NCBI RefSeq assembly: GCF_028885415.1
Contig: NZ_CP118527.1
Span: forward strand, 5,704,001-5,768,000
Source of the DNA: Streptomyces coeruleorubidus
GTDB lineage: Bacteria; Actinomycetota; Actinomycetes; Streptomycetales; Streptomycetaceae
Length of the DNA stretch: 64,000 nt
Direction: 5' to 3'
Below the pieces are notes generated by a model, which searched no databases, had not been told where the DNA came from, and saw nothing but the letters and a program-made list of their open reading frames with translations. Positions 1-64,000 of this stretch are shown here, one piece after another. How positions within the stretch are numbered: the stretch's first letter is position 1; each line of letters starts with the position of its first letter. A program made the translations under genes and the position numbers.

Positions 1-1
1 C

Positions 2-1501
2 CGCTGGATCCTCCAGGACTCCGGCGCGGTCGCCCTGATCACCGAGTTCGCCGGGCAGGCCGCCGCGCTCGGCCCGGAGCGCGACCGCCTGCCCGACCTC
101 AGGCACATGTGGGTCGTGGAGAAGGGCCACGTGGACCGGCTGGCGGAAGCCGGAGCCCACCTCTTCGACCATGAGGTCGAGGTGCGGCGCGGCATGCTGG
201 GCCCCGACACCCTCGCCACCCTCGTCTACACCTCCGGCACCACGGGCCGCCCCAAGGGCTGCGCGCTCACCCACGGCAACTTCTTCGCCGAGGTCGACAA
301 CGCGATCGAGCTCCTCTACCCCGTCTTCAGGGCCAGGACCAGCGAAGAGGCCTCGGTCCTGCTGTTCCTGCCCATGTCCCACATCTTCGGGCGCATGGTG
401 GCGATCGCCTGCGTCCGCGCCCGCGTACGGCTGGGCCACGCGCCGAGCATCAAGGCGGAGAACCTGCTCCCGGACCTGGCGAGCTTCCGGCCGACCTGTC
501 TGCTCGCCATCCCGTACATGCTGGAGAAGGTCTTCAACTCGGCCCGCGCCAAGGCCGAGGCGGGCGGCCGGGTGACGTCGTTCGACCGTGCGGTGGCGGT
601 GGCGCAGCGCTACGGGGAGGCGATGGAGGCCCAGCAGACGGGCACCGGCCCCGGCCCCTCCCGCGCCCTGAGAGCCGCCCGGGTCTTCTACGACCCCCTG
701 GTCTACCGCCGTATCCGCAACGCCATGGGCGGCAGGGTCCGTTACGCCATCTGCGGCGGCTCACCCCTGGGCCGCCGCCTCGCCGCGTTCTACGCCGGAG
801 CCGGCATCGAGATCTTCGAGGGCTACGGCCTGACGGAGACCACGGGCGCGTCGACGGTCACGCCGCCCCTGAAACCCCGCCTGGGCACGGTCGGCTGGCC
901 CCTGCCCGGCACCCGTGTCCGCATCGCCGCCGACGGCGAGATCCTCCTCGCCGGCGACCACGTCCTGCGCGGCTACTGGGACCCCCAGGCCGGTGGAGTC
1001 GTACCCGCCGCCCCCGACGGCTGGCTCGCCACCGGCGACATCGGCGAACTGGACGACGAGGGCTATCTGACGATCACCGGCCGCAAGAAGGAAATGCTGA
1101 TCACCGCGGGCGGCAAGAGCGTCGCCCCGGCACCCCTGGAGAACTGGCTGCGCTCCCACCCGCTGATCTCCCAGTGCCTGGTCCTGGGCGACGGCCGTCC
1201 CTTCGTCGCGGCCCTGATCACCCTGGACCCGGCCGGCATCACCCACTGGCGCCGGATGAACGGCAAACACCCCGTACCGCCCAAACTCCTCGTCGACGAC
1301 GAGGAACTCCGCGCCGTCCTCCAGCGTGCCGTCGACGAGGCCAACAAGATGGTCTCCCGGCCGGAGTCCATCCGCCGCTTCGCGATCCTCCCCGAGGACT
1401 TCTCCGAGGAGGCGGGCCATCTGACCCCGTCGATGAAGCTCCGCCGCGAGGCGGTGATGCGCGCCTTCGCGGCGGAAGTGGAGGGGCTGTACGCGCGGTG
1501 A
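2..1501 (+). CDS. Long-chain acyl-CoA synthetase (AMP-forming), 5' truncated by window edge
   Basis: The frame is open from base 2 with no start inside the window, so the N-terminus lies upstream. The product activates a fatty or other carboxylic acid as the acyl-adenylate and transfers it to CoA. Seen directly: the AMP-binding P-loop YTSGTTGRPKG (about 223-255), the GYGLTETTG adenylate motif (about 820-845), the TGD motif near 1033 and the hinge and catalytic-lysine region with GRKKEMLITAGGK (about 1080-1115). The C-terminal lid is complete and ends with the stop at 1499-1501. Long-chain acyl-CoA synthetase (FadD15-like) is the best family fit; the chain-length preference cannot be read from the sequence. 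The next gene starts 108 bases downstream and looks separately expressed. Confidence 0.92.
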   Translation, partial: RWILQDSGAVALITEFAGQAAALGPERDRLPDLRHMWVVEKGHVDRLAEAGAHLFDHEVEVRRGMLGPDTLATLVYTSGTTGRPKGCALTHGNFFAEVDNAIELLYPVFRARTSEEASVLLFLPMSHIFGRMVAIACVRARVRLGHAPSIKAENLLPDLASFRPTCLLAIPYMLEKVFNSARAKAEAGGRVTSFDRAVAVAQRYGEAMEAQQTGTGPGPSRALRAARVFYDPLVYRRIRNAMGGRVRYAICGGSPLGRRLAAFYAGAGIEIFEGYGLTETTGASTVTPPLKPRLGTVGWPLPGTRVRIAADGEILLAGDHVLRGYWDPQAGGVVPAAPDGWLATGDIGELDDEGYLTITGRKKEMLITAGGKSVAPAPLENWLRSHPLISQCLVLGDGRPFVAALITLDPAGITHWRRMNGKHPVPPKLLVDDEELRAVLQRAVDEANKMVSRPESIRRFAILPEDFSEEAGHLTPSMKLRREAVMRAFAAEVEGLYAR

Positions 1502-1609
1502 GGCACCTTTGCGATCTCTTCACACGGGGTTCTTGACGCCGCAAGGCGTCTGCCCTTTGGCTTTCAGCCACCCCGTCGCGATGCTCCCCCCCATCGGAAG
1601 GCACCACCA

Positions 1610-2731
1610 GTGAAAGCGCGTACCACCCGTCGGCCCGCTGTGCGTCCCCTCTCCATAGCCCTGGCGGTCACCGTGTCGGCCCTGTCCCTCACCGCCTGCG
1701 GCGGCGGGAGTGACGACTCCGCGGGTGTGAAGAAGGGCAACGACATCACGGTGGGCCTGCTGCTGCCCGACCGGGACACGGCGCGCTTCGAGAAGTTCGA
1801 CTATCCCCTGATCAAGGAAGAGGTCGCCTCCCTCACCGAGAACCAGGGCAAGGTCAAGTACGCCAACGCCGAGGCGAGCGTGTCCAGACAGAGCGAGCAG
1901 TTCCGGAAGATGATCGACGACAAGGTCGACGTCATCCTGGTGGACGCGCTGAACTCCAAGACCATCGCCTCGGACGTGCAAAAGGCCAAGGACGCCGGCA
2001 TCCCGGTCATCGCCTACGACCGGCTCGCCGAGGGGCCGATCGACGCGTACGTCTCCCACGACAACGAACTCGTCGGGCAGGTGCAGGGCCGCGCCATCGT
2101 CGGGGAACTCGGCGAGAAGGCCGAGAAGAGCAAGGTCGTCATGATGAACGGCGACCCGGCCGACCCGAACACGGCACGGTTCAAGCAGGGCGCGCTGAGC
2201 GAGCTCCAGGGGGCGGTCGACATCGTCGAGCAGTACGACACCAAGGAGTGGAAGCCCTCGATCGCCAAGGCGAACATGAAGAAGGCGATCCGGGCCGTCG
2301 GCCTGGACAACATCGCCGCCGTCTACTCCGCCAACGACGGCATGGCGGGCGCCGTCATCGAGGCGCTGAAGGAGGCGGGCGCGACCAGGATCCCGCCGGT
2401 GACCGGGCAGGACGCCAACCTGGACGCGGTGCAGCGGATCGTGTCGGGGGAGCAGTACATGACCGTGTACAAGTCGTTCCTGCTGGAGGCGACGAACGCC
2501 GCGAAGATCGCGGTGGCCAAGGTCCAGGGCCGCTCGATCGAGTTCGCCGCGCTGACCCGGGATACGGTCGACAGCCCCACGGAGAAGGACATCCCGGCGA
2601 TGCTGGTGCCGGTGGTCGCCCTCACCAAGGACAACATCAAGGAGACGGTGGTCACGGACGGCGTCTACACCGTCAAGGACATCTGCACGGCCAAGTACAA
2701 GGCGGACTGCGAGGCGATCGGCCTTGAGTAG
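1610..2731 (+). CDS. Sugar ABC transporter substrate-binding lipoprotein, xylose-binding (XylF) type
   Basis: This is a 373-residue periplasmic-binding-fold lipoprotein. The N-terminus is basic, then hydrophobic, ending in the lipobox LTAC with the lipidated cysteine at residue 30. The mature part carries the two-lobed type 1 binding fold. Phrases such as GLLLPDRDTARFEKFDYPLI, VDVILVDALNSK and SHDNELVGQVQGR match D-xylose-binding proteins. Such proteins normally deliver a sugar to a permease and an ATPase, but none is adjacent: the neighbours are an acyl-CoA synthetase and a flavoprotein. It is therefore an orphan binding protein that either shares a transporter encoded elsewhere or acts as a sensor. 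Family assignment is firm; the ligand is inferred. Confidence 0.9.
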   Translation: MKARTTRRPAVRPLSIALAVTVSALSLTACGGGSDDSAGVKKGNDITVGLLLPDRDTARFEKFDYPLIKEEVASLTENQGKVKYANAEASVSRQSEQFRKMIDDKVDVILVDALNSKTIASDVQKAKDAGIPVIAYDRLAEGPIDAYVSHDNELVGQVQGRAIVGELGEKAEKSKVVMMNGDPADPNTARFKQGALSELQGAVDIVEQYDTKEWKPSIAKANMKKAIRAVGLDNIAAVYSANDGMAGAVIEALKEAGATRIPPVTGQDANLDAVQRIVSGEQYMTVYKSFLLEATNAAKIAVAKVQGRSIEFAALTRDTVDSPTEKDIPAMLVPVVALTKDNIKETVVTDGVYTVKDICTAKYKADCEAIGLE

Positions 2732-2801
2732 AGCCTCTTGACTTCGCTGGGCGCCCGCGCGACATTCCCCACCCCTTGAATCCTGTCGCGCTGGAGAAGT
2801 C

Positions 2802-4592
2802 ATGGCCACTGACATGAACTCCGCACCATCCGCTGTCTCCCCTGGTTCCCCTTCCCGAAGACGAGTGCTGACCGGTGCCGCGGGTGCCGGGCTCGCGGTC
2901 GCCGCCGGAGTGCAACAGGGCGCCCACGCCGCCGACTTACCCCCGCTCGGTACGTACGACGTCGTCGTCATCGGCTCCGGCGCGGCCGGGATGACCGCCG
3001 CGCTGACCGCCGCCGGGCAGGGGCTGAGCTGCGTCGTCGTGGAGAAGGCCCCGGCCTTCGGCGGCTCGACCGCCCGCTCCGGTGCCGGGATCTGGATCCC
3101 GAACAACCCGGTGATCCTCGCGGTCGGCGTCCCCGACACCCCGGCCAAGGCCGCCGCCTACCTCGCCGCCGTCGTCGGCCCGGACGTCCCCGCCGACCGG
3201 CAGCGCGCCTTCCTCGCCCACGGCCCGGCGACGATCTCCTACGTCATGGCCCACAGCCCCCTGCGCTTCCGCTGGATGGAGGGCTACAGCGACTACTACC
3301 CAGAACTGCCCGGCGGCCTGGCGAACGGCCGCTCCATCGAGCCCGACCAGTTCGACGGCAGGATCCTCGGAGCCGAACTGGCCCGCCTGAACGCGCCGTA
3401 CATGGACGTCCCCGCCGGCATGGTGGTCTTCGGCGCGGACTACAAGTGGCTGGCCCTGGCCGCCGTGAACGCCGAGGGGGCGGCCGTGGCCGCACAGTGT
3501 CTGGCACGGGGGACGGCGGCGGCCCTTCGGGGCGAGAAGCCCCTGACCATGGGCCAGGCCCTGGCGGCGGGCCTGCGGGCGGGGCTGCGGTCCGCGGGCG
3601 TACCGGTCTGGCTGAACACGGCGCTGACGGATCTGCACCTCGAGAACGGCACGGTCACCGGAGCCGTGGTCACCCGCGACGGCGCCCTGGGCCTGATCCG
3701 CGCCCGCCGGGGCGTGATCGTCGGCTCCGGCGGATTCGAGCACAACGCGGCGATGCGCGACCGCTACCAGCGCCAGCCCATCGGCACGGACTGGACGGTC
3801 GGCGCCAAGGAGAACACCGGCGACGGCATCCGGGCGGGGGAGCGGCTCGGCGCGGCGCTCGACCTGATGGACGACGCCTGGTGGGGCCCGGCGATCCCGA
3901 TCCCGGGCCAGCCGTACTTCTGCCTCGCCGAACGCACCCTCCCGGGCGGGCTGCTGGTGAACGGATCGGGCAGGCGCTTCGTCAACGAGGCCGCGCCCTA
4001 CAGCGACGTCGTCCACACGATGTACGACGTCCACACCACCGACCCCGCCATCCCGGCCTGGCTGATCGTGGATCAGAACTACCGCAACCGCTACCTCTTC
4101 AAGGACGTCCTGCCGGCCCTGCCCCTCCCCGACGCCTGGTACGACTCGGGCGCCGCACACAAGGCCTGGACCCTGGACGCCCTGGCCACGTCGATCGGCG
4201 TCCCGCCGGCGGCCCTGCGCACGACGGTCGACCGGTTCAACTCCCAGGCACGGCGGGGCGAGGACCCCGACTTCCACCGCGGCGACAGCGCCTACGACCG
4301 CTACTACACCGACCCGTCGGTCCTCCCCAATCCCTGCCTGGCCCCCCTCCGGCTCCCCCCGTACCACGCCTTCCGCATCGTCCCCGGCGACCTCGGCACG
4401 AAGGGCGGCATGCGAACGGACGCCCGGGCCCGCGTCCTGCGTCCCGACGGCTCGGTGATCCCGGGCCTGTACGCGGCGGGCAACGCCAGCGCTGCGGTGA
4501 TGGGCCACAGCTACGCGGGCGCGGGCTCGACCATCGGGCCGGCGATGACGTTCGGCTATATCGCGGCGAGGGATATCGCGGGGGTGTTGTAG
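2802..4592 (+). CDS. Tat-exported FAD-dependent dehydrogenase (3-ketosteroid dehydrogenase / fumarate reductase flavoprotein family)
   Basis: A 596-residue flavoprotein. Residues 19-21 are a triple arginine followed by VLTGAAGAGLAVAAG, a twin-arginine signal, and cleavage is likely near AHA-AD (about 43). The FAD-binding Rossmann motif VVVIGSGAAG covers residues 54-63, followed by VVVEK and the GGSTARSGAGIW segment typical of the FAD_binding_2 family. The C-terminal GLYAAGNASAAVMGHSYAGAG segment closes the flavin site and is characteristic of 3-ketosteroid delta-1-dehydrogenase-like enzymes. A GGAGAA-type ribosome site sits five bases before the ATG. The steroid substrate is a guess from family resemblance; the extracytoplasmic location follows from the Tat signal. 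Confidence 0.88.
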   Translation: MATDMNSAPSAVSPGSPSRRRVLTGAAGAGLAVAAGVQQGAHAADLPPLGTYDVVVIGSGAAGMTAALTAAGQGLSCVVVEKAPAFGGSTARSGAGIWIPNNPVILAVGVPDTPAKAAAYLAAVVGPDVPADRQRAFLAHGPATISYVMAHSPLRFRWMEGYSDYYPELPGGLANGRSIEPDQFDGRILGAELARLNAPYMDVPAGMVVFGADYKWLALAAVNAEGAAVAAQCLARGTAAALRGEKPLTMGQALAAGLRAGLRSAGVPVWLNTALTDLHLENGTVTGAVVTRDGALGLIRARRGVIVGSGGFEHNAAMRDRYQRQPIGTDWTVGAKENTGDGIRAGERLGAALDLMDDAWWGPAIPIPGQPYFCLAERTLPGGLLVNGSGRRFVNEAAPYSDVVHTMYDVHTTDPAIPAWLIVDQNYRNRYLFKDVLPALPLPDAWYDSGAAHKAWTLDALATSIGVPPAALRTTVDRFNSQARRGEDPDFHRGDSAYDRYYTDPSVLPNPCLAPLRLPPYHAFRIVPGDLGTKGGMRTDARARVLRPDGSVIPGLYAAGNASAAVMGHSYAGAGSTIGPAMTFGYIAARDIAGVL

Positions 4593-4594
4593 GG

Positions 4595-4643
4595 GGCGGC
4601 GTACCGGGGGCCGGGCGGGTACGCGTGTCGCCGGTACGCCGCC
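4595..4643. terminator. Bidirectional hairpin between convergent genes
   Basis: A perfect 13-bp inverted repeat (4595-4607 with 4631-4643, arm GGCGGCGTACCGG) lies in the short gap between the flavoprotein and the methyltransferase, which converge here. There is no T tract, which is common for Streptomyces terminators. It could stop transcription from both sides. Confidence 0.6.
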
Positions 4644-4650
4644 GGTACGC

Positions 4651-5310
4651 CTAGGACGTCGGCTTCGTCGGCTTGCGGGCCACCAGGCACGCCTGGGGGA
4701 CCGGCTCCCCGAGTTCCTCGTCGGGCTCCCGGACGGTCCGGGAGCGCAGGACGAAACCGGCGGCTTCCAGCAGGGCGGCGATCCGCTCCGGCTGCCGCCG
4801 CCGGAAGGTCAGCGCCACCTGGTGCCCGAAGGCCTCCTCGTAGCGGCGGGGCTCGTCACCGGCCTGGAAGCCGAGAAGCAGATGCCCTCCGGGCCGCAGG
4901 ACGCGGCCGAACTCGGCGAAGACGTCCGGCAGCCGGTCGAGCGGGGTGTGGATGGTCGAGTACCAGGACACGACCCCGTCGAGCGAGCCGTCGGGCAGGT
5001 CCAGCTCCAGCATCGAGCCCCGCTCGAACCGCAGACCGGGATGCTCGCGCCGGGCGATCGCGAGCATCGACTCCGACAGGTCCAGCCCGAACACGGACAG
5101 CCCCCGTGACGCCAGGTACGCCGTCACCCGCCCGGGCCCGCACCCCAGGTCGGCGACCTCGCCCCCCTCACCCACGAGCTCCGCGAAGCCGTAGAGCAGT
5201 CCCAGGTCCAACGGCGTGGCCACGGGCGGGTCACCGAAGTGGACGGCGTAGTCCTCCGCCACGGCGTCGTAGAAGACACGGGTCTCGGTCAGGAAGTCGG
5301 CTTCGGTCAT
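4651..5310 (-). CDS. Class I SAM-dependent methyltransferase
   Basis: A 219-residue single-domain methyltransferase. Motif I is VADLGCGPG at residues 52-60, followed by the acidic strand-2 end GLDLSESML, then LDLPDGSLDGVVSWYS (motif II/III region) and the RVLRPGGHLLLGF segment of motif III. These define a methyltransf_11/25-type fold acting in the cytoplasm on a small molecule. The substrate cannot be deduced. It is transcribed alone, convergent with the upstream flavoprotein, and separated from the next minus-strand gene by a gap of about 80 bases. Confidence 0.88.
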   Translation of the reverse strand: MTEADFLTETRVFYDAVAEDYAVHFGDPPVATPLDLGLLYGFAELVGEGGEVADLGCGPGRVTAYLASRGLSVFGLDLSESMLAIARREHPGLRFERGSMLELDLPDGSLDGVVSWYSTIHTPLDRLPDVFAEFGRVLRPGGHLLLGFQAGDEPRRYEEAFGHQVALTFRRRQPERIAALLEAAGFVLRSRTVREPDEELGEPVPQACLVARKPTKPTS

Positions 5311-5390
5311 GGCCCGACCCTAGGGCGTGGCACTGACACCCCTGTTGCGAGGCACTGTCACCGCCGGCCCGCGCTCGTAAAAACCCAGCC

Positions 5391-5636
5391 CTACCGCGCA
5401 GGCCCGTCTCCCCGGCCCTCGCCCGTCTGCCGCCCCCAGAGCCCGGCCCCCGCACCGACCGCCGTGCCCAGGCACATGCCCAGGGCCAGGGCCAGGCCGA
5501 TGTCGTCGAAGACGGTCATGCCGAGGACGAGTCCTACCGCCGTGCCGAGGGACAGACCGAGAGAGAGGCCCGACGCCAGGCGCTTGTCGGCGGGGGTGCC
5601 GCTGTCTTCCCCGTCGTGGTCCGGGTCTGTCTGCAT
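5391..5636 (-). CDS. Small glycine-rich membrane protein
   Basis: An 81-residue protein. The ATG at 5636 is chosen because GGAGGA lies seven bases upstream; a TTG at 5651 would leave no ribosome site. After an acidic head (residues 1-20) come two glycine- and alanine-rich hydrophobic stretches with G-x-x-x-G spacing, separated by a short turn (VFDDIG), giving a helical hairpin with both ends in the cytoplasm. I do not recognise a family with a known role. Similar short glycine-zipper membrane proteins are common in actinomycetes. It lies 139 bases beyond the cold-shock gene's stop, past that gene's terminator. Confidence 0.7.
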   Translation of the reverse strand: MQTDPDHDGEDSGTPADKRLASGLSLGLSLGTAVGLVLGMTVFDDIGLALALGMCLGTAVGAGAGLWGRQTGEGRGDGPAR

Positions 5637-5719
5637 ACGGTCATCCTCCAAGGGACCACGGGCGGAATTCGCCGGAAATTCACCGGGGCGTAAGGAGAGG
5701 CGTAAGGGGCGAAAAGGCA

Positions 5720-5750
5720 GGAGCCCCGCCGCCTGACGGCGCGGGGCTCC
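5720..5750 (-). terminator. Rho-independent terminator of the cold-shock gene
   Basis: A 10-bp GC-rich stem (GGAGCCCCGC at 5720-5729 pairing with GCGGGGCTCC at 5741-5750) lies 15 bases after the cold-shock stop. On the minus strand it is followed by TGCCTTTTCG, so it works for leftward transcription from the cold-shock gene. Confidence 0.8.
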
Positions 5751-5764
5751 TTGGGTACTACTGA

Positions 5765-5968
5765 TCAGACCGGCGTGACGTTCTCAGCCTGCGGGCCCTT
5801 CGGACCCTGCGTGACATCGAAAGACACCTGCTGGTTCTCCTCGAGCGAGCGGAAGCCGCTCGCGTTGATCGCGGAGTAGTGGACGAAGACGTCGGGGCCG
5901 CCGCCCTCCTGGGCGATGAAACCAAAGCCCTTTTCGGCGTTGAACCACTTCACGGTTCCGGTAGCCAT
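5765..5968 (-). CDS. CspA-family cold-shock protein
   Basis: A 67-residue single cold-shock domain, the canonical length. It starts [18 protein letters not shown] and contains both nucleic-acid motifs: RNP1 (KGFGFI, residues 13-18) and RNP2 (VFVHY, residues 27-31). These proteins bind single-stranded RNA or DNA and act as RNA chaperones. The ATG at 5968 is preceded by an AGGAGGGC ribosome site. A longer in-frame extension upstream lacks any domain and is rejected. The gene is followed by a clear terminator and has a long leader region, as is usual for this family. Confidence 0.96.
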
Positions 5969-7137
<1,169 letters not shown>

Positions 7138-7228
7138 GCGGGCCGGTGCTCCCGCACTACTCTGCTGGGGGAGCGCGCGTACGGGGGCCGGCGAGGCCTG
7201 CGGGCGCCTACGGGGGAGGGGTGACGCC

Positions 7229-8902
7229 ATGCGGCCGCTCGAAGTCGACGAACCCACCGTCGTGGGGCCCTACCGGCTGCTCGGCCGGCTGGGCTCCGGC
7301 GGCATGGGCCGGGTCTACCTGGGCCGCAGCGCCGGCGGCCGCACGGTCGCGGTGAAGATCGTCCATCCGCACTTCGCCCTGGACGAGGAGTTCCGGGCCC
7401 GCTTCCGCCGCGAGGTCGACGCCGCCCGACGGGTCGGCGGCGCCTGGACGGCACCCGTCCTGGACGCCGACCCGGACGCGCGGGTGCCCTGGGTGGCGAC
7501 GGCGTACGCGGCGGGCCCCTCGCTGTCGGCCGCGGTCGCCGAGGGCGGTGCGCTGCCGGCCCACACCGTACGGGTGCTGGGGGCTGGGCTGGCCGAGGCG
7601 CTGGCGGCGGTGCACGAGCTGGGCCTGGTGCACCGGGACGTGAAGCCGTCGAACGTACTGCTCACGCTCGACGGCCCGCTGCTGATCGACTTCGGGATCG
7701 CGCGGGCCACGGACGGTACGGCGTCCCTGACGTCCACGGGCGTGTCGATCGGCTCGCCCGGCTACATGTCACCCGAGCAGATCCTCGGCAAGAGCGTCAC
7801 GGGCGCGGCGGACGTCTTCTCGCTCGGCGCGGTCCTGGCGTACGCGGCGACCGGCGAACCGCCCTTCCCCGGGGACTCCTCGGCGGCCCTGCTCTACAAG
7901 GTCGTCCACGAGGAGCCGGAACTCGACGGGCTGGACGGGCAGTTGCGGGACCTCACGGCGGCCTGCCTGACGAAGGACCCGGGTGCGCGGCCCGCCCCCG
8001 CCGAGGTGGCCAGGCGGCTGGCTCCCGAGGGCGCGGCCCGGCTGGTGGCGGGCGGGTGGCTGCCGGGGGCGCTGGTGGAGCAGGTCAGCCGGAGCGCCGT
8101 GCAGTTGCTGAATCTGGAGGCGACGGCGCCGGGGGCCGGGGCGCCTTCCGGGCCGGTCGGGTTCAGCAGCCCCTCGGTGGGGGTGCCGGAAACGACCGGC
8201 GGCGAGGTCGCCGGGGTGTTCGGGCCGCCGCCGGTCATGCCCCATCCTCCGTCCGCTGCCGTCCCCGGACCTCGCGACGGCGACCCACCGGACGCCGTCA
8301 CATCCACCGGCCGCCCCGGCAAGATCTCCGTCTCCGTGGCGGCCACCTCCACGCCGGAGGGGGGCGGGCGGGTGCGCAGGCTGAGCTGCACCGTGGCGCT
8401 GGCGGTCGCCGGGGCGATGGCGGCCGTGACGATCGGCTCGGTGTTCGTCTTCGACCTGCTGCCGGACCGGACCTCCGACGACGACACGAGCGACTCCGGC
8501 GCGGGCCCCGGCTCTCCACCCGCGGCGACCGCGAGCTCCGCCCCTTCCGGTGCGGTACCCGCCGCCTACCTCGGCACCTGGGAGGGCCAGGGCAGCGCCC
8601 TCGACGGCAGGCTGCCCCTCGGCACCTTCCGGATCACCGTCGAACGGGCCGCCGTCGGCAAGGAGTTGGGCCGCCTGCGCCAGACCGACCAGATCGGCGG
8701 CGTCTGCGTCGACGTACTCACCCTGAAGCAGGTGACGAAGAAGGAGCTGGTCGCCACCTCCGTGGGCGCGAAGACCAACCACGGCGGCTGCAACCCGGCC
8801 CCCACGACCGTGCGGCTCACGCCGGTGGGCGACGACCTCCAGTACCGGTCGGAGAGCGAGGACTCGGGTCGTCCTCAGGCTCGGATGTCGAAGGTGCGGT
8901 AG
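7229..8902 (+). CDS. Receptor-type Ser/Thr protein kinase (PknB-like) with extracellular domain
   Basis: A 557-residue Hanks-type kinase. The glycine loop LGSGGMGRVYLG is at about residues 21-32, the ATP-binding lysine in VAVKIV is Lys43, the catalytic loop HRDVKPSN begins at 135, DFG is at 154-156 and the APE-equivalent is SPEQ near 184. A Pro/Gly-rich juxtamembrane linker leads to one transmembrane helix (about 388-410), then an acidic Ser-rich spacer and a C-terminal extracellular domain of about 110 residues with two cysteines. All catalytic residues are present. No PASTA repeats are seen, so the ligand is unknown. Its 3' end overlaps a convergent membrane gene by 86 bases. EccC, next along, carries an FHA domain, a possible phosphothreonine partner, but that link is inference. 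Confidence 0.93.
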   Translation: MRPLEVDEPTVVGPYRLLGRLGSGGMGRVYLGRSAGGRTVAVKIVHPHFALDEEFRARFRREVDAARRVGGAWTAPVLDADPDARVPWVATAYAAGPSLSAAVAEGGALPAHTVRVLGAGLAEALAAVHELGLVHRDVKPSNVLLTLDGPLLIDFGIARATDGTASLTSTGVSIGSPGYMSPEQILGKSVTGAADVFSLGAVLAYAATGEPPFPGDSSAALLYKVVHEEPELDGLDGQLRDLTAACLTKDPGARPAPAEVARRLAPEGAARLVAGGWLPGALVEQVSRSAVQLLNLEATAPGAGAPSGPVGFSSPSVGVPETTGGEVAGVFGPPPVMPHPPSAAVPGPRDGDPPDAVTSTGRPGKISVSVAATSTPEGGGRVRRLSCTVALAVAGAMAAVTIGSVFVFDLLPDRTSDDDTSDSGAGPGSPPAATASSAPSGAVPAAYLGTWEGQGSALDGRLPLGTFRITVERAAVGKELGRLRQTDQIGGVCVDVLTLKQVTKKELVATSVGAKTNHGGCNPAPTTVRLTPVGDDLQYRSESEDSGRPQARMSKVR

Positions 8903-9480
8903 CAGACGACCTGCGGACGTGCCGGGCGAACAGGCCGATGAGGAGCGTGATCATCGCGAGGGTGGCGGCCAGGCCGACGGCCCACAGCCACGGGTAGTGC
9001 ACATGCACCCAGCAGGGCCCGCCCTCGCTGTAGCAGTCGTAGTCCCAGTCACGGCGCCGCTTGGGCCGTGCGGTCGTGCCGATCACCCCGGCGACCAGGT
9101 AGCCCGCGGCCAGCCCGGGTAGGGACGCGACCGCCCAGGCCAGCGAACGCGGCTTGCTCTTCTTCCAGTTCATCCGGGTCAGCGGCGCCACCCAGGCGAG
9201 GAAGACCAGCGGGACCAGGGCACCGACCGTGCCGGCGAAGGCGTACGCACCGCCGGGCCACGGGGGCGAATTCGCCCCAGAGCTCGTGACCCCAGTACCA
9301 CTCGAAGAGGACCAGCGGCGTCAGCAGGACGAAGCAGCCGGGGATCACCACGCAGCCCCAGGCACAGCTCCAGTCCCGCTTCTTCGCCTCGCCGGCGTTC
9401 GGCCGGCCGGGCCGGTGCTCGTACCGCAGCGCGGCCCCCGCCGCCTTCCTCCGCTTCGGCTTCGCCGAACCCCTGGTCAA
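8817..9480 (-). pseudogene. Four-helix membrane protein with apparent single-base frameshift
   Basis: The N-terminal half reads from a TTG at 9480 (five bases after eccC's stop, with GGGGTGAGG as ribosome site) in one frame, and the C-terminal half reads to a stop at 8817 in another. Joined at the C5 run (plus-strand G5 at 9262-9266), the product aligns along its length with the intact protein at 20853-21464: a basic KPKRRKA head, WPGGAYAF in helix 2 and HYPWLWAVGL before helix 4. One extra C in the run explains the break. It could be a pseudogene or a sequencing error. The position directly behind eccC suggests translational coupling and a possible T7SS membrane-accessory role. Function is unknown. 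Confidence 0.75.
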
Positions 9481-9484
9481 CGCC

Positions 9485-12400
9485 TCACCCCGGGACGACG
9501 ACCGTGCGCAGCTCCCCGTCGCCGAGGTGCAGCATGCCCTTGCCGGGGGCGACCTGGCCGCCGACCATGCTGCGGGACAGGCGGACGCCGACGAGGTCGC
9601 CGCTGGAGGACTCCTGAGGCGAGAGGAGGATGCCGCGGCGGGCCTTCTTCGCGTCGACCTGCCAGCCGGAGAAGCCGCTGCACACGTCCTCCTCGTCACC
9701 GGCGATGACGAGGGCGAGGCCGCGCTCGGCGCCCCGGGAGACCAGCTTCTTCAACTGGCTCTCGGCGTCGCAGTCCTCCAGGATCTCGCCGTCGTCGATG
9801 AGGACCGCGATCGGCTCCTGAAGGGACGCCTGGTCGACGAGCTCCTCGAACTCGTCCTCGTCGATGTCGTCGCCGGTGAAGACCTTCAGGACGCCTTCCG
9901 TGCCGTCGAGTTGGCGCAGCGGCGACTGGCGCGGGGCCGCGACGACCAGGCGCGTGCCCTGGGCCAGGAAGGAGTGGGCGAAGTTCAGCAGGACCGTCGA
10001 GCGGCCCGACTTGGCCGGGCCCGCGACGACGAACGCCGGTACGCCCTGCGCCAGATCGGGGCCGAAGCCGACGATCTCGTCGCCGCCGATGCCGACCAGA
10101 CCCCACAGGCGCGAGCGGGACGCGTCCGGGTCGCGCAGCTCCCAGGCCTCCGGGAAGGAGATCCGGCTGGGCAGGCTGTCGACGCGGAACGGGCGGCGCG
10201 AGCGCGGCACTTCGACGTAGCGGGCGGTGGCCGCCTCACCGATCGCCGCCAGCGCCGCGGCCTGGCCCTGGCCGCTGGTGTCCTCGGCGAGCAGCGCGAA
10301 CTGCGTCTCCGTACCGAACTCGTTGCGGAACGCACGCCCCGGCGGGATCTCCTCCGGCACCTTGCGGACCGGGATGCCGAGCGCCGAGAAGTCGCTGCGG
10401 TCGGCCAGCCGCAGACCGTACTTGTCCTCGGTGAGGGTCGCGATACGGCCGACCAGCAGGGTCCGGTCGCCGGTGAGGACCAGGTGGATGCCGACGCTCG
10501 CGCCCTCGCGCATCATCGTCTGGAGCTCGTCGGTGAGCGAACCGTGGTCGATCTCGCCGAGCGTGGGCACCCAGCCCTCCCAGCGGTCCAGCAGCACGAC
10601 GATGTGCGGCAGCCGCTCGTCCTCGGAGACCGAGGCCCGCTGCTCGCCGATGTCCGCGAAGCCCTTGTCCGACAACAGGTCCTGACGGCGGCCCAGCTCG
10701 CCCTTGAGCCGGTTGACGAGCCGCACGACCCGCTCGGTCTGGTTACGGCCGACGACCGCGCCGCAGTGCGGCAGCCGGGTCAGGGCGTTCAGCGCGCCGT
10801 TGCCGCAGTCGATGCCGTAGAGGTGCACGTCGGCCACGGAGTGGGTGCGGGCGATGGAGCCCGCGAGAGTGCGCAGCACCTGGGAGCGGCCGCTGCGCGG
10901 GGCACCGCCGATCATCAGATGGCCGAAGGAGGAGAAGTCCACGACGACCGGGCGGCGGGACTGGCTGGCGGGCAGGTCCTCGATGCCGTACGGCGCCGGC
11001 GGCAGCTTGCCGGGGCCGCCGGCGAACGCGGGCACCTCGATCTCGTCCAGCAGCAGAGTCTCGTCGAGGGCGGGCAGCCACGGGCTGTGCTGGGGCGGGA
11101 TGCCGAGCGAGCGGTTGGCGTCGCGGATGGTGTCCACGAGGACCTTCAGGTCCGTGATCTCCTCGTCCTCACGGGCCTCGGCCTTCGGCTTGGCAAGCGC
11201 CGCCCGCCCGAGGTCCTCCCAGGTCAGCGGGCCCACCCAGGGCATGAGCACGGCCGGGTCGGCCGCACCGGGCCGGCGACCGCCCACGCGTCCGGACTGG
11301 AAGGGGACCAGGGAGGCGTGCCCGAGCCGGGCGTAGGCGCGGCCCGGGGTGTTCTTGGAGATGTGCCCGGCCTCCGGCGAGTCGATGACGTCGGTCGACT
11401 CGCCGCCGTCCGTCACGCGCAGGGCGATACGGAGGTTGGTGTTGGCGCGGATCTCGGGCGACACGACACCGCTCGGCCGCTGGGTGGCCAGCAGCAGGTG
11501 GATACCGAGGGACCGCCCTCGCTGGGCGATGTTCACGAGCCCCGTCACGAAGTCGGGCAGGTCACGCACCATCGACGCGAACTCGTCGATGACGATGAGC
11601 AGCCGGGGAACCGGCTGGTGCGAAGGATCCCGACGCACGAGATCCTGATAGTCCTCGATGTCCTTGGCGTCGGCGGCGGCCAGGATGTGCTCGCGCCGGT
11701 GCAGCTCGGCACCCAGCGACTCCAGGGCCCGCTCCACCAGGTGGGCGTCGAGGTCGGTCACCATGCCGACGGTGTGCGGCAGATGCACACAGTCCTTGAA
11801 GGCCGCGCCGCCCTTGTAGTCGACGAGCACGAACGTCATGTTCTCGGGCGTGTTCGCCACCGCCAGCGCCGCCACGATGGTCTGGAGCAGCTCCGACTTA
11901 CCCGAACCGGTCGTACCGGCGATGAGACCGTGCGGACCGTCCTTGCGGATGTCGATCCCGAACGGCCCGTCGTACGACTCACCGATGACGGCCAGCGTCG
12001 ACTGCCCGCCCATCCGCCACCGCGCCGTGATCGCGTCGCTCGTCGGCGGCTCCAGCTGGAGCACGTCCAGCAGCCGGCTGGAGCCCGGCAGGGCCGAGTC
12101 CTCGGTCTCGCCGCTGATGTCCCGCAGCGGCGACAGCGACCGGGCGAGCCGCAGACACCAGGCGGGGGAGACGAAGTCGGGCCGTACGTCCTTCAGGCGC
12201 TCCGCACCGGCCTCCTCCACCCGCAGCCGCAACTTCTCGGTGTGGCCGCCCTGTTCGGGCTGCGGGTCGGTGGTGTGCCAGGCCTGGAAGGAAGGGAAGG
12301 CACCCGCGACCTGCTGGGACTGCTGCTGGACCTGCTGGGCCTGCTCGTACTCCTCGGCCTTTGGCTCGGCGACGACGTACGCCTGGCACTCGCCGGGCAG

Positions 12401-14140
12401 GAACCGCTCCTCGGCGTCGAGGCAGAGGGCGAACATGGAGACGGAGGGCCCTTCGCGCAGCAGCCGTACGACGCCGGGGAGGGACCGCAGCCGCCGCGAT
12501 CCGTCCCACACGACGACGATGTCGGGGTCGCTGAAGCTCGAACCGCCCTGCGACTTGTTCTGCTCGGCGGCCTTCTTGCGCGCGTCGAGGATCTGCGTCA
12601 GCTCGCCGATGCGGGCGCCGACGGTCTCGGCGTCGGTCCCGATGAGCACGTTGACGTCCTGCCCGCCGGACGGCCGGGCGTGCGGCAGCCAGCGCACCCA
12701 GTCCCAGGACTCCTGCGCGGCGTTGTCGCTCAGCACGTAGAACTGCACGTCCATCGGGCTGTGCAGCGCCGCGGCCTGCGCGACGGCCCACCGTCCGAGA
12801 GCACGGGCGGAATCCCCGGGCCCGGCCATGCCGATGACGCCGAGGGTGCGCAGGTGCAGCGCGACCGGGGCGTCCTCGATCTTCCAGGTCACCTGGCGAC
12901 GGTGGTCGTCCTGCTCGGGGTCGTCGAGCACGACCTCGGAGGGCAACTGCCCGGTCCCCACCCGCAGGAGGAGATGGTCGCGGTCGGTACGCCGCCGCTC
13001 CCACAGACGGGTACGCGGCCCGGTCCCGAGGGCGAGGACGGTGGCGGGGTCGGGAATGGCATGCCGCCGGTCGTTCCGCTCGGTGACCAGCGCGTCCTGC
13101 GCGTCCTTCTCGATCCGCTCCTTCTGCTCCTCGTACTCCTGCACCTGCTTGGCGTGCGACTTCCGCCCGTGCTTCTTGTCGTTGTAGTAGTTCGCGAAGA
13201 GCAGGAACGGGCTCAGCGCGGCCATGATCAGGTAGTACCAGCGCTGGAAGATCATCACCGACACGACGGCACCGACGAGCGGCGTCAGCGCCATCAGCCA
13301 GGGCAGCGGCCGGGCCTCGTACTCACGCGGCGGCGACGGCAGCCGGAAGTTGGTCTGCCGCTCGGGCGGACGCAGCCGCGGGGGCCGGTTGTAGTCGAGG
13401 CCTATGCCGTCGTCGGACCACTTGAGGGCGGCGTTGGGGGGTGTGTAGCGGGTGAGTTCGAGGAGGGTGTTGCCGATGCCGATCTGAGCACCGAGGGGCC
13501 AGTCGGTGGGGCCGCCCTTCTTCTCGTCCCTCTTGTTGCCCTGGTCCTTCTTCTTGCCGCTCTTCTTCTCGCTTGTCTTCTTCTTCTCGCCCTGGTCCTC
13601 TTTTTCGTCCTCGGCGAGGGACTTGCCGTCGAGGGTGACGTGCTCCTGGTCCGTGTGCACGGCGACCTGGCAGGTGCCGTCGGTGGCGACGGAGAGGGTG
13701 AGGGCCCGGGCGTCGACCTCGGGATCGTCGATACGGACGTACGAGGCGGCCCCGCTGCCGATGTCGTACCGCCCGACGCCGAGACGGTGCACGAACCCGG
13801 CCGCGGGCCCACCCACGACCCGCAGCTCGACGAGCCCGGTGGGCTCACCGGGCAGACACCCGGAAGGATCCTGGAGGCTGACGACGGCGCCGTCGCGCAG
13901 GGGCGATCCGACGACGGTGGCGTTCGGGTCGACGGCGTACCCGTCGACGTACACGAGGGGCGCGTTGTTGGCCGGCACCTGACGGTGCTGTCCCAGCGGG
14001 ATGATCTGCGCGCCGCTGTGCCCGACCTGCTTGGCGAGCTCCTGGGCGATGTCTCCCACGGTGGACTCAGGATCGGCATCGAGCACCACGTCGGCGGTAC
14101 CACCGCCGTAGGGGTCGACGACGGTCAGAGTCAGGCGCAC
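9485..14140 (-). CDS. eccC: Type VII secretion ATPase EccC (FHA-TM-triple FtsK domain)
   Basis: A 1551-residue ESX/T7SS motor. The GTG at 14140 is chosen because GGAGGA lies upstream at the right distance; an upstream in-frame GTG has none. N-terminal ubiquitin-like and FHA-like regions (about 1-175) are interrupted by a Lys/Glu-rich linker (about 180-210). A transmembrane hairpin spans about 278-318, and three FtsK/SpoIIIE ATPase domains follow. ATPase 1 has an intact Walker A, GTTGSGKS (about 741-748), and Walker B IVIDEFASM. ATPases 2 and 3 have GAPRSGRS and GPAKSGRS, with arginine replacing the Walker lysine. The single-chain FHA layout resembles Firmicutes EssC and Streptomyces EccC. No eccB, eccD, eccE or mycP lies in the window. 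Confidence 0.96.
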   Translation of the reverse strand: MRLTLTVVDPYGGGTADVVLDADPESTVGDIAQELAKQVGHSGAQIIPLGQHRQVPANNAPLVYVDGYAVDPNATVVGSPLRDGAVVSLQDPSGCLPGEPTGLVELRVVGGPAAGFVHRLGVGRYDIGSGAASYVRIDDPEVDARALTLSVATDGTCQVAVHTDQEHVTLDGKSLAEDEKEDQGEKKKTSEKKSGKKKDQGNKRDEKKGGPTDWPLGAQIGIGNTLLELTRYTPPNAALKWSDDGIGLDYNRPPRLRPPERQTNFRLPSPPREYEARPLPWLMALTPLVGAVVSVMIFQRWYYLIMAALSPFLLFANYYNDKKHGRKSHAKQVQEYEEQKERIEKDAQDALVTERNDRRHAIPDPATVLALGTGPRTRLWERRRTDRDHLLLRVGTGQLPSEVVLDDPEQDDHRRQVTWKIEDAPVALHLRTLGVIGMAGPGDSARALGRWAVAQAAALHSPMDVQFYVLSDNAAQESWDWVRWLPHARPSGGQDVNVLIGTDAETVGARIGELTQILDARKKAAEQNKSQGGSSFSDPDIVVVWDGSRRLRSLPGVVRLLREGPSVSMFALCLDAEERFLPGECQAYVVAEPKAEEYEQAQQVQQQSQQVAGAFPSFQAWHTTDPQPEQGGHTEKLRLRVEEAGAERLKDVRPDFVSPAWCLRLARSLSPLRDISGETEDSALPGSSRLLDVLQLEPPTSDAITARWRMGGQSTLAVIGESYDGPFGIDIRKDGPHGLIAGTTGSGKSELLQTIVAALAVANTPENMTFVLVDYKGGAAFKDCVHLPHTVGMVTDLDAHLVERALESLGAELHRREHILAAADAKDIEDYQDLVRRDPSHQPVPRLLIVIDEFASMVRDLPDFVTGLVNIAQRGRSLGIHLLLATQRPSGVVSPEIRANTNLRIALRVTDGGESTDVIDSPEAGHISKNTPGRAYARLGHASLVPFQSGRVGGRRPGAADPAVLMPWVGPLTWEDLGRAALAKPKAEAREDEEITDLKVLVDTIRDANRSLGIPPQHSPWLPALDETLLLDEIEVPAFAGGPGKLPPAPYGIEDLPASQSRRPVVVDFSSFGHLMIGGAPRSGRSQVLRTLAGSIARTHSVADVHLYGIDCGNGALNALTRLPHCGAVVGRNQTERVVRLVNRLKGELGRRQDLLSDKGFADIGEQRASVSEDERLPHIVVLLDRWEGWVPTLGEIDHGSLTDELQTMMREGASVGIHLVLTGDRTLLVGRIATLTEDKYGLRLADRSDFSALGIPVRKVPEEIPPGRAFRNEFGTETQFALLAEDTSGQGQAAALAAIGEAATARYVEVPRSRRPFRVDSLPSRISFPEAWELRDPDASRSRLWGLVGIGGDEIVGFGPDLAQGVPAFVVAGPAKSGRSTVLLNFAHSFLAQGTRLVVAAPRQSPLRQLDGTEGVLKVFTGDDIDEDEFEELVDQASLQEPIAVLIDDGEILEDCDAESQLKKLVSRGAERGLALVIAGDEEDVCSGFSGWQVDAKKARRGILLSPQESSSGDLVGVRLSRSMVGGQVAPGKGMLHLGDGELRTVVVPG

Positions 14141-14486
14141 GACTAGTCCTCCCCGTGCCACTGGGCCGGTGTGGCCTTTGTGGTTGCCGTGGCCGCTTCC
14201 GCAACGCGGGCCACAGTCTTAGCGACGATATCCGTTCCAGGTTGGGGCGGGGCAGTGGGGAGGCCTCATGACGTTCCCGATGGCAACGTCGTACACGACT
14301 TCATGACGGCTCGTTCACAAGCCGGGGATGTGGCACCACAGGCCACACCCGTAAGCTGCTGACGCAAAGAGCGGACGATCACACCGGTTGCGACCCGCGA
14401 CCGGCAACTCGACCTGAAGGCCGATGAGTCCGCAAACAGGGAGCCACGGGGGTTGGCCCTGCGGCGTTGTGAAAGGGAGCGGCTTC
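14141..14486. promoter_or_regulatory. Divergent promoter region between eccC and the esx-like gene
   Basis: A 346-base divergent gap that must hold promoters for leftward eccC and rightward esx transcription. No clear -35/-10 pair can be called. Its two ends (14141-14176 and 14348-14364) are nearly repeated together at 20622-20732, showing that this segment was once duplicated. Confidence 0.6.
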
Positions 14487-14786
14487 ATGGCCAAGGACCT
14501 TGACATCACATATCAGGACATGCGGGAAGCTGCCAAGCATGTCGTGAAGGAGAAGGAAAAGCTCCAGGAGAAGCTCGAGGGCCTCCGCAAGTACATCAAC
14601 AACCTCGTGCAGTCCGGCTACGTCACGAAGAGCTCGTCGAAGGCGTTCGACGAGAACTTCGACGAGTTCGTGCAGGGCACGAAGACGACGCTGGACGGTC
14701 TGGATGGCATGGGTGACTACCTGACCATGGCTGCGGACAAGTTCGAGCAGATTGATGAGGAGCTGGCGAAGCAGGCTCGTAAGTAG
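14487..14786 (+). CDS. ESX-like (WXG100 superfamily) small secreted protein
   Basis: A 99-residue protein with the helix-turn-helix heptad pattern and length of the WXG100 family, encoded divergently from eccC. The turn reads SGYVTKSS near residue 43, so the classical Trp-x-Gly is absent. The C-terminus has FEQIDEELAK (from residue 86), which fits the T7SS export motif (Tyr/Phe)-x-x-x-(Asp/Glu). The ATG at 14487 follows GAAAGGGAG. WXG100 proteins usually export as dimers through EccC, and here the gene stands alone, so a homodimer is likely. Four related genes occur at 15693, 25601, 32275 and 54503, all with the same D-x-E-L-A tail. Secretion is inferred from family and position. Confidence 0.82.
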   Translation: MAKDLDITYQDMREAAKHVVKEKEKLQEKLEGLRKYINNLVQSGYVTKSSSKAFDENFDEFVQGTKTTLDGLDGMGDYLTMAADKFEQIDEELAKQARK

Positions 14787-14795
14787 CCGGACGAT

Positions 14796-14838
14796 GCCTG
14801 CCCGGTGCGGCAGCGGATGCTGAACGCGCCGGGCAGGC
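14796..14838. terminator. Hairpin between convergent esx-like and PH-like genes
   Basis: GCCTGCCCGG (14796-14805) pairs perfectly with CCGGGCAGGC (14829-14838) around a loop of 23 bases, in the gap between two converging genes. There is no T tract. It may act in both directions. Confidence 0.5.
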
Positions 14839-14858
14839 GCCCGGCTGGCCGAGGCCCG

Positions 14859-15629
14859 TCAGCTGTCGGGGAGGGGCTGCCGGAGCACGTACATGTGAAG
14901 ATCGCTGCGGAGTTCTTCCGTGTCGACGCGCAGCCAGGATCCGTCGCGGAAACGTATGAGCAGGATGCTCGTCTCGAACTCGCCGGAGAAGGGGTCGACG
15001 AGGGTTGCTTCGGAGGCAGGCAGGCGGGCGACGACCTGCATGCGCTTCTCCCGCCCCACACTGACGCGCCGCGGCGGAGCCGCCAGGACGATCCCCTCCC
15101 GGGTCGCAAGCAGCATGCGCTCGTGGTGGGTGGAGTGGCTGTACCAACGCAGCAGGAACTGCCCGGCGTTGCCGTGCCAGTTGCCGTCGAAGACGTTGTC
15201 GAGGTCCTGTTGGGCGATGGCGGCGTCCCGGCGCTTGTCCTCTTCCTCCTTGGCACGCCGCTGCTCCTTCTCTTCCTTCCTGTCGAGGGATCGCTTGACG
15301 GCTTCTTCCGCAGCGGCCAGAAGGCGCAACAACATGAGGAGAGGTATGAACGGTGCGCAGAGCACCATGCCGATCATGCTCAGTGGAGGCAGTCTGGCAG
15401 GGCGGAGACGGGGGTTGCCTGCGGCCTGGAGTACGTCGGCGGGTGGCTGCGGGATCTTGCCGATCCAGCACCAGTCGCCGGCTTCGGCGTGGATGCCTAG
15501 GCGGTCCATTGCCACGCGCTGCTTGTCCGTAGGTGTCACGTCAAGACTCTCCTCGCCGACGCGGAACGGGATTGGTGTATCGAGAGCGTATCTCGTACGG
15601 GGCGCCAGGAGGAGTGAGGGAGTCCGCAA
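14859..15629 (-). CDS. T7SS-linked protein with membrane hairpin and PH-like C-terminus
   Basis: A 256-residue protein of a family repeated at 27968, 28569 and 30079. The N-terminal half is variable. A hydrophobic stretch (IGMVLCAPFIPLLMLLRLL) is followed by a Lys/Glu-rich coiled coil (about 108-140). The C-terminal part has beta-strand phrases LATREGIVLAAP, ASEATLVDPFSGEFE, LLIRFRDGSWLRVDTEEL and ends with HMYVLRQPLPDS, which resembles a PH/GRAM-like domain. The start is uncertain: a TTG at 15629 gives the full length, and internal starts are possible. It converges on the esx-like gene and is divergent from the next esx-like operon. Function is unknown; repeated co-location with ESX genes suggests an accessory role. 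Confidence 0.68.
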   Translation of the reverse strand: MRTPSLLLAPRTRYALDTPIPFRVGEESLDVTPTDKQRVAMDRLGIHAEAGDWCWIGKIPQPPADVLQAAGNPRLRPARLPPLSMIGMVLCAPFIPLLMLLRLLAAAEEAVKRSLDRKEEKEQRRAKEEEDKRRDAAIAQQDLDNVFDGNWHGNAGQFLLRWYSHSTHHERMLLATREGIVLAAPPRRVSVGREKRMQVVARLPASEATLVDPFSGEFETSILLIRFRDGSWLRVDTEELRSDLHMYVLRQPLPDS

Positions 15630-15692
15630 TCGCGCCCGCGCTCGTCAGATGCACATCGAGAGAAGTTGTAGAGCCATAGAGAGGCATCGCTG

Positions 15693-16004
15693 ATGGGGGA
15701 CCACATAAAGGCGGATCTCGCCGCCATCAAACAGTGCTCACGAGACCTGACGAAGATTCATGGCGAGTTCGAGCGGAACGGCAATCCTGCGGACGAGTAC
15801 GGTCAGGCGGTAGGCCATGGTGGGCTCAAGGACGCCTTCGGGGAATTCGGGGACACCTGGAAGAAAACGCGCAAGAAACTGATGAAGGAACTTGAGCAGC
15901 TGGCCGAATTCACGCGTACCGCCGCCAAGGCGTACGACGAGATCGACCAGGAACTGGCCAGGGCCATACGTGATGCCAAGGCGCAGAGCAAGGGGAAGAA
16001 GTGA
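15693..16004 (+). CDS. ESX-like helical-hairpin protein (first gene of delivery operon A)
   Basis: A 103-residue, mostly helical, charged protein. It shares with the genes at 25601, 32275 and 54503 the pattern F-x-x-x-W after the turn (FGEFGDTW here, about residues 50-57) and the tail YDEIDQELARA, which fits the Tyr-x-x-x-Asp export signal, followed by a Lys-rich end. It starts at an ATG behind GAGAGG and overlaps the next gene by four bases (GTGA), so the two are translationally coupled. By analogy with LXG-toxin partners it may bind the helical N-terminus of the following 408-residue protein and target it to EccC. No enzymatic motif. Confidence 0.78.
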   Translation: MGDHIKADLAAIKQCSRDLTKIHGEFERNGNPADEYGQAVGHGGLKDAFGEFGDTWKKTRKKLMKELEQLAEFTRTAAKAYDEIDQELARAIRDAKAQSKGKK

Positions 16005-17227
16005 GCAGGACCGACGCCGACTGGCCGCCTCTGTGGCATGACGACCCGACACCGGGTGACCCGGAGGAAGTCGCCGAACTGGGACGCAAGTTGCGCAAGA
16101 TGGCCGACATGATCCAGGAGCAGTCCCGGGTCATCAAGGCGCTTGCTTCGGTGGAGGGTTGGGACAGTGAGGCCGGAAAGGGCTTCCACGAACTGGCTGG
16201 CGGCACGGCGGACAAGCTGAAGAAGTCCTTCGAGCGCTATGACGAGGCGGCCAAGGCCATCGGGGAGGACGTGCGCGAAGGCAGCTCCGATCAGTTCGCC
16301 AGTGAAATGCGCCGCGCGCAGCGGAAGGCGGACAAGGCGCTCGCCGACTACCGTGAGGCCAAGGCCGATCATGACCTCGCGGACGACGAGGTGAAGAAGT
16401 TCACCGAAAAGTATCCCGCGCAGAACATTCCCGCCGCGGACAAGGAAGAGTGCGAGCGCTGGGTCAAGAAGCGTGACGAGGCCCTGCATCGCATCGGCGA
16501 TGCACGCAGGGCGGTGAAGGACGCCAGGGAAATCTACGACGACGCGGGGGACAAGGCGGCCCGTCATATCAGGAACGTCGTGCACCATGATGCGGTCCGG
16601 GATCCGGGCGGTTTCATGAACCTGCTGGCGGACTGGGCGGATATGTTGTCGAACATCTCGGCCGTCCTGTCCGTGCTTGCGGTGATCTGCGCATTCGTCC
16701 CGCCCCTTCAGTTCCTGGCTCCCATATTCGCGGCCCTTGCCGTGGTGACCAGCGCGGCTGCGCTCGCCGGCCATGCATACGACATGACAGTGCGTGGCGG
16801 GAAGGTCGATTGGATGAAGCTGGGAGCCGATGCGCTGGGAGTGTTCCCCGGACTCGGCGCCCTGAAGGGGATCAAGGCTCTCAAGGGTGTCAAGGGACTG
16901 GCGAAGCTCAAGGTGGGAGGCTCCGCCGCACTCCGCGGTGTGGGAGACAACTTTATGAACGGGATCGCCGTCAAGGGCGTCAACTGGGTTCTGGGCAAGG
17001 CAGGCCGCAGCGCGATAGAGGGCAGGAAGATCACGGGAGTGATCAAGGGGGCCGGTCTCGGCAGCGCCCTGCACAGGATGCTCAGCGGCGAGAACGGCGA
17101 GAGGACCGGTTACCAGGAGCCTGCCGCCAGTACACCCACACCCACGCCCACACCTGTGCCGTCGCCTTCGCCCGGTCCCGCTCCGAACGTTTCGCCGAAG
17201 CCGTTCAATGCGGCCCTGGCGGCCTAA
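16001..17227 (+). CDS. Toxin-less T7SS delivery-type protein (operon A)
   Basis: A 408-residue protein. It has the N-terminal motif DPTPGDPEEV (residues 15-24), a long helical region (25-200), a hydrophobic hairpin (about 207-260), then LGADALGVFPGLGALKG, a Lys/Gly-rich segment and a Pro/Thr-rich tail. The first 300 residues match the architecture of the Rhs toxin at 55003 and of the proteins at 24249 and 31038, but the chain ends without a toxin domain. The GTG start overlaps the preceding ESX-like stop. Either it is a delivery or scaffold protein, or it lost its toxic tip; the Pro/Thr-rich tail suggests a designed end, not a chance truncation. Function is inferred only. Confidence 0.8.
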   Translation: MSRTDADWPPLWHDDPTPGDPEEVAELGRKLRKMADMIQEQSRVIKALASVEGWDSEAGKGFHELAGGTADKLKKSFERYDEAAKAIGEDVREGSSDQFASEMRRAQRKADKALADYREAKADHDLADDEVKKFTEKYPAQNIPAADKEECERWVKKRDEALHRIGDARRAVKDAREIYDDAGDKAARHIRNVVHHDAVRDPGGFMNLLADWADMLSNISAVLSVLAVICAFVPPLQFLAPIFAALAVVTSAAALAGHAYDMTVRGGKVDWMKLGADALGVFPGLGALKGIKALKGVKGLAKLKVGGSAALRGVGDNFMNGIAVKGVNWVLGKAGRSAIEGRKITGVIKGAGLGSALHRMLSGENGERTGYQEPAASTPTPTPTPVPSPSPGPAPNVSPKPFNAALAA

Positions 17228-17259
17228 GGCTTGGAATCCGTTCAAGGAGGACAGAAACC

Positions 17260-17856
17260 ATGAGCGAGGACAAGCGGAACCTCGGGCCGCGGGAGTTCAT
17301 CGGCCGGCGGGGTGGTGACGTGGCTACGTTGGTCGAGAGCTCGGTGATCGCTTCCGTGCCCGAGGCGAAGCGGGCCGCGGAGGAAGCTCGACGAGAGCTT
17401 CGGTTCGACTTCCTGGACGACCGAGCGGTGCTCGAACTGCTGCGCTGGCGTCATGTCGACGAAGAGGACATGTTCAACGCAGGGTTCAAGCACGGAGTGC
17501 CGCTTGCGCTCGTCGGCTTCGGGGCCGTGACCTATTGGGCCGGCGTGGCTCAGTACTGGGAGACCGCAGCAGCCCGCAACGCCTATCTGGCGGTCGCCGG
17601 AGCCGTCCTGGCGCTTGAGATCTTCTTCTTCGTGCGAAGCGCGATTTCACAATGGGGCGATCCGGTCCGGCAGAACCTGCGGGCCCGGGCGGCGAAGTAC
17701 CGGCAGATCGCCCACGTCGCTCGTCGGGGAGGAGCTGACATCCCCGCTCACTACCCGCACTACGGGCCCTACCCCTTCGCCGCGAGATTCCGTCCCGAAG
17801 TGGCTGATCGCGAACAGTCCGAGAGCAAAGGCGCAGATGACCACGGACACCGTTGA
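17260..17856 (+). CDS. Membrane protein of T7SS accessory operon A
   Basis: A 198-residue protein starting at an ATG preceded by AAGGAGG (17244-17250). A charged cytoplasmic N-terminus (about 1-80) is followed by two transmembrane helices (about 87-105 and 112-130) and a basic C-terminal tail rich in His, Tyr and Pro near HYPHYGPYPF. I do not recognise a named family. It occupies the same operon slot as the 139-residue membrane protein at 23826, directly after the delivery-type protein. The 3' end overlaps the next gene by 20 bases, indicating tight co-expression. Confidence 0.8.
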   Translation: MSEDKRNLGPREFIGRRGGDVATLVESSVIASVPEAKRAAEEARRELRFDFLDDRAVLELLRWRHVDEEDMFNAGFKHGVPLALVGFGAVTYWAGVAQYWETAAARNAYLAVAGAVLALEIFFFVRSAISQWGDPVRQNLRARAAKYRQIAHVARRGGADIPAHYPHYGPYPFAARFRPEVADREQSESKGADDHGHR

Positions 17857-18505
17857 CGAAGCCCAGCGCAGCCTCACAGAAAGGGGCGGCATAGAGGTTC
17901 GCTGGATCATGCCGGAGGGCTTCCTCGAGCTGCCTTTCGAGGCTGATGACTTGGAAGAGCTGGGTAAGCAACTGCTCGAGTTGGCCAAGCAGGCGCTGCC
18001 CGGTGCCGACGAGGAAGTGCAGGTGCAGTACGCCGCGATGTGCGTGGCGCACTACGACGAGTTCATCGAGGCGGGCGTGCAGTACGCGGGCTTCGTCACC
18101 ACGGAGGTCGACGGTGTCCGCTGCACAGCGACGGTGAACGTCAGCCTGCTGGACCTCGATGAGCGGGCCGGCAGCAATCCGGTGGGCTTCATCGCCACCA
18201 CGATGCGGCACCTGGAGCTCGGACAGATCGGTGAAGTGCAGCTGCCCTGCGGCCCGGCAGTGACGTGCGTCGGCAACCGGTCGTCCAGCATCGACGGGAG
18301 CCTGACGCAGTCGGGGCAGGACGAGTCGATCTGGACGTCGTTCATACAGGTCCAGATTCCGCTGACCAACGGGACCGTGCTCCTGCTGGAAATGGGCACA
18401 TCGACGGTCGAAGGGTGGGACGTCTTCTCCGCCATGTTCGCCGGCATCGTGAAGAGCGTCCGCTTCTTCGACAGCGACGGAGCCCCGCTGGTGATGCCGG
18501 GATGA
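17837..18505 (+). CDS. Conserved T7SS-operon protein with LPCGPAV motif
   Basis: A 222-residue soluble protein of unknown function. It begins with a short lead-in, then WIMPEGFLELPF, an acidic helix, and alternating strand-helix sequence with VQLPCGPAVTC near residue 136. The same layout (WFLTPEGFFSLPL and LDLPCGPAVAC) is seen in the 245-residue protein at 29304, so the two are paralogs. There is no signal peptide. The start ATG lies inside the preceding gene and the stop overlaps the next gene's ATG (ATGA). It may be a cytoplasmic chaperone or immunity-type partner for the operon's exported protein, but nothing in the sequence proves this. Confidence 0.75.
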   Translation: MTTDTVDEAQRSLTERGGIEVRWIMPEGFLELPFEADDLEELGKQLLELAKQALPGADEEVQVQYAAMCVAHYDEFIEAGVQYAGFVTTEVDGVRCTATVNVSLLDLDERAGSNPVGFIATTMRHLELGQIGEVQLPCGPAVTCVGNRSSSIDGSLTQSGQDESIWTSFIQVQIPLTNGTVLLLEMGTSTVEGWDVFSAMFAGIVKSVRFFDSDGAPLVMPG

Positions 18506-19080
18506 AGGAGGCGGCACCAGGCGACGCGTCACCGACGGTGGGGGTGCCCAGGGACTATCGGCTGCTGGTTCCGCGGGAGTGGTTCCGCATCGACCTCATG
18601 CAGGATCGCTGGCGCGCTCAACTGAAGACGTATGTGGACCGGCAGGCAGAGGGCCGACGCGTGCCCGCGGAGCTGCAACAAGACGTGTGGGCCACACTGC
18701 GCAACACCGCCGAAGCCGGCCGCGCGCGCGGTGCCATGGAGTTCTTCCTCCTCACGACCACACGGAACGGCGGCCTCCCGGCCTCGCTCCTCGTGTCCTT
18801 GATCCCGCTGGGCAACACCCCTGCTGATCCCGAGAAGTACGCGGCCTGGCTCGAGCTTCGGGAGCCTGAAGGCCCAGGGCGGCGACACGTGTCGGTGGTG
18901 GATCTTCCCGCGGGTGCCGCGGTGCGCGTTCACGGTGCCACGACGTTGGACGTACATGCCCTGATGCCCGGCGGGGTGGGTTACCTGACGCTCTCCTTCT
19001 CGGCCCCGCTCACCGGGATGTCCGGCCCGATGGAGCAGTTGTGTGACGCCATCGCGGGTTCTCTGCGGTGGGTCGTATGA
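18502..19080 (+). CDS. Conserved T7SS-operon protein, possible Mog1/PsbP-like fold
   Basis: A 192-residue soluble protein. The segment YRLLVPREWFRIDL at about residue 18 opens a domain resembling the one that opens with FNLVPPPGWDVIPL in the 210-residue protein at 23207. Both then have a helical arginine-rich stretch, an A-x-x-x-G-A/G-M switch into strands (GAMEFFLLTTT here, GGMTLYLPT there) and a closing YLTLSFSAPL / YLTFSYSAL strand. This strand order recalls Mog1/PsbP-type folds, a comparison made by eye. It is coupled to both neighbours by ATGA overlaps. Role unknown. Confidence 0.72.
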   Translation: MKEAAPGDASPTVGVPRDYRLLVPREWFRIDLMQDRWRAQLKTYVDRQAEGRRVPAELQQDVWATLRNTAEAGRARGAMEFFLLTTTRNGGLPASLLVSLIPLGNTPADPEKYAAWLELREPEGPGRRHVSVVDLPAGAAVRVHGATTLDVHALMPGGVGYLTLSFSAPLTGMSGPMEQLCDAIAGSLRWVV

Positions 19081-19619
19081 CGCGGGCAGGAGCTCTGCGA
19101 GGCGGCCTGGGGATGGTCGGGGTGATTCTCGGGCTGGTCGTCGGCGCGGGCGTGATCCTGCTGGTCATGGGCCTGGGGAAGCGATTCGCCCGTGAGGCCG
19201 TTCCGGTGTTGGTGGACCTGCCCGGTGGCGCCTGGACGTTTGGTGGCGGCCTCGGTGTGGTCACCGTGCTCGGGGTGGCCGGCTGGCTGCGGTGTGCCTC
19301 CGGGCTCTCGGACCGGACCCGCCTGGCGCGAGGCCTGCACGCCGTCGGCACGGCGGTCTGCTGCGCGGCGGCGTTCGGGCCGTTCTTCCTGCTGCTGAGC
19401 GGACTGCCCGGCAGGAACTGCCGGTCGGAGAGCTGCGCTTACATCCCCGGGACCGGCAGCGCGTTCCTGGCCTATGCCCTCAGCGCCGGTCTGGTGGGCT
19501 GGTCCGTCCACCGCTGGACCGGCGCGCGGGCTGCGGAGCAGGCGGCGCGGGAGCGGGAACGGATACGGAGGCTTCGGAAGAAGGGCAAGGGGAAGAGCCG
19601 GGCGGCGCGTCAGGGATAG
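19077..19619 (+). CDS. Multi-pass membrane protein closing operon A
   Basis: A 180-residue protein with four predicted transmembrane helices (about 10-32, 52-70, 85-106 and 122-140) and a strongly basic C-terminal tail (ERIRRLRKKGKGKSR). Two cysteines in NCRSESCAYIPG between helices 3 and 4 probably form an extracellular disulfide. The start ATG overlaps the previous stop, so it is the sixth gene of a coupled operon beginning at 15693. No family is recognised. The reading frame is supported by the hydrophobic pattern and by the overlap. Confidence 0.75.
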   Translation: MTRAGALRGGLGMVGVILGLVVGAGVILLVMGLGKRFAREAVPVLVDLPGGAWTFGGGLGVVTVLGVAGWLRCASGLSDRTRLARGLHAVGTAVCCAAAFGPFFLLLSGLPGRNCRSESCAYIPGTGSAFLAYALSAGLVGWSVHRWTGARAAEQAARERERIRRLRKKGKGKSRAARQG

Positions 19620-19675
19620 CGGGGAATCGCGTACTCACGCGGAATTGTCCGCGGTTTCGATACGCAGCGGTCTGT

Positions 19676-19722
19676 TCACCAGCACTTCTCCGCCTGGGTC
19701 TCGACGAACACCTTGGCAGGAG
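19676..19722 (-). pseudogene. 3'-terminal fragment of a lipoprotein paralog
   Basis: On the minus strand this short stretch reads KVFVETQAEKCW and a stop, matching the last residues of the lipoproteins at 19743, 21518 and 27017 (KVFVE...EKC). Nothing upstream in frame continues the similarity; the intact lipoprotein 19743-20414 ends 20 bases away. It is a remnant of a tandem copy. Confidence 0.7.
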
Positions 19723-19742
19723 GCGGAATCGGTCTGAGAGCG

Positions 19743-20414
19743 TCACTGGCACTTCTCCGCCTTGGCCTCTACGAACACCTTCGATGCCTGCCACATGCCG
19801 TCACCCGTGGGGAACTTGACCATCACGACCTTGAAGTAGTCGAAGTCAGCGATGCTGGGCTTGCTCCTCAGGATTTTCTCAGTCCTGACCTCTTTGCCGT
19901 AGAACTTGCTTGAGTCCACGCAGAACGCGACTTCCACTGAGTTGCCGTTCGGGGCAGACCGCGTGGTGGCTAGGTAGTGGCGCCGGGTGCCGGTGGCCGT
20001 CCAGCCGCCGTCGACCCTGCTATCGATCTGAGTCTTTGCGTAATGCAGCCCATCGCCTGTGGAATAGGCTGTCACGGCCGCGTCGTTGGACGTGCGTTTG
20101 TAGACGCCCCGGTAGATGGCACGGACGAAATTGGCGGCATCGTCCATCGCAGCCGCTTCGTTCCTGTCCTTCGGCTTGTCCCAGTCGAAGACCAGGTTCA
20201 TGTCCTTGGGCAGGGACACGTCGACGCCATCCGGCTTGTCCTCTGCCTGTGCCGCCGACGGTTCCGCAGACTCCTTCGGCGTCTCCGACCCGCGGTCGGC
20301 TCCGGCGCTCTTGTCGTTGCCGCTGGGCTTGTCGTCCCCGCTACCGCAGGCCGTCAACAGCAGTGCCGCCGTCGCCGCAAGCGCGGCAGCAACGGACAAT
20401 GGGCGGCGCTTCAC
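19743..20414 (-). CDS. Small lipoprotein, family A of the lipoprotein/secreted-protein module (orphan copy)
   Basis: A 223-residue lipoprotein. The lipobox LLTAC precedes GSGDD, and a Ser/Glu-rich spacer leads to a mature domain with LPKDMNLVFDWDKPKDRNEAAA, then AFCVDSSKFYGKEV and a final EKCQ. The two mature cysteines probably form a disulfide. The size and pattern are compatible with an NTF2-like fold, which is inference. The GTG start at 20414 is preceded by GGGGAG. It is very close to the proteins at 21518 and 27017, but no secreted partner follows it; instead the fragment at 19676 does. The upstream 147 bases are a repeat shared with those two genes. Confidence 0.85.
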   Translation of the reverse strand: MKRRPLSVAAALAATAALLLTACGSGDDKPSGNDKSAGADRGSETPKESAEPSAAQAEDKPDGVDVSLPKDMNLVFDWDKPKDRNEAAAMDDAANFVRAIYRGVYKRTSNDAAVTAYSTGDGLHYAKTQIDSRVDGGWTATGTRRHYLATTRSAPNGNSVEVAFCVDSSKFYGKEVRTEKILRSKPSIADFDYFKVVMVKFPTGDGMWQASKVFVEAKAEKCQ

Positions 20415-20561
20415 AGTGGCTCCCCGTGAGAAACAGAAGTTCAGTTAGGGCACAGACGGTACCGGTGAGGTTTCCGGTTTCACCAGAGCGAATTTCCGCA
20501 AGGTCGTGGGTAATTCGGGATGTATGGGACTCTCACAGAGATGGCTGGGTCCCGATCGTGC
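20415..20561 (-). repeat. Conserved upstream repeat of family-A lipoproteins, copy 1
   Basis: About 147 bases upstream of the lipoprotein start, nearly repeated at 22189-22335 and 27689-27833. Shared words include ACAGAAGTTCAGT, GGTTTCACCAG, GCGAA(C/T)TTCCG and ATTCGGGA. It probably contains the promoter and 5' leader of these genes. Confidence 0.8.
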
Positions 20562-20621
20562 CCCCACAGTGGACGGCCCGGATACCACCGTGTAGGGCGA
20601 CAGGGAGCCCTGGTGCTGGGA

Positions 20622-20732
20622 ACGATTCGCTAGTCCTTCCCGTGCCAGTGAGCCGGTGTGGCCGCGGCGATTGTAGGGGCGGCTGTAGGGGCCGCATCGG
20701 CCGGACCGGTCACCCCCGTAAACTGCTGACGC
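20622..20732. other. Scar of the eccC/esx intergenic region
   Basis: CTAGTCCTTCCCGTGCCAG and AGCCGGTGTGGCC (20629-20663) match the eccC start region at 14141-14176, and CCCGTAAACTGCTGACGC (20715-20732) matches 14348-14364. The middle is shortened and eccC itself is missing, so this is a deleted duplicate. Together with the repeat before it, it fills most of the 438-base gap. Nothing else is seen up to 20852. Confidence 0.7.
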
Positions 20733-20852
20733 CGCGCGGCGCCTGTTCACGGGTGCCGCGCCGCGCGGCTGGGTGACGAGACTTACCTCAGGGATCACTG
20801 AGCGGGGGCCTGAGTCGAGTCGAGCCGGCTCATCGTGTGCCTCAGTAGACCG

Positions 20853-21464
20853 TCAGGGCTCCGTCGGCTGAGTGGCCTCTTCGGCCTCCGGGCGTCGGCG
20901 GTCGTTGATGACGAAGGCCGCGCGGATGAGCGCTGTGATCGTGACGATCGTGGAGAGCAGTCCCACTGCCCAGAGCCACGGATAGTTGCTGAACACCCAG
21001 CTTGGTGCGGTGTCGCGGCCGCGGCCCCACTTGCCGGTGTCCTGGGCGTTGAATACGAGGCTCACGTAGGGCACGAGCGCGGCTGCGGATGTGACACCGA
21101 GGCCCGTGCGGACCAGCGTGCGGGCGGGGTGGGCCTTCCAGGACTTCCATTTCATGCTGCTCAGCGACCATACCGAGAGAAGCACCATGCACGGGGCCAG
21201 GGCCCCCAGGCATGCGGCGAAGACGTAGGCCCCGCCCGGCCACGCCTCTGCTGCCCACTGCCAGGTGTCGTCGCCCCACAGCATGTCGACGACTGCCAGG
21301 AGGACGATGCCGCCTGTGATGCAGAGAAAGACGAGGCAGCCGAAGACGAACTCGCCCTTCTTCTTCGCGTCCTTGTCGCTGGTACGCCGCTTGCCCGCAT
21401 GTCGCTCGTACTGCAGCGAAGGGGCAGATGCTTTGCGGCGTCGGGGTTTGGCTGTGCCTCCCAC
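20853..21464 (-). CDS. Four-helix membrane protein, intact paralog of the gene next to eccC
   Basis: A 203-residue protein. The GTG at 21464 follows AAGGAGAC. A basic head (KPRRRKA) leads to four transmembrane helices at about 43-65, 77-103, 122-143 and 165-190; NYPWLWAVGL precedes the last. The C-terminal tail is acidic. It aligns across its length with the frameshifted gene at 8817-9480, which sits directly behind eccC. Here the neighbouring scar at 20622-20732 shows that an eccC-like start region was once next door too. This conserved linkage supports a T7SS-associated membrane role. No known family is recognised. Confidence 0.82.
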   Translation of the reverse strand: MGGTAKPRRRKASAPSLQYERHAGKRRTSDKDAKKKGEFVFGCLVFLCITGGIVLLAVVDMLWGDDTWQWAAEAWPGGAYVFAACLGALAPCMVLLSVWSLSSMKWKSWKAHPARTLVRTGLGVTSAAALVPYVSLVFNAQDTGKWGRGRDTAPSWVFSNYPWLWAVGLLSTIVTITALIRAAFVINDRRRPEAEEATQPTEP

Positions 21465-21517
21465 GCTTTCCGTCTCCTTCTCGCCCGGTCACCTGTTGAC
21501 GGACAGTCGTGATCTGC

Positions 21518-22188
21518 TCACCGGCACTTCTCCGCCGCCGTCTCGACGAACACCTTGGATGCCTGCCACAGGTCCGTACTTGTGGGGAACTTGACCATCA
21601 CGATCTCGAAGTAGTCGAAGTCCTCGAGGCTGGGCTTGGTCTTGAGCACCTTCTTGGTCTTGATTTCCTTGCCGTAGAACTTCCCTGAGTCCGCGCAGAA
21701 CGCGACCTCTACCGACTTGCCGTTCGTAGTGGACCGCGTGGTGGCGTCGTAGTGGCGCAGCGTTCCGCTGGCAGTCCAGCCGCCGTCGATCCAGGCATCG
21801 ATCTGAGTATTCGCATAGCGCAGCCCATCGCCGGTGGCGTAGGTGGTCACAGCCGCGTCCATGGTCGTGCGCTTGTCGACGCCCCGGTAGATGGCACGGA
21901 GATAGCTCGCGGCGTCGTCCATCGCCGCCGCTTCGTTCTTGTCCTTCGGCTTGTCCCAGTCGAAGACCAGGTTCATGTCCTTGGGCAGGGACAGGTCGAC
22001 GCCGTCAGGCTTGTTCTCTGCCGGTGTCCCCGATTGTTCCGCGGACTCCTTCGGGGACTCCACTACCTGGCCGGCGCCTGCGGTTTTGTCGTTGTCGCTG
22101 GACTTGTCGTCCCCGCTACCGCAGGCCGTCAACCCAGTGCCGCCGTCACCGCCAGCGCGGCAGCAATGGGCAAAGCGCGGCGCTTCAC
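21518..22188 (-). pseudogene. Family-A lipoprotein with frameshifted signal peptide
   Basis: The expected GTG start at 22188, ribosome site and first 19 codons (signal peptide) are present, but one base is missing at 22131-22135: the plus strand reads AACCCAGTG where the paralogs have AACAGCAGTG. This ends the signal-peptide frame at a TGA. The mature part (from TACGSGDDKS to the final EKCR) stays open in the next frame and keeps all family features, including AFCADSGKFYGKEI. Translation from the internal TTG at 22132 would give a protein without a usable signal. It is either a recent pseudogene or a sequencing error; the otherwise clean sequence favours a recent event. Confidence 0.8.
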
Positions 22189-22335
22189 AGTGACTCCCCG
22201 TGAGACAGAAGTTCAGTCAAGAGCACCGACGGTATCGCTGAGGTTCTTGGTTTCACCAGTGCGAACTTCCGGGAGCGCAGGGGCCATTCGGGAAGTATGG
22301 GTCTCTCGCAGGGCTGGTTGTGTCCTGATCGTGCT
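22189..22335 (-). repeat. Conserved upstream repeat of family-A lipoproteins, copy 2
   Basis: The most diverged of three copies of the lipoprotein upstream region (others at 20415 and 27689). It keeps GACTCCCCGTGAGACAGAAG, the TTTCACCAG word and ATTCGGGAA. The remaining gap to 22521 contains nothing I recognise. Confidence 0.75.
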
Positions 22336-22521
22336 CGGCGCTGGTCGACTGGTCTGGGCGCGGTGACTCTAGCGGTTTGGGTCACATCAACCAGCATGAC
22401 CAGACAACGACATCACCGATCAGCCGTCACAACCTGAGGCTGTAGTACTTGGCGTCCTGGACGGGCATGCGGAATGCCGCTCAACAATGCTCACTGCTTG
22501 AATTCGCCCAGGCGGCGTCGG

Positions 22522-23163
22522 TCAATGGGCCGTGCCGGGAAGTCGGAGCGTCCGCGCGAAGTCGTCCAGTGCCTCCATTGCCGCGGCGATCACTTCCGGA
22601 TCGTCGTGGTGCCCGCGGAGGCACACGTCGGGGATGCCAGGCCGGGTGTGCCAGTGATAGGTCACCGAGGTCATCATGATGGTGCTGTCCGCCGGGTAGG
22701 AGCGGATGACCCGGACGCCGTCCTCGCCCAGATGCGGGGAGGCGAAAGCAATGCTGCCGGTGCGTTGCTGCCACTCGGGGATGTCCGGGTGCGGCACGGA
22801 CGGCGCGCTGATCCCCTCGCAGGAGGCCGCGTCAGGGGTTTCGCACTGGATGCGGGTGGCGTGCATCACCAGGGGCATGTAGGTGAGTGGGACGGGGTGG
22901 TAGATGAACGCCTCGTCGGCCTGGAGCTTGTCCCGCAGGATGCCAAGCGTCTGCTCGTAGAAGTTCTTGTGGAATCGGCGGAGCTTGCGGGTGAGTTCAA
23001 TGTTGTGAATAGCGGCCAGGCCGGTCAGATGCTGGTCCAGCCATTCCTTGAAGGTCCGTCTGTCGATCTGGAGATGGAAATAACCCCAGAGGCCCGGGTC
23101 GGCATCTGTGTCGATGTGGAGCGGGGCGCCGAGGTCGGCGCTCCAGAGGGTGCCGTCTGACAT
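22522..23163 (-). CDS. Uncharacterised soluble protein, last gene of T7SS accessory operon B
   Basis: A 213-residue protein with no signal peptide or membrane segment. It has an acidic N-terminus, then GYFHLQIDRRTFKEWLDQHL, a long basic helix (TRKLRRFHKNFYEQ) and a strand-rich C-terminal half with several His and Trp residues (TYHWHTRPG). I do not recognise a family. It follows the Mog1-like gene at 23207 by 43 bases and is probably co-transcribed with it. By position it could be an immunity or chaperone-type protein of operon B. Confidence 0.7.
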   Translation of the reverse strand: MSDGTLWSADLGAPLHIDTDADPGLWGYFHLQIDRRTFKEWLDQHLTGLAAIHNIELTRKLRRFHKNFYEQTLGILRDKLQADEAFIYHPVPLTYMPLVMHATRIQCETPDAASCEGISAPSVPHPDIPEWQQRTGSIAFASPHLGEDGVRVIRSYPADSTIMMTSVTYHWHTRPGIPDVCLRGHHDDPEVIAAAMEALDDFARTLRLPGTAH

Positions 23164-23206
23164 GAGCGGTCTCTTTCGTCGAGGCGTGGACAGTGGGGTC
23201 AGGTCC

Positions 23207-23839
23207 TCAGGAGTAGCTCCAGCGGAAGGTGCTCATGACGGCGTCGAACAGCTCCACGAGGGTGTCGTAGAAGGCGGGATCCGACCCGGGCGCGATCAGC
23301 GCGCTGTAGGAGAAGGTGAGGTACTTGTCAGGCGTGCTGTCCGGAATCGGCACGAAGTACTCGACCCGCCGGTGAGCGACCTCGACGCCCTGTTCCGGGT
23401 CGGCGGGTACCTCTCGTTCCGAACGCAGGGCCGCGGTCTCGTCGAGCTCGCGGGTCTCGGCTCCGGGGGTCTCGGAGGCGAGCGCGGCAAGGACCGCTTC
23501 CGGGCCGCTCTCGGGCCTGACCCGCGGAATCTCGATCGGCTCGGAGGCCACGATCGAGACGGGCAGCGCGATGCCGTGGAGGCGTTCTGTGGGGAGGTAG
23601 AGGGTCATTCCCCCCTTGGCGCTGGCCCGGCGGACGACCTTCTTCAACTCCTGGGTGAGCTTCAGCCGGGCCTTCGAGATGTCGTCCTTGGGAAAGCCTA
23701 CGGGCAGTTGCGCCACGGCCTTGCGGACGATGCGATCCATCGCTTCCCGGGTACCCGAGTGCAGCGGAATAACGTCCCAGCCGGGCGGCGGCACCAAGTT
23801 GAAGCCGCTCGGAGCGTGGCGGTGCTCAACGGTGGTCAT
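23207..23839 (-). CDS. Conserved T7SS-operon protein, possible Mog1/PsbP-like fold (operon B)
   Basis: A 210-residue soluble protein resembling the 192-residue gene product at 18502. It opens with FNLVPPPGWDVIPLHSG, has an arginine-rich helical middle, the switch GGMTLYLPTERL, and ends with YLTFSYSALIAPG and a C-terminal helix. The start overlaps the end of the preceding membrane gene by 14 bases, so the two are co-expressed. The pairing of this protein with a small membrane protein right behind a delivery-type gene is repeated from operon A. Biochemical role unknown. Confidence 0.72.
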   Translation of the reverse strand: MTTVEHRHAPSGFNLVPPPGWDVIPLHSGTREAMDRIVRKAVAQLPVGFPKDDISKARLKLTQELKKVVRRASAKGGMTLYLPTERLHGIALPVSIVASEPIEIPRVRPESGPEAVLAALASETPGAETRELDETAALRSEREVPADPEQGVEVAHRRVEYFVPIPDSTPDKYLTFSYSALIAPGSDPAFYDTLVELFDAVMSTFRWSYS

Positions 23840-24245
23840 TGCGCCCCCGCGTCAATTCCACGGCATAGGAAATGCCTACGAAAAGTGCCCACGCCGGGGC
23901 GGCGATCATGCCCGGCCAGAAGCCGAAGAATAGCGAGGGCAGGAAAAAACCGCCACCCATGGCCAGATCTCTGGTGAGGTAGGGGGGACGGCTCGCATGA
24001 CGCGGGTACTTCGCGAATACCCAGACGTAGTGCAGGAGGCAGCCGACGATCCCGGCCTCATAGACGAAGAGCACGTCATTCATCAGGGATTTCGGCACCA
24101 GGATCATAATTCCCAAGACCGGCAGGAACAGCGGCATTCCGATGAACAACGTCAGTCGAAGCCGCCGGTTGGGGCCGGTGCCGATGCCAGTGCGGGCGGC
24201 TTCGGCCTCGACAATGCGTTGCGCCGAGTACAGGTCCATGGCCAT
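23826..24245 (-). CDS. Small membrane protein of T7SS accessory operon B
   Basis: A 139-residue protein with four hydrophobic segments: about 30-50, 58-80, 92-108 and 110-128. The N-terminus is a short charged helix and the C-terminus is ELTRGRNDHR. It starts four bases after the delivery-type gene's stop and overlaps the next gene. It occupies the same slot as the 198-residue membrane protein in operon A. No family is recognised. It may be a membrane partner for the exported protein. Confidence 0.75.
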   Translation of the reverse strand: MAMDLYSAQRIVEAEAARTGIGTGPNRRLRLTLFIGMPLFLPVLGIMILVPKSLMNDVLFVYEAGIVGCLLHYVWVFAKYPRHASRPPYLTRDLAMGGGFFLPSLFFGFWPGMIAAPAWALFVGISYAVELTRGRNDHR

Positions 24246-24248
24246 TCC

Positions 24249-25604
24249 TTACCAGTGGGTGTCGGGGGCGGGCTTCAACGTGTTGTCCTTCCAGTCCGAG
24301 TACGCCGCGTTGTACGGCTTCTCGCCGCTTCCGAACTTCTCGTTGGTCAAGCTTGTCAGGTCGCTCTTCCCCAGCGCCTTGTCCATGACATCCATCCCCA
24401 TGCCGGTCCAGGCGATGCCGAGGCCCACTTGGTAGGCCTTGTACGCCTTGTCCGCGGCGGCCCCAGCGGCCTCCGGGAAGACAGCCTTGTTCGCCTGCAG
24501 CATCTTCGCCATGCCGGCCATCTCCTTGTCGCCGAGGTGCACCAGCGTCGACAACGGGCTGACCCTCAGCGGACCTTTGGCGACCAGGCCGACGTTCTGT
24601 GAGATGGACTTGCGCATCGCGTTACGAGCCGCTCCGAGGGCCTGCTGCCCCGGTCCCGGCGGCACTTTGGTCATCAACCGCCCGGTGTCGTCCATGATGC
24701 TCTTGACACCCCTGAGCCCTTTGCTCAGGCCGGCGGTCCGGGCCGCCTGAGCGGCGCCCACGGTGGCCTTGGCGCCGCTGGCGAGCTTCGCGGCGGCCCC
24801 GAGACCGCCCACGACGAGCAGCCCACCCACGACGTCGAAGATGACATCCGTCCAGGTGGCGTCGCCGGATGCCACCAGCAGGAGTCTGAGCAGGATGGTG
24901 AGGCCCGCGATGCCTAGTACGAGCATGTTCAAGCCGGGGATGGCGAGCGCCAGAAAGCCCGCGAACGTCGCGACCCAGCCGAGAACATCGATGAAAGCCT
25001 TGATCCCGTTCGCATGGTCATGGACCCAGCCCTTGACGTCGTCCCACCACGAGTCCTCGATCACGTCTTCGATCTCGGCGCGGATCTTCCCCGCGTAGTG
25101 GTTGGCGCGAGTGCTCCGTTCGCCGGTGAGAGTGTGCAGACGGGTCCGGTAAGGCTGCAGGGGATCGTCGGCGGGACTGGTGCCGCTGGTGGACGGGTGC
25201 GGGACGTCCTTGTCCTCCGAGGCGGCCTTCTTGGCCTTGTCGGCCTCGACCTCCTCCTGCTTCTCCTTGGTCTCGCGCAGGAGTTTGTCGGCGTCGCTCT
25301 GGAAGTCCTCCAGCTCGTTCGACCACTTGGTCAGATGGCCGTGCACACGCTCGTACCGGCTGGCCACCTCCCGCATGTGCTTCTCCAGCGTGCCGGACTC
25401 CTCGCGCAGGCGTTTGACGTACTTGCCCTTGAGGGTGTCCTCGTCGCTGATCGCCTTGAGGTTCTTGGCCTGGTCCCGGAGTTTCTTGGCGACCGAGACC
25501 ATGTGCTTGACCTCGGCGCGGATCTCCTCCGGATCACCGGGCACGGGGTCGGAGTCGCACAGCGGCTGCCAGTCGACCGGACGGCGCTTGGATGTAGGTG
25601 TCAC
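24249..25604 (-). CDS. Toxin-less T7SS delivery-type protein (operon B)
   Basis: A 451-residue protein. Residues 19-25 are DPVPGDP, followed by a helical, highly charged region to about 150, a Ser/Pro-rich hinge, more helix with SWWDDVKGWVHDHANG (also seen as SWWEEVGDWFTDNWGS in the Rhs toxin), a hydrophobic segment (about 212-250), and a glycine/alanine-rich region. The C-terminal 120 residues are unique and lack recognisable catalytic motifs. The start overlaps the ESX-like gene's stop by four bases. The shared Trp-rich motif and hydrophobic domain make it a close architectural relative of the Rhs N-terminus at 55003. Export is inferred. Confidence 0.82.
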   Translation of the reverse strand: MTPTSKRRPVDWQPLCDSDPVPGDPEEIRAEVKHMVSVAKKLRDQAKNLKAISDEDTLKGKYVKRLREESGTLEKHMREVASRYERVHGHLTKWSNELEDFQSDADKLLRETKEKQEEVEADKAKKAASEDKDVPHPSTSGTSPADDPLQPYRTRLHTLTGERSTRANHYAGKIRAEIEDVIEDSWWDDVKGWVHDHANGIKAFIDVLGWVATFAGFLALAIPGLNMLVLGIAGLTILLRLLLVASGDATWTDVIFDVVGGLLVVGGLGAAAKLASGAKATVGAAQAARTAGLSKGLRGVKSIMDDTGRLMTKVPPGPGQQALGAARNAMRKSISQNVGLVAKGPLRVSPLSTLVHLGDKEMAGMAKMLQANKAVFPEAAGAAADKAYKAYQVGLGIAWTGMGMDVMDKALGKSDLTSLTNEKFGSGEKPYNAAYSDWKDNTLKPAPDTHW

Positions 25605-25900
25605 TTTTTCTGCTTCTTCTTGCCCTGCTTGGCCAACTGCTCGTCCAGGTCCTCGAACGCCTTCTTGGTTCCGGCCACCATCTCGCCCACCGACTTGAGT
25701 GACTCGACGAGCCGGGTGCGGTAGTCGTCCCAGTTGTCGACGAAGTCCTCCATGACATCGGCGATGGCACCGGAGCCCCAGTGCTTGTCCATGTCGTCGC
25801 GACGGTTCTCGATGTCCTCGAAGGTCTTCTTGAGCTGCCCGAGCTTGCGTTCGCAGTCCGCGAGGAACTCGTAGTCGACCGTCAGGTCCGAATCGCCCAT
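25601..25900 (-). CDS. ESX-like helical-hairpin protein (operon B)
   Basis: A 99-residue WXG100-like protein with a tryptophan-glycine turn (HWGSG at about 40-44), the F-x-x-x-W pattern (DFVDNW) and the tail FEDLDEQLAKQ, which fits Phe-x-x-x-Asp. It ends in a Lys-rich run. The ATG at 25900 is followed by a compact helical hairpin. The stop overlaps the delivery-type gene's start, so the two products are made together, as in operon A. It probably forms a secretion complex with the helical N-terminus of that protein. Confidence 0.82.
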   Translation of the reverse strand: MGDSDLTVDYEFLADCERKLGQLKKTFEDIENRRDDMDKHWGSGAIADVMEDFVDNWDDYRTRLVESLKSVGEMVAGTKKAFEDLDEQLAKQGKKKQKK

Positions 25901-25940
25901 GAATGCCCCTCCCCCCGTGCGTGGTCTCGCTGCTGTCGGT

Positions 25941-27026
25941 TCACCGGTTGACGGCCTGGATCTCCTGGACGGTCACCGCCTGGTCGTTGCCGAACGTCCC
26001 GTCGGGCAGGTCGCCGCCCGCGCCGCCGGTGCCGGTCCAGGCGATGTCCCAAGTGATGGTGGCCTGAAGCTTGTAGGTGCCGTCGCCGGAGGAGCGGAGG
26101 TACTTGATCCCGCACGGCGGTGTCTCGTCGGCCTTGCCCTGGGCGTAGGGCTCGCCGATGGAGTTGTCGGCGTTGATGGTGCACTCGCCGGAGGCCGGGT
26201 AGGTCTCGGCGTCCTCGGTGCCCGGCTCCAGCTTGAGGGACACCGGCTTGGCGGTGGTGGTGGCCTGGATGTTGAAGCCGGGGACGTTGATGGCCGCCGT
26301 GGCCTGGACCTCGTCGAAGACGGCCTTGTCGAGCCAGGCCCAGGTTGGCAGGTTCACCTTGGTGTTGGCCTCGGGAGCGAGGGTGACCTTGGTGTCGGGG
26401 AGCTCCATGTGCTGGTAGGCGAGAGCGGCGAGTATCTCAGGCTTGATGGCCTCTTCGTACTGGGGCGGTGGCGCCTCGCCGTTCTCCACCCAGAAGGGGA
26501 GGTCCGTGCACGACGTCCGCTTGAGATAGTCCGGCTCGTTGGGGTTCTCGACGCCGGCCCAGAACATTCCCTTGCCGTCGTTCTCGACGTTGTAGTCCTT
26601 GTAGCCGGGACTTCCGGTCCAGCCGAACCCGTCTTCGTAGTGGCGCTTCGTCTCACCGATCGCGGCACCCGCGGTCCCGCCCATGCCGGGTGCGTTCAGC
26701 TGGCTATCGATGTGCTTGGACATCTCCTTCTTGAAGTCCTTGGCGCCGAGGTAGGGGGCGTACCAGCAGGGAGGTGGTGTCCAGTTGACGTCCGAGGACG
26801 TCACGTTTCCGGTACCGCCGTCCTTGGCGACGGATCCGGAGTACTGGATGCGGGCAGCGGCGTAAATGCCTTTGCCGTCGCCGCCGCCCTGCTGCTCCGC
26901 GTTGGCTCCCTTGCCGGAACCCACCGGCTTTGCGGCGTAGGCGGGTTCCGTGAGGACGAGGGTGCTGAGGGCCAGAGTCAGTGCTGCGGTACCGAGGAGT
27001 ACGCGCCGTGATCCGTTCACTGGCAT
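25941..27026 (-). CDS. Secreted four-cysteine protein, partner of the lipoprotein at 27017
   Basis: A 361-residue exported protein. The signal peptide (RRVLLGTAALTLALSTLVL) ends near AYA-AK at about residue 32. The mature protein has the family features: CWYAPYLGAKDF, a KDYN/MFWAGVENPN block, SCTDLPFWVENGE, TKVNLPTWAWLD, LEPGTEDAETYPASGEC, PPCGIKYLRSSG and GGDLPDGTF ahead of VQEIQAVNR at the end. The four family cysteines (CWY, TSC, GEC, PCG) suggest two disulfides. The ATG overlaps the lipoprotein's stop by 10 bases. Homologues lie at 34673, 52868, 60819 and 63357, with a remnant at 32656. No enzymatic motif is visible; a surface-binding role with the lipoprotein is inferred. Confidence 0.82.
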   Translation of the reverse strand: MPVNGSRRVLLGTAALTLALSTLVLTEPAYAAKPVGSGKGANAEQQGGGDGKGIYAAARIQYSGSVAKDGGTGNVTSSDVNWTPPPCWYAPYLGAKDFKKEMSKHIDSQLNAPGMGGTAGAAIGETKRHYEDGFGWTGSPGYKDYNVENDGKGMFWAGVENPNEPDYLKRTSCTDLPFWVENGEAPPPQYEEAIKPEILAALAYQHMELPDTKVTLAPEANTKVNLPTWAWLDKAVFDEVQATAAINVPGFNIQATTTAKPVSLKLEPGTEDAETYPASGECTINADNSIGEPYAQGKADETPPCGIKYLRSSGDGTYKLQATITWDIAWTGTGGAGGDLPDGTFGNDQAVTVQEIQAVNR

Positions 27027-27688
27027 TTCGTCGCCTTCGTCTCGACGAACACCTTGGATGCCTGCCACAGGTCTGTACCCGTTGGGAACCTGACCATGAT
27101 GATCTTGTAATAGTCGAAGTCCTCGAGGCTGGGCTTGGTCTTGAGGATCTTCTCTGTCTTGATTTCCTTGCCGTAGAACTTCCCTGCGTCCGCACAGAAC
27201 GCCACCTCCACCGACTTGCCGTTGGCAGAGGACCGCGTGGTGGCGTCGTAGTGGCGCAGCGTCCCTGTGGCGGTCCAGCCGCCCTTGATCCATTCGTTGA
27301 TCTGTACCTGCGCGTAGTGCAGCCCGTCGCCGGTGGCGTACGCGGTCACCGCCGCGTCCTTGGTCGTCCGCTTGTCGACGCCCCGATAGATGGCACGGAA
27401 GAAGTTCGCGGCATCATCCATCGCAGCCGCTTCGTTCTTGTCCTTCGGCTTGTCCCAGGCGAAGACCAGATTCATGTCCTTGGGGAGGGACACGTCCACG
27501 CCGTCCGGATTGTCCTCTGCCGGTGCTCCCGAGGGTGATGCCGACTCCTTCGGCGCCTTCGCTCCCTGGTCGGCGCCGGCGATCTTGTCGTTGTCGCTGG
27601 ACTTGTCGTCCCCGCTACCGCAGGCCGTCAACAGCAGTGCTGCCGTCGCCACCAGTGCGGCAGCAACGGGCAATGGGCGGCGCTTCAC
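27017..27688 (-). CDS. Family-A lipoprotein paired with a secreted protein (operon B head)
   Basis: A 223-residue lipoprotein with lipobox LLTAC, a Ser/Ala/Pro spacer and the mature motif LPKDMNLVFAWDKPKDKNEA. The sequence AFCADAGKFYGKEIKTEK and a terminal KCQ carry the two mature cysteines. The start GTG at 27688 sits behind GGGGAG. It is nearly the same as the orphan at 19743 and the frameshifted copy at 21518. It overlaps the start of the secreted gene and heads an operon that continues with the ESX-like and delivery-type genes. That order links the module to T7SS. The mature fold looks NTF2-like, which is inference. Confidence 0.86.
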   Translation of the reverse strand: MKRRPLPVAAALVATAALLLTACGSGDDKSSDNDKIAGADQGAKAPKESASPSGAPAEDNPDGVDVSLPKDMNLVFAWDKPKDKNEAAAMDDAANFFRAIYRGVDKRTTKDAAVTAYATGDGLHYAQVQINEWIKGGWTATGTLRHYDATTRSSANGKSVEVAFCADAGKFYGKEIKTEKILKTKPSLEDFDYYKIIMVRFPTGTDLWQASKVFVETKATKCQ

Positions 27689-27833
27689 AGTGACTCCCCG
27701 TGAGACAGAAGTTCAGTTAGAGCACTGACGCTACCGGTGAGGTTTCCGGTTTCACCAGAGCGAACTTCCGCGAGAACAGGGGTAATTCGGGATGTATGGG
27801 CCTCTCGCGGGGCTGGCTGTGTCGTGATCGTGC
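27689..27833 (-). repeat. Conserved upstream repeat of family-A lipoproteins, copy 3
   Basis: About 145 bases directly upstream of the lipoprotein at 27017, the copy closest in sequence to that at 20415. Likely the operon B promoter and leader. Confidence 0.8.
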
Positions 27834-27897
27834 TCATACAGGCGACGGCGCCGGATGCCGCCGTGTCCGGTGTCCGGCGTCCTGATGTTCCGAAGGC

Positions 27898-27971
27898 CGA
27901 TTCGCTAGTGCGGGTGTCGCTGTGCGCAAGGGCAGCCAGCCCGGCTCCAGAAGAAGCAGGCTCGTGACTAG
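27898..27971. other. Scar of eccC start and esx end
   Basis: CGATTCGCTAGT (27898-27909) matches the start of the scar at 20622, and GAAGCAGGCTCGTGACTAG (27953-27971) matches the last codons and stop of the esx-like gene (14768-14786). Between them almost all of the segment has been lost. It borders the broken PH-like gene in the same relative order as at 14786-14859, so it is a remnant of a duplicated esx/PH-like block. Confidence 0.68.
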
Positions 27972-28437
27972 GCCGGCCTCCGGTCGACCGAGGCAAGTCC
28001 GCTGCGGGGAAAGGGCTGTCGGGGCACGTACATGTGAAGATCGCTGCCGAGCTCTTCCGTGTCGACGCGCAGCCAGGATCCGTCACGGAAACGGATCAAC
28101 AGCATCCTCGCCTCGAACTCGCCGGAGAAGGGGTCGACGAGGGTTGCCTCGGAGGCGGGAAGGTGGGCGACGATCTGCAGGCGCTTCTCACGCCCCACGC
28201 TGACGCGCTGCGGCGGAGCCGCCAGGAAGATCCCCTCCGGGGTCGCAAGCTGTCGCCTGCGGAACGAGCGGTATAAACAGGGCCTTCGGGCCAGCCTCCA
28301 AGTTCGTTCTGGATGTCATTGCGCTCGGTGTCACGGAACCAACGCCTGCCCCTGACGCGCATCGCCTCACCAGTGGCGAAGGTGACGGGAACTCGGGCGA
28401 GGAGTGTCTCCTCTGGGGCTGGCTGCCAGACGTTCAT
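27968..28437 (-). pseudogene. Chimeric broken PH-like gene
   Basis: The first about 55 codons (from ATG 28437) read MNVWQPAPEETLLARVPVTF and continue as in the paralog at 30079. The C-terminal half, in a different frame, reads AAPPQRVSVGREKRLQIV and FRDGSWLRVDTEELGSDLHM, as in the paralog at 14859. The middle domain is missing and the two halves are out of frame. It looks like an internal deletion or recombination between two family members. No functional product is expected. Confidence 0.78.
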
Positions 28438-28568
28438 GCAGGTCACTCCGGGGTTGGGTTGAGCCAGGTACTGCGACGGTCAGCCGCGATGTGCGATCGG
28501 GCCAACCGTCCGCCGCTGCAAGCAGTTTGGGTAGCGGTAGGGCTCGCAACTGCGTGCTCCCTCGTCGT

Positions 28569-29258
28569 TCAGGAGCGGCGTTCTTCTGGAGTGTCACCGC
28601 AGTCATTCTTTTGAAGAGGGGCGGGAGAACTTCCATTGAGCAGCTCGACCAACTCGGTGGTGTGGGCGGAGCTGCGTGTGGTCAGCCGAGCCCACGAGCC
28701 GTCGCGAAAGCTGAGCCGGAAGTCCCGGCGGCCGAGGCTGAATCGTCTGACGGCCGCGGCGGCGACGTTCTCGCGTTCTGTCTCCCACAGTGTTGTGCCG
28801 GAACCGACGACGAGGAGACGTCGCGTAGTCACAACGATCTCGGTGACGTACCGGGGCGGACACCGGGAAGGGTCCAGCTGCCAGGGCAGAGTGCGGGCGG
28901 TGTCTTCGGGGTCGGCCCACATGACCGGGAAGTCGTCGACTTCGTCTTCCCGCTCCTCGAGCTTTCCACGGCCTGGCTCGTAGTCGAGCGTGGCACCGCC
29001 CAGCAGGTCGGAGAGGATCCCCCAGGCCGCGGCGAACACGCCGGAGACGGTCTTACGCAGATGCACGCCGATCCTGCCGGGCAAGCGGCGAACGGCGAAG
29101 GTGTTCCCTTCCGGCCAGCCGGGCAGTTCGGCCTCGATGTCGTTGCGTCGGCGGTCGCGAAATGAGCGTCGTCCATCCACGGTGGCGGCGGTGCCGGTCG
29201 CAAACGACCCGGGACAGCGCGCCAGTGGGGTCTCGCCGAGCTCTGGGTGGCAGTCCAC
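28569..29258 (-). CDS. PH-like T7SS-linked protein, paralog 2
   Basis: A 229-residue protein of the family also found at 30079. The GTG at 29258 is chosen because it aligns with the start of the 30079 paralog; a GTG at 29282 is the alternative. It keeps HPELGETPLARCPGSFATG, the RDRRRNDIEAELPGWPEG segment, the VDDFPVMWADPEDTARTLPW box with QLDP after it, a VVTTRRLLVVGSG strand and FRDGSWARL near the end. No transmembrane helix is obvious. The gene belongs to the minus-strand operon from 32574. The PH-like label rests on the strand-rich pattern with a conserved tryptophan and is not proven. Confidence 0.7.
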   Translation of the reverse strand: MDCHPELGETPLARCPGSFATGTAATVDGRRSFRDRRRNDIEAELPGWPEGNTFAVRRLPGRIGVHLRKTVSGVFAAAWGILSDLLGGATLDYEPGRGKLEEREDEVDDFPVMWADPEDTARTLPWQLDPSRCPPRYVTEIVVTTRRLLVVGSGTTLWETERENVAAAAVRRFSLGRRDFRLSFRDGSWARLTTRSSAHTTELVELLNGSSPAPLQKNDCGDTPEERRS

Positions 29259-29303
29259 AGGTCCTATTTGACGGCGTTGCACAGAAACTTCCCTTGAACC
29301 CAG

Positions 29304-30041
29304 TTATGAATCAGCGGACGATGTCTCGGCCAACGCATCGGCCGGATCGGCGAAGGACACCGTCTGAAGGATTGCCTCCATCAATTCGCAGAACTGTGGC
29401 CAGTGGTCGACGTATGCCGTCAAAAGCGTGAAGACTGCGGTGAACGGCCCAGTCGGAAAGGGGACATGCACCTGTAGTTGCGCGGTGACGAGCTCCTTCG
29501 CATCACCGTCTGCTGTCATTTCGGAGTTGACCTGGAACTGGCGCCAAGTGGCGCAGGCCACCGCCGGCCCGCACGGCAGGTCGAGCCAGTGGACCTCGTT
29601 GTAAGGGTCCTGGGAGAGGGTCGCGAGGATGCCCTGAGCCACTACGTCCGTGTCCACGCCGGCGTGGTCCGTCGGGACGGCGGCCAGGGTGAAGGCGCAC
29701 TGGGCAGCCCCCTCCGAGAGGTCGTGCCTGGCCACGGCGCCCTCCGGCGTGCGCTCCTCCTCGGAAGTGGAGAACAGGCCTATCGCGGCGTAGGACACGC
29801 CGGTGTCCACCAGGAGCTCCGCCACACCTGCGTAGTAGGGGGAGGCGGGATTCCAGATGCTTTCGTCCCCGCGTGAGTACAGAGCACGTACGAAGGAGTC
29901 GGCGCGCTGTGCGCGTTCCTCGGGCGTGGCGGCGAGAGGGAGGGAGAAGAAGCCCTCGGGGGTGAGGAACCAAATAGGGGGTGGGTCGTCCGGCGGAGCC
30001 GGTGGGAGAAGTGGTGCGGTCGAACCAGGAGCGGGTGTCAT
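29304..30041 (-). CDS. Conserved T7SS-operon protein with LPCGPAV motif (operon C)
   Basis: A 245-residue soluble protein similar to the 222-residue protein at 17837. It has a Pro-rich head, IWFLTPEGFFSLPL, an acidic helical region, LDLPCGPAVAC near residue 160, and a C-terminal helical end. The ATG at 30041 is preferred; a TTG at 30113 would extend it into the upstream gene without a ribosome site. It lies in the operon of the delivery-type gene at 31038, as its paralog does in operon A. Its function is unknown. Confidence 0.74.
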   Translation of the reverse strand: MTPAPGSTAPLLPPAPPDDPPPIWFLTPEGFFSLPLAATPEERAQRADSFVRALYSRGDESIWNPASPYYAGVAELLVDTGVSYAAIGLFSTSEEERTPEGAVARHDLSEGAAQCAFTLAAVPTDHAGVDTDVVAQGILATLSQDPYNEVHWLDLPCGPAVACATWRQFQVNSEMTADGDAKELVTAQLQVHVPFPTGPFTAVFTLLTAYVDHWPQFCELMEAILQTVSFADPADALAETSSADS

Positions 30042-30078
30042 GGGGGCGGGGCCGTTCCAAGTGTGTGAGGAGATGAGG

Positions 30079-30996
30079 TCAGAAGTCCTCGGGAAGGTAG
30101 TCGCCGATGTCAACCCTTGTTCCGTCGGGTTCCATGGTGATGTTCACTTCCGAGGCTCCGAAAGCAGATGTGTATCTGCTCGGGAGCAGGATCTCGACAC
30201 GAATGCGCCCTGTCGGGTTTCGAGTGATGATGGGAGAGACGGTATCCGGAATCTCCTTCTCCGTGGTGAAGTCCAAAACGGTGGCTCGCTGCTGCGGAGT
30301 CAGGGCTTCAAGAGGGACCAGCTCGCGTGGGGGCGTGAGATAGCGAGTGAGCTTTCGTCGGGCCTGGCAGCGCAGTCTGCACCACGAGCCGTCCGCGAAG
30401 ACGACCTTGAAGTCGTTACCGTCCTTGAAGTTCTTCAGTTCCACTCTGCTGATGTCGGAGCGAGGGCACTGCCAGATCACCTCGTCGTCGATGACCTTCA
30501 GGTCCTTCTTGTCAAAGGGAAGGTGAACGATGACAATTCGGCGGTCGGTGACAATCAGATGCGTGAGATGGTGCTTCTGATCCGCACGGCCGGGATCCAG
30601 TTGCCATGGCAGCGTGCGGGCGATCGTCCCGGGCCCGGCCCACATGACTGGGAAGTCCTCGACCTCGTCGGCCGGGTCGTCGGGAGTGTCGGAGCCCTCG
30701 TCATGAGACCTGCTGCCGCCGCTCACGTTACCGCCGGCTGAGCTGAGGAAAGCCATGACTGCGACGCCTGCCGCCGCTGCGGCGCCCCGCAACGACTTGT
30801 TGGCGACCGCGCCGCTCATGGAACGGGCCGTATAGGAAGGCCCCTCGGGCCAGCCCGGCAGCAGGTGTTGAATGTCGTTGCGCTCAGGGTCACGGAACCA
30901 GCGCATACCCCTGACTCGCGTGGCAGCGCCTGTGGCGAACGTGACCGGAGCGCGGGCAAGAAGCGTCTCTCCCGGGTCGGGCTGCCAGATGCTCAT
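30079..30996 (-). CDS. PH-like T7SS-linked protein, paralog 3 (complete)
   Basis: A 305-residue protein, the longest and probably complete member of the family. The ATG at 30996 follows AGGAAGG. N-terminal IWQPDPGETLLARAPVTF, a FRDPERNDIQHLLPGWPEG segment, a Gly/Ser-rich loop (about 85-105), the VEDFPVMWAGPGTIARTLPW box, THLIVTDRRIVIVHLP, then FADGSWCRLRC, and a C-terminal strand-rich region. The two conserved blocks around DFPVMW and DGSW suggest two beta domains. It lies directly after the delivery-type gene, 41 bases downstream. Function is unknown. Confidence 0.74.
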   Translation of the reverse strand: MSIWQPDPGETLLARAPVTFATGAATRVRGMRWFRDPERNDIQHLLPGWPEGPSYTARSMSGAVANKSLRGAAAAAGVAVMAFLSSAGGNVSGGSRSHDEGSDTPDDPADEVEDFPVMWAGPGTIARTLPWQLDPGRADQKHHLTHLIVTDRRIVIVHLPFDKKDLKVIDDEVIWQCPRSDISRVELKNFKDGNDFKVVFADGSWCRLRCQARRKLTRYLTPPRELVPLEALTPQQRATVLDFTTEKEIPDTVSPIITRNPTGRIRVEILLPSRYTSAFGASEVNITMEPDGTRVDIGDYLPEDF

Positions 30997-31037
30997 TGCA
31001 GTGCGGCCTTCCTCATGTAGAGCACTAGGTTCTGTGA

Positions 31038-32273
31038 TCAATCACCGGACAGTGCCTGGCCGATGTGTGCGCCAACCTTAGGTGCGATCTTGAAACCTCC
31101 ATCGATCGCCCTCCCCAGGCCGCTGAGGGGATCCATGTCGCCCTTGAACAACGTGTTGATTCCTCTCGTGCCCAGCCACTGGCCCTGTTCATAACCGGCA
31201 CTCACAAGACCGCCCATACGTGACATCATGCCGCTGCTTGCATGCGAGACCTCGTAAGCATGTTCGGACATACCTCCGATCTTTATCAAGCCAGCTTTTC
31301 CGAACCCCTGTGTGAGATCTTCCGAAGCCTTTCCGAAGGACAGCAGAACCCGTGACGGGCCGATGTCCTTGTACTGGAATCCCTTTCCGAGCAGCTTCGA
31401 TGTGGCCTTGGCGGCGCCTTCGGCCGCGTCCGCTGTCTTGCCGACGACCTTGACGCCCTTGCCGAACATTCCGATGCCCGGCATCAGGCCCAGTGCGTCC
31501 AGCCCGAGCGTGGCCCAACTCACGTCCGCGCCGGACCCCTTGGCGATGCCATGGGTTGCCAGGGTGAGCCCGCCGCCGATGAGCGCGGCCGTACCGAAGA
31601 TGGCCGCGAGCGGCGGGAACGGGAGCGTGACGATGGCCAGCATGCCCAGCACCGCGGTGATGTCGCCGAGCACGTCACCGATCGCCTTGATCAGGTCGGC
31701 GTGCTCCTTGAGCCAGTCGCCGGTGGCGTCCCAGGCGTCCGCGATGCCCTGGCCCAGCTTGTCCCAGAAGCCAGGTTCGTCGGGGGCGATGTCGGCGGCC
31801 TTGTCCAGCTCCTTGCTGATCTTTGCCGCGGCCTGCTTGTAGCGTTCCTCGAGGTCGTGCAGCTTGCCGAGAAGGCCGGTCACGTCTCCGGAGGCCTTGC
31901 CGTACTCCGGGGTGCCTTCCTTGGCCTCGGCTCTGGCGTCGAGTTTCTCTCCGGCTGCCTTTTCCAGCCGGTCCGCCTCGTCCTGGAAGTCCTGGAGGTC
32001 GTTGGCCCAGCGGTGCAGCGCCCGTGATGCCTTGTCGAAGGACTCGTGGCTCTTGCGGATGAGCGGGGTGACGTCCTGTCCTATGTACTCGGTGAAGGCG
32101 AGCGCGGTCTTGCCCTTCCAGGCACCGCACTCGATTCGCTCCAGCTCGCGTACCGCTGTGCCCAGTTCGCCGGCCAGCTTGCCCAGCCGTTTGGCGAGTT
32201 CCCGGGTGTCCTCCACGCTGCCCGGAGTGGGGTCCCGGCCTATGTGCGGAAACGGGGGCCGCCGCCCAGTCAC
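31038..32273 (-). CDS. Toxin-less T7SS delivery-type protein (operon C)
   Basis: A 411-residue protein. The N-terminal motif DPTPGSVEDT (residues 14-23) opens a helical, highly charged region (24-170) followed by FWDKLGQGIADAWDATGDW, a hydrophobic domain (about 200-245) and the sequence TLGLDALGLMPGIGMFGKG, closely matching LGADALGVFPGLGALKG of operon A and FAALDCIPGMKG of the Rhs toxin. The last about 120 residues have no recognisable catalytic motif. It starts one base after the ESX-like gene's stop. It is the third delivery-type protein without a toxin tip in this island. Confidence 0.8.
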   Translation of the reverse strand: MTGRRPPFPHIGRDPTPGSVEDTRELAKRLGKLAGELGTAVRELERIECGAWKGKTALAFTEYIGQDVTPLIRKSHESFDKASRALHRWANDLQDFQDEADRLEKAAGEKLDARAEAKEGTPEYGKASGDVTGLLGKLHDLEERYKQAAAKISKELDKAADIAPDEPGFWDKLGQGIADAWDATGDWLKEHADLIKAIGDVLGDITAVLGMLAIVTLPFPPLAAIFGTAALIGGGLTLATHGIAKGSGADVSWATLGLDALGLMPGIGMFGKGVKVVGKTADAAEGAAKATSKLLGKGFQYKDIGPSRVLLSFGKASEDLTQGFGKAGLIKIGGMSEHAYEVSHASSGMMSRMGGLVSAGYEQGQWLGTRGINTLFKGDMDPLSGLGRAIDGGFKIAPKVGAHIGQALSGD

Positions 32274-32274
32274 G

Positions 32275-32574
32275 TCACTTGCCCTTCTTCTTGGCCTTGA
32301 GAGATTCGGCCAGCTCCAGATCGAGCCCGTCGAACGTCTGGCCGATCTTGTTGATCATCTTCACCGCGCCGTGGGTGTGCTTGCCGAGCTGCTTGATGCC
32401 GTAGCCCCAGTCGTCGGCGAAGTCCTGTACGTCTTCGATGAGTTGGCTTTCGCCGACGGCAGATGCGTCAGTGCCTCGAAGGCTGCGGCGGGCGTCCTCC
32501 ATGCGGTCGCTCATGGAGGAGAAGGTCTTCTTCAAGTGCTCGAATACGGTGTCTTCGAGGCGCAGATCACTCAT
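32275..32574 (-). CDS. ESX-like helical-hairpin protein (operon C)
   Basis: A 99-residue helical protein with the family pattern F-x-x-x-W (DFADDW, about 52-57) and the tail FDGLDLELAES, fitting Phe-x-x-x-Asp, then a Lys-rich end (KAKKKGK). The classical Trp-x-Gly turn is replaced by GTDASAVGES. It precedes the delivery-type gene by one base and follows a decayed secreted-protein gene, so the full order once was secreted protein, ESX-like, delivery-type, as in operon B. Confidence 0.78.
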   Translation of the reverse strand: MSDLRLEDTVFEHLKKTFSSMSDRMEDARRSLRGTDASAVGESQLIEDVQDFADDWGYGIKQLGKHTHGAVKMINKIGQTFDGLDLELAESLKAKKKGK

Positions 32575-32655
32575 GTGGGGGTTTTCAGTCTTCCAGTGGC
32601 TTGGAGCGTGATCGGCGGCCCGCGGGTGGGGGAACCGCAGGCCGCCCGCGCCGGG

Positions 32656-33110
32656 TCAGCGGTTGACGGCTTGGATCTCCTGGACGGCGATGTCTTGGTC
32701 GTTACCGAAGGTGCCGTCGGGCAGGTCTCCGCCAGCACCGCCAGAACCGGCCCAGGTGATGTCCCAGGTGACGGTGGCCTGGAGCTTGAAGGTTCCGTCC
32801 CCTGAGGAACGAAGGTATCGGATGCCGCACGGAGGCTGCCGGTCGGCCTTGGCTCGTTCGTAGGGTTCGCCGATGGAGCCGTCGTCATTGATCGCGCACT
32901 CGCCGGACGCTGGGTAGGTCTCGGCGTCGGGTGTGCCGGGTTCGAGCTTGAGTGAGACCGGGGCGGCGGTGGTCTGGATGTTGGAGCCGCCGGCTCACTT
33001 TGGCGGTCGGCAACTGGATGCGGTTGTAGTGGGGTTCGGCAAGAATCTGCGGAGTTACCGCGTTCTGGACGGGCGGGGCGTCACCTTTTCCACCAGTGTC
33101 GATTCCCTGA
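32656..33110 (-). pseudogene. Decayed secreted four-cysteine protein gene
   Basis: The last 85 codons or so read as the family C-terminus: VSLKLEPGTPDAETYPASGEC, QPPCGIRYLRSSGDGTF and VQEIQAVNR before the stop at 32656. Upstream only short matches remain: AVTPQILAEPHYNRIQLP (about 33010-33065) for the AYAYD region, and then TAKVS. The STVNLPTW block and the N-terminal half, with the signal peptide and CWY motif, are gone. The gene lies exactly where a secreted-protein gene is expected in operon C, before the ESX-like gene. No lipoprotein partner remains. Confidence 0.8.
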
Positions 33111-33209
33111 GAGGACCGAGTCCTGATCGGGTGGCCGCCGGGGACTCGTAGGGTGTGGATGTGCTTCGGGCTGAGCGCGTGAAGATCGATACAGGGACGT
33201 TCCCCACGG

Positions 33210-33803
33210 GTGACGCCGCCCGGGCGTGAATGCTGCGGAGTCCAGGCAGCCGGATGGTTGCCATCGAGGCTGACTGCATACGCTGCCGCCCATGGCCTTC
33301 ATCCCCCTCGTGCCCTCCAGAGAAGTCGCAGTCACCGTCTGGCGGTTGGCGTCAGGCTGCTGATTTTCTTGCTGGTCTTTGCTGTGGTCCTGACGGGCCT
33401 TGCCGTTGCCGGTCAAAGGCTGGAGTGGCTGGCGCGTCTAGGGGCCGGGGCCGTGTCCTCGTGGTTGCTTGTGTGGTGGTGTGCCCGGTACTGGTACGCG
33501 GCCTTTTGTGAGGGGCGGCGGGATGAGCCGGTCGCCGAGCCCGATCCTTGGCCCTGGCTGCTGCCGCCGCTGTTGATCGGCGCCGCGGTGGGGTTCTTCG
33601 GGGTGCGGCAGGTGGCCCGGGGGGACAGCAGCGGGTGGTTCGGGGTGGGGCTGGCCGTGGTGTTCGGCGGGCCTGCGGCCGTGACGGTCGTCGTGCTCGT
33701 GGCGTCCTGGATTTCCGACCGGCGGAGGCGGAGCCCGCCGGCGCCTGCCGCGCCGGTGGAGCCGCCGCGTCCGCGGCGTGACTGGGCGTCCATCGGGAGG
33801 TGA
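33210..33803 (+). CDS. Membrane protein, start uncertain
   Basis: The reliable part begins near 33345 with GVRLLIFLLVFAVVLTGLAV, followed by a second hydrophobic segment and three further ones up to about 33720, and a basic Pro/Arg-rich tail (DRRRRSPPAPAAP). The upstream residues from the GTG at 33210 have poor coding character. An ATG at 33292 in another frame reads MAFIPLVPSREVAVTVWR and then runs into a stop, so a single-base shift near 33335 is possible. No family is recognised. It is divergent from the decayed secreted-protein gene and lies upstream of the next lipoprotein. Confidence 0.6.
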   Translation: MTPPGRECCGVQAAGWLPSRLTAYAAAHGLHPPRALQRSRSHRLAVGVRLLIFLLVFAVVLTGLAVAGQRLEWLARLGAGAVSSWLLVWWCARYWYAAFCEGRRDEPVAEPDPWPWLLPPLLIGAAVGFFGVRQVARGDSSGWFGVGLAVVFGGPAAVTVVVLVASWISDRRRRSPPAPAAPVEPPRPRRDWASIGR

Positions 33804-34028
33804 GGGTGGGCTGGCTCAAGCACACCTCGAAGCAGTCACCGCGGAACGCGGCGATGCAGGTGCACGGCTTGTGGTTGGCCTCGGTGATGGTGTGTCGCAC
33901 GGCGCGTGAAGAGGTCTTCGCAAAAACGCTACCTGGGCGCATCTGCCTCATGGGCTACTTCGTTCGGTGCCTGCTGCTCATGGGATCATCCCTTGGCACG
34001 CCGATCACCTATCACGAGGACGAGCCTC

Positions 34029-34688
34029 ATGCTGACCACGCGACGGAGGGCGGCCGTTGCCTCCCTCCTTGCTGTTCTCACGCTGTCCATGACCGGTTGC
34101 AGCAGCGACTCCGACGACGGATCGGGGGAGGACAAGATCGCGGGGGCCGATACAGGGAAGGCCAGCACCTCCACTCCGTCGCCCTCTGCGCCCGCTGAGA
34201 AGAACGCGCCGAGCTTTGACTTCCCCCCGGACATCAAGGTGTCGGTGGATCGGAAGTCGTCAGGTGACCCGACCAAGGACGCCATCCTGCGGGACACGGC
34301 GTACGCGGCCCAGGCCCGCGTCGAGGCTTTCGCCAAGAGCGACAGCCGGACGGCCAACATGAATCGCTATTTCGCAGCCAACGCCCTTTCGTTCTGGGGC
34401 AGCAGGGTCGAGACCTTCAAGAAGGACGGGCTGACCGTGACGGGCGACTACCGCTACTTCGACTTCGAGGTTACTGACGTCGCGGACGGCAAGGCGGCGG
34501 TTCGCTACTGCGAGGACCAGAGCAAGGCGTACAACAAGAAGATCAAGACGAACAAGGTGCAACGCACCCAGCCGAGCGACAAGAGCTTCGTCTTGTACAC
34601 GGCCCAGACGGCGCGGGATTCGGCGGGTGACTGGCAGGTGACGCAGCAGAGTTGGGAAAAGGGGGACCCCGCATGCGTGCAGCGGTAG
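34029..34688 (+). CDS. Lipoprotein of module pair 2
   Basis: A 219-residue lipoprotein. It has a basic head (LTTRRRA), a hydrophobic stretch and the lipobox SMTGC, a Ser/Thr/Pro spacer, and a mature domain with FPPDIKVSVDRKSSGDPTKDA, YCEDQSKAYNKKIKTNK and a C-terminal ACVQR. The positions of the two mature cysteines and the aromatic residues match the family-A lipoproteins and the protein at 52221, although overall identity is low. The ATG at 34029 is in a weak ribosome-site context. It overlaps the secreted gene by 16 bases. Confidence 0.82.
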   Translation: MLTTRRRAAVASLLAVLTLSMTGCSSDSDDGSGEDKIAGADTGKASTSTPSPSAPAEKNAPSFDFPPDIKVSVDRKSSGDPTKDAILRDTAYAAQARVEAFAKSDSRTANMNRYFAANALSFWGSRVETFKKDGLTVTGDYRYFDFEVTDVADGKAAVRYCEDQSKAYNKKIKTNKVQRTQPSDKSFVLYTAQTARDSAGDWQVTQQSWEKGDPACVQR

Positions 34689-35746
34689 GCGTGTGCAAAT
34701 CACGTCCGGCTGTTTGGACAGCAGCCGCAGTGGGCCTTGTTGTGGCGCTGGGCACGGGATGCCCGGCGTACGCGGACGAGTCCACAGGTGGTGACCAGAC
34801 GACCACTCAACCCGACACTGGCTCCGGTCAGCCCGACACCGACTCCGGCGCCGAATCCGGCAGTGGCTCCATCGGCGCCCACATTCGAATCAACCAGAGC
34901 GCCCCCGCCTCCAGCCGTTCCACCGCGTCCGCCACCTCTTCAGACGCCAGCTGGGAACCTCCGGTGTGCTGGTACGAGCCCATGTACACGCCGGAGGAGT
35001 ACGAGAAGTTCATCAAGGGCGCGTATGGCGGCGCTCCAGGGGGAAGCCCGGCTGAGGATTACGCGAAGAAGCGGGAGAAGGAGAAGTACCACAAGGGGGA
35101 CGAGGGCCTGTGGTGGCAGGTGCAGTTCCGCGATGACAACTACGACAAGGCCTGCCCCGTCACCACGGACAACTGGGAGATCTGGGTTCCTCCGGCCGAC
35201 CCGCAGCCGGACCCCAACAAGGTGACTCCTGAGATTCTCTCCGAACTGGCCTTCAACTCGACCAAGTTGCCTACCCCGCCAGTGGAGTTGAAACCGCGCG
35301 CCGACCGGCTGCTCGTGAACCTCGGTACGCGGGTGGCGTTCAAGGGCGATCTCGACCGCGTGTGGACGACCGCCAGCATCAACTACAAGGGCGTTCAGCT
35401 GGCCGCGACCACCGTCGCCACTCCCGTTGCGCTCAAGGTCGACGCCGGTACCGCCGACGCCGATCCACAGAGCTGCACGTACGACCTGGTCAAGGGCAAG
35501 GCCGGTTACACAGCCGACAGCGGGGCCGGCGCCGGTTGCAACGTCACGTATCTCCGTTCGTCAGGCAGCGGCACCTACCCCTTCAAGGCGTCGATCACCT
35601 GGAAGGTGACGTGGACCGATTCGGCCGACCCGGACGGGCCGCCGCAGCAGCCGGGTCTGCCCGACGGGTTGTCCACGTTCGAGCAGGACGTGACCGTCAA
35701 GGAGGCCCAGGCCGTGAACCGAGCAAGTGGCATAAGCCATGGCTGA
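34673..35746 (+). CDS. Secreted four-cysteine protein of module pair 2
   Basis: A 357-residue exported protein. The ATG at 34673 follows AAAAGGGGGAC and lies inside the lipoprotein gene. The signal peptide ends near AYA-DE at about residue 35. Motifs present are PPVCWYEPMYTPEEYEKF, LWWQVQFRDDNYDKACP, the TPEILSEL segment, VNLGTRVAFKGDLDRVWT, SCTYDLVKG, GCNVTYLRSSGSGTY and VKEAQAVNR near the end. The four family cysteines are kept although this copy is the most divergent: the usual NLPTW is replaced by NLGTR. The stop is overlapped by the next gene. Role inferred as extracellular partner of the lipoprotein. Confidence 0.8.
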   Translation: MRAAVGVCKSRPAVWTAAAVGLVVALGTGCPAYADESTGGDQTTTQPDTGSGQPDTDSGAESGSGSIGAHIRINQSAPASSRSTASATSSDASWEPPVCWYEPMYTPEEYEKFIKGAYGGAPGGSPAEDYAKKREKEKYHKGDEGLWWQVQFRDDNYDKACPVTTDNWEIWVPPADPQPDPNKVTPEILSELAFNSTKLPTPPVELKPRADRLLVNLGTRVAFKGDLDRVWTTASINYKGVQLAATTVATPVALKVDAGTADADPQSCTYDLVKGKAGYTADSGAGAGCNVTYLRSSGSGTYPFKASITWKVTWTDSADPDGPPQQPGLPDGLSTFEQDVTVKEAQAVNRASGISHG

Positions 35747-36392
35747 GGGCGTGGTTCGAGCCGGGCGGGGTGGGCCGGGGGTTTGGTGGCGAGCCGACGT
35801 CCTCCGGTGGTCGGTGTTCAACCTTGCTTGCGCTGGTGGCTCCTTGGGGCTCGCCTGGCTCGGCCCCGTCGTGCCGTTGTGGGCGCCGCTGCGCTCGGTG
35901 GCTCTGCTCCTCGCCTGGATCGTGCTGCCGCTGGCATCGGTTCTCGTGCCGGTCCTGCTGCTGCGGAGGGTTCCGCGCAAGCAGCGAAAGGTCGCCTGGC
36001 AGCTCGTCGTTCCCGTCGTCGCGGGAGTGGGGCTGGGTGTATTCGGTAACGGGGCCGGTGATCAGGTTGCCCTGGCGGGGCGGGGCGAGTGGGCCGACGC
36101 CGTGGTCGTGCGCAAGGACAGCGGCAAGACCAACTACTGTGACCTGCGGACGGTCGGCGGCCGCGAGATCTCTCCCGCGCTCTCGGAAGGCGATGGGTGC
36201 AGGGACTGGGTGGAGTCGGGCTACAACCTGCGTGTTCGGTACGACCCCGCAGGCGTCGCCAGTCCGACCGCCGACGTGGAGCGCAGCTCGAACGCCGGTT
36301 TTCTCGCGGTCCTCTTCGGCCTCGCGGTCGTGATGGGAACATGGGGCGGCGTGCGGCAGAGTCGGTGGGACAGGGAGTACGTCCCGGCATGA
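35739..36392 (+). CDS. Membrane protein of module pair 2
   Basis: A 217-residue protein. The ATG at 35739 overlaps the secreted gene's end by eight bases, so it is the third gene of this unit. Helices lie at about 22-45, 48-70, 80-100 and 185-204, with a large extracytoplasmic loop (about 100-180) holding two cysteines (NYCDLRT and GCRDW). The C-terminus is basic. The loop recalls DUF3592-like proteins, a comparison I cannot confirm. It may anchor or display the secreted partner. Confidence 0.78.
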   Translation: MAEGVVRAGRGGPGVWWRADVLRWSVFNLACAGGSLGLAWLGPVVPLWAPLRSVALLLAWIVLPLASVLVPVLLLRRVPRKQRKVAWQLVVPVVAGVGLGVFGNGAGDQVALAGRGEWADAVVVRKDSGKTNYCDLRTVGGREISPALSEGDGCRDWVESGYNLRVRYDPAGVASPTADVERSSNAGFLAVLFGLAVVMGTWGGVRQSRWDREYVPA

Positions 36393-36409
36393 GCGGACGG
36401 ACCCCGCGC

Positions 36410-37351
36410 TCAGTACATCGCCTCCTTCGGCACCTCGATCTGCCTGAGCTCCACCCACCGCCCTAGCCGTTCACAACGCCCTGCCACCACGAACAGCACG
36501 TACGGGGCCGGAAGGCCGACCAGGGCAACCGCCCACTCCGGCAGGAGCCAGCCCAGTTGGGACACGCACAGGCAGCAGGTCAGCATCGCCGCTGCCGTGC
36601 GGGCGAATGACTTGGCGTCGTCGGTCATCCTGCGGCGGCTGTCCGCCGAGTTCGTGATCAGGGCGCCGGAGCGCATGCCCAGGGCGGCGCCCGCCAGCGC
36701 GCCCCAGAGGAGGCCGCCCGGCAGGAACATGGCCGGGAAGCCGTCCTGGGGGAAGTCGAAGGTGAAGCCCACGGTCAGGCCCGTGACCGCGCCGATGAAC
36801 GTGCAGCAGAGCACGGTGACGGCAGCCAGTTGGTCTCGGATCTGCGCGGCTGGAGTGCTGTCGCCGTTCCGTACCTGACGGAACACCCCGCCCGAGGCCA
36901 CCACGAACAACGGCGGGCCGATCACCATCATGATCGCCGCGCCGAACCAACCCCCGGTCTTGCCGGGCGCGTCGGTAGCGGGAAAGAAGCCCTGTACGTT
37001 CCACGCCACCCCTGCGGTCACCACGACGTACAGCCAGTAGGCCGCGATCAGTGCCCAGCCGGCGCCGATCCTGGCACGTCGTGCGAGTGCCAGAGGAGTG
37101 TGCAGGAGGCCGGCGACGGGGATGGCGATCAAGGCCCACACGAAGATGAAGGCCTCTGAGGCGCGATCCTCGGCGCGGACCCTCTCGAAGAGTTCCGGGG
37201 AGGGCGGGAGACCGAATCGTTCCGGGGACGACGTCAGCAGAAGTGCCATGACCAGGGCGGCTACTGCTGCCGTGACGCCCGCCGCGATCCGCGCGGCCTT
37301 GGCGCGCGGTGTGGATGTCTCGCTCGTCGTTGTGCTCGTCCCCGCGGCCAT
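36410..37351 (-). CDS. Multi-pass membrane protein, unknown function
   Basis: A 313-residue protein with about seven predicted transmembrane helices after a polar Ser/Thr N-terminus. The hydrophobic segments lie near 22-42, 68-88, 98-118, 132-152, 178-200, 205-228 and 258-290. No catalytic or transporter motif is recognised. It converges on the preceding gene with an 18-base gap and is divergent from the deacetylase/GT2 gene. It is probably outside the T7SS island. Confidence 0.8.
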   Translation of the reverse strand: MAAGTSTTTSETSTPRAKAARIAAGVTAAVAALVMALLLTSSPERFGLPPSPELFERVRAEDRASEAFIFVWALIAIPVAGLLHTPLALARRARIGAGWALIAAYWLYVVVTAGVAWNVQGFFPATDAPGKTGGWFGAAIMMVIGPPLFVVASGGVFRQVRNGDSTPAAQIRDQLAAVTVLCCTFIGAVTGLTVGFTFDFPQDGFPAMFLPGGLLWGALAGAALGMRSGALITNSADSRRRMTDDAKSFARTAAAMLTCCLCVSQLGWLLPEWAVALVGLPAPYVLFVVAGRCERLGRWVELRQIEVPKEAMY

Positions 37352-37597
37352 CCGTCCCGTCCCTCTCTCAGTGAAACCCGCACAGCCCGCACAGCCCGTA
37401 ATGCCTGTGAAGCTGTGAAGCTCGCCGTTCCGCCCATACGGCCAGAGCTCCGAAACTACACTCGCGCCCCATGCGTAACTCCCGCAGCGTGAACACGAAG
37501 AGCGTGTCCGGTTCGCACGGAGGCTCTGACGAAGGCCTCTGGAGAAGACGGCCCGCGCCAGGCGCGGGAGTCAGCGCGTGGTCGGAGCCCGGGGGCG

Positions 37598-39725
37598 GTG
37601 ACGTCCCCTGACCCCCGCCAAAGCCCCCCACAGGCCGGCCCGCCGCAACAAAGCCCGTCACAAACAGTCCCGAGACCCCCGCGCCCACTGGCTGTTACTC
37701 GCCCTCACCCTCCCCCTCGTCTTCGCCCTCCTGATCTTCGAGGGCTGGACCCAGCACGAGGTCGACGCCGCGAAGACGCGGACGCCCTGTGCCTCTCCCG
37801 TGCCGGAGGCCGTCGCGAAGGGCGGGCCTGTGATCGGGATCAACCGGGACGGGATCCGGTCCGGTTCGATGCCCGCCCGGACCGTCGCGCTCACCTTCGA
37901 CGGGGGGCCCGACCCGGTGTGGACCCCGCGGCTGCTGGATCTGCTGCGCCGCAATCAGGCACGCGCGACCTTCTTCGTGCACGGCGCCCGGGCGGCCCGG
38001 CATCCGGAGCTGATCCGGCGCATCCGTGCCGAGGGGCATGAGATCGGGTCCAACACGTACACCGGTGCGGTGTTGGGCGAGTCGTCCGCGCCCCGCTTCC
38101 GGTCCGAGCTCGAACTCACCCAGAGCGCACTGGCCGGCGCCACCGGAGTGCGCACCAATCTGCTGCGGATGCCGCGGACCACCACCCCCGACACCCTGTG
38201 CGGGCGCGAGTGGCAGGCGGCGCGGCGGGCCACCGGGTACGGGTACGTGCTCGTCGCCGCCGACAAGGGGGCGCGCAAGCCCGCGCAGGGGATCGTGCGG
38301 CAGCTCAGCCAGACGGAGAGCGCCTATGTGGAGGCGCGCAGGCTGCTGAAGAACCGGGCCGTCGACCGGTTCACCACCGTGTCCGAGGGGCTCGGGCTGG
38401 TTCCGTACGCGTCCCCGTCCGTCGTCGAACGGTGGCTGGGCGCAGGGCTGATCCAGGTCACGCGTCTCGGGCAGGCCTTCTCCACCGCCATGATCTGGGT
38501 CCTCGGTGTCGCCGGCGGGCTCGGCGTGCTGCGGCTGTTGCTGCTCGCCCTGTTCGCCCGGGCACATGTGCGCCGGCTGGAGCGGTTCCGGACCGGGGCG
38601 CCCTGGATGCGTGAGGTGTCCGGGCCGGTGACCGTGCTCGTCCCGGCGTACAACGAGGAGGCCGGGATCGGGTCGACCCTGCGGTCGCTGCTCGACTCCA
38701 CCCATCGGGAGCTCCAGGTCATCGTGATCGACGACGGGTCGAGCGACCGGACCGCCGACATCGCCGAGAACATGGGGGACGCGAGAGTGGAGGTCGTCCG
38801 CCAGCCCAACTCCGGCAAGGCCGCCGCCCTCAACACCGGGCTCGCCCACGCGCGGTACGACATCGTCGTCATGGTCGACGCCGACACCGTCTTCGAGCCC
38901 GATGCCATCGAGCGGATCGTCCAGCCGCTCGCGCATCCCGCCGTGGGGGCCGTCAGCGGCAACACCAAGGTCGGCAACCGGCGCAGTCTGCTGGCCCGTT
39001 GGCAGCATCTCGAGTACGTCTTCGGGTTCAATCTCGACCGGCGCATGTTCGAGGTGCTGGAGTGCATGCCGACCGTCCCGGGCGCCATCGGGGCCTTCCG
39101 CCGGGACGCGGTGATCGGCGTCGGCGGGGTCAGCGAGGACACCCTCGCCGAGGACACCGACCTGACGATGGCCCTGTGGCGGGCCGGCTGGCGGGTGCTG
39201 TACGAGGAGTCCGCCGTCGCCTGGACCGAAGTGCCCACCACTCTCAGGCAGTTGTGGCGGCAGCGGTACCGGTGGTGCTACGGCACGTTGCAGGCGATGT
39301 GGAAGCATCGCGGGGCGCTCGTCGGGACCGGTCCTGCCGGGCGGTTCGGGCGGCGCGGGCTGACCTACCTCGCGCTCTTCCAGGTCGCCCTGCCGCTGCT
39401 CGCGCCCGTCATCGACGTCTACGCCCTGTACGGCGTGCTGTTCCGCGACCCGTGGGAGTCGGCCGCGGTGTGGTTCGCGTTCCTCGGCGTGCAGATCGTC
39501 TGCTCCGGCTACGCGCTGAGACTGGACGGCGAGCCGGTCCGGGCCCTGTGGTCGATGCCGTTCCAGATCGTCGTCTACCGGCAGTTGATGTATCTCGTCG
39601 TCATCCAGTCGCTCGTCGCGCTGCTGCTCGGCAGCCGGCTGAGGTGGCAGCGGATGAAGCGCTCCGGGACGGCCGCTGAACAGATCGGCGGGCCCGTTCC
39701 GTATAGGAGCGTGCCCATGCGTTGA
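37598..39725 (+). CDS. Deacetylase-like/GT2 fusion glycosyltransferase, N-terminus apparently frameshifted
   Basis: A bifunctional-type envelope enzyme. A basic N-terminus and a transmembrane anchor (WLLLALTLPLVFALLIFEGW, 37689-37748) are followed by a NodB-like domain (about 37870-38400) and, after a second helix, a GT2 synthase domain with VLVPAYNEEAG, VDADT, EDTDL and QRYRWCYG, then C-terminal helices. The NodB domain has TFDGGPDP for the usual TFDDGP and HEIGSNTYTG for the zinc-binding HxxxH, so deacetylase activity is doubtful; the GT2 motifs are complete. In the coding frame no usual start exists before 37800, which would cut off the anchor. Removing one C from the C5 run at 37612-37616 joins the GTG at 37598. 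A TTA codon lies at 37695-37697. Confidence 0.88.
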
Positions 39726-39752
39726 CCCCCACTGAACCAGCGGGAAGGGCCG

Positions 39753-40931
39753 ATGAACGACTGGACCGACCCTCCGGGAGACCACCAGGCGGGGCAGGAC
39801 CCGAGAAGCGTCCCGCCCCCGTCCCTCCTGGCACCTCCGCCGTCGACCCGCACGGCGCCCCTGCCCGGCATGCCCTCGCCGGCCGCGCCCGGCCGCTACG
39901 ACAGCAGCGTCCACGAGCGTGGGCGGCGGGGTGGCAGCAGGAACCCGCGGCGCCGCGCCGGCAAGGGCCGCCGGTTCCTGCGTACCGCGGCTGTGCTCTC
40001 GTCCGTCCTGCTGCTCGCCGGTGCCGGTACGTACGTCTGGGCCGACACCCGGCTCAACCAGCAGGTCGACCTCGACACGCTCTCCGGCCGGGTGCCGCGC
40101 GGCGAGGGCACCAACTACCTCGTCGTGGGCTCCGACAGCCGCGAGGGACTGTCGCAGCAGGACCGGAAGGACCTGAACACCGGCTCGACCGACGGCCGCC
40201 GTACCGACTCGCTGATCCTGCTGCACACCGGGGCGAACGGCACCACCATGCTCAGCCTGCCGCGCGACTCGTGGGTCACCCTCCCGCCCTACGTCGATCC
40301 CGACACCGGCCGCAGCTACCGGGCCGCGCCGGACAAACTGAACGCGGCGTTCTCCCTGGGCGGTCCCGACCTGCTCGTGCGGACCGTGGAACGCAACACC
40401 GGTGTGCACATCGACCACTACGCGGAGATCGGCTTCGCCGGCTTCGTGGGGGTGGTGGACGCGGTCGGCGGCGTGGACATGTGCCTGGACAAGCCCGTAC
40501 GGGACGAGGACTCCGGCGCCGACCTGCCCGCCGGCTGCCAGACCCTCGACGGCGCCGAGGCGCTGGCCTTCGTACGGCAGCGCAAGCAGGAGGCCGAGGG
40601 GGACCTGGGCCGCACCCGCAACCAGCAGAAGTTCCTCGCCGCCCTCGCCCGCAAGGCGGCCACCCCGTCCACCCTCGCCGATCCGTCCAAGTCCTTCCCG
40701 ACCCTGCGCGCCGGCCTCGACACGCTCATCGTGGACGAGGGCACGGAGCTGCCCGACCTCATGTCGCTGTTCGAGGCCATGCGCAAGGCCGCGTCGGGCG
40801 GGGGCAGACAGCTCAATGTGCCCGTGGCCGACCCGGACCTGCGTACGTCCAAGGGCAGCGCGGTGAAGTGGGACGACCGGCGGGCCCGCGCCCTGTTCAC
40901 GGCATTGCGGGAGGACCGGCCGACCGGCTGA
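39753..40931 (+). CDS. LytR-CpsA-Psr (LCP) family envelope phosphotransferase
   Basis: A 392-residue membrane-anchored LCP protein. A Pro/Gly/Arg-rich cytoplasmic head (1-75) precedes one transmembrane helix (about 76-98), then the LCP domain with YLVVGSDSREG (about 123-133), RTDSLILLHTG, LSLPRDSWV and the arginine-rich substrate loop. Two cysteines (MCLD and GCQT) lie in the domain. LCP enzymes attach polyprenyl-linked glycopolymers such as teichoic acid or arabinogalactan-type chains to peptidoglycan. The gene follows the GT2 gene by 27 bases and is probably co-transcribed, so the pair may make and attach one glycopolymer. Confidence 0.93.
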   Translation: MNDWTDPPGDHQAGQDPRSVPPPSLLAPPPSTRTAPLPGMPSPAAPGRYDSSVHERGRRGGSRNPRRRAGKGRRFLRTAAVLSSVLLLAGAGTYVWADTRLNQQVDLDTLSGRVPRGEGTNYLVVGSDSREGLSQQDRKDLNTGSTDGRRTDSLILLHTGANGTTMLSLPRDSWVTLPPYVDPDTGRSYRAAPDKLNAAFSLGGPDLLVRTVERNTGVHIDHYAEIGFAGFVGVVDAVGGVDMCLDKPVRDEDSGADLPAGCQTLDGAEALAFVRQRKQEAEGDLGRTRNQQKFLAALARKAATPSTLADPSKSFPTLRAGLDTLIVDEGTELPDLMSLFEAMRKAASGGGRQLNVPVADPDLRTSKGSAVKWDDRRARALFTALREDRPTG

Positions 40932-42188
40932 TCAACCAGTCCTGGCACGGCGGGTGTTGAAACCGGCCAGAGGCGACATCAGCGAGCCGTACCCCGTCGC
41001 CGCCCACACGCTCCGCCCGGCCGGCAGCTCGAAGTAGGGCACGGTACGGCCGTCCTCGTCCGTGTCGGTGAGCACCTCCGGCGCCCGGCGGCCCTGCAGC
41101 GCGTCCGCGCACTCCTGGCACACCGCCACGTCGAGCCGCTCGCGGTGGCCGAGCCGTCGCCAACCGGTGCGGAGGGCGGCGCGGCCGTGCCGGGGGTCGA
41201 AGAAGCAGAGGGGGAGGCCGGGGGCGCCGGCGAGGGCGTCGCGGCCCTCCTGGGCCAGGGCCAGGACGCCCGCCAGATCCGGCAGGCCCCGGGCCTCGTC
41301 GAGGACCTTGCCGGCGGCGGCGTACGCGTCGAGGGCGCGCTGGAGGTCGGGTGTCGTGGTGTCGGCGGCGGCCTGGGTCGCCTCGCCGAGTGCCAGCACC
41401 TCCGCCTCGGCCTGCCGCCGCAGCCGCGCATCCTCGGCGGCCCGGGCCGTCGCGAACACCAGCTGGGGGACGGCCGAGGGGGTCCTGCGGGAACGGGCCA
41501 GGGCGCGGGTCGCGAGGGCGGTCAGGGCCAGGGCGGGTACGGCGATGAGCGGCCAGAGCCACCATCCCCCGGTGCTGTCCGAGGACGACTCGGACGCCGG
41601 TGACTCGGAGGCCTGCGCGTCGGGGGTTGCCGAGCCGTCCAGCTCCTTGATCGCCTCCTCGTACCGTTGCCGGCCCTTGCCCTCCGCCACCAGGTCCACG
41701 GCCTTCGCGGTCAGGTCGGCCAGCCCCGCGTTCCGCATCTCGTCCAGGAATCCGGTGGCGGCCACGGCGTCACGCGCCTGGTGGGTGTCGGCGGGCCACT
41801 CGTAGCCCTCCAGGGAGTCGGGGAAGTCGCTGTCCGTCGTGATGACGATGAGTTCGCGCTGGTCCGGGAACCGGTCACGGACGATTCCCGCCAGCACCTC
41901 GGAGTCGCCGTCGAACTCGTCGCCCTTGGTGAGCGGTGTGAGAACGACCTTGATGGGCAGGCCCGTGCTGCGGATCCGGTCCGCCAACTGCCGCTGCCGG
42001 GACGGTGGTACGGCATCGGTGTAGGCGTCGTCGACGTAGACGGGGGAGGTGCGCAACGCGCTCGCGATGCGCTGCCCGGCGCTCGGGCCGTCGCCGTCGC
42101 CTTCGGCCGCCCGGGCGGTGGCCGTGGTGAGCGCCGCCAGCAGCAGCGCCGCGAGGACGGTGATCAGGCGCTTGACGTCAGTGGACAC
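40932..42188 (-). CDS. Secreted or membrane TPM-like domain protein with C-terminal Cys motif
   Basis: A 418-residue protein. A signal peptide (ends near ARA-AE) leads to a TPM-like alpha/beta domain (about 33-180: SPVYVDDAYT, IKVVLTPL, ELIVITTDSD), a Ser-rich spacer, one transmembrane helix (about 212-232) and a cytoplasmic helical region ending in LPLCFFDPRHG and VCQECADAL, a possible zinc-ribbon motif. The GTG start overlaps the stop of the 693-residue gene. The same C-terminal block (CCGVNPLHG and VCEFCRNTA) is found in that protein, so the two are paralogs. Function unknown; TPM proteins elsewhere act as membrane-associated phosphatases or repair factors. Confidence 0.78.
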   Translation of the reverse strand: MSTDVKRLITVLAALLLAALTTATARAAEGDGDGPSAGQRIASALRTSPVYVDDAYTDAVPPSRQRQLADRIRSTGLPIKVVLTPLTKGDEFDGDSEVLAGIVRDRFPDQRELIVITTDSDFPDSLEGYEWPADTHQARDAVAATGFLDEMRNAGLADLTAKAVDLVAEGKGRQRYEEAIKELDGSATPDAQASESPASESSSDSTGGWWLWPLIAVPALALTALATRALARSRRTPSAVPQLVFATARAAEDARLRRQAEAEVLALGEATQAAADTTTPDLQRALDAYAAAGKVLDEARGLPDLAGVLALAQEGRDALAGAPGLPLCFFDPRHGRAALRTGWRRLGHRERLDVAVCQECADALQGRRAPEVLTDTDEDGRTVPYFELPAGRSVWAATGYGSLMSPLAGFNTRRARTG

Positions 42189-44259
42189 CTGCGGTCTCCC
42201 TCACCTTGTCGACGAGCCGGGCGATTCCGTGGGGCAATGCGGTCAGCGGGCCGTCGGTCACGTCGTAGTACGGCAGGCGGTTGTTGCCCGAGGACGGGTC
42301 GGGCAGCTTCAGCAAACTGCCCGGGATGCCGCTCGGGTCGGCGATGGCCGTGTTGCGGCAGAACTCGCAGACGGGGAGCAGGCGGCGGGCGACACCCTCG
42401 GTCGAGACGCGGACGTGGTGGCGGCTGACGCCGGGCCCGTGCAGGGGGTTGACGCCGCAGCACAGGTCTGTCGTGTCGCCGGCGAGCGCGGCACGGCCCG
42501 CTCGAGCGAGCACGATGACCGCGACCAGGGTCGCGGGGTCGGTGCCCGACTCCCTGACCTGGTCGAGGTCGCCGTCGACGAGGAGCAGCGCCGTGTCGAG
42601 GTGGTCCCAGGCGGGACCGGGTTCGTCCCGGTCGGCGAATTCCTCGGTGAGGGTGGTGAGTTCGGCGTAGGCGGTTCGCCGGAGGTAGGACGCCGACGGC
42701 TCGGTCGGGGCCGTGAGGGGCAGGCGGTGGGTCGGCTCGGGGGCGGGAGAGCGCCACCGCAGCAGGCCGCCGAAACCCCACGTCAGCCCGGCCGCCACAC
42801 CGGACAACAGGAGTGCAGCGAAGGCGCCCACGAACAGGCCGGGCCAGAAGTCGGTGGCGAACAGGGGAGGGAGGGTGTTCTCGTCGGCGGCCCTCGGGGC
42901 GGGAGCCGGGGCGGACTCGGATTGCGGCCGGTCCGTGCGCGGGGTCTTGTCGAGGAACGTCATCAGCGTGTCGAGGCGCTCGCCGAGGAGGTGGTCGTCG
43001 GCCTCGTCCGCCCTGCTGTCGCCCAACGTGACGGAGTCCGGCAGGTCGAAGGACAGGCGGTTGGAGTCCAGCCGCAGCCCGTGGTTGTAGACGTCGATCG
43101 TGCCGTCGTCCGGATCGGCGACGACGTACACCCCGTCCTCGCCCACCTTGGCGTGCACCGCCGCGGCGAACAGCCCCGAGTCGCCGGCCGACTCGCTCTC
43201 GGGCGTCTGCGGCACGAGGGAGACGTATACCGGGCCGCCGCCGTCGGAGCGCCGGAAGTCCCGGATCCGGTCGTGCAGCCGGTCCAGTTGGCGGGAGTCG
43301 AGCACGCGAGGGCTCTCCGGGTCGGCGTAGACGGGGTCCTGCTTCAGACCCGCCGCGACGCGTTCTACCCGGGCGGACAGATCGGCGGGGGTCGGCGGCT
43401 CGGCCGCGCTCGACTTGGTCTGGTCGAAGACGACGTGAGCGGTGAGGGCGATCGCCGCGGCGGTGAGGACGGCCGCTCCGGGCACGACCCACCGGGGGAC
43501 GCGCCGCTCGGCCCCGGCACGCCGACGCCGGCGCCGCACGTACCCGGCCCCCAGCACGATCAGCAGTGGTACGCCGGTCAGCAGGCCCCCGGTGAGGAAG
43601 GACTGGTTGCGGCGGTCGGACGGGCCGATGTGCATCTCGGCGGGTTCGTCGTCCCGGTACTTCTCGCGAGCGGCCTCGGCACGGGCGGTGGCCTTCTCGC
43701 CGCCCTGCGCGATGACGTCGACGAAGCGCTCGAAGCTGCGCAACGGGCCCGCGTCGTAGGGGAGTTCGTACAGAGCGACAGTGGCGGCGGCGTCCGCAGG
43801 GGCGCGGACGCCGTAAGCCGTGGCCTCCGCGAGATCCGTCCCCTCGAACAGGACGTACAGCCCGTCGCGCCCGAGCCGGTCGTGCACCGCGCCGAGCAGC
43901 TGCTTGCCGTCCGTGCCGCTCTGCACGGGCAGGACCAGGACGTAGGTCGGGACGCCGGTCTTCTTCGCGAGCCTGGCGAAGTCGGGGGCGGTGGACCGTG
44001 GGACCTCGCGGGGGAGTTGGTCGGTGACGTGGACCGGGTTCTCGCGGAGGCGGTCGGCGAGGTAGGCGGCCTGGGTGGCGGGGATCGTGTCCGCTGCTCG
44101 CGCCGGGGTGGCGGTCGCGAAGACGGCCGTCAGCGCCCAGAGGGCGAGAAACAGCCGGAGGGCACGGGTTCGGCCACCGCTGCTGGCCCATGTCTGCCCT
44201 GCGTAGGACTCGTTTGCCGTGACTGCCCTCACCGGTGTGGCCCCCCGCGGTCCGATCAC
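42178..44259 (-). CDS. Membrane protein with two TPM-like domains and C-terminal Cys motif
   Basis: A 693-residue protein. After a signal anchor (about 33-56) come a TPM-like domain (about 57-200), a transmembrane helix (about 221-243), a further helix near 263-283, a second TPM-like domain (about 290-440), and a helix near 480-500 before a cytoplasmic end with LCCGVNPLHG, VCEFCRNTA and a Ser/Leu-rich tail. It is effectively an internally duplicated version of the 418-residue paralog downstream. The 11-base overlap means both are made together. GTG 44259 or GTG 44232 could start translation. Role unknown. Confidence 0.78.
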   Translation of the reverse strand: MIGPRGATPVRAVTANESYAGQTWASSGGRTRALRLFLALWALTAVFATATPARAADTIPATQAAYLADRLRENPVHVTDQLPREVPRSTAPDFARLAKKTGVPTYVLVLPVQSGTDGKQLLGAVHDRLGRDGLYVLFEGTDLAEATAYGVRAPADAAATVALYELPYDAGPLRSFERFVDVIAQGGEKATARAEAAREKYRDDEPAEMHIGPSDRRNQSFLTGGLLTGVPLLIVLGAGYVRRRRRRAGAERRVPRWVVPGAAVLTAAAIALTAHVVFDQTKSSAAEPPTPADLSARVERVAAGLKQDPVYADPESPRVLDSRQLDRLHDRIRDFRRSDGGGPVYVSLVPQTPESESAGDSGLFAAAVHAKVGEDGVYVVADPDDGTIDVYNHGLRLDSNRLSFDLPDSVTLGDSRADEADDHLLGERLDTLMTFLDKTPRTDRPQSESAPAPAPRAADENTLPPLFATDFWPGLFVGAFAALLLSGVAAGLTWGFGGLLRWRSPAPEPTHRLPLTAPTEPSASYLRRTAYAELTTLTEEFADRDEPGPAWDHLDTALLLVDGDLDQVRESGTDPATLVAVIVLARAGRAALAGDTTDLCCGVNPLHGPGVSRHHVRVSTEGVARRLLPVCEFCRNTAIADPSGIPGSLLKLPDPSSGNNRLPYYDVTDGPLTALPHGIARLVDKVRETAGVH

Positions 44260-44393
44260 TGTCCGCGCCGCACTCTACTCGGGGCTTCGCGAGTGCTACA
44301 GGTCGGCTGGTTGCGGCGCGGCCCGATCCCGGGTGGCGCCGTGAGGGGCGAGGACTGGTGCCGGTGGCTGAGGATTCGTAGGGGCGGCCGGCC

Positions 44394-45095
44394 TCAGCCC
44401 AGCTTCGCGTTCTGCGCCTTCACGATGTTCGGGGGGATCTTGGCGTCGCTGGGCCGGATGCCGTCGGCGATGGCGAAGCCGTTCGCCGAGAAGTAGACGG
44501 CGAGCACGTCGCCGTGGCGGACGGCTTCGGTGTGCAGAGTGTGGGTGACACCCCGGAACGTCATCGTCGACCGGAAGGCGACAGCACCGGTCGTCATGCC
44601 CTTCTCAGCGGTCACCGAGTCGTAGGCCGAGGTGTTCTTGCCCGCCTTGGCGGTGAAACCGTCGCCGCACTCGGACACGGCCTTCGCCAAACCGGCCAAC
44701 ACCGACTCGGCCTTGGCCGCCGGCTCGTACGAGGCGAGAGTGATGGACGTGATCTCCTTGCCGTAACCAGCCCCGGCACTGTGCGTGAGGTCGGCCTGCG
44801 GTTCACCGAGTGGGAGTTGGTTCATCGCGTAGGCCAGCGGGGTGCAGCCGGGCTTGTCGACCGTGACCTCGTCCGAGGACTTGGCGAAGGCGTACTGGGC
44901 GTCGGGCTTGGACACGTTGTAGCCGGGCAGGTCGTCCTTCGTCACCATGACCTTCGCCAGCCGCTGCGCCGGAGCGACCGGCTTGGCCTTCGGCGCCGAC
45001 GGCGAACTGGCGGGCGCGTCCTCGCTGCCGGAGCAGGCGGTCAGTGCGGAGGCCGAGGCCAAGAGGGAGACGGCTGCCAGGGTGACGCGCTTCAC
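44394..45095 (-). CDS. Lipoprotein with three-cysteine domain
   Basis: A 233-residue lipoprotein. The GTG start at 45095 lies behind AGGAGGAG; a longer reading frame upstream has no domain content. The lipobox LTAC is followed by SGSEDAPASS and a mature domain with VMVTKDDLPGYNVS, KPGCTPLAYAMN and AVSECGDGF. The two mature cysteines probably form a disulfide. The overall pattern recalls the PknH-type extracellular sensor fold, a comparison I rate as weak. It stands upstream of the TPM-like pair with an intergenic gap of about 135 bases. Confidence 0.82.
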   Translation of the reverse strand: MKRVTLAAVSLLASASALTACSGSEDAPASSPSAPKAKPVAPAQRLAKVMVTKDDLPGYNVSKPDAQYAFAKSSDEVTVDKPGCTPLAYAMNQLPLGEPQADLTHSAGAGYGKEITSITLASYEPAAKAESVLAGLAKAVSECGDGFTAKAGKNTSAYDSVTAEKGMTTGAVAFRSTMTFRGVTHTLHTEAVRHGDVLAVYFSANGFAIADGIRPSDAKIPPNIVKAQNAKLG

Positions 45096-45538
45096 GGGGG
45101 GACTCCTCCTGGGGGGATGGTGACCGAGATGAGGTCGCCGCCGCACTCTACTGAACCCACTGTCCGCTCCCGACTGGGAACCTCCCGCCTTGTGTGTGAA
45201 TCGTGCAGGCATGATGGCCGGGAGGTGTTGACCGCCCCAGGGTGGGTGCGCACCCGCTGCCGCGGCGAGTTCGCTGCAGCACACTGACCTGATAGTTCGG
45301 CCCTTTGTCGCAACGGGCGTTTGCCTGCCAGAAGTTGCAGATGGATAACGGTGCGGTTGGTGCGTTCTCTGAGTTCGGACGCGCCTTGAGGGGCTTATGT
45401 GCGGCTGATACGGTGCCATGGCTTGACACTCACTTCGGCGCTGGCTATTCGGCCAGCTCAGGCACCAATCCAACGGGCCGAGAAGTGCGAAGTGTCCTAT
45501 TTGGTAAATAACTTCTTGGGTGTACGGGGAGCGGTTGC
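45096..45538. promoter_or_regulatory. Divergent control region between lipoprotein and Flp pilus operon
   Basis: A 443-base gap without a gene. The right half is markedly less GC-rich (about 45290-45525) and must hold the promoter of the pilus operon. TTGACA at 45424-45429 is a possible -35 box, but I cannot fix a -10. No repeat is obvious. Confidence 0.5.
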
Positions 45539-46264
45539 GTGAAGATCCAAGAGCGTACGGGGGCGGGCGCCGGTCGTTCCGCCGCTCCGGCTCAGCCGTC
45601 GGTCGGTGACCGGCTTCCCACACCACCTCGCGAGCGCAAACCGGCACTGGCCGCGCTCGCGGTGCTGCTCATCCTGGTGGGTGCGCTGGGGGCGACGATG
45701 CTGGTGCTCCAGGCCGGTGACCGGATCGAGGTCGTCAAGGTGACGAACGAGGTCCAGGCCGGGGAGTCCCTCAAGGACAGCGACGTGACCTCCGTCATGG
45801 TCGCCGCGGACGAAAGCATCCACTACGTCGAGTGGTCGCAGCTGAAGACCATCCAGACGTACAAGGCCAAGTCCACGATCTACCCGGGGACTCTCGCGGT
45901 CGGTGAGATGTTCGCCAAGAAGGCGAGCCTGCCCGCAGGCAAGGCCGCCGTCGGCCTCGCCCTCAAGGAGGGCCAGTACCCGTCCGACATCAAGGCCGGT
46001 GACGTCGTCTCCGCCTACCGTGTCAGCACCAGCGGCTCCCCCTCGAACAGCACCGACGACAGCACCAGCTCGAGCGGCACCTCGTCCTCCGGCGGCGCCA
46101 TCGTCGACAACGCGCGCGTGAACACCGTAGAGGACGACAGCGACGCCACCGTGAGCACCGGCAACCTCTCGCTCACCGTCCTCGTCGACGAGGCCGACGC
46201 GGCCGCGCTCGCCTCCGCGGCGGCCGCGAACCAAGTCGCCATCGTGCACGTCCCCGGCAACTAG
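45539..46264 (+). CDS. cpaB: Flp pilus assembly CpaB/RcpC-type SAF-domain protein
   Basis: A 241-residue protein starting with GTG at 45539. One transmembrane helix (about 38-60) is followed by a SAF-like domain with VTNEVQAGESLKDSDVT and then a VGLALKEGQYPSDIKAGDVV segment. A long Ser/Thr-rich loop (about 160-185) and a C-terminal strand-rich segment close the protein. CpaB/RcpC proteins line the secretin or the base of Flp pili; in Gram-positive hosts there is no secretin and the protein may guide the pilus through the wall. It opens the pilus operon; the next gene starts 18 bases downstream. Confidence 0.85.
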   Translation: MKIQERTGAGAGRSAAPAQPSVGDRLPTPPRERKPALAALAVLLILVGALGATMLVLQAGDRIEVVKVTNEVQAGESLKDSDVTSVMVAADESIHYVEWSQLKTIQTYKAKSTIYPGTLAVGEMFAKKASLPAGKAAVGLALKEGQYPSDIKAGDVVSAYRVSTSGSPSNSTDDSTSSSGTSSSGGAIVDNARVNTVEDDSDATVSTGNLSLTVLVDEADAAALASAAAANQVAIVHVPGN

Positions 46265-46281
46265 AAGGCGGCACCCACCCC

Positions 46282-47184
46282 ATGGCGCTCATCGCTCTCG
46301 CCGCCGACAAGGGTTCCCCCGGCGTCACCACCGCGGCCGTCGCACTCTCGGCGGTCTGGCCGCGGCGCGTCCTGCTCGCCGAGACGGACCCGGCGGGCGG
46401 TGACCTCGTCTACCGCAGTGCCGCCGCGCACGGCGGACCGCTCAACCCCAACACCGGCATGCTGTCCATCGCCGCGACCGCGCGCCGCGGACTCGTGCCG
46501 GACCAGCTCTGGGACCACGTACAGCCGTTGAGCGGGGGACTGGAGGTGCTCGTCGGGCTCGGCATCGCCGAGCAGGCCGCCGGGCTCGCGGGGCTGTGGC
46601 CCACCCTCGGGCACGCCTTCGCCTCCCTCGCCGACTCCCCGAACGCCGCCGCCGACGTCATCGCCGACTGCGGACGCATCAGCGGGGACACCCCTGCCGT
46701 CGAGCTGTTCCCGCACGCCTCGCTCGTACTGCTGCTCTCCCGCACCGAGCCGGAGGCCATCGCCCGGGTCCGCGACCGCGCCGCCGCCCTGGCCGGCAAG
46801 CTGCACGGCGGCCCGCGCGGTGCCGCGAGCCTCGCCAACCCGGTGATCGGCGTCGTCCTGATCGCCGACACGGGCACCGCGGGCAAGCTCGCCTCGCAGG
46901 TCAACGACATGCTCGTGCACGCCCAGACCGGCGCCCGCGTCGTCGGCACCATCGCCGACGACCCGGCCGGCGCCGACCAGCTGGCCGGCCGCAAGCGCGG
47001 ACGTCTCGACAAGTCGCTGCTGATCCGCTCGGCCCGCAAGGTCGCCGCCGACCTCTACCAGCAGTACGGCGCCGCCTGGGCCGCCTCCGCCCAGGCGAAC
47101 CAGGCCCACCAGGTTCAGCAGGCCCACCACGTCCAGCACAACCACCCGGGCCAGATGCAGGGCCACGCGGGGGCAGGCACATGA
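46282..47184 (+). CDS. tadZ: TadZ/CpaE-type MinD-like ATPase
   Basis: A 300-residue cytoplasmic protein. The N-terminal ADKGSPGVTTAAVALS is a deviant Walker A motif, followed by VLLAETDPAGGDL (switch region) and IAEQAAGLAGL. The MinD/ParA-type fold is clear although conserved lysines are partly changed. TadZ proteins position the pilus machinery at the cell pole or on septa. The C-terminal Gln/His-rich tail (HQVQQAHHVQ) is unusual. The stop overlaps the cpaF start by four bases, so both are made together. Confidence 0.86.
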   Translation: MALIALAADKGSPGVTTAAVALSAVWPRRVLLAETDPAGGDLVYRSAAAHGGPLNPNTGMLSIAATARRGLVPDQLWDHVQPLSGGLEVLVGLGIAEQAAGLAGLWPTLGHAFASLADSPNAAADVIADCGRISGDTPAVELFPHASLVLLLSRTEPEAIARVRDRAAALAGKLHGGPRGAASLANPVIGVVLIADTGTAGKLASQVNDMLVHAQTGARVVGTIADDPAGADQLAGRKRGRLDKSLLIRSARKVAADLYQQYGAAWAASAQANQAHQVQQAHHVQHNHPGQMQGHAGAGT

Positions 47185-48488
47185 CCGCTGTCGACCACCA
47201 GTTGGTCAAGCGGTTCCGCCAGGACGCCGGCGACCGCATCGCGGAGCAGCGCCGACAGGACCAGATCAACAACGTCACTCCGATGTCCACGGAGGACGAA
47301 CGGCAGTACGCCCGTGCCGTCATAGCCCAGATCCTGGAGGAGTACGCCCGCGCCGAGATCAACGCGGGCCGTACGCCGCTGGACGCCGAGACCGAGGAGC
47401 AGTACGCGGCCGCCGTGCACGCGGCGCTGTTCGGCGTCGGCCGGCTCCAGCCGCTGCTGGACAACCCCGAGGTCGAGAACATCGACATCAACGGGTGCGA
47501 CCAGGTGTTCGTCGGCTACGCCGACGGGCGTGAGGTGAAGGGCGACCCCGTCGCCGAGACCGACGAGGAGCTCATCGAGCTCATCCAGGTGCTGGGTGCG
47601 TACTCGGGTCTGTCCTCCCGTCCCTTCGACTCGGCCAACCCGCAGCTCGACCTCCGACTCCCCGACGGCTCGCGTCTGTCGGCCGTCATGGACGTCGCCC
47701 GGCGCCCCGCGCTGTCCATCCGCCGTGCGCGCATGGGCAAGGTGTTCATCTCCGACCTCGTCGGCAACGGCACGCTGACCCCCGAGGTCGCCCACTTCCT
47801 GGCCTGCGCGGTCCGCGCCCGCAAGAACATCATGATCGCCGGCGCCACCAACGCCGGTAAGACGACGCTCCTGCGCGCCCTCGCCAACGAGATCCCGCCG
47901 CAGGAGCGCCTCATCACCGTCGAGCGGGCCCTGGAGCTCGGGCTCGACACCTTCCCCGACCTGCACCCCAACGTCGTCGCCTTCGAGGAGCGCCTGCCCA
48001 ACTCCGAGGGCCAGGGCGCCATCTCGATGGCGGAACTGGTGCGACGCTCGCTGCGTATGAACCCCTCCCGCGTCATCGTCGGTGAGGTCCTCGGCGACGA
48101 GATCGTCACCATGCTCAACGCGATGTCGCAGGGCAACGACGGCTCGCTGTCCACGATCCACGCCAACAGCTCCAGCGAGGTCTTCAACCGTATTTCCACC
48201 TACGCGTTGCAGGCCTCCGAGCGGCTGCCCATCGAGGCCAGCCAGTTGCTGATCGCGGGCGCGGTGAACTTCGTCGTCTTCATCCAGCGGCGCAACGACT
48301 TCGGCAACGGCGGCCGTCTCCAGCGCATGGTCACCTCCGTCCGCGAGGTCAACGGCGTCGACGGACGCGTCCTGTCCAGCGAGGTGTTCGCGGAGGCCCC
48401 CGACGGCCGGATCGTGCCGCACGCCCCCCTAGCCTGCCTGGAGGAACTGATGGCACACGGCTACCGGCCGTCCGGGACCTGGGGGTGA
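47181..48488 (+). CDS. cpaF: Flp pilus assembly secretion ATPase (CpaF/TadA)
   Basis: A 435-residue hexameric secretion ATPase. An N-terminal helical region is followed by the conserved GLSSRPFDSANPQLDLRLPD box, Walker A AGATNAGKTT (about residues 219-228), the GDEIVTML segment after the Walker B strand (MNPSRVIVGEVLG) and the His box STIHANS. All motifs are intact. It powers polymerisation of Flp pilin. The ATG start overlaps the tadZ stop; tadB starts 46 bases downstream. Confidence 0.95.
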   Translation: MTAVDHQLVKRFRQDAGDRIAEQRRQDQINNVTPMSTEDERQYARAVIAQILEEYARAEINAGRTPLDAETEEQYAAAVHAALFGVGRLQPLLDNPEVENIDINGCDQVFVGYADGREVKGDPVAETDEELIELIQVLGAYSGLSSRPFDSANPQLDLRLPDGSRLSAVMDVARRPALSIRRARMGKVFISDLVGNGTLTPEVAHFLACAVRARKNIMIAGATNAGKTTLLRALANEIPPQERLITVERALELGLDTFPDLHPNVVAFEERLPNSEGQGAISMAELVRRSLRMNPSRVIVGEVLGDEIVTMLNAMSQGNDGSLSTIHANSSSEVFNRISTYALQASERLPIEASQLLIAGAVNFVVFIQRRNDFGNGGRLQRMVTSVREVNGVDGRVLSSEVFAEAPDGRIVPHAPLACLEELMAHGYRPSGTWG

Positions 48489-48534
48489 GCCGGGGATAAA
48501 CACGACTCTCGCAGCACTCGGCTCGCTCGGCTCC

Positions 48535-49485
48535 ATGGGCGGCCTGTTCTCCACCACCGTCCTGTACTCGATAGGAAGTGGCGTCGCCGTCGGCGGCGGC
48601 CTCGCCCTTCTCCTCGTCGCCGTACGCGGACTGCCCGTCAAGCCCGACCACGAGAAGCAGAAGGCCGCCGAGCGGTGGGGCGAACTGATCCGCTTCGCCG
48701 GCCAGCGCGGCTCGCTCGCCGCGATCGTCGGCCTGGTCGTCCTCGTCCTCACCCGCTGGGCGGTCGCGGGCATCGCGGCCGGCGTCCTCGTCTTCTTCTG
48801 GGACCGCCTGTTCGGCGGCGCCGGCGAGGAGCGGGCCGCCATGCGGCGCGTGGAGGCCCTGGCCTCCTGGACCGAGTCGCTGCGCGACACCATCGCCGGC
48901 GCGGTGGGCCTGGAGCAGGCCATCCCGGCCTCCGCCCGCGCAGCCGCCCCGGTCCTGCGCCCCCACCTCGACGCCCTCGTCGACCGCCTGCGCGCCCGCA
49001 CCCCGCTGCCGGAGGCGCTCCAGCACCTCGCCGACGAGATCGACGACGCCTCCGCCGACATCATCGTCGCGGCCCTGATCCTCAACGCCCGCCTGCGCGG
49101 ACCCGGTCTGCGCCAGGTGCTGGGCGCCCTGGCGAAGTCGGCGCGCGAGGAAGTGGACATGCGCCAGCGGGTGATGGCGCAGCGCGCCTCGACCCGCCGG
49201 TCCGTGCAGATCGTCGTGGCGGTCTCGATCGCCTTCGTCCTCGGCCTGTCGATCTTCAACCGTGACTTCGTGGAGCCGTACGGCACCGCCGCCGGCCAGC
49301 TCGTCCTGGCCTGTGTCTGCGGCCTGTTCGCGCTCGGCTTCTGGTGGCTGCGCAAGCTGTCCACCATCGAGACGCCCGAACGCTTCCTGGTCCGCGACGA
49401 GGCAGCCGTCCAGTTCGTCCGTCCCAGGACGCCGTCGCAGCAGTCCCAGCAACAGCTGCCGCAGGAAGAGGGGGCACGCCGGTGA
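48535..49485 (+). CDS. tadB: Flp pilus assembly inner-membrane protein TadB-like
   Basis: A 316-residue membrane protein of the type II secretion F family. Two N-terminal helices (about 10-25 and 58-88) precede the cytoplasmic domain with GAVGLEQAIPASARA and AADEID-like acidic helices, and two C-terminal helices lie near 225-245 and 255-275. It forms the platform for the TadA motor. The ATG at 48535 is used; a few upstream codons in frame have no start. The stop overlaps tadC by four bases. Confidence 0.86.
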   Translation: MGGLFSTTVLYSIGSGVAVGGGLALLLVAVRGLPVKPDHEKQKAAERWGELIRFAGQRGSLAAIVGLVVLVLTRWAVAGIAAGVLVFFWDRLFGGAGEERAAMRRVEALASWTESLRDTIAGAVGLEQAIPASARAAAPVLRPHLDALVDRLRARTPLPEALQHLADEIDDASADIIVAALILNARLRGPGLRQVLGALAKSAREEVDMRQRVMAQRASTRRSVQIVVAVSIAFVLGLSIFNRDFVEPYGTAAGQLVLACVCGLFALGFWWLRKLSTIETPERFLVRDEAAVQFVRPRTPSQQSQQQLPQEEGARR

Positions 49486-50405
49486 ACCTCACGATGCCGC
49501 TCGTCGTCGGCGCCGTCATCGGCCTGGGCGTCTACGCCCTCGTCCGCGCCCTCATGCCCAGCAAGCGGAGCGCGATCTCGCAGGTCGCGCGGATCGACGC
49601 GATGCGGGCCCGCGGCTCGGCCTACGAGTCGGCCCGCACCGAGCGGGAGAAGGGGCGCTTCGGCGCGCTGCGGGCCGAAGTCGGCCTGCGCGTCTCCGAG
49701 TTCTACCTCCAGCAGGGCTGGGAGCAGCGCTCGCTGCGCGCGGACCTGGCGGTCCTGGACCGCAGCTGGGAGAAGTTCCTGGCGACGAAGGTGCTGCTGG
49801 GCGTGGCCGGCCTGTTCTTCGGCCCGTTCCTGTTCGCCATCGTCTACACGCTCGGTGTCGGCCGGAGCCCGATCATCCCGGTGTGGCTGGCGCTGCTCTT
49901 CGCGGTGATCTTCTTCTTCCTGCCCGACCTCGAGGTACGGCGGGACGCGGCCCAGAAGCGGCGCGACCTCAGGCGCGTGATCGGCGCGTACCTCGACCTG
50001 GTGTCGATGAGCCTGGCCGGCGGACGCGGTCTGCCCGAGGCCCTGATGGCGGCCGCCGAGATCTCCGACGGCTGGGCCAACCAGCGCATCCGCAACGCCC
50101 TGTCGGACGCCCGCATCACCGGCATCAGCCAGTGGCAGGCGCTCGGCCAGCTCGGCGAGGAGATCGGCGTCGAGGAACTCAAGGACCTCTCCGCCTCCCT
50201 GGCCCTGGTCGCTGACGACGGTGCGAAGGTGCGCGAGTCCCTCGCGTCCCGGGCCGAGACCATGCGGCACCGGGAGCTCGCGGAGATCGAGGGCAGCGCG
50301 GGTGAGAAGTCCCAGTCGATGCTCGTGGCGCAGCTGTTGCTGTGCGCCGGGTTCCTGGTGTTCCTGATCTTTCCGGCGGCGATGCGGGTGTTCCAGGTGC
50401 AGTGA
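49482..50405 (+). CDS. tadC: Flp pilus assembly inner-membrane protein TadC-like
   Basis: A 307-residue type II secretion F-family protein. GTG start at 49482 overlaps the tadB stop. Transmembrane helices lie near 5-25, 105-130, 135-150 and 278-300, and the cytoplasmic domain holds LVSMSLAGGRGLPEALMAAA and ASRAETMRHRELAEIEG. TadB and TadC form the platform complex of Flp machines. Confidence 0.88.
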   Translation: MNLTMPLVVGAVIGLGVYALVRALMPSKRSAISQVARIDAMRARGSAYESARTEREKGRFGALRAEVGLRVSEFYLQQGWEQRSLRADLAVLDRSWEKFLATKVLLGVAGLFFGPFLFAIVYTLGVGRSPIIPVWLALLFAVIFFFLPDLEVRRDAAQKRRDLRRVIGAYLDLVSMSLAGGRGLPEALMAAAEISDGWANQRIRNALSDARITGISQWQALGQLGEEIGVEELKDLSASLALVADDGAKVRESLASRAETMRHRELAEIEGSAGEKSQSMLVAQLLLCAGFLVFLIFPAAMRVFQVQ

Positions 50406-50473
50406 GCCGTGCAGTGAGCCGACCTTCACAACTCCAGAACTTCCCGGAACCGATTTCGAAAGGACAAGACGTC

Positions 50474-50725
50474 ATGAACGGACGCAACTTCCACACGGGC
50501 ATCCCGGCCGTGGACTTCCTGGTCACCTTCCTCCAGGCCCGTACCGAGCGCGCCCGCTCCGGCGAGCTGGACCGCGGTGCCTCCGCGGTCGAGTGGGTCA
50601 TCATCTCGGCGGTCGTCGTGGCGATCGTCGGTGTCGTGGCCGCCATCATCAACGCCGCGCTGAGCGAGGGCGCCAACAAGGTCGGCGACTGCATCAAGGG
50701 CGCGGACGCGGGCAAGACCTGCTGA
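50474..50725 (+). CDS. flp: Flp-type prepilin
   Basis: An 83-residue pilin precursor. After a polar leader of about 36 residues comes G-ASAVEWVIISAVVVAIVGV, the Flp/type IV prepilin cleavage region, with the glycine at -1 and glutamate at +5. The usual Glu-Tyr of Flp pilins is Glu-Trp here. The hydrophobic stem continues for about 25 residues, and a short hydrophilic end carries two cysteines (DCIKGADAGKTC). It is the major pilin candidate. The prepilin peptidase (TadV) is not in the window. Confidence 0.88.
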   Translation: MNGRNFHTGIPAVDFLVTFLQARTERARSGELDRGASAVEWVIISAVVVAIVGVVAAIINAALSEGANKVGDCIKGADAGKTC

Positions 50726-50789
50726 CCGTCGCAGGAACAGGCGCAGGGACAGTCACAGGACAGTCGTACGGACAACGGGGTTCACGGGG

Positions 50790-51248
50790 ATGCCGGCAGA
50801 CGTGAGCAGACGGATACGCCGCAGGGTGCGGGCCGCGCGGAGAGCGGCGGCCGCCCGCGGCGACTCCGGCATGACCGCGATCGAGTTCGTGCTGCTCACT
50901 CCCGTACTGTTCTTCATGATCTTCGCGACCGTGCAGTTCGCCCTGTACTTCTTCGCGGACCACGTCGCCCAGGCGGCGGCCCAGGCGGGAGCGCGCAAGG
51001 CGCGTGCCACGGCCGACGAACGGCCGGGCGCGTGGCGGGGCGAGGCCCAGGACGTGGTGGACAGCTACATCCGCCAGCTGGGCCCGCAACTGGTGCTGGC
51101 GCCGGACGTGAAGATGCTCCAGCCGGACCAGAACACGGTCGGTGTGGAGATCGCGGCCCGGGTGCCGACGGTGTTCCCGGGGCTGGACCTCACGGTGCAC
51201 GCGCAGTCGGCCGGCCCGGTGGAACGGTTCGTACAGGAGGAGAACTGA
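50790..51248 (+). CDS. TadE-like minor pseudopilin
   Basis: A 152-residue protein. Following a basic head (RRIRRRVRAARR) comes G-MTAIEFVLLTPVLFFMIFAT, a prepilin-type signal with Glu-Phe, then an extracellular domain with QNTVGVEIAARVP. TadE proteins are minor pilins that help assemble or cap Flp pili. It is the first of three consecutive pseudopilin-like genes, and its stop is overlapped by the next start (TGATG). Confidence 0.86.
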   Translation: MPADVSRRIRRRVRAARRAAAARGDSGMTAIEFVLLTPVLFFMIFATVQFALYFFADHVAQAAAQAGARKARATADERPGAWRGEAQDVVDSYIRQLGPQLVLAPDVKMLQPDQNTVGVEIAARVPTVFPGLDLTVHAQSAGPVERFVQEEN

Positions 51249-51682
51249 TGACTCCGTCTCCTCCGGCTCTTCGGAAGGACAGCGGTCGGGCCGACGACCG
51301 AGGCCTGTCCACGGTCGAGGTCGTGATCCTCGCGCCGGTGATGATCCTGTTCATCCTCGTCCTGGTCGCCTTCGGCCAGCTCGTCGACGGCCGCGGAGCG
51401 CTCGACGGAGCGGCTCGGGACGCGGCCCGCGCGGGCTCGATCCAGAAGGACCACGCCACCGCCATGGCCGAGGCCGAGAAGGCCGCCGAGGCGAACCTGG
51501 CCGACGTCTGCTCCGGCCCCGTGTCGGTCGTCCAGACGAGCCAGGGCTTCGAGCCCGACACGATCTTCACCGTCGAGGTGAGCTGCCAGGTGCGGGGCCT
51601 GGCCATGCTCGGCCTCGACGTCCCGACGACGCTGACGGCGAGCTTCAGCTCCCCGCTCGACCCGTTCCGGAGGTCGGCGTGA
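51248..51682 (+). CDS. TadE/TadF-like minor pseudopilin
   Basis: A 144-residue protein with a short polar head and G-LSTVEVVILAPVMILFILV as prepilin-type signal. The extracellular part has Ala-rich helices (AARDAARAGSI) and two cysteines (VCSGP and SCQVRG). It resembles TadF/TadE minor pilins. The TGATG overlap with the gene before and the GTGA overlap with the next show coupled translation. Confidence 0.85.
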   Translation: MTPSPPALRKDSGRADDRGLSTVEVVILAPVMILFILVLVAFGQLVDGRGALDGAARDAARAGSIQKDHATAMAEAEKAAEANLADVCSGPVSVVQTSQGFEPDTIFTVEVSCQVRGLAMLGLDVPTTLTASFSSPLDPFRRSA

Positions 51683-52149
51683 GACACCTCCCGCCCTACT
51701 GGCGGTCGTGGTGGGCGGACCGTCGCGCACACCTGGACGACCAGGGCTCCGGTGCCGGCGCGGTCATCATCTTCGCGCTGGTCTTCCTCTCCCTGTCCGC
51801 GTTCGTCATCGACGGCGGCCTGTCCATCTCCAAGCGGGAACGGGCGGCCGACATCGCGGAACAGGCGGCCCGTTTCGCCGCCCAGGACATCGACCGCGAC
51901 GCCCTCTACGAGAACGAGGGCGGCCTCGCCCCGATCAACTTCGAGAACTGCAACGCCCGCGTGAAGGCCTTCGCCCGCGAGATGGACATGACGGGCGCGG
52001 ACATCGCGGCGACCCACTGCGTGGCGGCGGACGCCCAGCAGGTCCAGGTCGAGGTGCAGCTCACCTACTCCCCGGTCTTCACGGGCATGTTCTACGGCGG
52101 CGACGTGGTCGTCCACGGACAGGCGGTGGCGGAGAACGAGGTCGGCTGA
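51679..52149 (+). CDS. TadG-like (N-terminal half only) minor pseudopilin
   Basis: A 156-residue protein. A prepilin-type N-terminus, G-SGAGAVIIFALVFLSLSAFV, is followed by VIDGG and a polar region; TadG proteins usually also have a von Willebrand factor A domain, which is absent here. Two cysteines (NCNAR and HCVAA) lie in the extracellular part. It closes the pilus operon; a gap of 71 bases separates it from the next lipoprotein. Confidence 0.8.
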   Translation: MRHLPPYWRSWWADRRAHLDDQGSGAGAVIIFALVFLSLSAFVIDGGLSISKRERAADIAEQAARFAAQDIDRDALYENEGGLAPINFENCNARVKAFAREMDMTGADIAATHCVAADAQQVQVEVQLTYSPVFTGMFYGGDVVVHGQAVAENEVG

Positions 52150-52220
52150 TGCCCGCCGCCCCCGTCGCCCGTCCCTCTCGGCTCCGCTGAGCACGATTCC
52201 CCCACTGGAGGTACAACCCC

Positions 52221-52880
52221 ATGCGCACACGCACGACCACGGCGGCCGCGACCGCCCTGACCGCGGCGGTGGCGCTGCTGCTGACGGGCTGTGGCGGCTC
52301 GGACTCGTCGGACCCGAAGGACTCGGACAAGATCGCGGGAGCGGAGTCGGGTTCGGGGTCTACGAAGCCGTCGGCGTCCGCCCCGAGTGACGACATCGAG
52401 CGGCCGGAGATCAAGCTGCCGTCCGACGTGAAGAACGTCTTCGAGGGCGGTACGACCGGGGATCCGGCGAAGGACGCCGTGCTGGCGGACAACGAGCGGA
52501 TGATCAACTCGATCGACGAGGCCATCACCGTGGACGCCGACAAGCACCCGGCGCTGAAGTTCTACAGCAAGGACGACGCCCTGCTCGCTGCCGCTACGTA
52601 CGTCAAGTCCTTCTACGACTCCGGAAAGACGTGGACCGGCGTCACGCGCTACTACGACCGCGAGGTCACTCTGGACGGCAAGACGTCCGCCACAGTGACG
52701 TACTGCGGCGACGAGACGAAGTCGTACAGCAAGGACCGCGAGAGCAAGCAGGTCAAGAGGGCGCCTGGTGACGCGGACGACTACGTCTCCTACACCGCGC
52801 GCATGGCGAAGAACGCCAAGGGCGTCTGGCAGGCCCTGAAGGTGACTTCCCAGCGAGGAGCGGAGCAGTGCCGGCCGTGA
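52221..52880 (+). CDS. Lipoprotein of module pair 3
   Basis: A 219-residue lipoprotein. The lipobox LLTGC is followed by GGSDSSD, a Ser/Thr/Pro spacer and a mature domain with IKLPSDVKNVFEG, a helical region and TVTYCGDETKSYSKDRE, ending in EQCRP. The two mature cysteines align with those of the other family lipoproteins. The gene lies just behind the pilus operon but belongs to the module family. It overlaps the secreted partner by 13 bases. Confidence 0.84.
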   Translation: MRTRTTTAAATALTAAVALLLTGCGGSDSSDPKDSDKIAGAESGSGSTKPSASAPSDDIERPEIKLPSDVKNVFEGGTTGDPAKDAVLADNERMINSIDEAITVDADKHPALKFYSKDDALLAAATYVKSFYDSGKTWTGVTRYYDREVTLDGKTSATVTYCGDETKSYSKDRESKQVKRAPGDADDYVSYTARMAKNAKGVWQALKVTSQRGAEQCRP

Positions 52881-53920
52881 CCTGCATGCGCAGGCGAGTG
52901 CAGATCGCCACCCTGCTCGCCCTGCCATTGGCCCTCGCGCCGACGATGGCGCAGGCCGGAAGCAAGACGGACGACGGAGCCAGCCTGGGCGACGCGCAGG
53001 GCGGCAGGAAGGGCCAGAACATCACCGTCCGGACCAAGGTGCGCACGACGGTCAACGGTGCCTCCAGCACTGCCAAGACCGGCTCCCTGTCCTCCACCAA
53101 CAGCAACTGGACGCCCCCGGCCTGTTGGTACGAGCCGGCATTCTCGCCCAAGGAAATCGAGGCCACCGTCAAAGCGTGGCGGGACATGGACGGCATCGTG
53201 TTCCTCGACGGCATCGGGGACTTCATCGGTAAGGCGCTGGACCACCGGTACAAGGACGGGCACCCGTACAAGAACTACAACCTGGACAAGCAGGGCGAGG
53301 GCATGTTCTGGGCGGCCGCGGTGAACCCCAACCGCAAGGATGAGCCCGAAGCCATGTCCTGCGACAAGTCGCCCTTCTGGGTCGACGAGGGCGAGCCCCC
53401 CAACGAGCCCCTGGCCGTCTCCCCCCAGGTCCTCGCCGAATACGCCTACGACGAACTCCCCGTCCCCGACACCGAGATCGAGATGGCTCCGACGGGCAAG
53501 TCGACCGTCAACCTGCCCACCTGGATCTGGCTCGACAAGGCCAAGTTCAAGAAGCTCTCGGTGACGGCGAGCCTCCCCGGCACGGGCCTGTCCGCGACCA
53601 CCACCGCCGAACCCGTCTCCCTGCACATCGAGCCGGGCACGGCCGACGCCCAGACGTACCCCGCCTCCGGGGAATGCGCGATCAACGAGGACGGCAGCAT
53701 CGGCGCACCGTACGCGAAGGGCAAGGCCGACCAGACCCCGCCCTGCGGCGTCAGCTACCTGCGCTCGTCCGGCTCCGAGGGCCCCTACCCGCTGCGTGCC
53801 ACGGTCACCTGGAAGATCAGCTGGACGAGCACGAACGGCGAGGGCGGCGACCTCCCCGACGGCACATTCGGTACCACCCAGGACGTGACGGTGCAGGAGA
53901 TCCAGTCGGTGAACCGCTGA
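52868..53920 (+). CDS. Secreted four-cysteine protein of module pair 3
   Basis: A 350-residue exported protein. The GTG at 52868 follows GAGGAG and overlaps the lipoprotein. The signal peptide ends near AQA-GS at about residue 37. Motifs: PPACWYEPAFSPKEIEAT, YKNYNLDKQGEGMFWAAAVNP, SCDKSPFWVDEGE, YAYDELPVPDTE, STVNLPTWIWLD, LHIEPGTADAQTYPASGEC, PPCGVSYLRSSG and GDLPDGTF. The C-terminus VQEIQSVNR is the family signature. The four cysteines are CWY, SCD, GEC and PCG. Intact copy; the role is inferred as extracellular partner of the lipoprotein. Confidence 0.83.
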   Translation: MPAVTCMRRRVQIATLLALPLALAPTMAQAGSKTDDGASLGDAQGGRKGQNITVRTKVRTTVNGASSTAKTGSLSSTNSNWTPPACWYEPAFSPKEIEATVKAWRDMDGIVFLDGIGDFIGKALDHRYKDGHPYKNYNLDKQGEGMFWAAAVNPNRKDEPEAMSCDKSPFWVDEGEPPNEPLAVSPQVLAEYAYDELPVPDTEIEMAPTGKSTVNLPTWIWLDKAKFKKLSVTASLPGTGLSATTTAEPVSLHIEPGTADAQTYPASGECAINEDGSIGAPYAKGKADQTPPCGVSYLRSSGSEGPYPLRATVTWKISWTSTNGEGGDLPDGTFGTTQDVTVQEIQSVNR

Positions 53921-54061
53921 TCCGGAACATTCCACGGATCTGCACACCGTTCATCGCGAGGTCGTGACAAACCAGGGCAGGAACTGAGCACCACTCACCT
54001 ACCCCGCCGTGCATTGCACACCGGTACCGCGCAGTGGCGGAACATGTGAAGGCGACGGGCC

Positions 54062-54105
54062 TTTCGGTGACCGAATGGTCACAGACATGAATTCGGTCAC
54101 CGAAA
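54062..54105. promoter_or_regulatory. Perfect 15-bp inverted repeat, likely operator
   Basis: TTTCGGTGACCGAAT (54062-54076) and ATTCGGTCACCGAAA (54091-54105) are exact reverse complements with a 14-base spacer. Each arm is itself a TTCGGT-N-ACCGAA palindrome, so the site could bind two dimers 29 bp apart. It lies about 107 bases upstream of the small peptide gene. A dimeric repressor or activator is a natural reading; no regulator gene is adjacent. Confidence 0.72.
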
Positions 54106-54211
54106 TCCATCGCACCCCGATAACCACTGACTGGCCGACCCTTCCTCCGACGTGCTTTGATCGGTCCCGCTCGAGCACTTCGAATTATTGAAACGAAGGG
54201 AACCGCCTTCC

Positions 54212-54439
54212 ATGGCCTTCACCCCGCAGATCCAGACCGCCCACATGTCCGACGCCGAGCTGGACACCATCGCCGGCGGCCAGGCGGGCGGCACCGCGGG
54301 TGCCGGCGCCGCAGCCGGTCTCTACGTCGAGACGTCGGCCGCCGGCGTCAACGCCGGTGTCGGCGGCGGCGTGGGCCTCGCCGCCTCGCCCCAGGGCATC
54401 GCGGCGGACCTGCACCTCAACACCGCGATCGCTTCCTGA
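54212..54439 (+). CDS. Bacteriocin-like double-glycine peptide precursor (candidate)
   Basis: A 75-residue precursor-like peptide. The N-terminal MSDAELDTIAGG (residues 12-23) has the ELD-x-I-x-GG pattern of double-glycine leader peptides exported by C39-peptidase ABC transporters. The remaining about 52 residues are glycine- and alanine-rich with few charges. The ATG at 54212 follows GAAGGGA; the TTG at 54188 is less likely. The upstream operator and the downstream terminator make it a self-contained transcription unit. No transporter, immunity or modification gene is adjacent. It could equally be an uncharacterised Gly-rich peptide. Confidence 0.65.
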   Translation: MAFTPQIQTAHMSDAELDTIAGGQAGGTAGAGAAAGLYVETSAAGVNAGVGGGVGLAASPQGIAADLHLNTAIAS

Positions 54440-54451
54440 CCCAGGCGCGCG

Positions 54452-54484
54452 AAAGGCCCCGGATCTCCGGATCCGGGGCCTTTT
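54452..54484 (+). terminator. Rho-independent terminator of the peptide gene
   Basis: A 13-bp perfect stem (54452-54464 with 54471-54483) has a 6-base loop and a TTTT tail, placed 13 bases after the stop. A textbook terminator. Confidence 0.92.
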
Positions 54485-54502
54485 CACGTCAGAGGCGCGG
54501 CC

Positions 54503-54862
54503 TTACTTACCACCGCCGCCACCGTTCCCCTTGCCACCCTTCCCGCCCCGCTTGTCCTCGGTCTTCATGGCATCGTTGACCTGCTTGGCAAGCTCGTCAT
54601 CAAGCTTCTTGAACTCACGGACGACGGCATCGGACATACTCGCCAGCGCATCGAGCTGCTGCGTGATGTCCTCGCGCCCGTCTTCCCAGTTGGACTCGAA
54701 ATCCCCGAGCGCGTCATTGACGCTGCCGTCGCCGATGTCGTCCTTGTAGGACTCGAAGAGCTTCTTGGTGTGATTCAGACGGGTCTTGATGGAACGAAGC
54801 CGGCGACCGTAGCCCTCCAGCTCGCTCAGCGGGAGTGCGAGGTCGCTCTTGCCGTTGCCCAT
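54503..54862 (-). CDS. ESX-like helical-hairpin protein divergent from the Rhs toxin
   Basis: A 119-residue protein with helix-turn-helix layout. The pattern F-x-x-x-W (DFESNW) and the tail FKKLDDELAKQ, fitting Phe-x-x-x-Asp, match the genes at 15693, 25601 and 32275, and a Gly/Lys-rich end (KRGGKGGKGNGG) follows. ATG at 54862. It is transcribed away from the Rhs toxin, with a 140-base divergent gap. It is the best candidate chaperone or co-secreted partner for the toxin. Confidence 0.78.
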   Translation of the reverse strand: MGNGKSDLALPLSELEGYGRRLRSIKTRLNHTKKLFESYKDDIGDGSVNDALGDFESNWEDGREDITQQLDALASMSDAVVREFKKLDDELAKQVNDAMKTEDKRGGKGGKGNGGGGGK

Positions 54863-55002
54863 GTGGCAGCCCCCAACGTCCAACGCCCTGATCTCATCTG
54901 AACCGTACCCCGAGCCGATCTTTCCGTCGAACGGTTGTGCCTTGTAAGTTCACGTGTGCATACGGTTGTTGACGTTGGTGTGCTCGTGACGGGGGTTGCG
55001 GT

Positions 55003-58000
55003 ATGGCGGGGCACAGGCCTTCGGACTGGCATGTCCTGGACTTGGACAAGGATCCGACGCCTGGTGATCCGCAGCGGGTGCGCACGCTCGCGAAGCAGTT
55101 GCATGACTTCGCTGATGACGTCTCCGATGCGCTGCGTCTGGTCAAGGGCATGGCGGGGGAGGGCACGCTTCTTGAGTGGGCGGGCAAGTCGGCGGACGTC
55201 TTCAAGGAGGACTTCGCGGATGTCCCGAAGAACCTCAAAAAGCTGAAGAAGTCCTACGAGATGTGCGGGGACGCGCTGGCGGACTTCTGGCCGAAGCTGG
55301 AGCGCGCCCAGTCACTCGCCGACAAGGCTCTGGTCAAGGGCCGTGAGGCCCGGGACAACCTCTCCTCGGCCCAGTCCCGTCTCACCTCGGCCGACTCGTG
55401 GGTGACGCGGGCCGGCAAGGAGGCGGACAAGTACAAGGACGACCCGACCGGCAGGAAGTCCGACGCGGACAAGCCGGACGAGGCGAAGGTGCGTGCCGCG
55501 ACGCGGGATGTGCAGCACGCCAAGTCGGCGCAGTCCAAGGCTCAGTCGGACGTGTCCGACGCGCAGGATGCTCTCGCGGCGGCGAAGAAGATGGCCGAGG
55601 ACGCGCGCAAGATGCGCGAGGAGGCGGCCCGCGAGGCGAAGTCGAAGATCGACGAGGCCTCGGACGCGGGTATTCAGAACCGGTCGTGGTGGGAGGAGGT
55701 CGGCGACTGGTTCACGGACAACTGGGGCAGCATCGTCGCGGTCTGCAAAGTTGTGGTCGCGGTCGTCGGTATCGTCGCGATGATCATCGGTGGTCCGATC
55801 CTCGGCGCGATCGTGCTGATCGCCGCCGCGGTCGTCCTCGCCGACACGCTCTACAAATACTCCAAGGGGCAAGCGTCCCTATGGGACGTCGGGTTTGCCG
55901 CGCTGGACTGCATACCGGGCATGAAGGGCCTGACCACCATGGGCGGCCTCGCCAAGGGTGTGAAGGGTCTTGCCAAGGCCGGTCTCAAGGGCATGGCCAA
56001 AGGGCTCGGCAGTAACCTGCGCAAGAGCGCCCTGAGCATGCTGAAGCGCACGTGCAAGAGCGATCCGATCGACGTCGCCACCGGTGAGATGGTTATGTCC
56101 GAGGACGACGTCTTCCTGCCGGGCGTCCTCCCGTTGATTCTTCGGCGACACTACGTCACGGATCAGCGCGCCGGCCGCTGGTTCGGGCGTTCATGGACCT
56201 CGACGTTGGACCAGCGGTTGATTCTGGAGCAGTTCGGTGTCCGTCTGGTTACCGAGGACGGCATGGTCCTGGAATACCCCACCCCTGAGCGGGACTTGGC
56301 CGTCATGCCGGTCGAGGGGCCGCGCTGGGAGCTCTCCTGGGACGGTACGGCCGCCAGTCCGATGGTGGTCCATCAGCCGGAGATCGGCCAGGAACTCCAC
56401 TTTGCCCAGGTCACCTCGGACCGGCCGGCCGAGCTGTCCCTCGTCGCCATGACAGACCGTCACGGAAACTCGATCGAAGTCTCCTACAGCGAGCAGGGCG
56501 TGCCCCGGGGTGTCTCGCACAGCGGTGGGTATCGCATCGACGTGTTGGTCGTGTCAGGCCGGATCAGCGAGTTCGCCCTGGCGAGTGCGCCTGGTGCTCC
56601 GACGCTGTGCCGATACGGGTACGACCGGAGGGGGCGTCTCACGCACGTCCATGACGCCTCCGGCCACGCGGAGAAACTCTTCTATGACGACGAGAACCGC
56701 ATCAGCGGCTGGGAAGACCGCGTCGGGACGGTGTTCCGCTACACATACGACGCCCAAGGCCGCTGCTTGCGGACGACCGGCCCCGACGGCCTGCTCAGCA
56801 GCACATTCCAGTACGACGACGTGGCTGGACGGACCGTGTACACCGACTCGCTCGGGCACTCCACCACGTACGAACTGAACGATCACCTCCAAGTGGTCAG
56901 CGAGATCGACCCCTTGGGTGGAACGACTGTGCGTGAGTGGGACAGGTACGACCGGCTGCTGTCCGAGACCGACCCCCTGGGCCGCACCACCTGCTACACC
57001 TACGACGGACGGGGCGACCTCATCGAGGTACGCCTGCCCGACAACTCCACCGTGCGGGCCGAGTACAACGAGGAGCACCAGCCCGTCACCCTCGTCGAAG
57101 CCGACGGTGCGTGCTGGCAACGCAGCTATGACGAGCGTGGCCGCCTGTCACGGATGGTGAATCCGCTCGGAGCCACGACCCGCTACGCGTACGACGAGAG
57201 GGGCGCAAGGTCACTGATCACCGATCCTCTGGGCGCTTCGTATCGGATCGTCAACGACGAAGCGGGCCTACCCGAAACCGTCACCGATGCCCTCGGCCAC
57301 ACCACGCACTATGAACGCAACGCGCTCGGACAGGTGGTCCGCATCACCGACGCCGGCGGGGCGGTCACCTCGCTCGCGTGGACACCAGAGGGCAGACTGC
57401 TGGAACGACGGCTGGCAGATGGCTCGGCCGAGTTCTGGCATCACGATGCGGCAGGAAACCCGGTCTCCTTCACCAGCGCGGCAGGCGCCGTCACGCGCTA
57501 CGAGCAGGGTCCCTTCGGACTTCCCGTCGCCCTGACGTGCCCGGATGGATCACGTATCGAGTATGCCTACGACACGGAGCTCCGGCTCACGGCTGTCACA
57601 AACGCCCTCGGCCTCAGTTGGCTGTACAGCTATGACGCGGCCGGCCGTCTGCTGTGCGAACGTGATTTCAGCGGCAGTGAGACAACGTACGGATACGACG
57701 CGGCAGGGCAACCCGTCGAGCGGATCAACGGAGCTGGGCAACGGCTCGTCTGCGCCTTCGACTCTCGCGGGAACCTCCTGAGCCAGGTGACGGACGACGG
57801 AGTGATCCACTATCGATACGATCGGGCCGGCCGCCTCATGGAGGCAGCAGGCCCGGACGCCGTCATCACCTACGAGCGGGACGGACTCGGCGCGGTTCTC
57901 CGGGAGACGTGCAACGGCCGGTCGCTGGAACTCGACTACGACATCATGGGGCGCCGGGTACGCCGCCGAACCCCCTCGGGGGCCGTGACCGCGTGGGAGT

Positions 58001-59571
58001 ACGACGCGGGCCACCGGCTGACAGGGCTGCACACCCACGGCATCAGTGTTCAGCTTGCTTACGACTCCATGGGGCGCGAGACCGAACGTGTGCTGGGCGC
58101 GGGGGCCTTGCTCCGCCAGTCGTGGGACGCCGTCGGCCGGACCACCGGTCAGGTCCTGCACTCAGTCGGACGTACACCCGGCAGTGAAGGCCCGGGCGGC
58201 GAGGTCTGGCGGCGAACCTATGGCTACCGACCTGACAACTTCCTGACGGACAACGACGACAGCGTCCAGGGGCGTCACCGGTTCACCCTGGACGCCCATG
58301 GCAGGATTCTCACCGTGACCTCTCCGCGTAGGCAGGAGCACTACGCGTACGACGCCGCCGGTAACCTCGCCAACAGCCAAGGGGTCCCCGAGCAGGGAGG
58401 ACGAGTCGGCGCGCCTTCCGTGGACCGGGACTACGAGGGACTGCTGTTGCGCCGCAGCGGGCGCACCCGTTACGCCTACGACGGCCAAGGTCGAGTCGTG
58501 TCCGTCACGCGGCGCCTGTTGTCGGGCGGGTCCCGGACGTGGCAGTACCGCTGGGATGCCTTCGACCGCCTGACCGATGTCGTCACTCCTGACGACCGTC
58601 GCTGGCACTACCTGTATGACCCGCATGGTCGCCGCATCGCCAAGCGGTTGTTGACGCAGGACGGCACGGTCATCGAGCAGACCGACTTCGCCTGGGAGGG
58701 AACCCGCCTCGCGGAAAGGATCCAGCCGCGGGGCGACGGCGCGGCGAAGGTGACCACATGGCACTGGCAGCCAGGCGAGCATCGCCCACTGGCGCAGACC
58801 GAGCGGGTGTTCGCGGCGTCCGACGGGATTGCGGAGGACCAGGAGGAGATCGACGCCAGGTTCTACGCCATCGTCACCGATCTGATCGGCACACCGACCG
58901 AACTCGTCGATGATGACGGAAGCATTCACTGGAGGCGCCAGACCTCCGTCTGGGGGGTGCCCTTCGACACCGTGGGGGAGGAACCAGCGTGCCCGCTGGG
59001 CTTTCCCGGCCAGTATCACGACCTCGAGTCCGGGCTGGATTACAACGTCCGGCGGTACTACGACGCGGAGAACGCCCGATACGTATCACCGGACCCACTC
59101 GGACTGAACGCGGCTCCCAACAACTATTCCTATGTCCCTAATCCGTTCACGTGGAGCGATCCCTTCGGCCTGGTCTGTACAGACCTCGGTGGCTGGTACG
59201 GGAGGCTTTCGCCCGCGCGTAAGGGCAATGAGATCAACCACATACCGGCCAAGGCGGCGTACGCTCACCTCAGCCTGACCGAGCATATGGGTCCTGCCAT
59301 TCGCATGGAGCGGCGTGATCACCGCCTCGTCTCGAGTACGGACTCGCGTGGCTACTCGGCCACACCATGGCGAAACGCACAGCGCGATCTCGTCGACCAG
59401 GGAAAGTTCGACGAGGCCATGAAGATGGACATCGACGACATCCGAGCGCGATTCGGCACGAAGTACGACCAGCACATAGCCGATATGGTCGCCAGCTTGA
59501 AGGACAACGCCGGGCTGCAGAAAATGCTGTCCGATAACGGCTGGACGATCAATTACGACCTGCTGAAGTGA
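55003..59571 (+). CDS. Rhs-repeat polymorphic toxin with T7SS-type N-terminus
   Basis: A 1522-residue protein. N-terminal DPTPGDPQRV (residues 17-26) and a helical region (to about 220) match the delivery-type proteins. SWWEEVGDWFTDNWGS and a hydrophobic domain (about 242-284) follow, then FAALDCIPGMKG. SDPIDVATGEM (about 353) opens a DUF6531/Rhs-type shell, and YD-repeats run from about 520 to 1360. The core ends with YVSPDPLGL and SDPFGL. The last about 130 residues are a toxin tip with EINHIPAKAAY (His about 1412) and DHRLVSSTDS (about 1438), like an HNH/endonuclease VII-type nuclease. Shell self-cleavage after DPFGL is typical. T7SS export is inferred. Confidence 0.93.
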   Translation: MAGHRPSDWHVLDLDKDPTPGDPQRVRTLAKQLHDFADDVSDALRLVKGMAGEGTLLEWAGKSADVFKEDFADVPKNLKKLKKSYEMCGDALADFWPKLERAQSLADKALVKGREARDNLSSAQSRLTSADSWVTRAGKEADKYKDDPTGRKSDADKPDEAKVRAATRDVQHAKSAQSKAQSDVSDAQDALAAAKKMAEDARKMREEAAREAKSKIDEASDAGIQNRSWWEEVGDWFTDNWGSIVAVCKVVVAVVGIVAMIIGGPILGAIVLIAAAVVLADTLYKYSKGQASLWDVGFAALDCIPGMKGLTTMGGLAKGVKGLAKAGLKGMAKGLGSNLRKSALSMLKRTCKSDPIDVATGEMVMSEDDVFLPGVLPLILRRHYVTDQRAGRWFGRSWTSTLDQRLILEQFGVRLVTEDGMVLEYPTPERDLAVMPVEGPRWELSWDGTAASPMVVHQPEIGQELHFAQVTSDRPAELSLVAMTDRHGNSIEVSYSEQGVPRGVSHSGGYRIDVLVVSGRISEFALASAPGAPTLCRYGYDRRGRLTHVHDASGHAEKLFYDDENRISGWEDRVGTVFRYTYDAQGRCLRTTGPDGLLSSTFQYDDVAGRTVYTDSLGHSTTYELNDHLQVVSEIDPLGGTTVREWDRYDRLLSETDPLGRTTCYTYDGRGDLIEVRLPDNSTVRAEYNEEHQPVTLVEADGACWQRSYDERGRLSRMVNPLGATTRYAYDERGARSLITDPLGASYRIVNDEAGLPETVTDALGHTTHYERNALGQVVRITDAGGAVTSLAWTPEGRLLERRLADGSAEFWHHDAAGNPVSFTSAAGAVTRYEQGPFGLPVALTCPDGSRIEYAYDTELRLTAVTNALGLSWLYSYDAAGRLLCERDFSGSETTYGYDAAGQPVERINGAGQRLVCAFDSRGNLLSQVTDDGVIHYRYDRAGRLMEAAGPDAVITYERDGLGAVLRETCNGRSLELDYDIMGRRVRRRTPSGAVTAWEYDAGHRLTGLHTHGISVQLAYDSMGRETERVLGAGALLRQSWDAVGRTTGQVLHSVGRTPGSEGPGGEVWRRTYGYRPDNFLTDNDDSVQGRHRFTLDAHGRILTVTSPRRQEHYAYDAAGNLANSQGVPEQGGRVGAPSVDRDYEGLLLRRSGRTRYAYDGQGRVVSVTRRLLSGGSRTWQYRWDAFDRLTDVVTPDDRRWHYLYDPHGRRIAKRLLTQDGTVIEQTDFAWEGTRLAERIQPRGDGAAKVTTWHWQPGEHRPLAQTERVFAASDGIAEDQEEIDARFYAIVTDLIGTPTELVDDDGSIHWRRQTSVWGVPFDTVGEEPACPLGFPGQYHDLESGLDYNVRRYYDAENARYVSPDPLGLNAAPNNYSYVPNPFTWSDPFGLVCTDLGGWYGRLSPARKGNEINHIPAKAAYAHLSLTEHMGPAIRMERRDHRLVSSTDSRGYSATPWRNAQRDLVDQGKFDEAMKMDIDDIRARFGTKYDQHIADMVASLKDNAGLQKMLSDNGWTINYDLLK

Positions 59572-59578
59572 GGCAAAA

Positions 59579-60055
59579 ATGGACATCATCCTGGACCCTC
59601 CGAACGGCGTTCCGCCGGTGACCATGGGGATGCCGTTCGAGGAGGCGGTGAAGGCTGCTGCTTCCTGGGGTGAAGTGCGTGTGATGGGGCCGTTCGACCA
59701 CGATCCGACGGTGCAGATCCAGGCCATGGGGGACGACTTCGACATCATCGTCATCCTCAAGGACCAGAAAACGGTCAATGCCGTCGATGTCTCGGCTCCC
59801 GAGGAGGAAGACTCAGACCTGCGTGTCCTGTGGCGCGGATTCGATGTCTTCCGGACGCCTGCTCGCCAATTGCTCCAGGCGTTCTCCGAGGCGGGATACC
59901 GAATCGACGACTCCAACCCGGAGGAACCCGTCGTGCTCGACCTGACGATCGCCTTCAACCGCTGGACATCACAGGAGGTTCCCCTGGACCCCCAAGACGG
60001 GCTGCCTCTGTACTTCACGGCGGCGCTGGTCTCCAACGAGAACCCGTCCGTCTGA
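59579..60055 (+). CDS. Putative immunity protein for the Rhs toxin
   Basis: A 158-residue acidic protein starting seven bases after the toxin stop. It has no signal peptide and is predicted alpha/beta with a strongly acidic middle (APEEEDSDLRVLW). The acidic charge and small size fit binding to a basic nuclease tip. No known immunity family is recognised. The immediate placement after an Rhs toxin tip is the main evidence. Confidence 0.78.
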   Translation: MDIILDPPNGVPPVTMGMPFEEAVKAAASWGEVRVMGPFDHDPTVQIQAMGDDFDIIVILKDQKTVNAVDVSAPEEEDSDLRVLWRGFDVFRTPARQLLQAFSEAGYRIDDSNPEEPVVLDLTIAFNRWTSQEVPLDPQDGLPLYFTAALVSNENPSV

Positions 60056-60130
60056 CCGCCTGGGCCACTCGCTGTCGCGCTCCATGTGAAGTTCAACGCG
60101 GAGCGGGCAGGCCACCCGACAAGGACGACC

Positions 60131-60778
60131 TCAGGAGCAGCCGCCCCTGTCCCCACGCACATGCGCGGTCTGCCACACGTCTTGGGCGTTCTTGCGCAGC
60201 GACACCTGGTAGAAGACCTCAGGGTCCGTCCCCGCGGGATTTCCCACGACCTCGCCGGTCTCGCGATGCTTCGTGTACGCCTTGCTTTCGTCCGTGCAGT
60301 AGCTGAGCAACGCCGTCACCCCGTTGTCGCCGACCGCGACTTCGGGACCGAAGACGGGCAGCTTGCCGATGACGTTGACGTTCTTGTCCGTGTAGGACCT
60401 GATCCACTGCGTGCTCTGCCCGCGGGCCGCTTCGGTTTCGTAGAAGGTCACCGCTTCACTGTCGGGATCGTTCGCGATGATCGCCGCGTACCCCGCCCGG
60501 AGATCCTCCCTGCCGTCATGGAGCACGGCCTGCTCGACGGGGTCGCTGCTCTGCCAGTCCTCGAAAGTCAGCTGAAAGCTGCTGGGGAGGGTGATCTTCG
60601 GGCGTACGTGCTCGGGTGACGCCTGTGCGGGTGCGGAGGTGGAAGGGCTGCTCGGCTCAGGAGTTGCCCTCACCTTCTTGCTCGACGGTTGTCCGTCGAC
60701 CCCGCCACAACCTGTGAGCAGGAGAGTCGCTGCTGAGGTCAGGGCGGCGGCCGTAGTGGTCAAGCGGTAGCGGGGCAC
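60131..60778 (-). CDS. Family-B lipoprotein, unpaired copy
   Basis: A 215-residue lipoprotein. The lipobox LLTGC is followed by GGVDGQ, a Ser/Thr/Pro spacer and the mature sequence ITLPSSFQLTFEDWQSSDPV, then a helical region with YTDKNVNVIGKLPVF and LSYCTDESKAYTKHRETGE. Two mature cysteines (YCTDES and the final GCS) match the other families. It is very similar to the lipoprotein at 61868, and lies 40 bases downstream of the secreted gene. The GTG start at 60778 has only a weak ribosome site. Confidence 0.83.
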   Translation of the reverse strand: MPRYRLTTTAAALTSAATLLLTGCGGVDGQPSSKKVRATPEPSSPSTSAPAQASPEHVRPKITLPSSFQLTFEDWQSSDPVEQAVLHDGREDLRAGYAAIIANDPDSEAVTFYETEAARGQSTQWIRSYTDKNVNVIGKLPVFGPEVAVGDNGVTALLSYCTDESKAYTKHRETGEVVGNPAGTDPEVFYQVSLRKNAQDVWQTAHVRGDRGGCS

Positions 60779-60818
60779 GGGGGTCTCGTTCTTCCGGTTG
60801 TGCGGTGCGGGCGTCGCG

Positions 60819-61871
60819 TCAGCGGTTGATCGACTGGATCTCCTGGACGTTCATGTCCTGGGTGGTCTCGAAGGTGCCGTCGGGGAGGTCGCCGCCGGTG
60901 CCGTCGGAGCCTTCCCAGGTGATCTGCCAGGTGACGCTGGCGGAGAGCTGGTACGGGGTGCCGTTCGTGGCGCGGAGGTAGCGGATGCCGCAGGGCGGGG
61001 TCTTTTCGGCGTTGCCCTTGGTGTACGGGGTGCCGATCGAACCGTCGTCGTTGATCTCGCAGTCGCCGGAGGCGGGGAAGACCTCGGCGTCCTTGGTGCC
61101 GGGCTCCAGATGGAGGGCGATCGGCTTCGCTGTCGTCTCGGCCCACAGGCCCGTTCCGGGTAGCTCCGCGCGGACCTTGCCCTCCTTGAAGGTGCCCTTG
61201 TCCAGCCAGACCCAGGTCGGCAGATTCACCGTCGACCTGGCCGCCGGCTTCAGCTCCACCTCTGTCTCGGGGACCTTGACCTTGTCGTAGGCGTAGTCGG
61301 CGAGGGTTTCCGGCGTGGGGGCGTTGGGGTCGTCGGGGATCTCTCCGGCGTCCTGCCAGAACATCAGCCGACTGCACAGTGAGGTGTCGTCGAGGGCGTT
61401 GAAGTCCGGAGCGACCCCGCGCCAGAAGTAGCCGTCCTTGCCGAGGTTGTAGTTCTTGTAGCCCTTCACGGTGGACGGTTTGGTGAAGATGGTGTTCGCG
61501 TCTTTCCCGTCCCTGAAGTGGTCGGTCCAGAGCTTCGATCCGTACCAGCCGTCGCGCAGGCCTGCGTCGCCGTTTCCGTCGTTCTCCGCGAAGTTCTTGA
61601 GCTGCTCAGGTGTGAAGACCGGCTCGTACCAGCACGGCGGCGGCTTCCAGGTCACGTCCGTTGGCGCGACAGTGCCCTGCTTTCCGCCGGTGGGGCCGCT
61701 CACTTGGGTGACCTTGATCCGGGACTGCGAGGCGGAAGCGGAGATCTCGTTGGCCTTGGCTCCGCCGCCGTAGCTGCCTTCGCCGCCGAGGGCGATGGCA
61801 GGCACGGGCGCGAGGAGGGCGACGGTGAGCGAGATGACCGTGAGGGGCCGGGAGGCGTGTGAGTACCTCAT
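60819..61871 (-). CDS. Secreted four-cysteine protein of module pair 4
   Basis: A 350-residue exported protein. The ATG at 61871 overlaps the lipoprotein stop by four bases (ATGA) and is preceded by GAGGGGTGG. The signal peptide ends near AIA-LG at about residue 29. Motifs: PPPCWYEPVFTPEQLKNF, YKNYNLGKDGYFWRGVAP, LCSRLMFWQDAGE, YAYDKVKVPETEVEL, STVNLPTWVWLD, LHLEPGTKDAEVFPASGDC, PPCGIRYLRATNG and GDLPDGTFE. The end is VQEIQSINR. It lies between two family-B lipoproteins, which bracket it. Confidence 0.83.
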   Translation of the reverse strand: MRYSHASRPLTVISLTVALLAPVPAIALGGEGSYGGGAKANEISASASQSRIKVTQVSGPTGGKQGTVAPTDVTWKPPPCWYEPVFTPEQLKNFAENDGNGDAGLRDGWYGSKLWTDHFRDGKDANTIFTKPSTVKGYKNYNLGKDGYFWRGVAPDFNALDDTSLCSRLMFWQDAGEIPDDPNAPTPETLADYAYDKVKVPETEVELKPAARSTVNLPTWVWLDKGTFKEGKVRAELPGTGLWAETTAKPIALHLEPGTKDAEVFPASGDCEINDDGSIGTPYTKGNAEKTPPCGIRYLRATNGTPYQLSASVTWQITWEGSDGTGGDLPDGTFETTQDMNVQEIQSINR

Positions 61872-62518
61872 TGTGCGCAGCCACCCCTCTCCGAATGGGC
61901 GGACACCGCCTGCCACACACCCTGGGCGTTCTTGCCCATGGAAATCACGTAGAAGACCTCGGGGTCCGTGCCCGCCGGGTTTCCTTTGACCTCGCCCGTC
62001 TTGCGGTTCTTCGTCGAGGCTTTGCTCTCATCGGTGCAGTAGGAGAGGGACGCCGCTGCCTTGTCCTTGGCGAGGGTGACCTTGGGGTCGAACACTGGCA
62101 GCTTGCCGATGACGGTGAGGTTCTTGTCCGTGTAGGTCCTGATCCACAGCTGGCTCTGCAGGAAGCCGGCCTTCGTGTCGTAGAAGGCGCGGTCCTTGCT
62201 GTCGGGGTCATTCTCGATGATCGCCTCGTACCCCGCCCGGAGTTGTTCCTTGCCGTCGTTGAGTACGGCCTGCTCGACGGGGTCGCTGCTCGTCCAGTTC
62301 TCGAAGGTCAGCTGGAAGCTGCTGGGAAGCTTGATCACCGGGCGCTTGACCTCGGGCGCCGCAGCCGACGTCGAAGCGGGGGTCGAGGGGCTGCTCGACC
62401 CGCTGTCCGCCCCCTTGATGTCGTCCGATGGCGAATCGCCACCACCACACGCGGACAGAAGCAGCGCCGCTGTCGCGGTCAGCGTGGCGGCGGTGGTGGT
62501 CAGAGCGCGGCGTGCCAC
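61868..62518 (-). CDS. Family-B lipoprotein of module pair 4
   Basis: A 216-residue lipoprotein with lipobox LLSAC, an Asp/Ser-rich spacer and the mature sequence IKLPSSFQLTFENWTSSDPV. YTDKNLTVIGKLPVF, LSYCTDESKASTKNRKTGE and a terminal GCAQ match the copy at 60131. The GTG start at 62518 follows GGGGGAGA. The stop overlaps the secreted gene's start. It heads the unit lipoprotein, secreted protein, second lipoprotein. Confidence 0.84.
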   Translation of the reverse strand: MARRALTTTAATLTATAALLLSACGGGDSPSDDIKGADSGSSSPSTPASTSAAAPEVKRPVIKLPSSFQLTFENWTSSDPVEQAVLNDGKEQLRAGYEAIIENDPDSKDRAFYDTKAGFLQSQLWIRTYTDKNLTVIGKLPVFDPKVTLAKDKAAASLSYCTDESKASTKNRKTGEVKGNPAGTDPEVFYVISMGKNAQGVWQAVSAHSERGGCAQ

Positions 62519-62689
62519 GGTTCGTCTCCCCCGGTGTTCGGCGTATGCGACTGTTCGGCGTATGCGACAGGGAACGAAGTTATCAGGGGCCGGTGAGGGG
62601 GCCCTTGAGAGGCAGTGGGTGGATTGTGTGGGGAAGGTGAGGCGTGAACCAGGTGAAATGCGCGGGTCGGCAATGCGAGGCATGAGCTA

Positions 62690-63367
62690 GTGGCTGGTCA
62701 GGTTGTTCGCGTTCCGGAAGGCGCGCTGGCGCGGGAGATCTTCGGGCCGCTCGGCGGGGTCGTGGAGGTCGGGGCCGTGTCGGCGACCGGCACCTGGAGT
62801 GTCGGCGCGGTCTCCGTCGGCGAGTTGGTGAGCCGTCGGCGTGACGAGGTCGGCCGGTTGCTCGAACTCGTCCGTGACATCGGTGGCTTCACCTCGTCCG
62901 CGATGGCCGTCGCCGATGAACTGGGCTATCTGCGGGAGCACGAGGTGACGGCACCCTCCTTGCTGCTGTGGTCGGGTGCGGTCGAGGAGGTTCCGTCCCG
63001 GCTCGAGGACCTCGGACGGCCGGACATCGTTCGTCGCATGTGCCACATGGCGGCCGACCTGCAGCTGACGTACTTCCTGCAGGCCCTGATCACGGCTGCC
63101 GTCGCGGCGGGAGGGGAAGTCCGCCCGGGGGCAGCCCGCATCGCCGAAGCGCTGGCGATCGCGTCCGGCATCGCGGACGCCACGGGACGGAGCGCACCAG
63201 CGCTGGTCTTCAGGATGTGGCGAGTTGCCTGCCTCCCGGGCCTGCTTCGGCCCGAGGCCGACATGCCCCAGCACGGAAAGGCCGGGTTCCGGGCCTATGA
63301 CCGGGCGCTCGACGCCCTGCTCCCGGTGGACGGCCGCGCTGATGCTCCCCGTCGCGTCAGCGGTTGA
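62690..63367 (+). CDS. Uncharacterised helical protein
   Basis: A 225-residue protein starting with GTG at 62690. It is strongly helical with no signal peptide; sequences such as RRRDEVGRLLELVRDIGGF and MAADLQLTYFLQALITAAVA are amphipathic. Its stop overlaps the 3' end of the convergent secreted-protein gene by 11 bases. I recognise no family. The start is uncertain and coding potential is moderate, so the extent should be treated as provisional. Confidence 0.55.
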   Translation: MAGQVVRVPEGALAREIFGPLGGVVEVGAVSATGTWSVGAVSVGELVSRRRDEVGRLLELVRDIGGFTSSAMAVADELGYLREHEVTAPSLLLWSGAVEEVPSRLEDLGRPDIVRRMCHMAADLQLTYFLQALITAAVAAGGEVRPGAARIAEALAIASGIADATGRSAPALVFRMWRVACLPGLLRPEADMPQHGKAGFRAYDRALDALLPVDGRADAPRRVSG

Positions 63368-64000
63368 TCGACTGGATCTCCTGGACGTTCATGTCCTGGG
63401 TCGTTTCGAAAGTGCCATCCGGGAGGTCACCGTTCGCGCCACCCGTGCCTTCCCACGAAATCTGCCAGGTGATGCTGGCCTTCAACTGGTACGGCTCACC
63501 GTTCGTGGCGCGCAGGTACCTGATGCCGCAAGGCGGGGTCTTGTCGGCGTCGCCCTTGGCGTAGGGGGTTCCGGATCGAGCCGTCCTCGTTGATCTCGCA
63601 GTCACCGGAGGCCGGGAAGGTCTCGGCATCGTCCGTGCCCGGTTCCAGGTGCAGGGCCACCGGCTTGGCCGTCGTCTCCGTCCACAGCCCCGTGTCGGGA
63701 AGCTCGGCCCGGACCTTGACCTCCTTGAAGGTGCCCTTGTCCAACCACACCCAAGTGGGCAGGTTCACCGTGGACTTGGCCTCCGGCCTCAGCGTGACCT
63801 CGGTCTTGGGCACCTCGATCTTGTCGTAGGCGTACGCCGCAAGCGTCTCAGGAGTCGGCGCGTGCTCGTCGTCCGGGATCGTGCCGGCGTCCTGCCAAAA
63901 CATGATCCGGCCGCAGTCCCAGGCCTTGCTGTCGTTCTCGTGGCCCTTGCGGACAACACTGCGCCAGAACATGCCCTTCTTGCCGATGTTGTAGTTCTTG
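63357..64000 (-). pseudogene. Secreted four-cysteine protein, frameshifted and cut by window edge
   Basis: The 5' part lies beyond 64000. The visible sequence reads KKGMFWRSVVRKG, DCGRIMFWQDAGT, AYAYDKIEVPKTEVTL, STVNLPTWVWLD and HLEPGTDDAETFPASGDC in one frame, then shifts after DGSI into another frame ending with PPCGIRYLRATNG, the GDLPDGTFE block and VQEIQSINR. The plus strand has TTCCGGATCGAG at 63569-63580 where the paralog at 60819 needs one base fewer, so an extra base lies around 63573. It is probably a broken gene or a sequencing error. Its lipoprotein partner is expected just outside the window. Confidence 0.78.

Follow-up and report, generated by a model that had tools for sequence, protein, structure and literature searches.

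The lipoprotein and the secreted four-cysteine protein whose overlapping genes recur in this stretch of Streptomyces DNA form a real unit, and this unit is a module of Tad (type IVc) pilus loci. With moderate confidence, we propose that it is an envelope unit of the Actinomycetota, consisting of a lipoprotein with an NTF2 fold and a secreted protein that probably carries a PKD/Ig-like domain, and that this Tad module was likely recruited into type VII secretion system (T7SS) cassettes in Streptomyces. The pairing of the genes, their linkage to Tad operons, a linkage to T7SS genes that was observed in one Streptomyces clade only, the co-inheritance of the two partners and the conservation of their cysteines were all established computationally.

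The window, by which we mean the whole stretch of 64,000 nucleotides that was analysed, covers positions 5704001-5768000 of a 9.41-Mb single-contig genome. According to a gene map based on GC3 and Pfam matches, it contains an island in which an EccC-like FtsK ATPase, a WXG100 gene, T7SS-signal-type genes, a Tad cluster and a T7SS-signal/Rhs protein follow one another from left to right. Four pairs of genes for the lipoprotein (LP) and the secreted four-cysteine protein (SP), three orphan LPs and decayed SPs are scattered across the same island. The G+C content is 0.70-0.73 in the left flank and 0.63-0.68 in most of the island DNA outside the Tad cluster. Homologues were counted in 78 named Streptomyces and Kitasatospora loci, which were chosen by similarity to one SP profile (A1) and are thus a biased sample. 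The features are as follows, with start codons of the LP and SP genes picked by eye:

9485-14161, minus strand: EccC-like FtsK/SpoIIIE ATPase with an FHA-like region (PF01580, E 2.7e-60; Yop-YscD_cpl, E 1.7e-4, below cut-off)
14424-14786, plus strand: WXG100 protein beside EccC (PF06013, E 7.1e-16)
19743-20414, minus strand: orphan LP, 78% identity to LP 27017 (profile, motif)
21518-22132, minus strand: orphan LP, 81% identity to LP 27017 (profile, motif)
24249-25604, minus strand: T7SS-signal-type, effector-like protein after pair B (PF21725 just above cut-off at 25068-25544, 27.5 vs 27 bits, a marginal match seen in a separate PF21725 search only and not in the Pfam scan of the protein)
25601-25900, minus strand: small WXG100-like protein encoded immediately behind pair B (PF06013 at E 1.8e-4, under the cut-off); a homologue is the next mapped gene behind 26 of 99 SPs in the 78 loci
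25941-27026, minus strand: SP of pair B, secreted four-cysteine protein (profile, motifs; 10-nt overlap with LP)
27017-27688, minus strand: LP of pair B, NTF2-like lipoprotein (profile, motif; fold from the model of paralogue 52221)
31038-32273, minus strand: T7SS-signal-type protein (PF21725, E 8.8e-5, below cut-off)
32275-32574, minus strand: small protein after the SP remnant, called ESX-like from size and position alone because it has no Pfam WXG100 match; a homologue is the next mapped gene behind 14 of 99 SPs
32659-32991, minus strand: SP remnant, profile positions 187-288 only (SP profile)
34029-34688, plus strand: LP of the second pair (profile, motif)
34673-35746, plus strand: SP of the second pair, diverged copy (profile, motifs)
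45539-46264, plus strand: CpaB/RcpC-like, first gene of the Tad cluster (SAF, E 0.026, and RcpC, E 0.29, both below cut-off; profile hits)
46282-47184, plus strand: presumably CpaE/TadZ-like (from its position and from profile hits in Tad operons; unsupported by Pfam and NCBIfam)
46596-48488, plus strand: CpaF/TadA ATPase (PF00437, E 9.2e-29; open frame, true start further downstream)
48535-49485, plus strand: TadB-like (profile hits; named from position, no NCBIfam hit)
49262-50215, plus strand: TadC-like (profile hits; named from position, no NCBIfam hit)
50790-51248, plus strand: TadE (PF07811, E 2e-13)
51302-51430, plus strand: second TadE match (E 1.4e-9)
52221-52880, plus strand: LP of the third pair, directly beside the Tad cluster, protein modelled (profile, model)
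52868-53920, plus strand: SP of the third pair, protein modelled (profile, model)
55003-59571, plus strand: T7SS-signal and Rhs polymorphic-toxin-like protein downstream of the third pair (PF21725, E 1.8e-8; RHS repeats, E 1.7e-87; DUF6531, E 4.7e-21)
60131-60778, minus strand: orphan LP close behind the fourth pair (profile, motif)
60819-61871, minus strand: SP of the fourth pair (profile, motifs)
61868-62551, minus strand: LP of the fourth pair (profile, motif; start codon uncertain, frame open to 62683)
63360-64000, minus strand: frame-broken SP running past the window end (pieces 63360-63593 and 63535 to beyond the end; SP profile)

All four of the intact overlapping pairs claimed in an earlier note on this DNA are present, with overlaps of 10, 16, 13 and 4 nt in pairs 27017, 34029, 52221 and 61868 when by-eye starts are used. 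The orphan and decayed members that it mentioned were also identified, as the three orphan LPs and the SP pieces at 32659-32991, 63360-63593 and 63535 onwards, and an LP match (L190) was found beyond the window end. The seven LPs and four SPs match their profiles with E-values of 4e-103 to 3.8e-91 and 1.3e-181 to 4e-112, respectively, the profiles having been built from the same proteins. The coordinates confirm that operon B and the decayed operon C lead into ESX-like and delivery-type genes, as had been noted: pair B is followed by 25601-25900 and 24249-25604, and the SP remnant by 32275-32574 and 31038-32273. The motifs described for the two proteins needed some revision, in that the SP blocks are strict in three SPs but have drifted in the 34673 copy, and the LP motif takes the related form [YF]C.D..K rather than YC.D.SK.Y.

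Several other genes in the window deserve mention. The Tad cluster (45539-51430) ends directly beside pair 52221/52868, a neighbour that the earlier note passes over. It is separated from the EccC/WXG100 cluster (9485-14786) by about 30 kb, and toxin-like cassettes lie in the intervening DNA and around the two clusters. The N-terminal stretch of the EccC-like ATPase looks ubiquitin-like by eye and there is the weak FHA-like match to Yop-YscD_cpl. The EccC of T7SSa has no FHA according to the accessible part of a comparative study (PMC11217815), and because of the FHA-like match the Streptomyces machine in the window may be a further T7SS variant. Two large uncharacterised proteins (42178-44259 and 40932-42188) are encoded divergently from the CpaB-like gene and have homologues in 24 and 15 of the 78 loci; no confident family was found for them in Pfam or NCBIfam. 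Small genes at 23207-23839, 29304-30113 and 22522-23163 recur near T7SS-signal genes in 40, 40 and 24 of the 78 loci; no confident Pfam family was found for these, which are possible immunity or chaperone partners. The PADLOC matches for 24249-25604 were only weak and of the coiled-coil type, and those for EccC were of the FtsK/HerA type; both were set aside as generic. Further TadE/T2SSE loci are located near 6275177 (L187) and 5432786 (L197) on the same chromosome; 22 kb from the first of these, an LP-SP pair (L188) is accompanied by a T7SS cassette of its own.

Since 2155 homologous clusters for SP and 1081 for LP exist independently in public data, the family is more than a chance occurrence of open frames. 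The top-ranking named relative of SP, with 89% identity, comes from Streptomyces venetus, and nearly all of the named relatives listed for the two proteins are from Streptomyces. Most of the named records read hypothetical protein, with a few lipoproteins, secreted proteins and enoyl reductases; the last of these names, found on several SP relatives, is most likely a propagated annotation error.

In the window and the 78 named loci taken together, the LP gene stops 300-1500 nt before the SP stop for 101 of 104 SP frames, and 14 of 114 LPs are orphans. Furthermore, the distance matrices of the two proteins are correlated (r 0.849 over 99 pairs), while after swapping of partners within the 17 loci that contain more than one pair the correlation averaged 0.417 and peaked at 0.707, such that none of 2000 swaps reached the observed value. 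Co-evolution of the two lineages, which had been put forward as a check, is thus borne out; it indicates a stable unit rather than contact between the proteins, because linked inheritance alone would suffice. These patterns also bear on the idea that LP and SP serve a polymorphic-toxin island as immunity or self-protection proteins, amplified and decaying as immunity genes do. Orphan LPs and broken SPs among toxin-like genes and LP copies in tandem are in line with such a role, but the retention of LP by nearly all SPs, the covariation of the partners as one unit and the presence of relatives in Tad operons that have no T7SS genes make it highly improbable. LP and SP also gave no PADLOC hit, which weighs little because PADLOC covers phage defence.

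The pair extends beyond Streptomyces. A profile built only from Streptomyces SPs matched the C-terminal half of secreted proteins of about 300 residues in other actinobacteria (28 of 396 genomes), and these relatives align with SP over their full length and have four matching cysteines. At 19 of 23 such loci inspected by eye, a gene upstream in another frame overlaps or nearly meets the SP gene and encodes a cysteine near the C-terminus; two of the remaining four are cut by contig ends (L039, L032) and two have no such gene (L044, L056). When sixteen of the upstream proteins, including two from Streptomyces genomes but not L178, were compared with the Streptomyces LP profile, they matched it with a probability of 99.4 and an E-value of 7e-21 over 200 columns. 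An automatic LP finder reported an LP-like frame for 35 of 49 SPs. Its frames at L052 and L172 were spurious, better candidates having been found otherwise, and seven loci that it called negative do show an LP by eye (L040, L042, L046, L047, L053, L054, L057). Three more negative calls (L168, L169, L170) have a partner gene, by eye, that lacks the cysteines.

With the profile widened to include distant relatives, SP was identified in 58 of 396 Actinomycetota genomes. TadE was found at E<=1e-3 in all 39 SP genomes examined, and at E<=1e-5 in 54/58 SP genomes as compared to 204/338 others (Fisher 1.2e-7, with genomes treated as unrelated). The tadE gene was used as the Tad marker in place of PF00437, which matched in all 58 SP genomes. 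Linkage was assessed for 70 of the 93 SP matches, from 39 of the 58 genomes, a choice that takes in most of the better-scoring ones. Of the 50 SP matches outside Streptomyces, at least 18 have tadE within 10 kb, and all of these share its strand, where random placement gives an expectation of at least 0.81. The other 32 have no tadE within 10 kb among the matches listed, and at several of these loci no Tad gene was detected with our own profiles within about 10 kb on each side.

Two layouts were seen repeatedly; regions L167-L179 were picked mostly for a nearby tadE, so the operon counts are descriptive and give no rate. In the first, SP is followed by CpaB, CpaE, CpaF, TadB and TadE; an LP-like gene precedes SP at 13 of 14 loci, and the CpaB stop lies 666-1001 nt after the SP stop in 13 of 14, as expected for a next gene of CpaB size. 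In the second, the genes from CpaB to TadE come before SP, and a gene that looks NTF2-like stands before SP at all five loci; three of these partners (L168-L170) lack the lipobox and the cysteine pair, and two have tandem repeats. The window pair 52221/52868 likewise sits behind TadE. SAF, which is the domain of CpaB/RcpC proteins, scores above the cut-off in two CpaB-family neighbours from other Tad operons and below it in the window gene 45539. The pair thus shares an operon with CpaF/TadA, TadB and TadE, as a Tad component would, though not in every copy. No T7SS gene was detected at the Tad-operon loci with our own profiles. It is because SP lies near tadE far more often than expected, and mostly in the order LP-SP-CpaB-CpaE-CpaF-TadB-TadE, that we consider the pair to be a Tad-locus module, and its relatives in the pilus operons of other actinobacteria suggest a role in a surface pilus at the wall.

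Within Streptomyces, the neighbourhood is mixed. SP was found in 15 of 37 genomes, with 1-9 matches per positive genome; 45 rows were collected, of which 7 were dropped as short fragments, and some of the 38 kept are also partial. Of these 38, 19 have a PF21725 T7SS-signal gene no more than 10 kb away, against an expectation of 0.31, and 18 have tadE within that distance, against 0.28; 8 are near both and 9 near neither. Ten are followed directly, within 2 kb and on the same strand, by a T7SS-signal gene. In seven Streptomyces genomes, the family occurs in the plain Tad-operon arrangement, 5.0-5.7 kb ahead of tadE, and the contigs concerned lack PF21725. In the 78 loci, biased by their selection with profile A1, Tad genes were found at 55, EccC at 49, both at 35 (within about 21 kb) and either system at 76, and 53 of 99 SPs directly precede a WXG-, EspC- or T7SS-signal-type gene. 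LP-SP is even combined with a WXG/EspC-effector set in 19-kb stretches without EccC, located downstream of SP at L182, L188 and L196 and upstream of LP at L194.

These observations could be taken to mean that LP and SP are true T7SS accessories, belonging to the ESX machinery as a part exposed at the cell surface or acting as an exit factor for specific substrates, and that the Tad linkage is secondary. The proximity to PF21725 genes in 15 genomes, the effector-type genes directly behind SP, the frequency of EccC in the biased set of loci and the cassettes without EccC all speak for this. However, a WXG100 match at E<=1e-4 was obtained in 17 of the 58 SP genomes and none in 41, and the Tad-operon loci devoid of T7SS genes, like the seven Streptomyces genomes with the plain Tad form, are difficult to accommodate. 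The SPs labelled as belonging to T7SS cassettes also represent a single clade: in a tree of 55 SPs, which is unrooted, carries T7/Tad labels that we assigned ourselves and has a bootstrap that had not settled, the 8 rows so labelled fall in one clade (13 rows, 97/96) nested inside a Streptomyces clade (23 rows, 100/100). SP 52868, beside TadE and 1.1 kb before the Rhs gene, is in the 23-row clade but outside the 13, and a Streptomyces Tad-operon SP (L177) lies outside the 23-row clade and groups with L048 (100/99). We therefore consider the accessory role unlikely, and for the family as a whole it is already strained.

From the placement in the SP tree and the wider distribution, we infer instead that the T7SS use of the pair is derived. 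T7SS as the ancestral setting was rejected, given the few SP genomes with WXG100 and the single Streptomyces clade of cassette SPs. The T7SS link suggested in the earlier note is thus supported within Streptomyces, where half of the 38 SPs are near PF21725, but not family-wide, where only 17 of 58 SP genomes have a WXG100 match at E<=1e-4, against the co-occurrence with WXG100 or EccC expected of a core or accessory T7SS component. The earlier note had named pairs found equally often far from any T7SS genes as counter-evidence, and for the family as a whole this is largely what was seen, with 41 of 58 SP genomes giving no WXG100 match and pairs placed in Tad operons across Actinomycetota.

Of the four SP cysteines, those at 86, 165 and 293 occur in 98, 100 and 99%, respectively, of 90 relatives, in which the third SP cysteine is split over two alignment columns, and LP cysteines 24 (lipobox), 162 and 217 are conserved in 98, 100 and 100% of 63 Streptomyces-type LPs. 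The LP cysteine pair and the four SP cysteines likely form disulfides. A lipobox cysteine after a signal peptide makes LP a predicted bacterial lipoprotein, and the lipobox and the signal peptides fit an extracytoplasmic location of both proteins. The model of LP 52221 has the alpha+beta cone of the NTF2 fold with confidence, and NTF2-like envelope domains are among its structure matches, at an identity of 5-17% in the listed rows. A PKD/Ig-like domain at the SP C-terminus is probable, at moderate confidence: a Foldseek search with the model of 52868 gave no match at E<=1e-3, and the assignment is based on a second structure search and weak PKD/PKD_4 sequence hits. Neither LP nor SP, including SP relatives, has a Pfam or NCBIfam match above cut-off; the NCBIfam hits of LP are far under the cut-offs and mostly over the signal region. 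No library match was found to the Tad families RcpA, RcpB, RcpC, TadD, TadE and TadG, remote homology being beyond the reach of such scans. As for T7SS substrates, neither protein has an N-terminus of the helical-hairpin WXG, PE or LXG type, both having Sec-type or lipobox signals instead, and the models, mostly strand or NTF2 fold, also argue against this class. By eye, the genes upstream of SP at L047 (8857-9897), L036, L172 and L178 appear to encode two tandem NTF2-like repeats with their own cysteines each, and in the L168-L170 clade the partner looks NTF2-like, but a transmembrane helix may hold it in place of a lipid anchor.

Adhesins often contain PKD/Ig-like folds, and the rows of the second SP structure search include intimin and S-layer proteins. 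SP might accordingly be a surface adhesin or receptor that is held by LP and swapped between pilus and toxin loci for target recognition. The variable number of SP copies in Streptomyces genomes would suit such a contact module, as would the role of minor-pilin tips of the Tad pilus in prey recognition by Myxococcus, as described in the accessible part of a recent study (PMC12075869). Against it stand the Sec-type signal of SP, in which neither a pilin motif nor a wall anchor was noticed by eye, and the similarity of the LP model to NTF2 domains that act in envelope assemblies, and we rate adhesion as distinctly unlikely.

We instead favor the hypothesis that the pair likely helps a surface pilus to cross or grip the cell wall, and that toxin-secretion cassettes probably borrowed it later from the pilus operons. 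LP would be lipid-tethered on the outer face of the membrane, where it would bind SP. Joined by the CpaB/RcpC-like protein encoded next to them, the two would make up a complex on the wall side of the monoderm Tad machine that anchors the pilus or lets it out. Such a complex could substitute for the secretin and pilotin of diderms. Where a T7SS cassette contains a dedicated copy of the pair, its toxin might share this surface site or even exploit the Tad pilus. RcpC of Pseudomonas forms, according to the available part of one paper, a dodecameric alignment complex in contact with the secretin (PMC12307814), and monoderm type IVc systems are said to lack secretin, RcpB, RcpC and TadD in the available part of a review (PMC6916266). 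The presence of CpaB-like genes with SAF suggests that actinobacteria beyond the few studied models keep an RcpC-like part, to which they would add LP-SP. A bolder and rather doubtful idea is that LP-SP pairs are interchangeable couplers between the Tad pilus and T7SS toxins, where the copy at the tad locus would build the port by which the pilus passes through the wall and the cassette copies would plug into the port or the pilus. Streptomyces might then deliver T7SS/Rhs toxins upon pilus contact, which would account for the proximity of tad and T7SS loci and for the multiplication and diversification of the pair between them.

No description of the pair was found in the openly accessible journal literature searched. 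The type of system is known, and the two-protein part and its sharing by Tad and T7SS loci appear to be new. Located immediately before the CpaB/RcpC-like gene, LP-SP is a concrete candidate for the passage of type IVc pili through the thick monoderm wall, and its presence in T7SS cassettes provides a testable molecular link for the co-location of the two systems.

The closest known counterpart is the Tad/Flp pilus itself, here compared with LP-SP in Actinomycetota genomes only. The operon context of CpaB, CpaE, CpaF, TadB and TadE is shared, as is the combination of a lipoprotein with an extracytoplasmic partner at a predicted envelope location. The pilotin TadD is a TPR lipoprotein. Based on the accessible parts of two papers (PMC10499894, PMC12307814), diderm TadD with RcpA is the analogue of LP-SP in role. 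LP-SP has predicted NTF2 and PKD-like folds where the diderm pair has a TPR lipoprotein and a secretin, and neither LP nor SP matches a Pfam or NCBIfam family above its cut-off. The intermembrane domains of ARC6/PARC6 and the proteins VirB8, TrwG and TraM are NTF2-like as well, a likeness at the level of the fold, and LP differs from them in being a lipoprotein with a conserved cysteine pair. The effector 55003-59571 nearby, with its PF21725, RHS and DUF6531 matches, recalls polymorphic toxin loci (Rhs, T7SS_signal), but none of the toxin or immunity families in the scanned libraries matched LP-SP itself. In the Kil system of Myxococcus, a Tad-like pilus works with a toxin system (PMC12075869), and several contact modules are interchangeable (PMC12075869, PMC8460266), which provides a precedent, as far as the accessible text of these papers goes; the Kil tips are minor pilins, whereas LP and SP have lipobox and Sec signals and, by eye, no pilin motif. 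Finally, Garrett et al. found T7SSg and T7SSh clusters adjoining Tad loci in Bacillota, a link left open in the available part of their paper (PMC11217815). The window resembles these in having T7SS genes beside a Tad pilus locus, and differs in that it comes from Streptomyces, has an FHA-like EccC and contains one protein module that is common to both loci.
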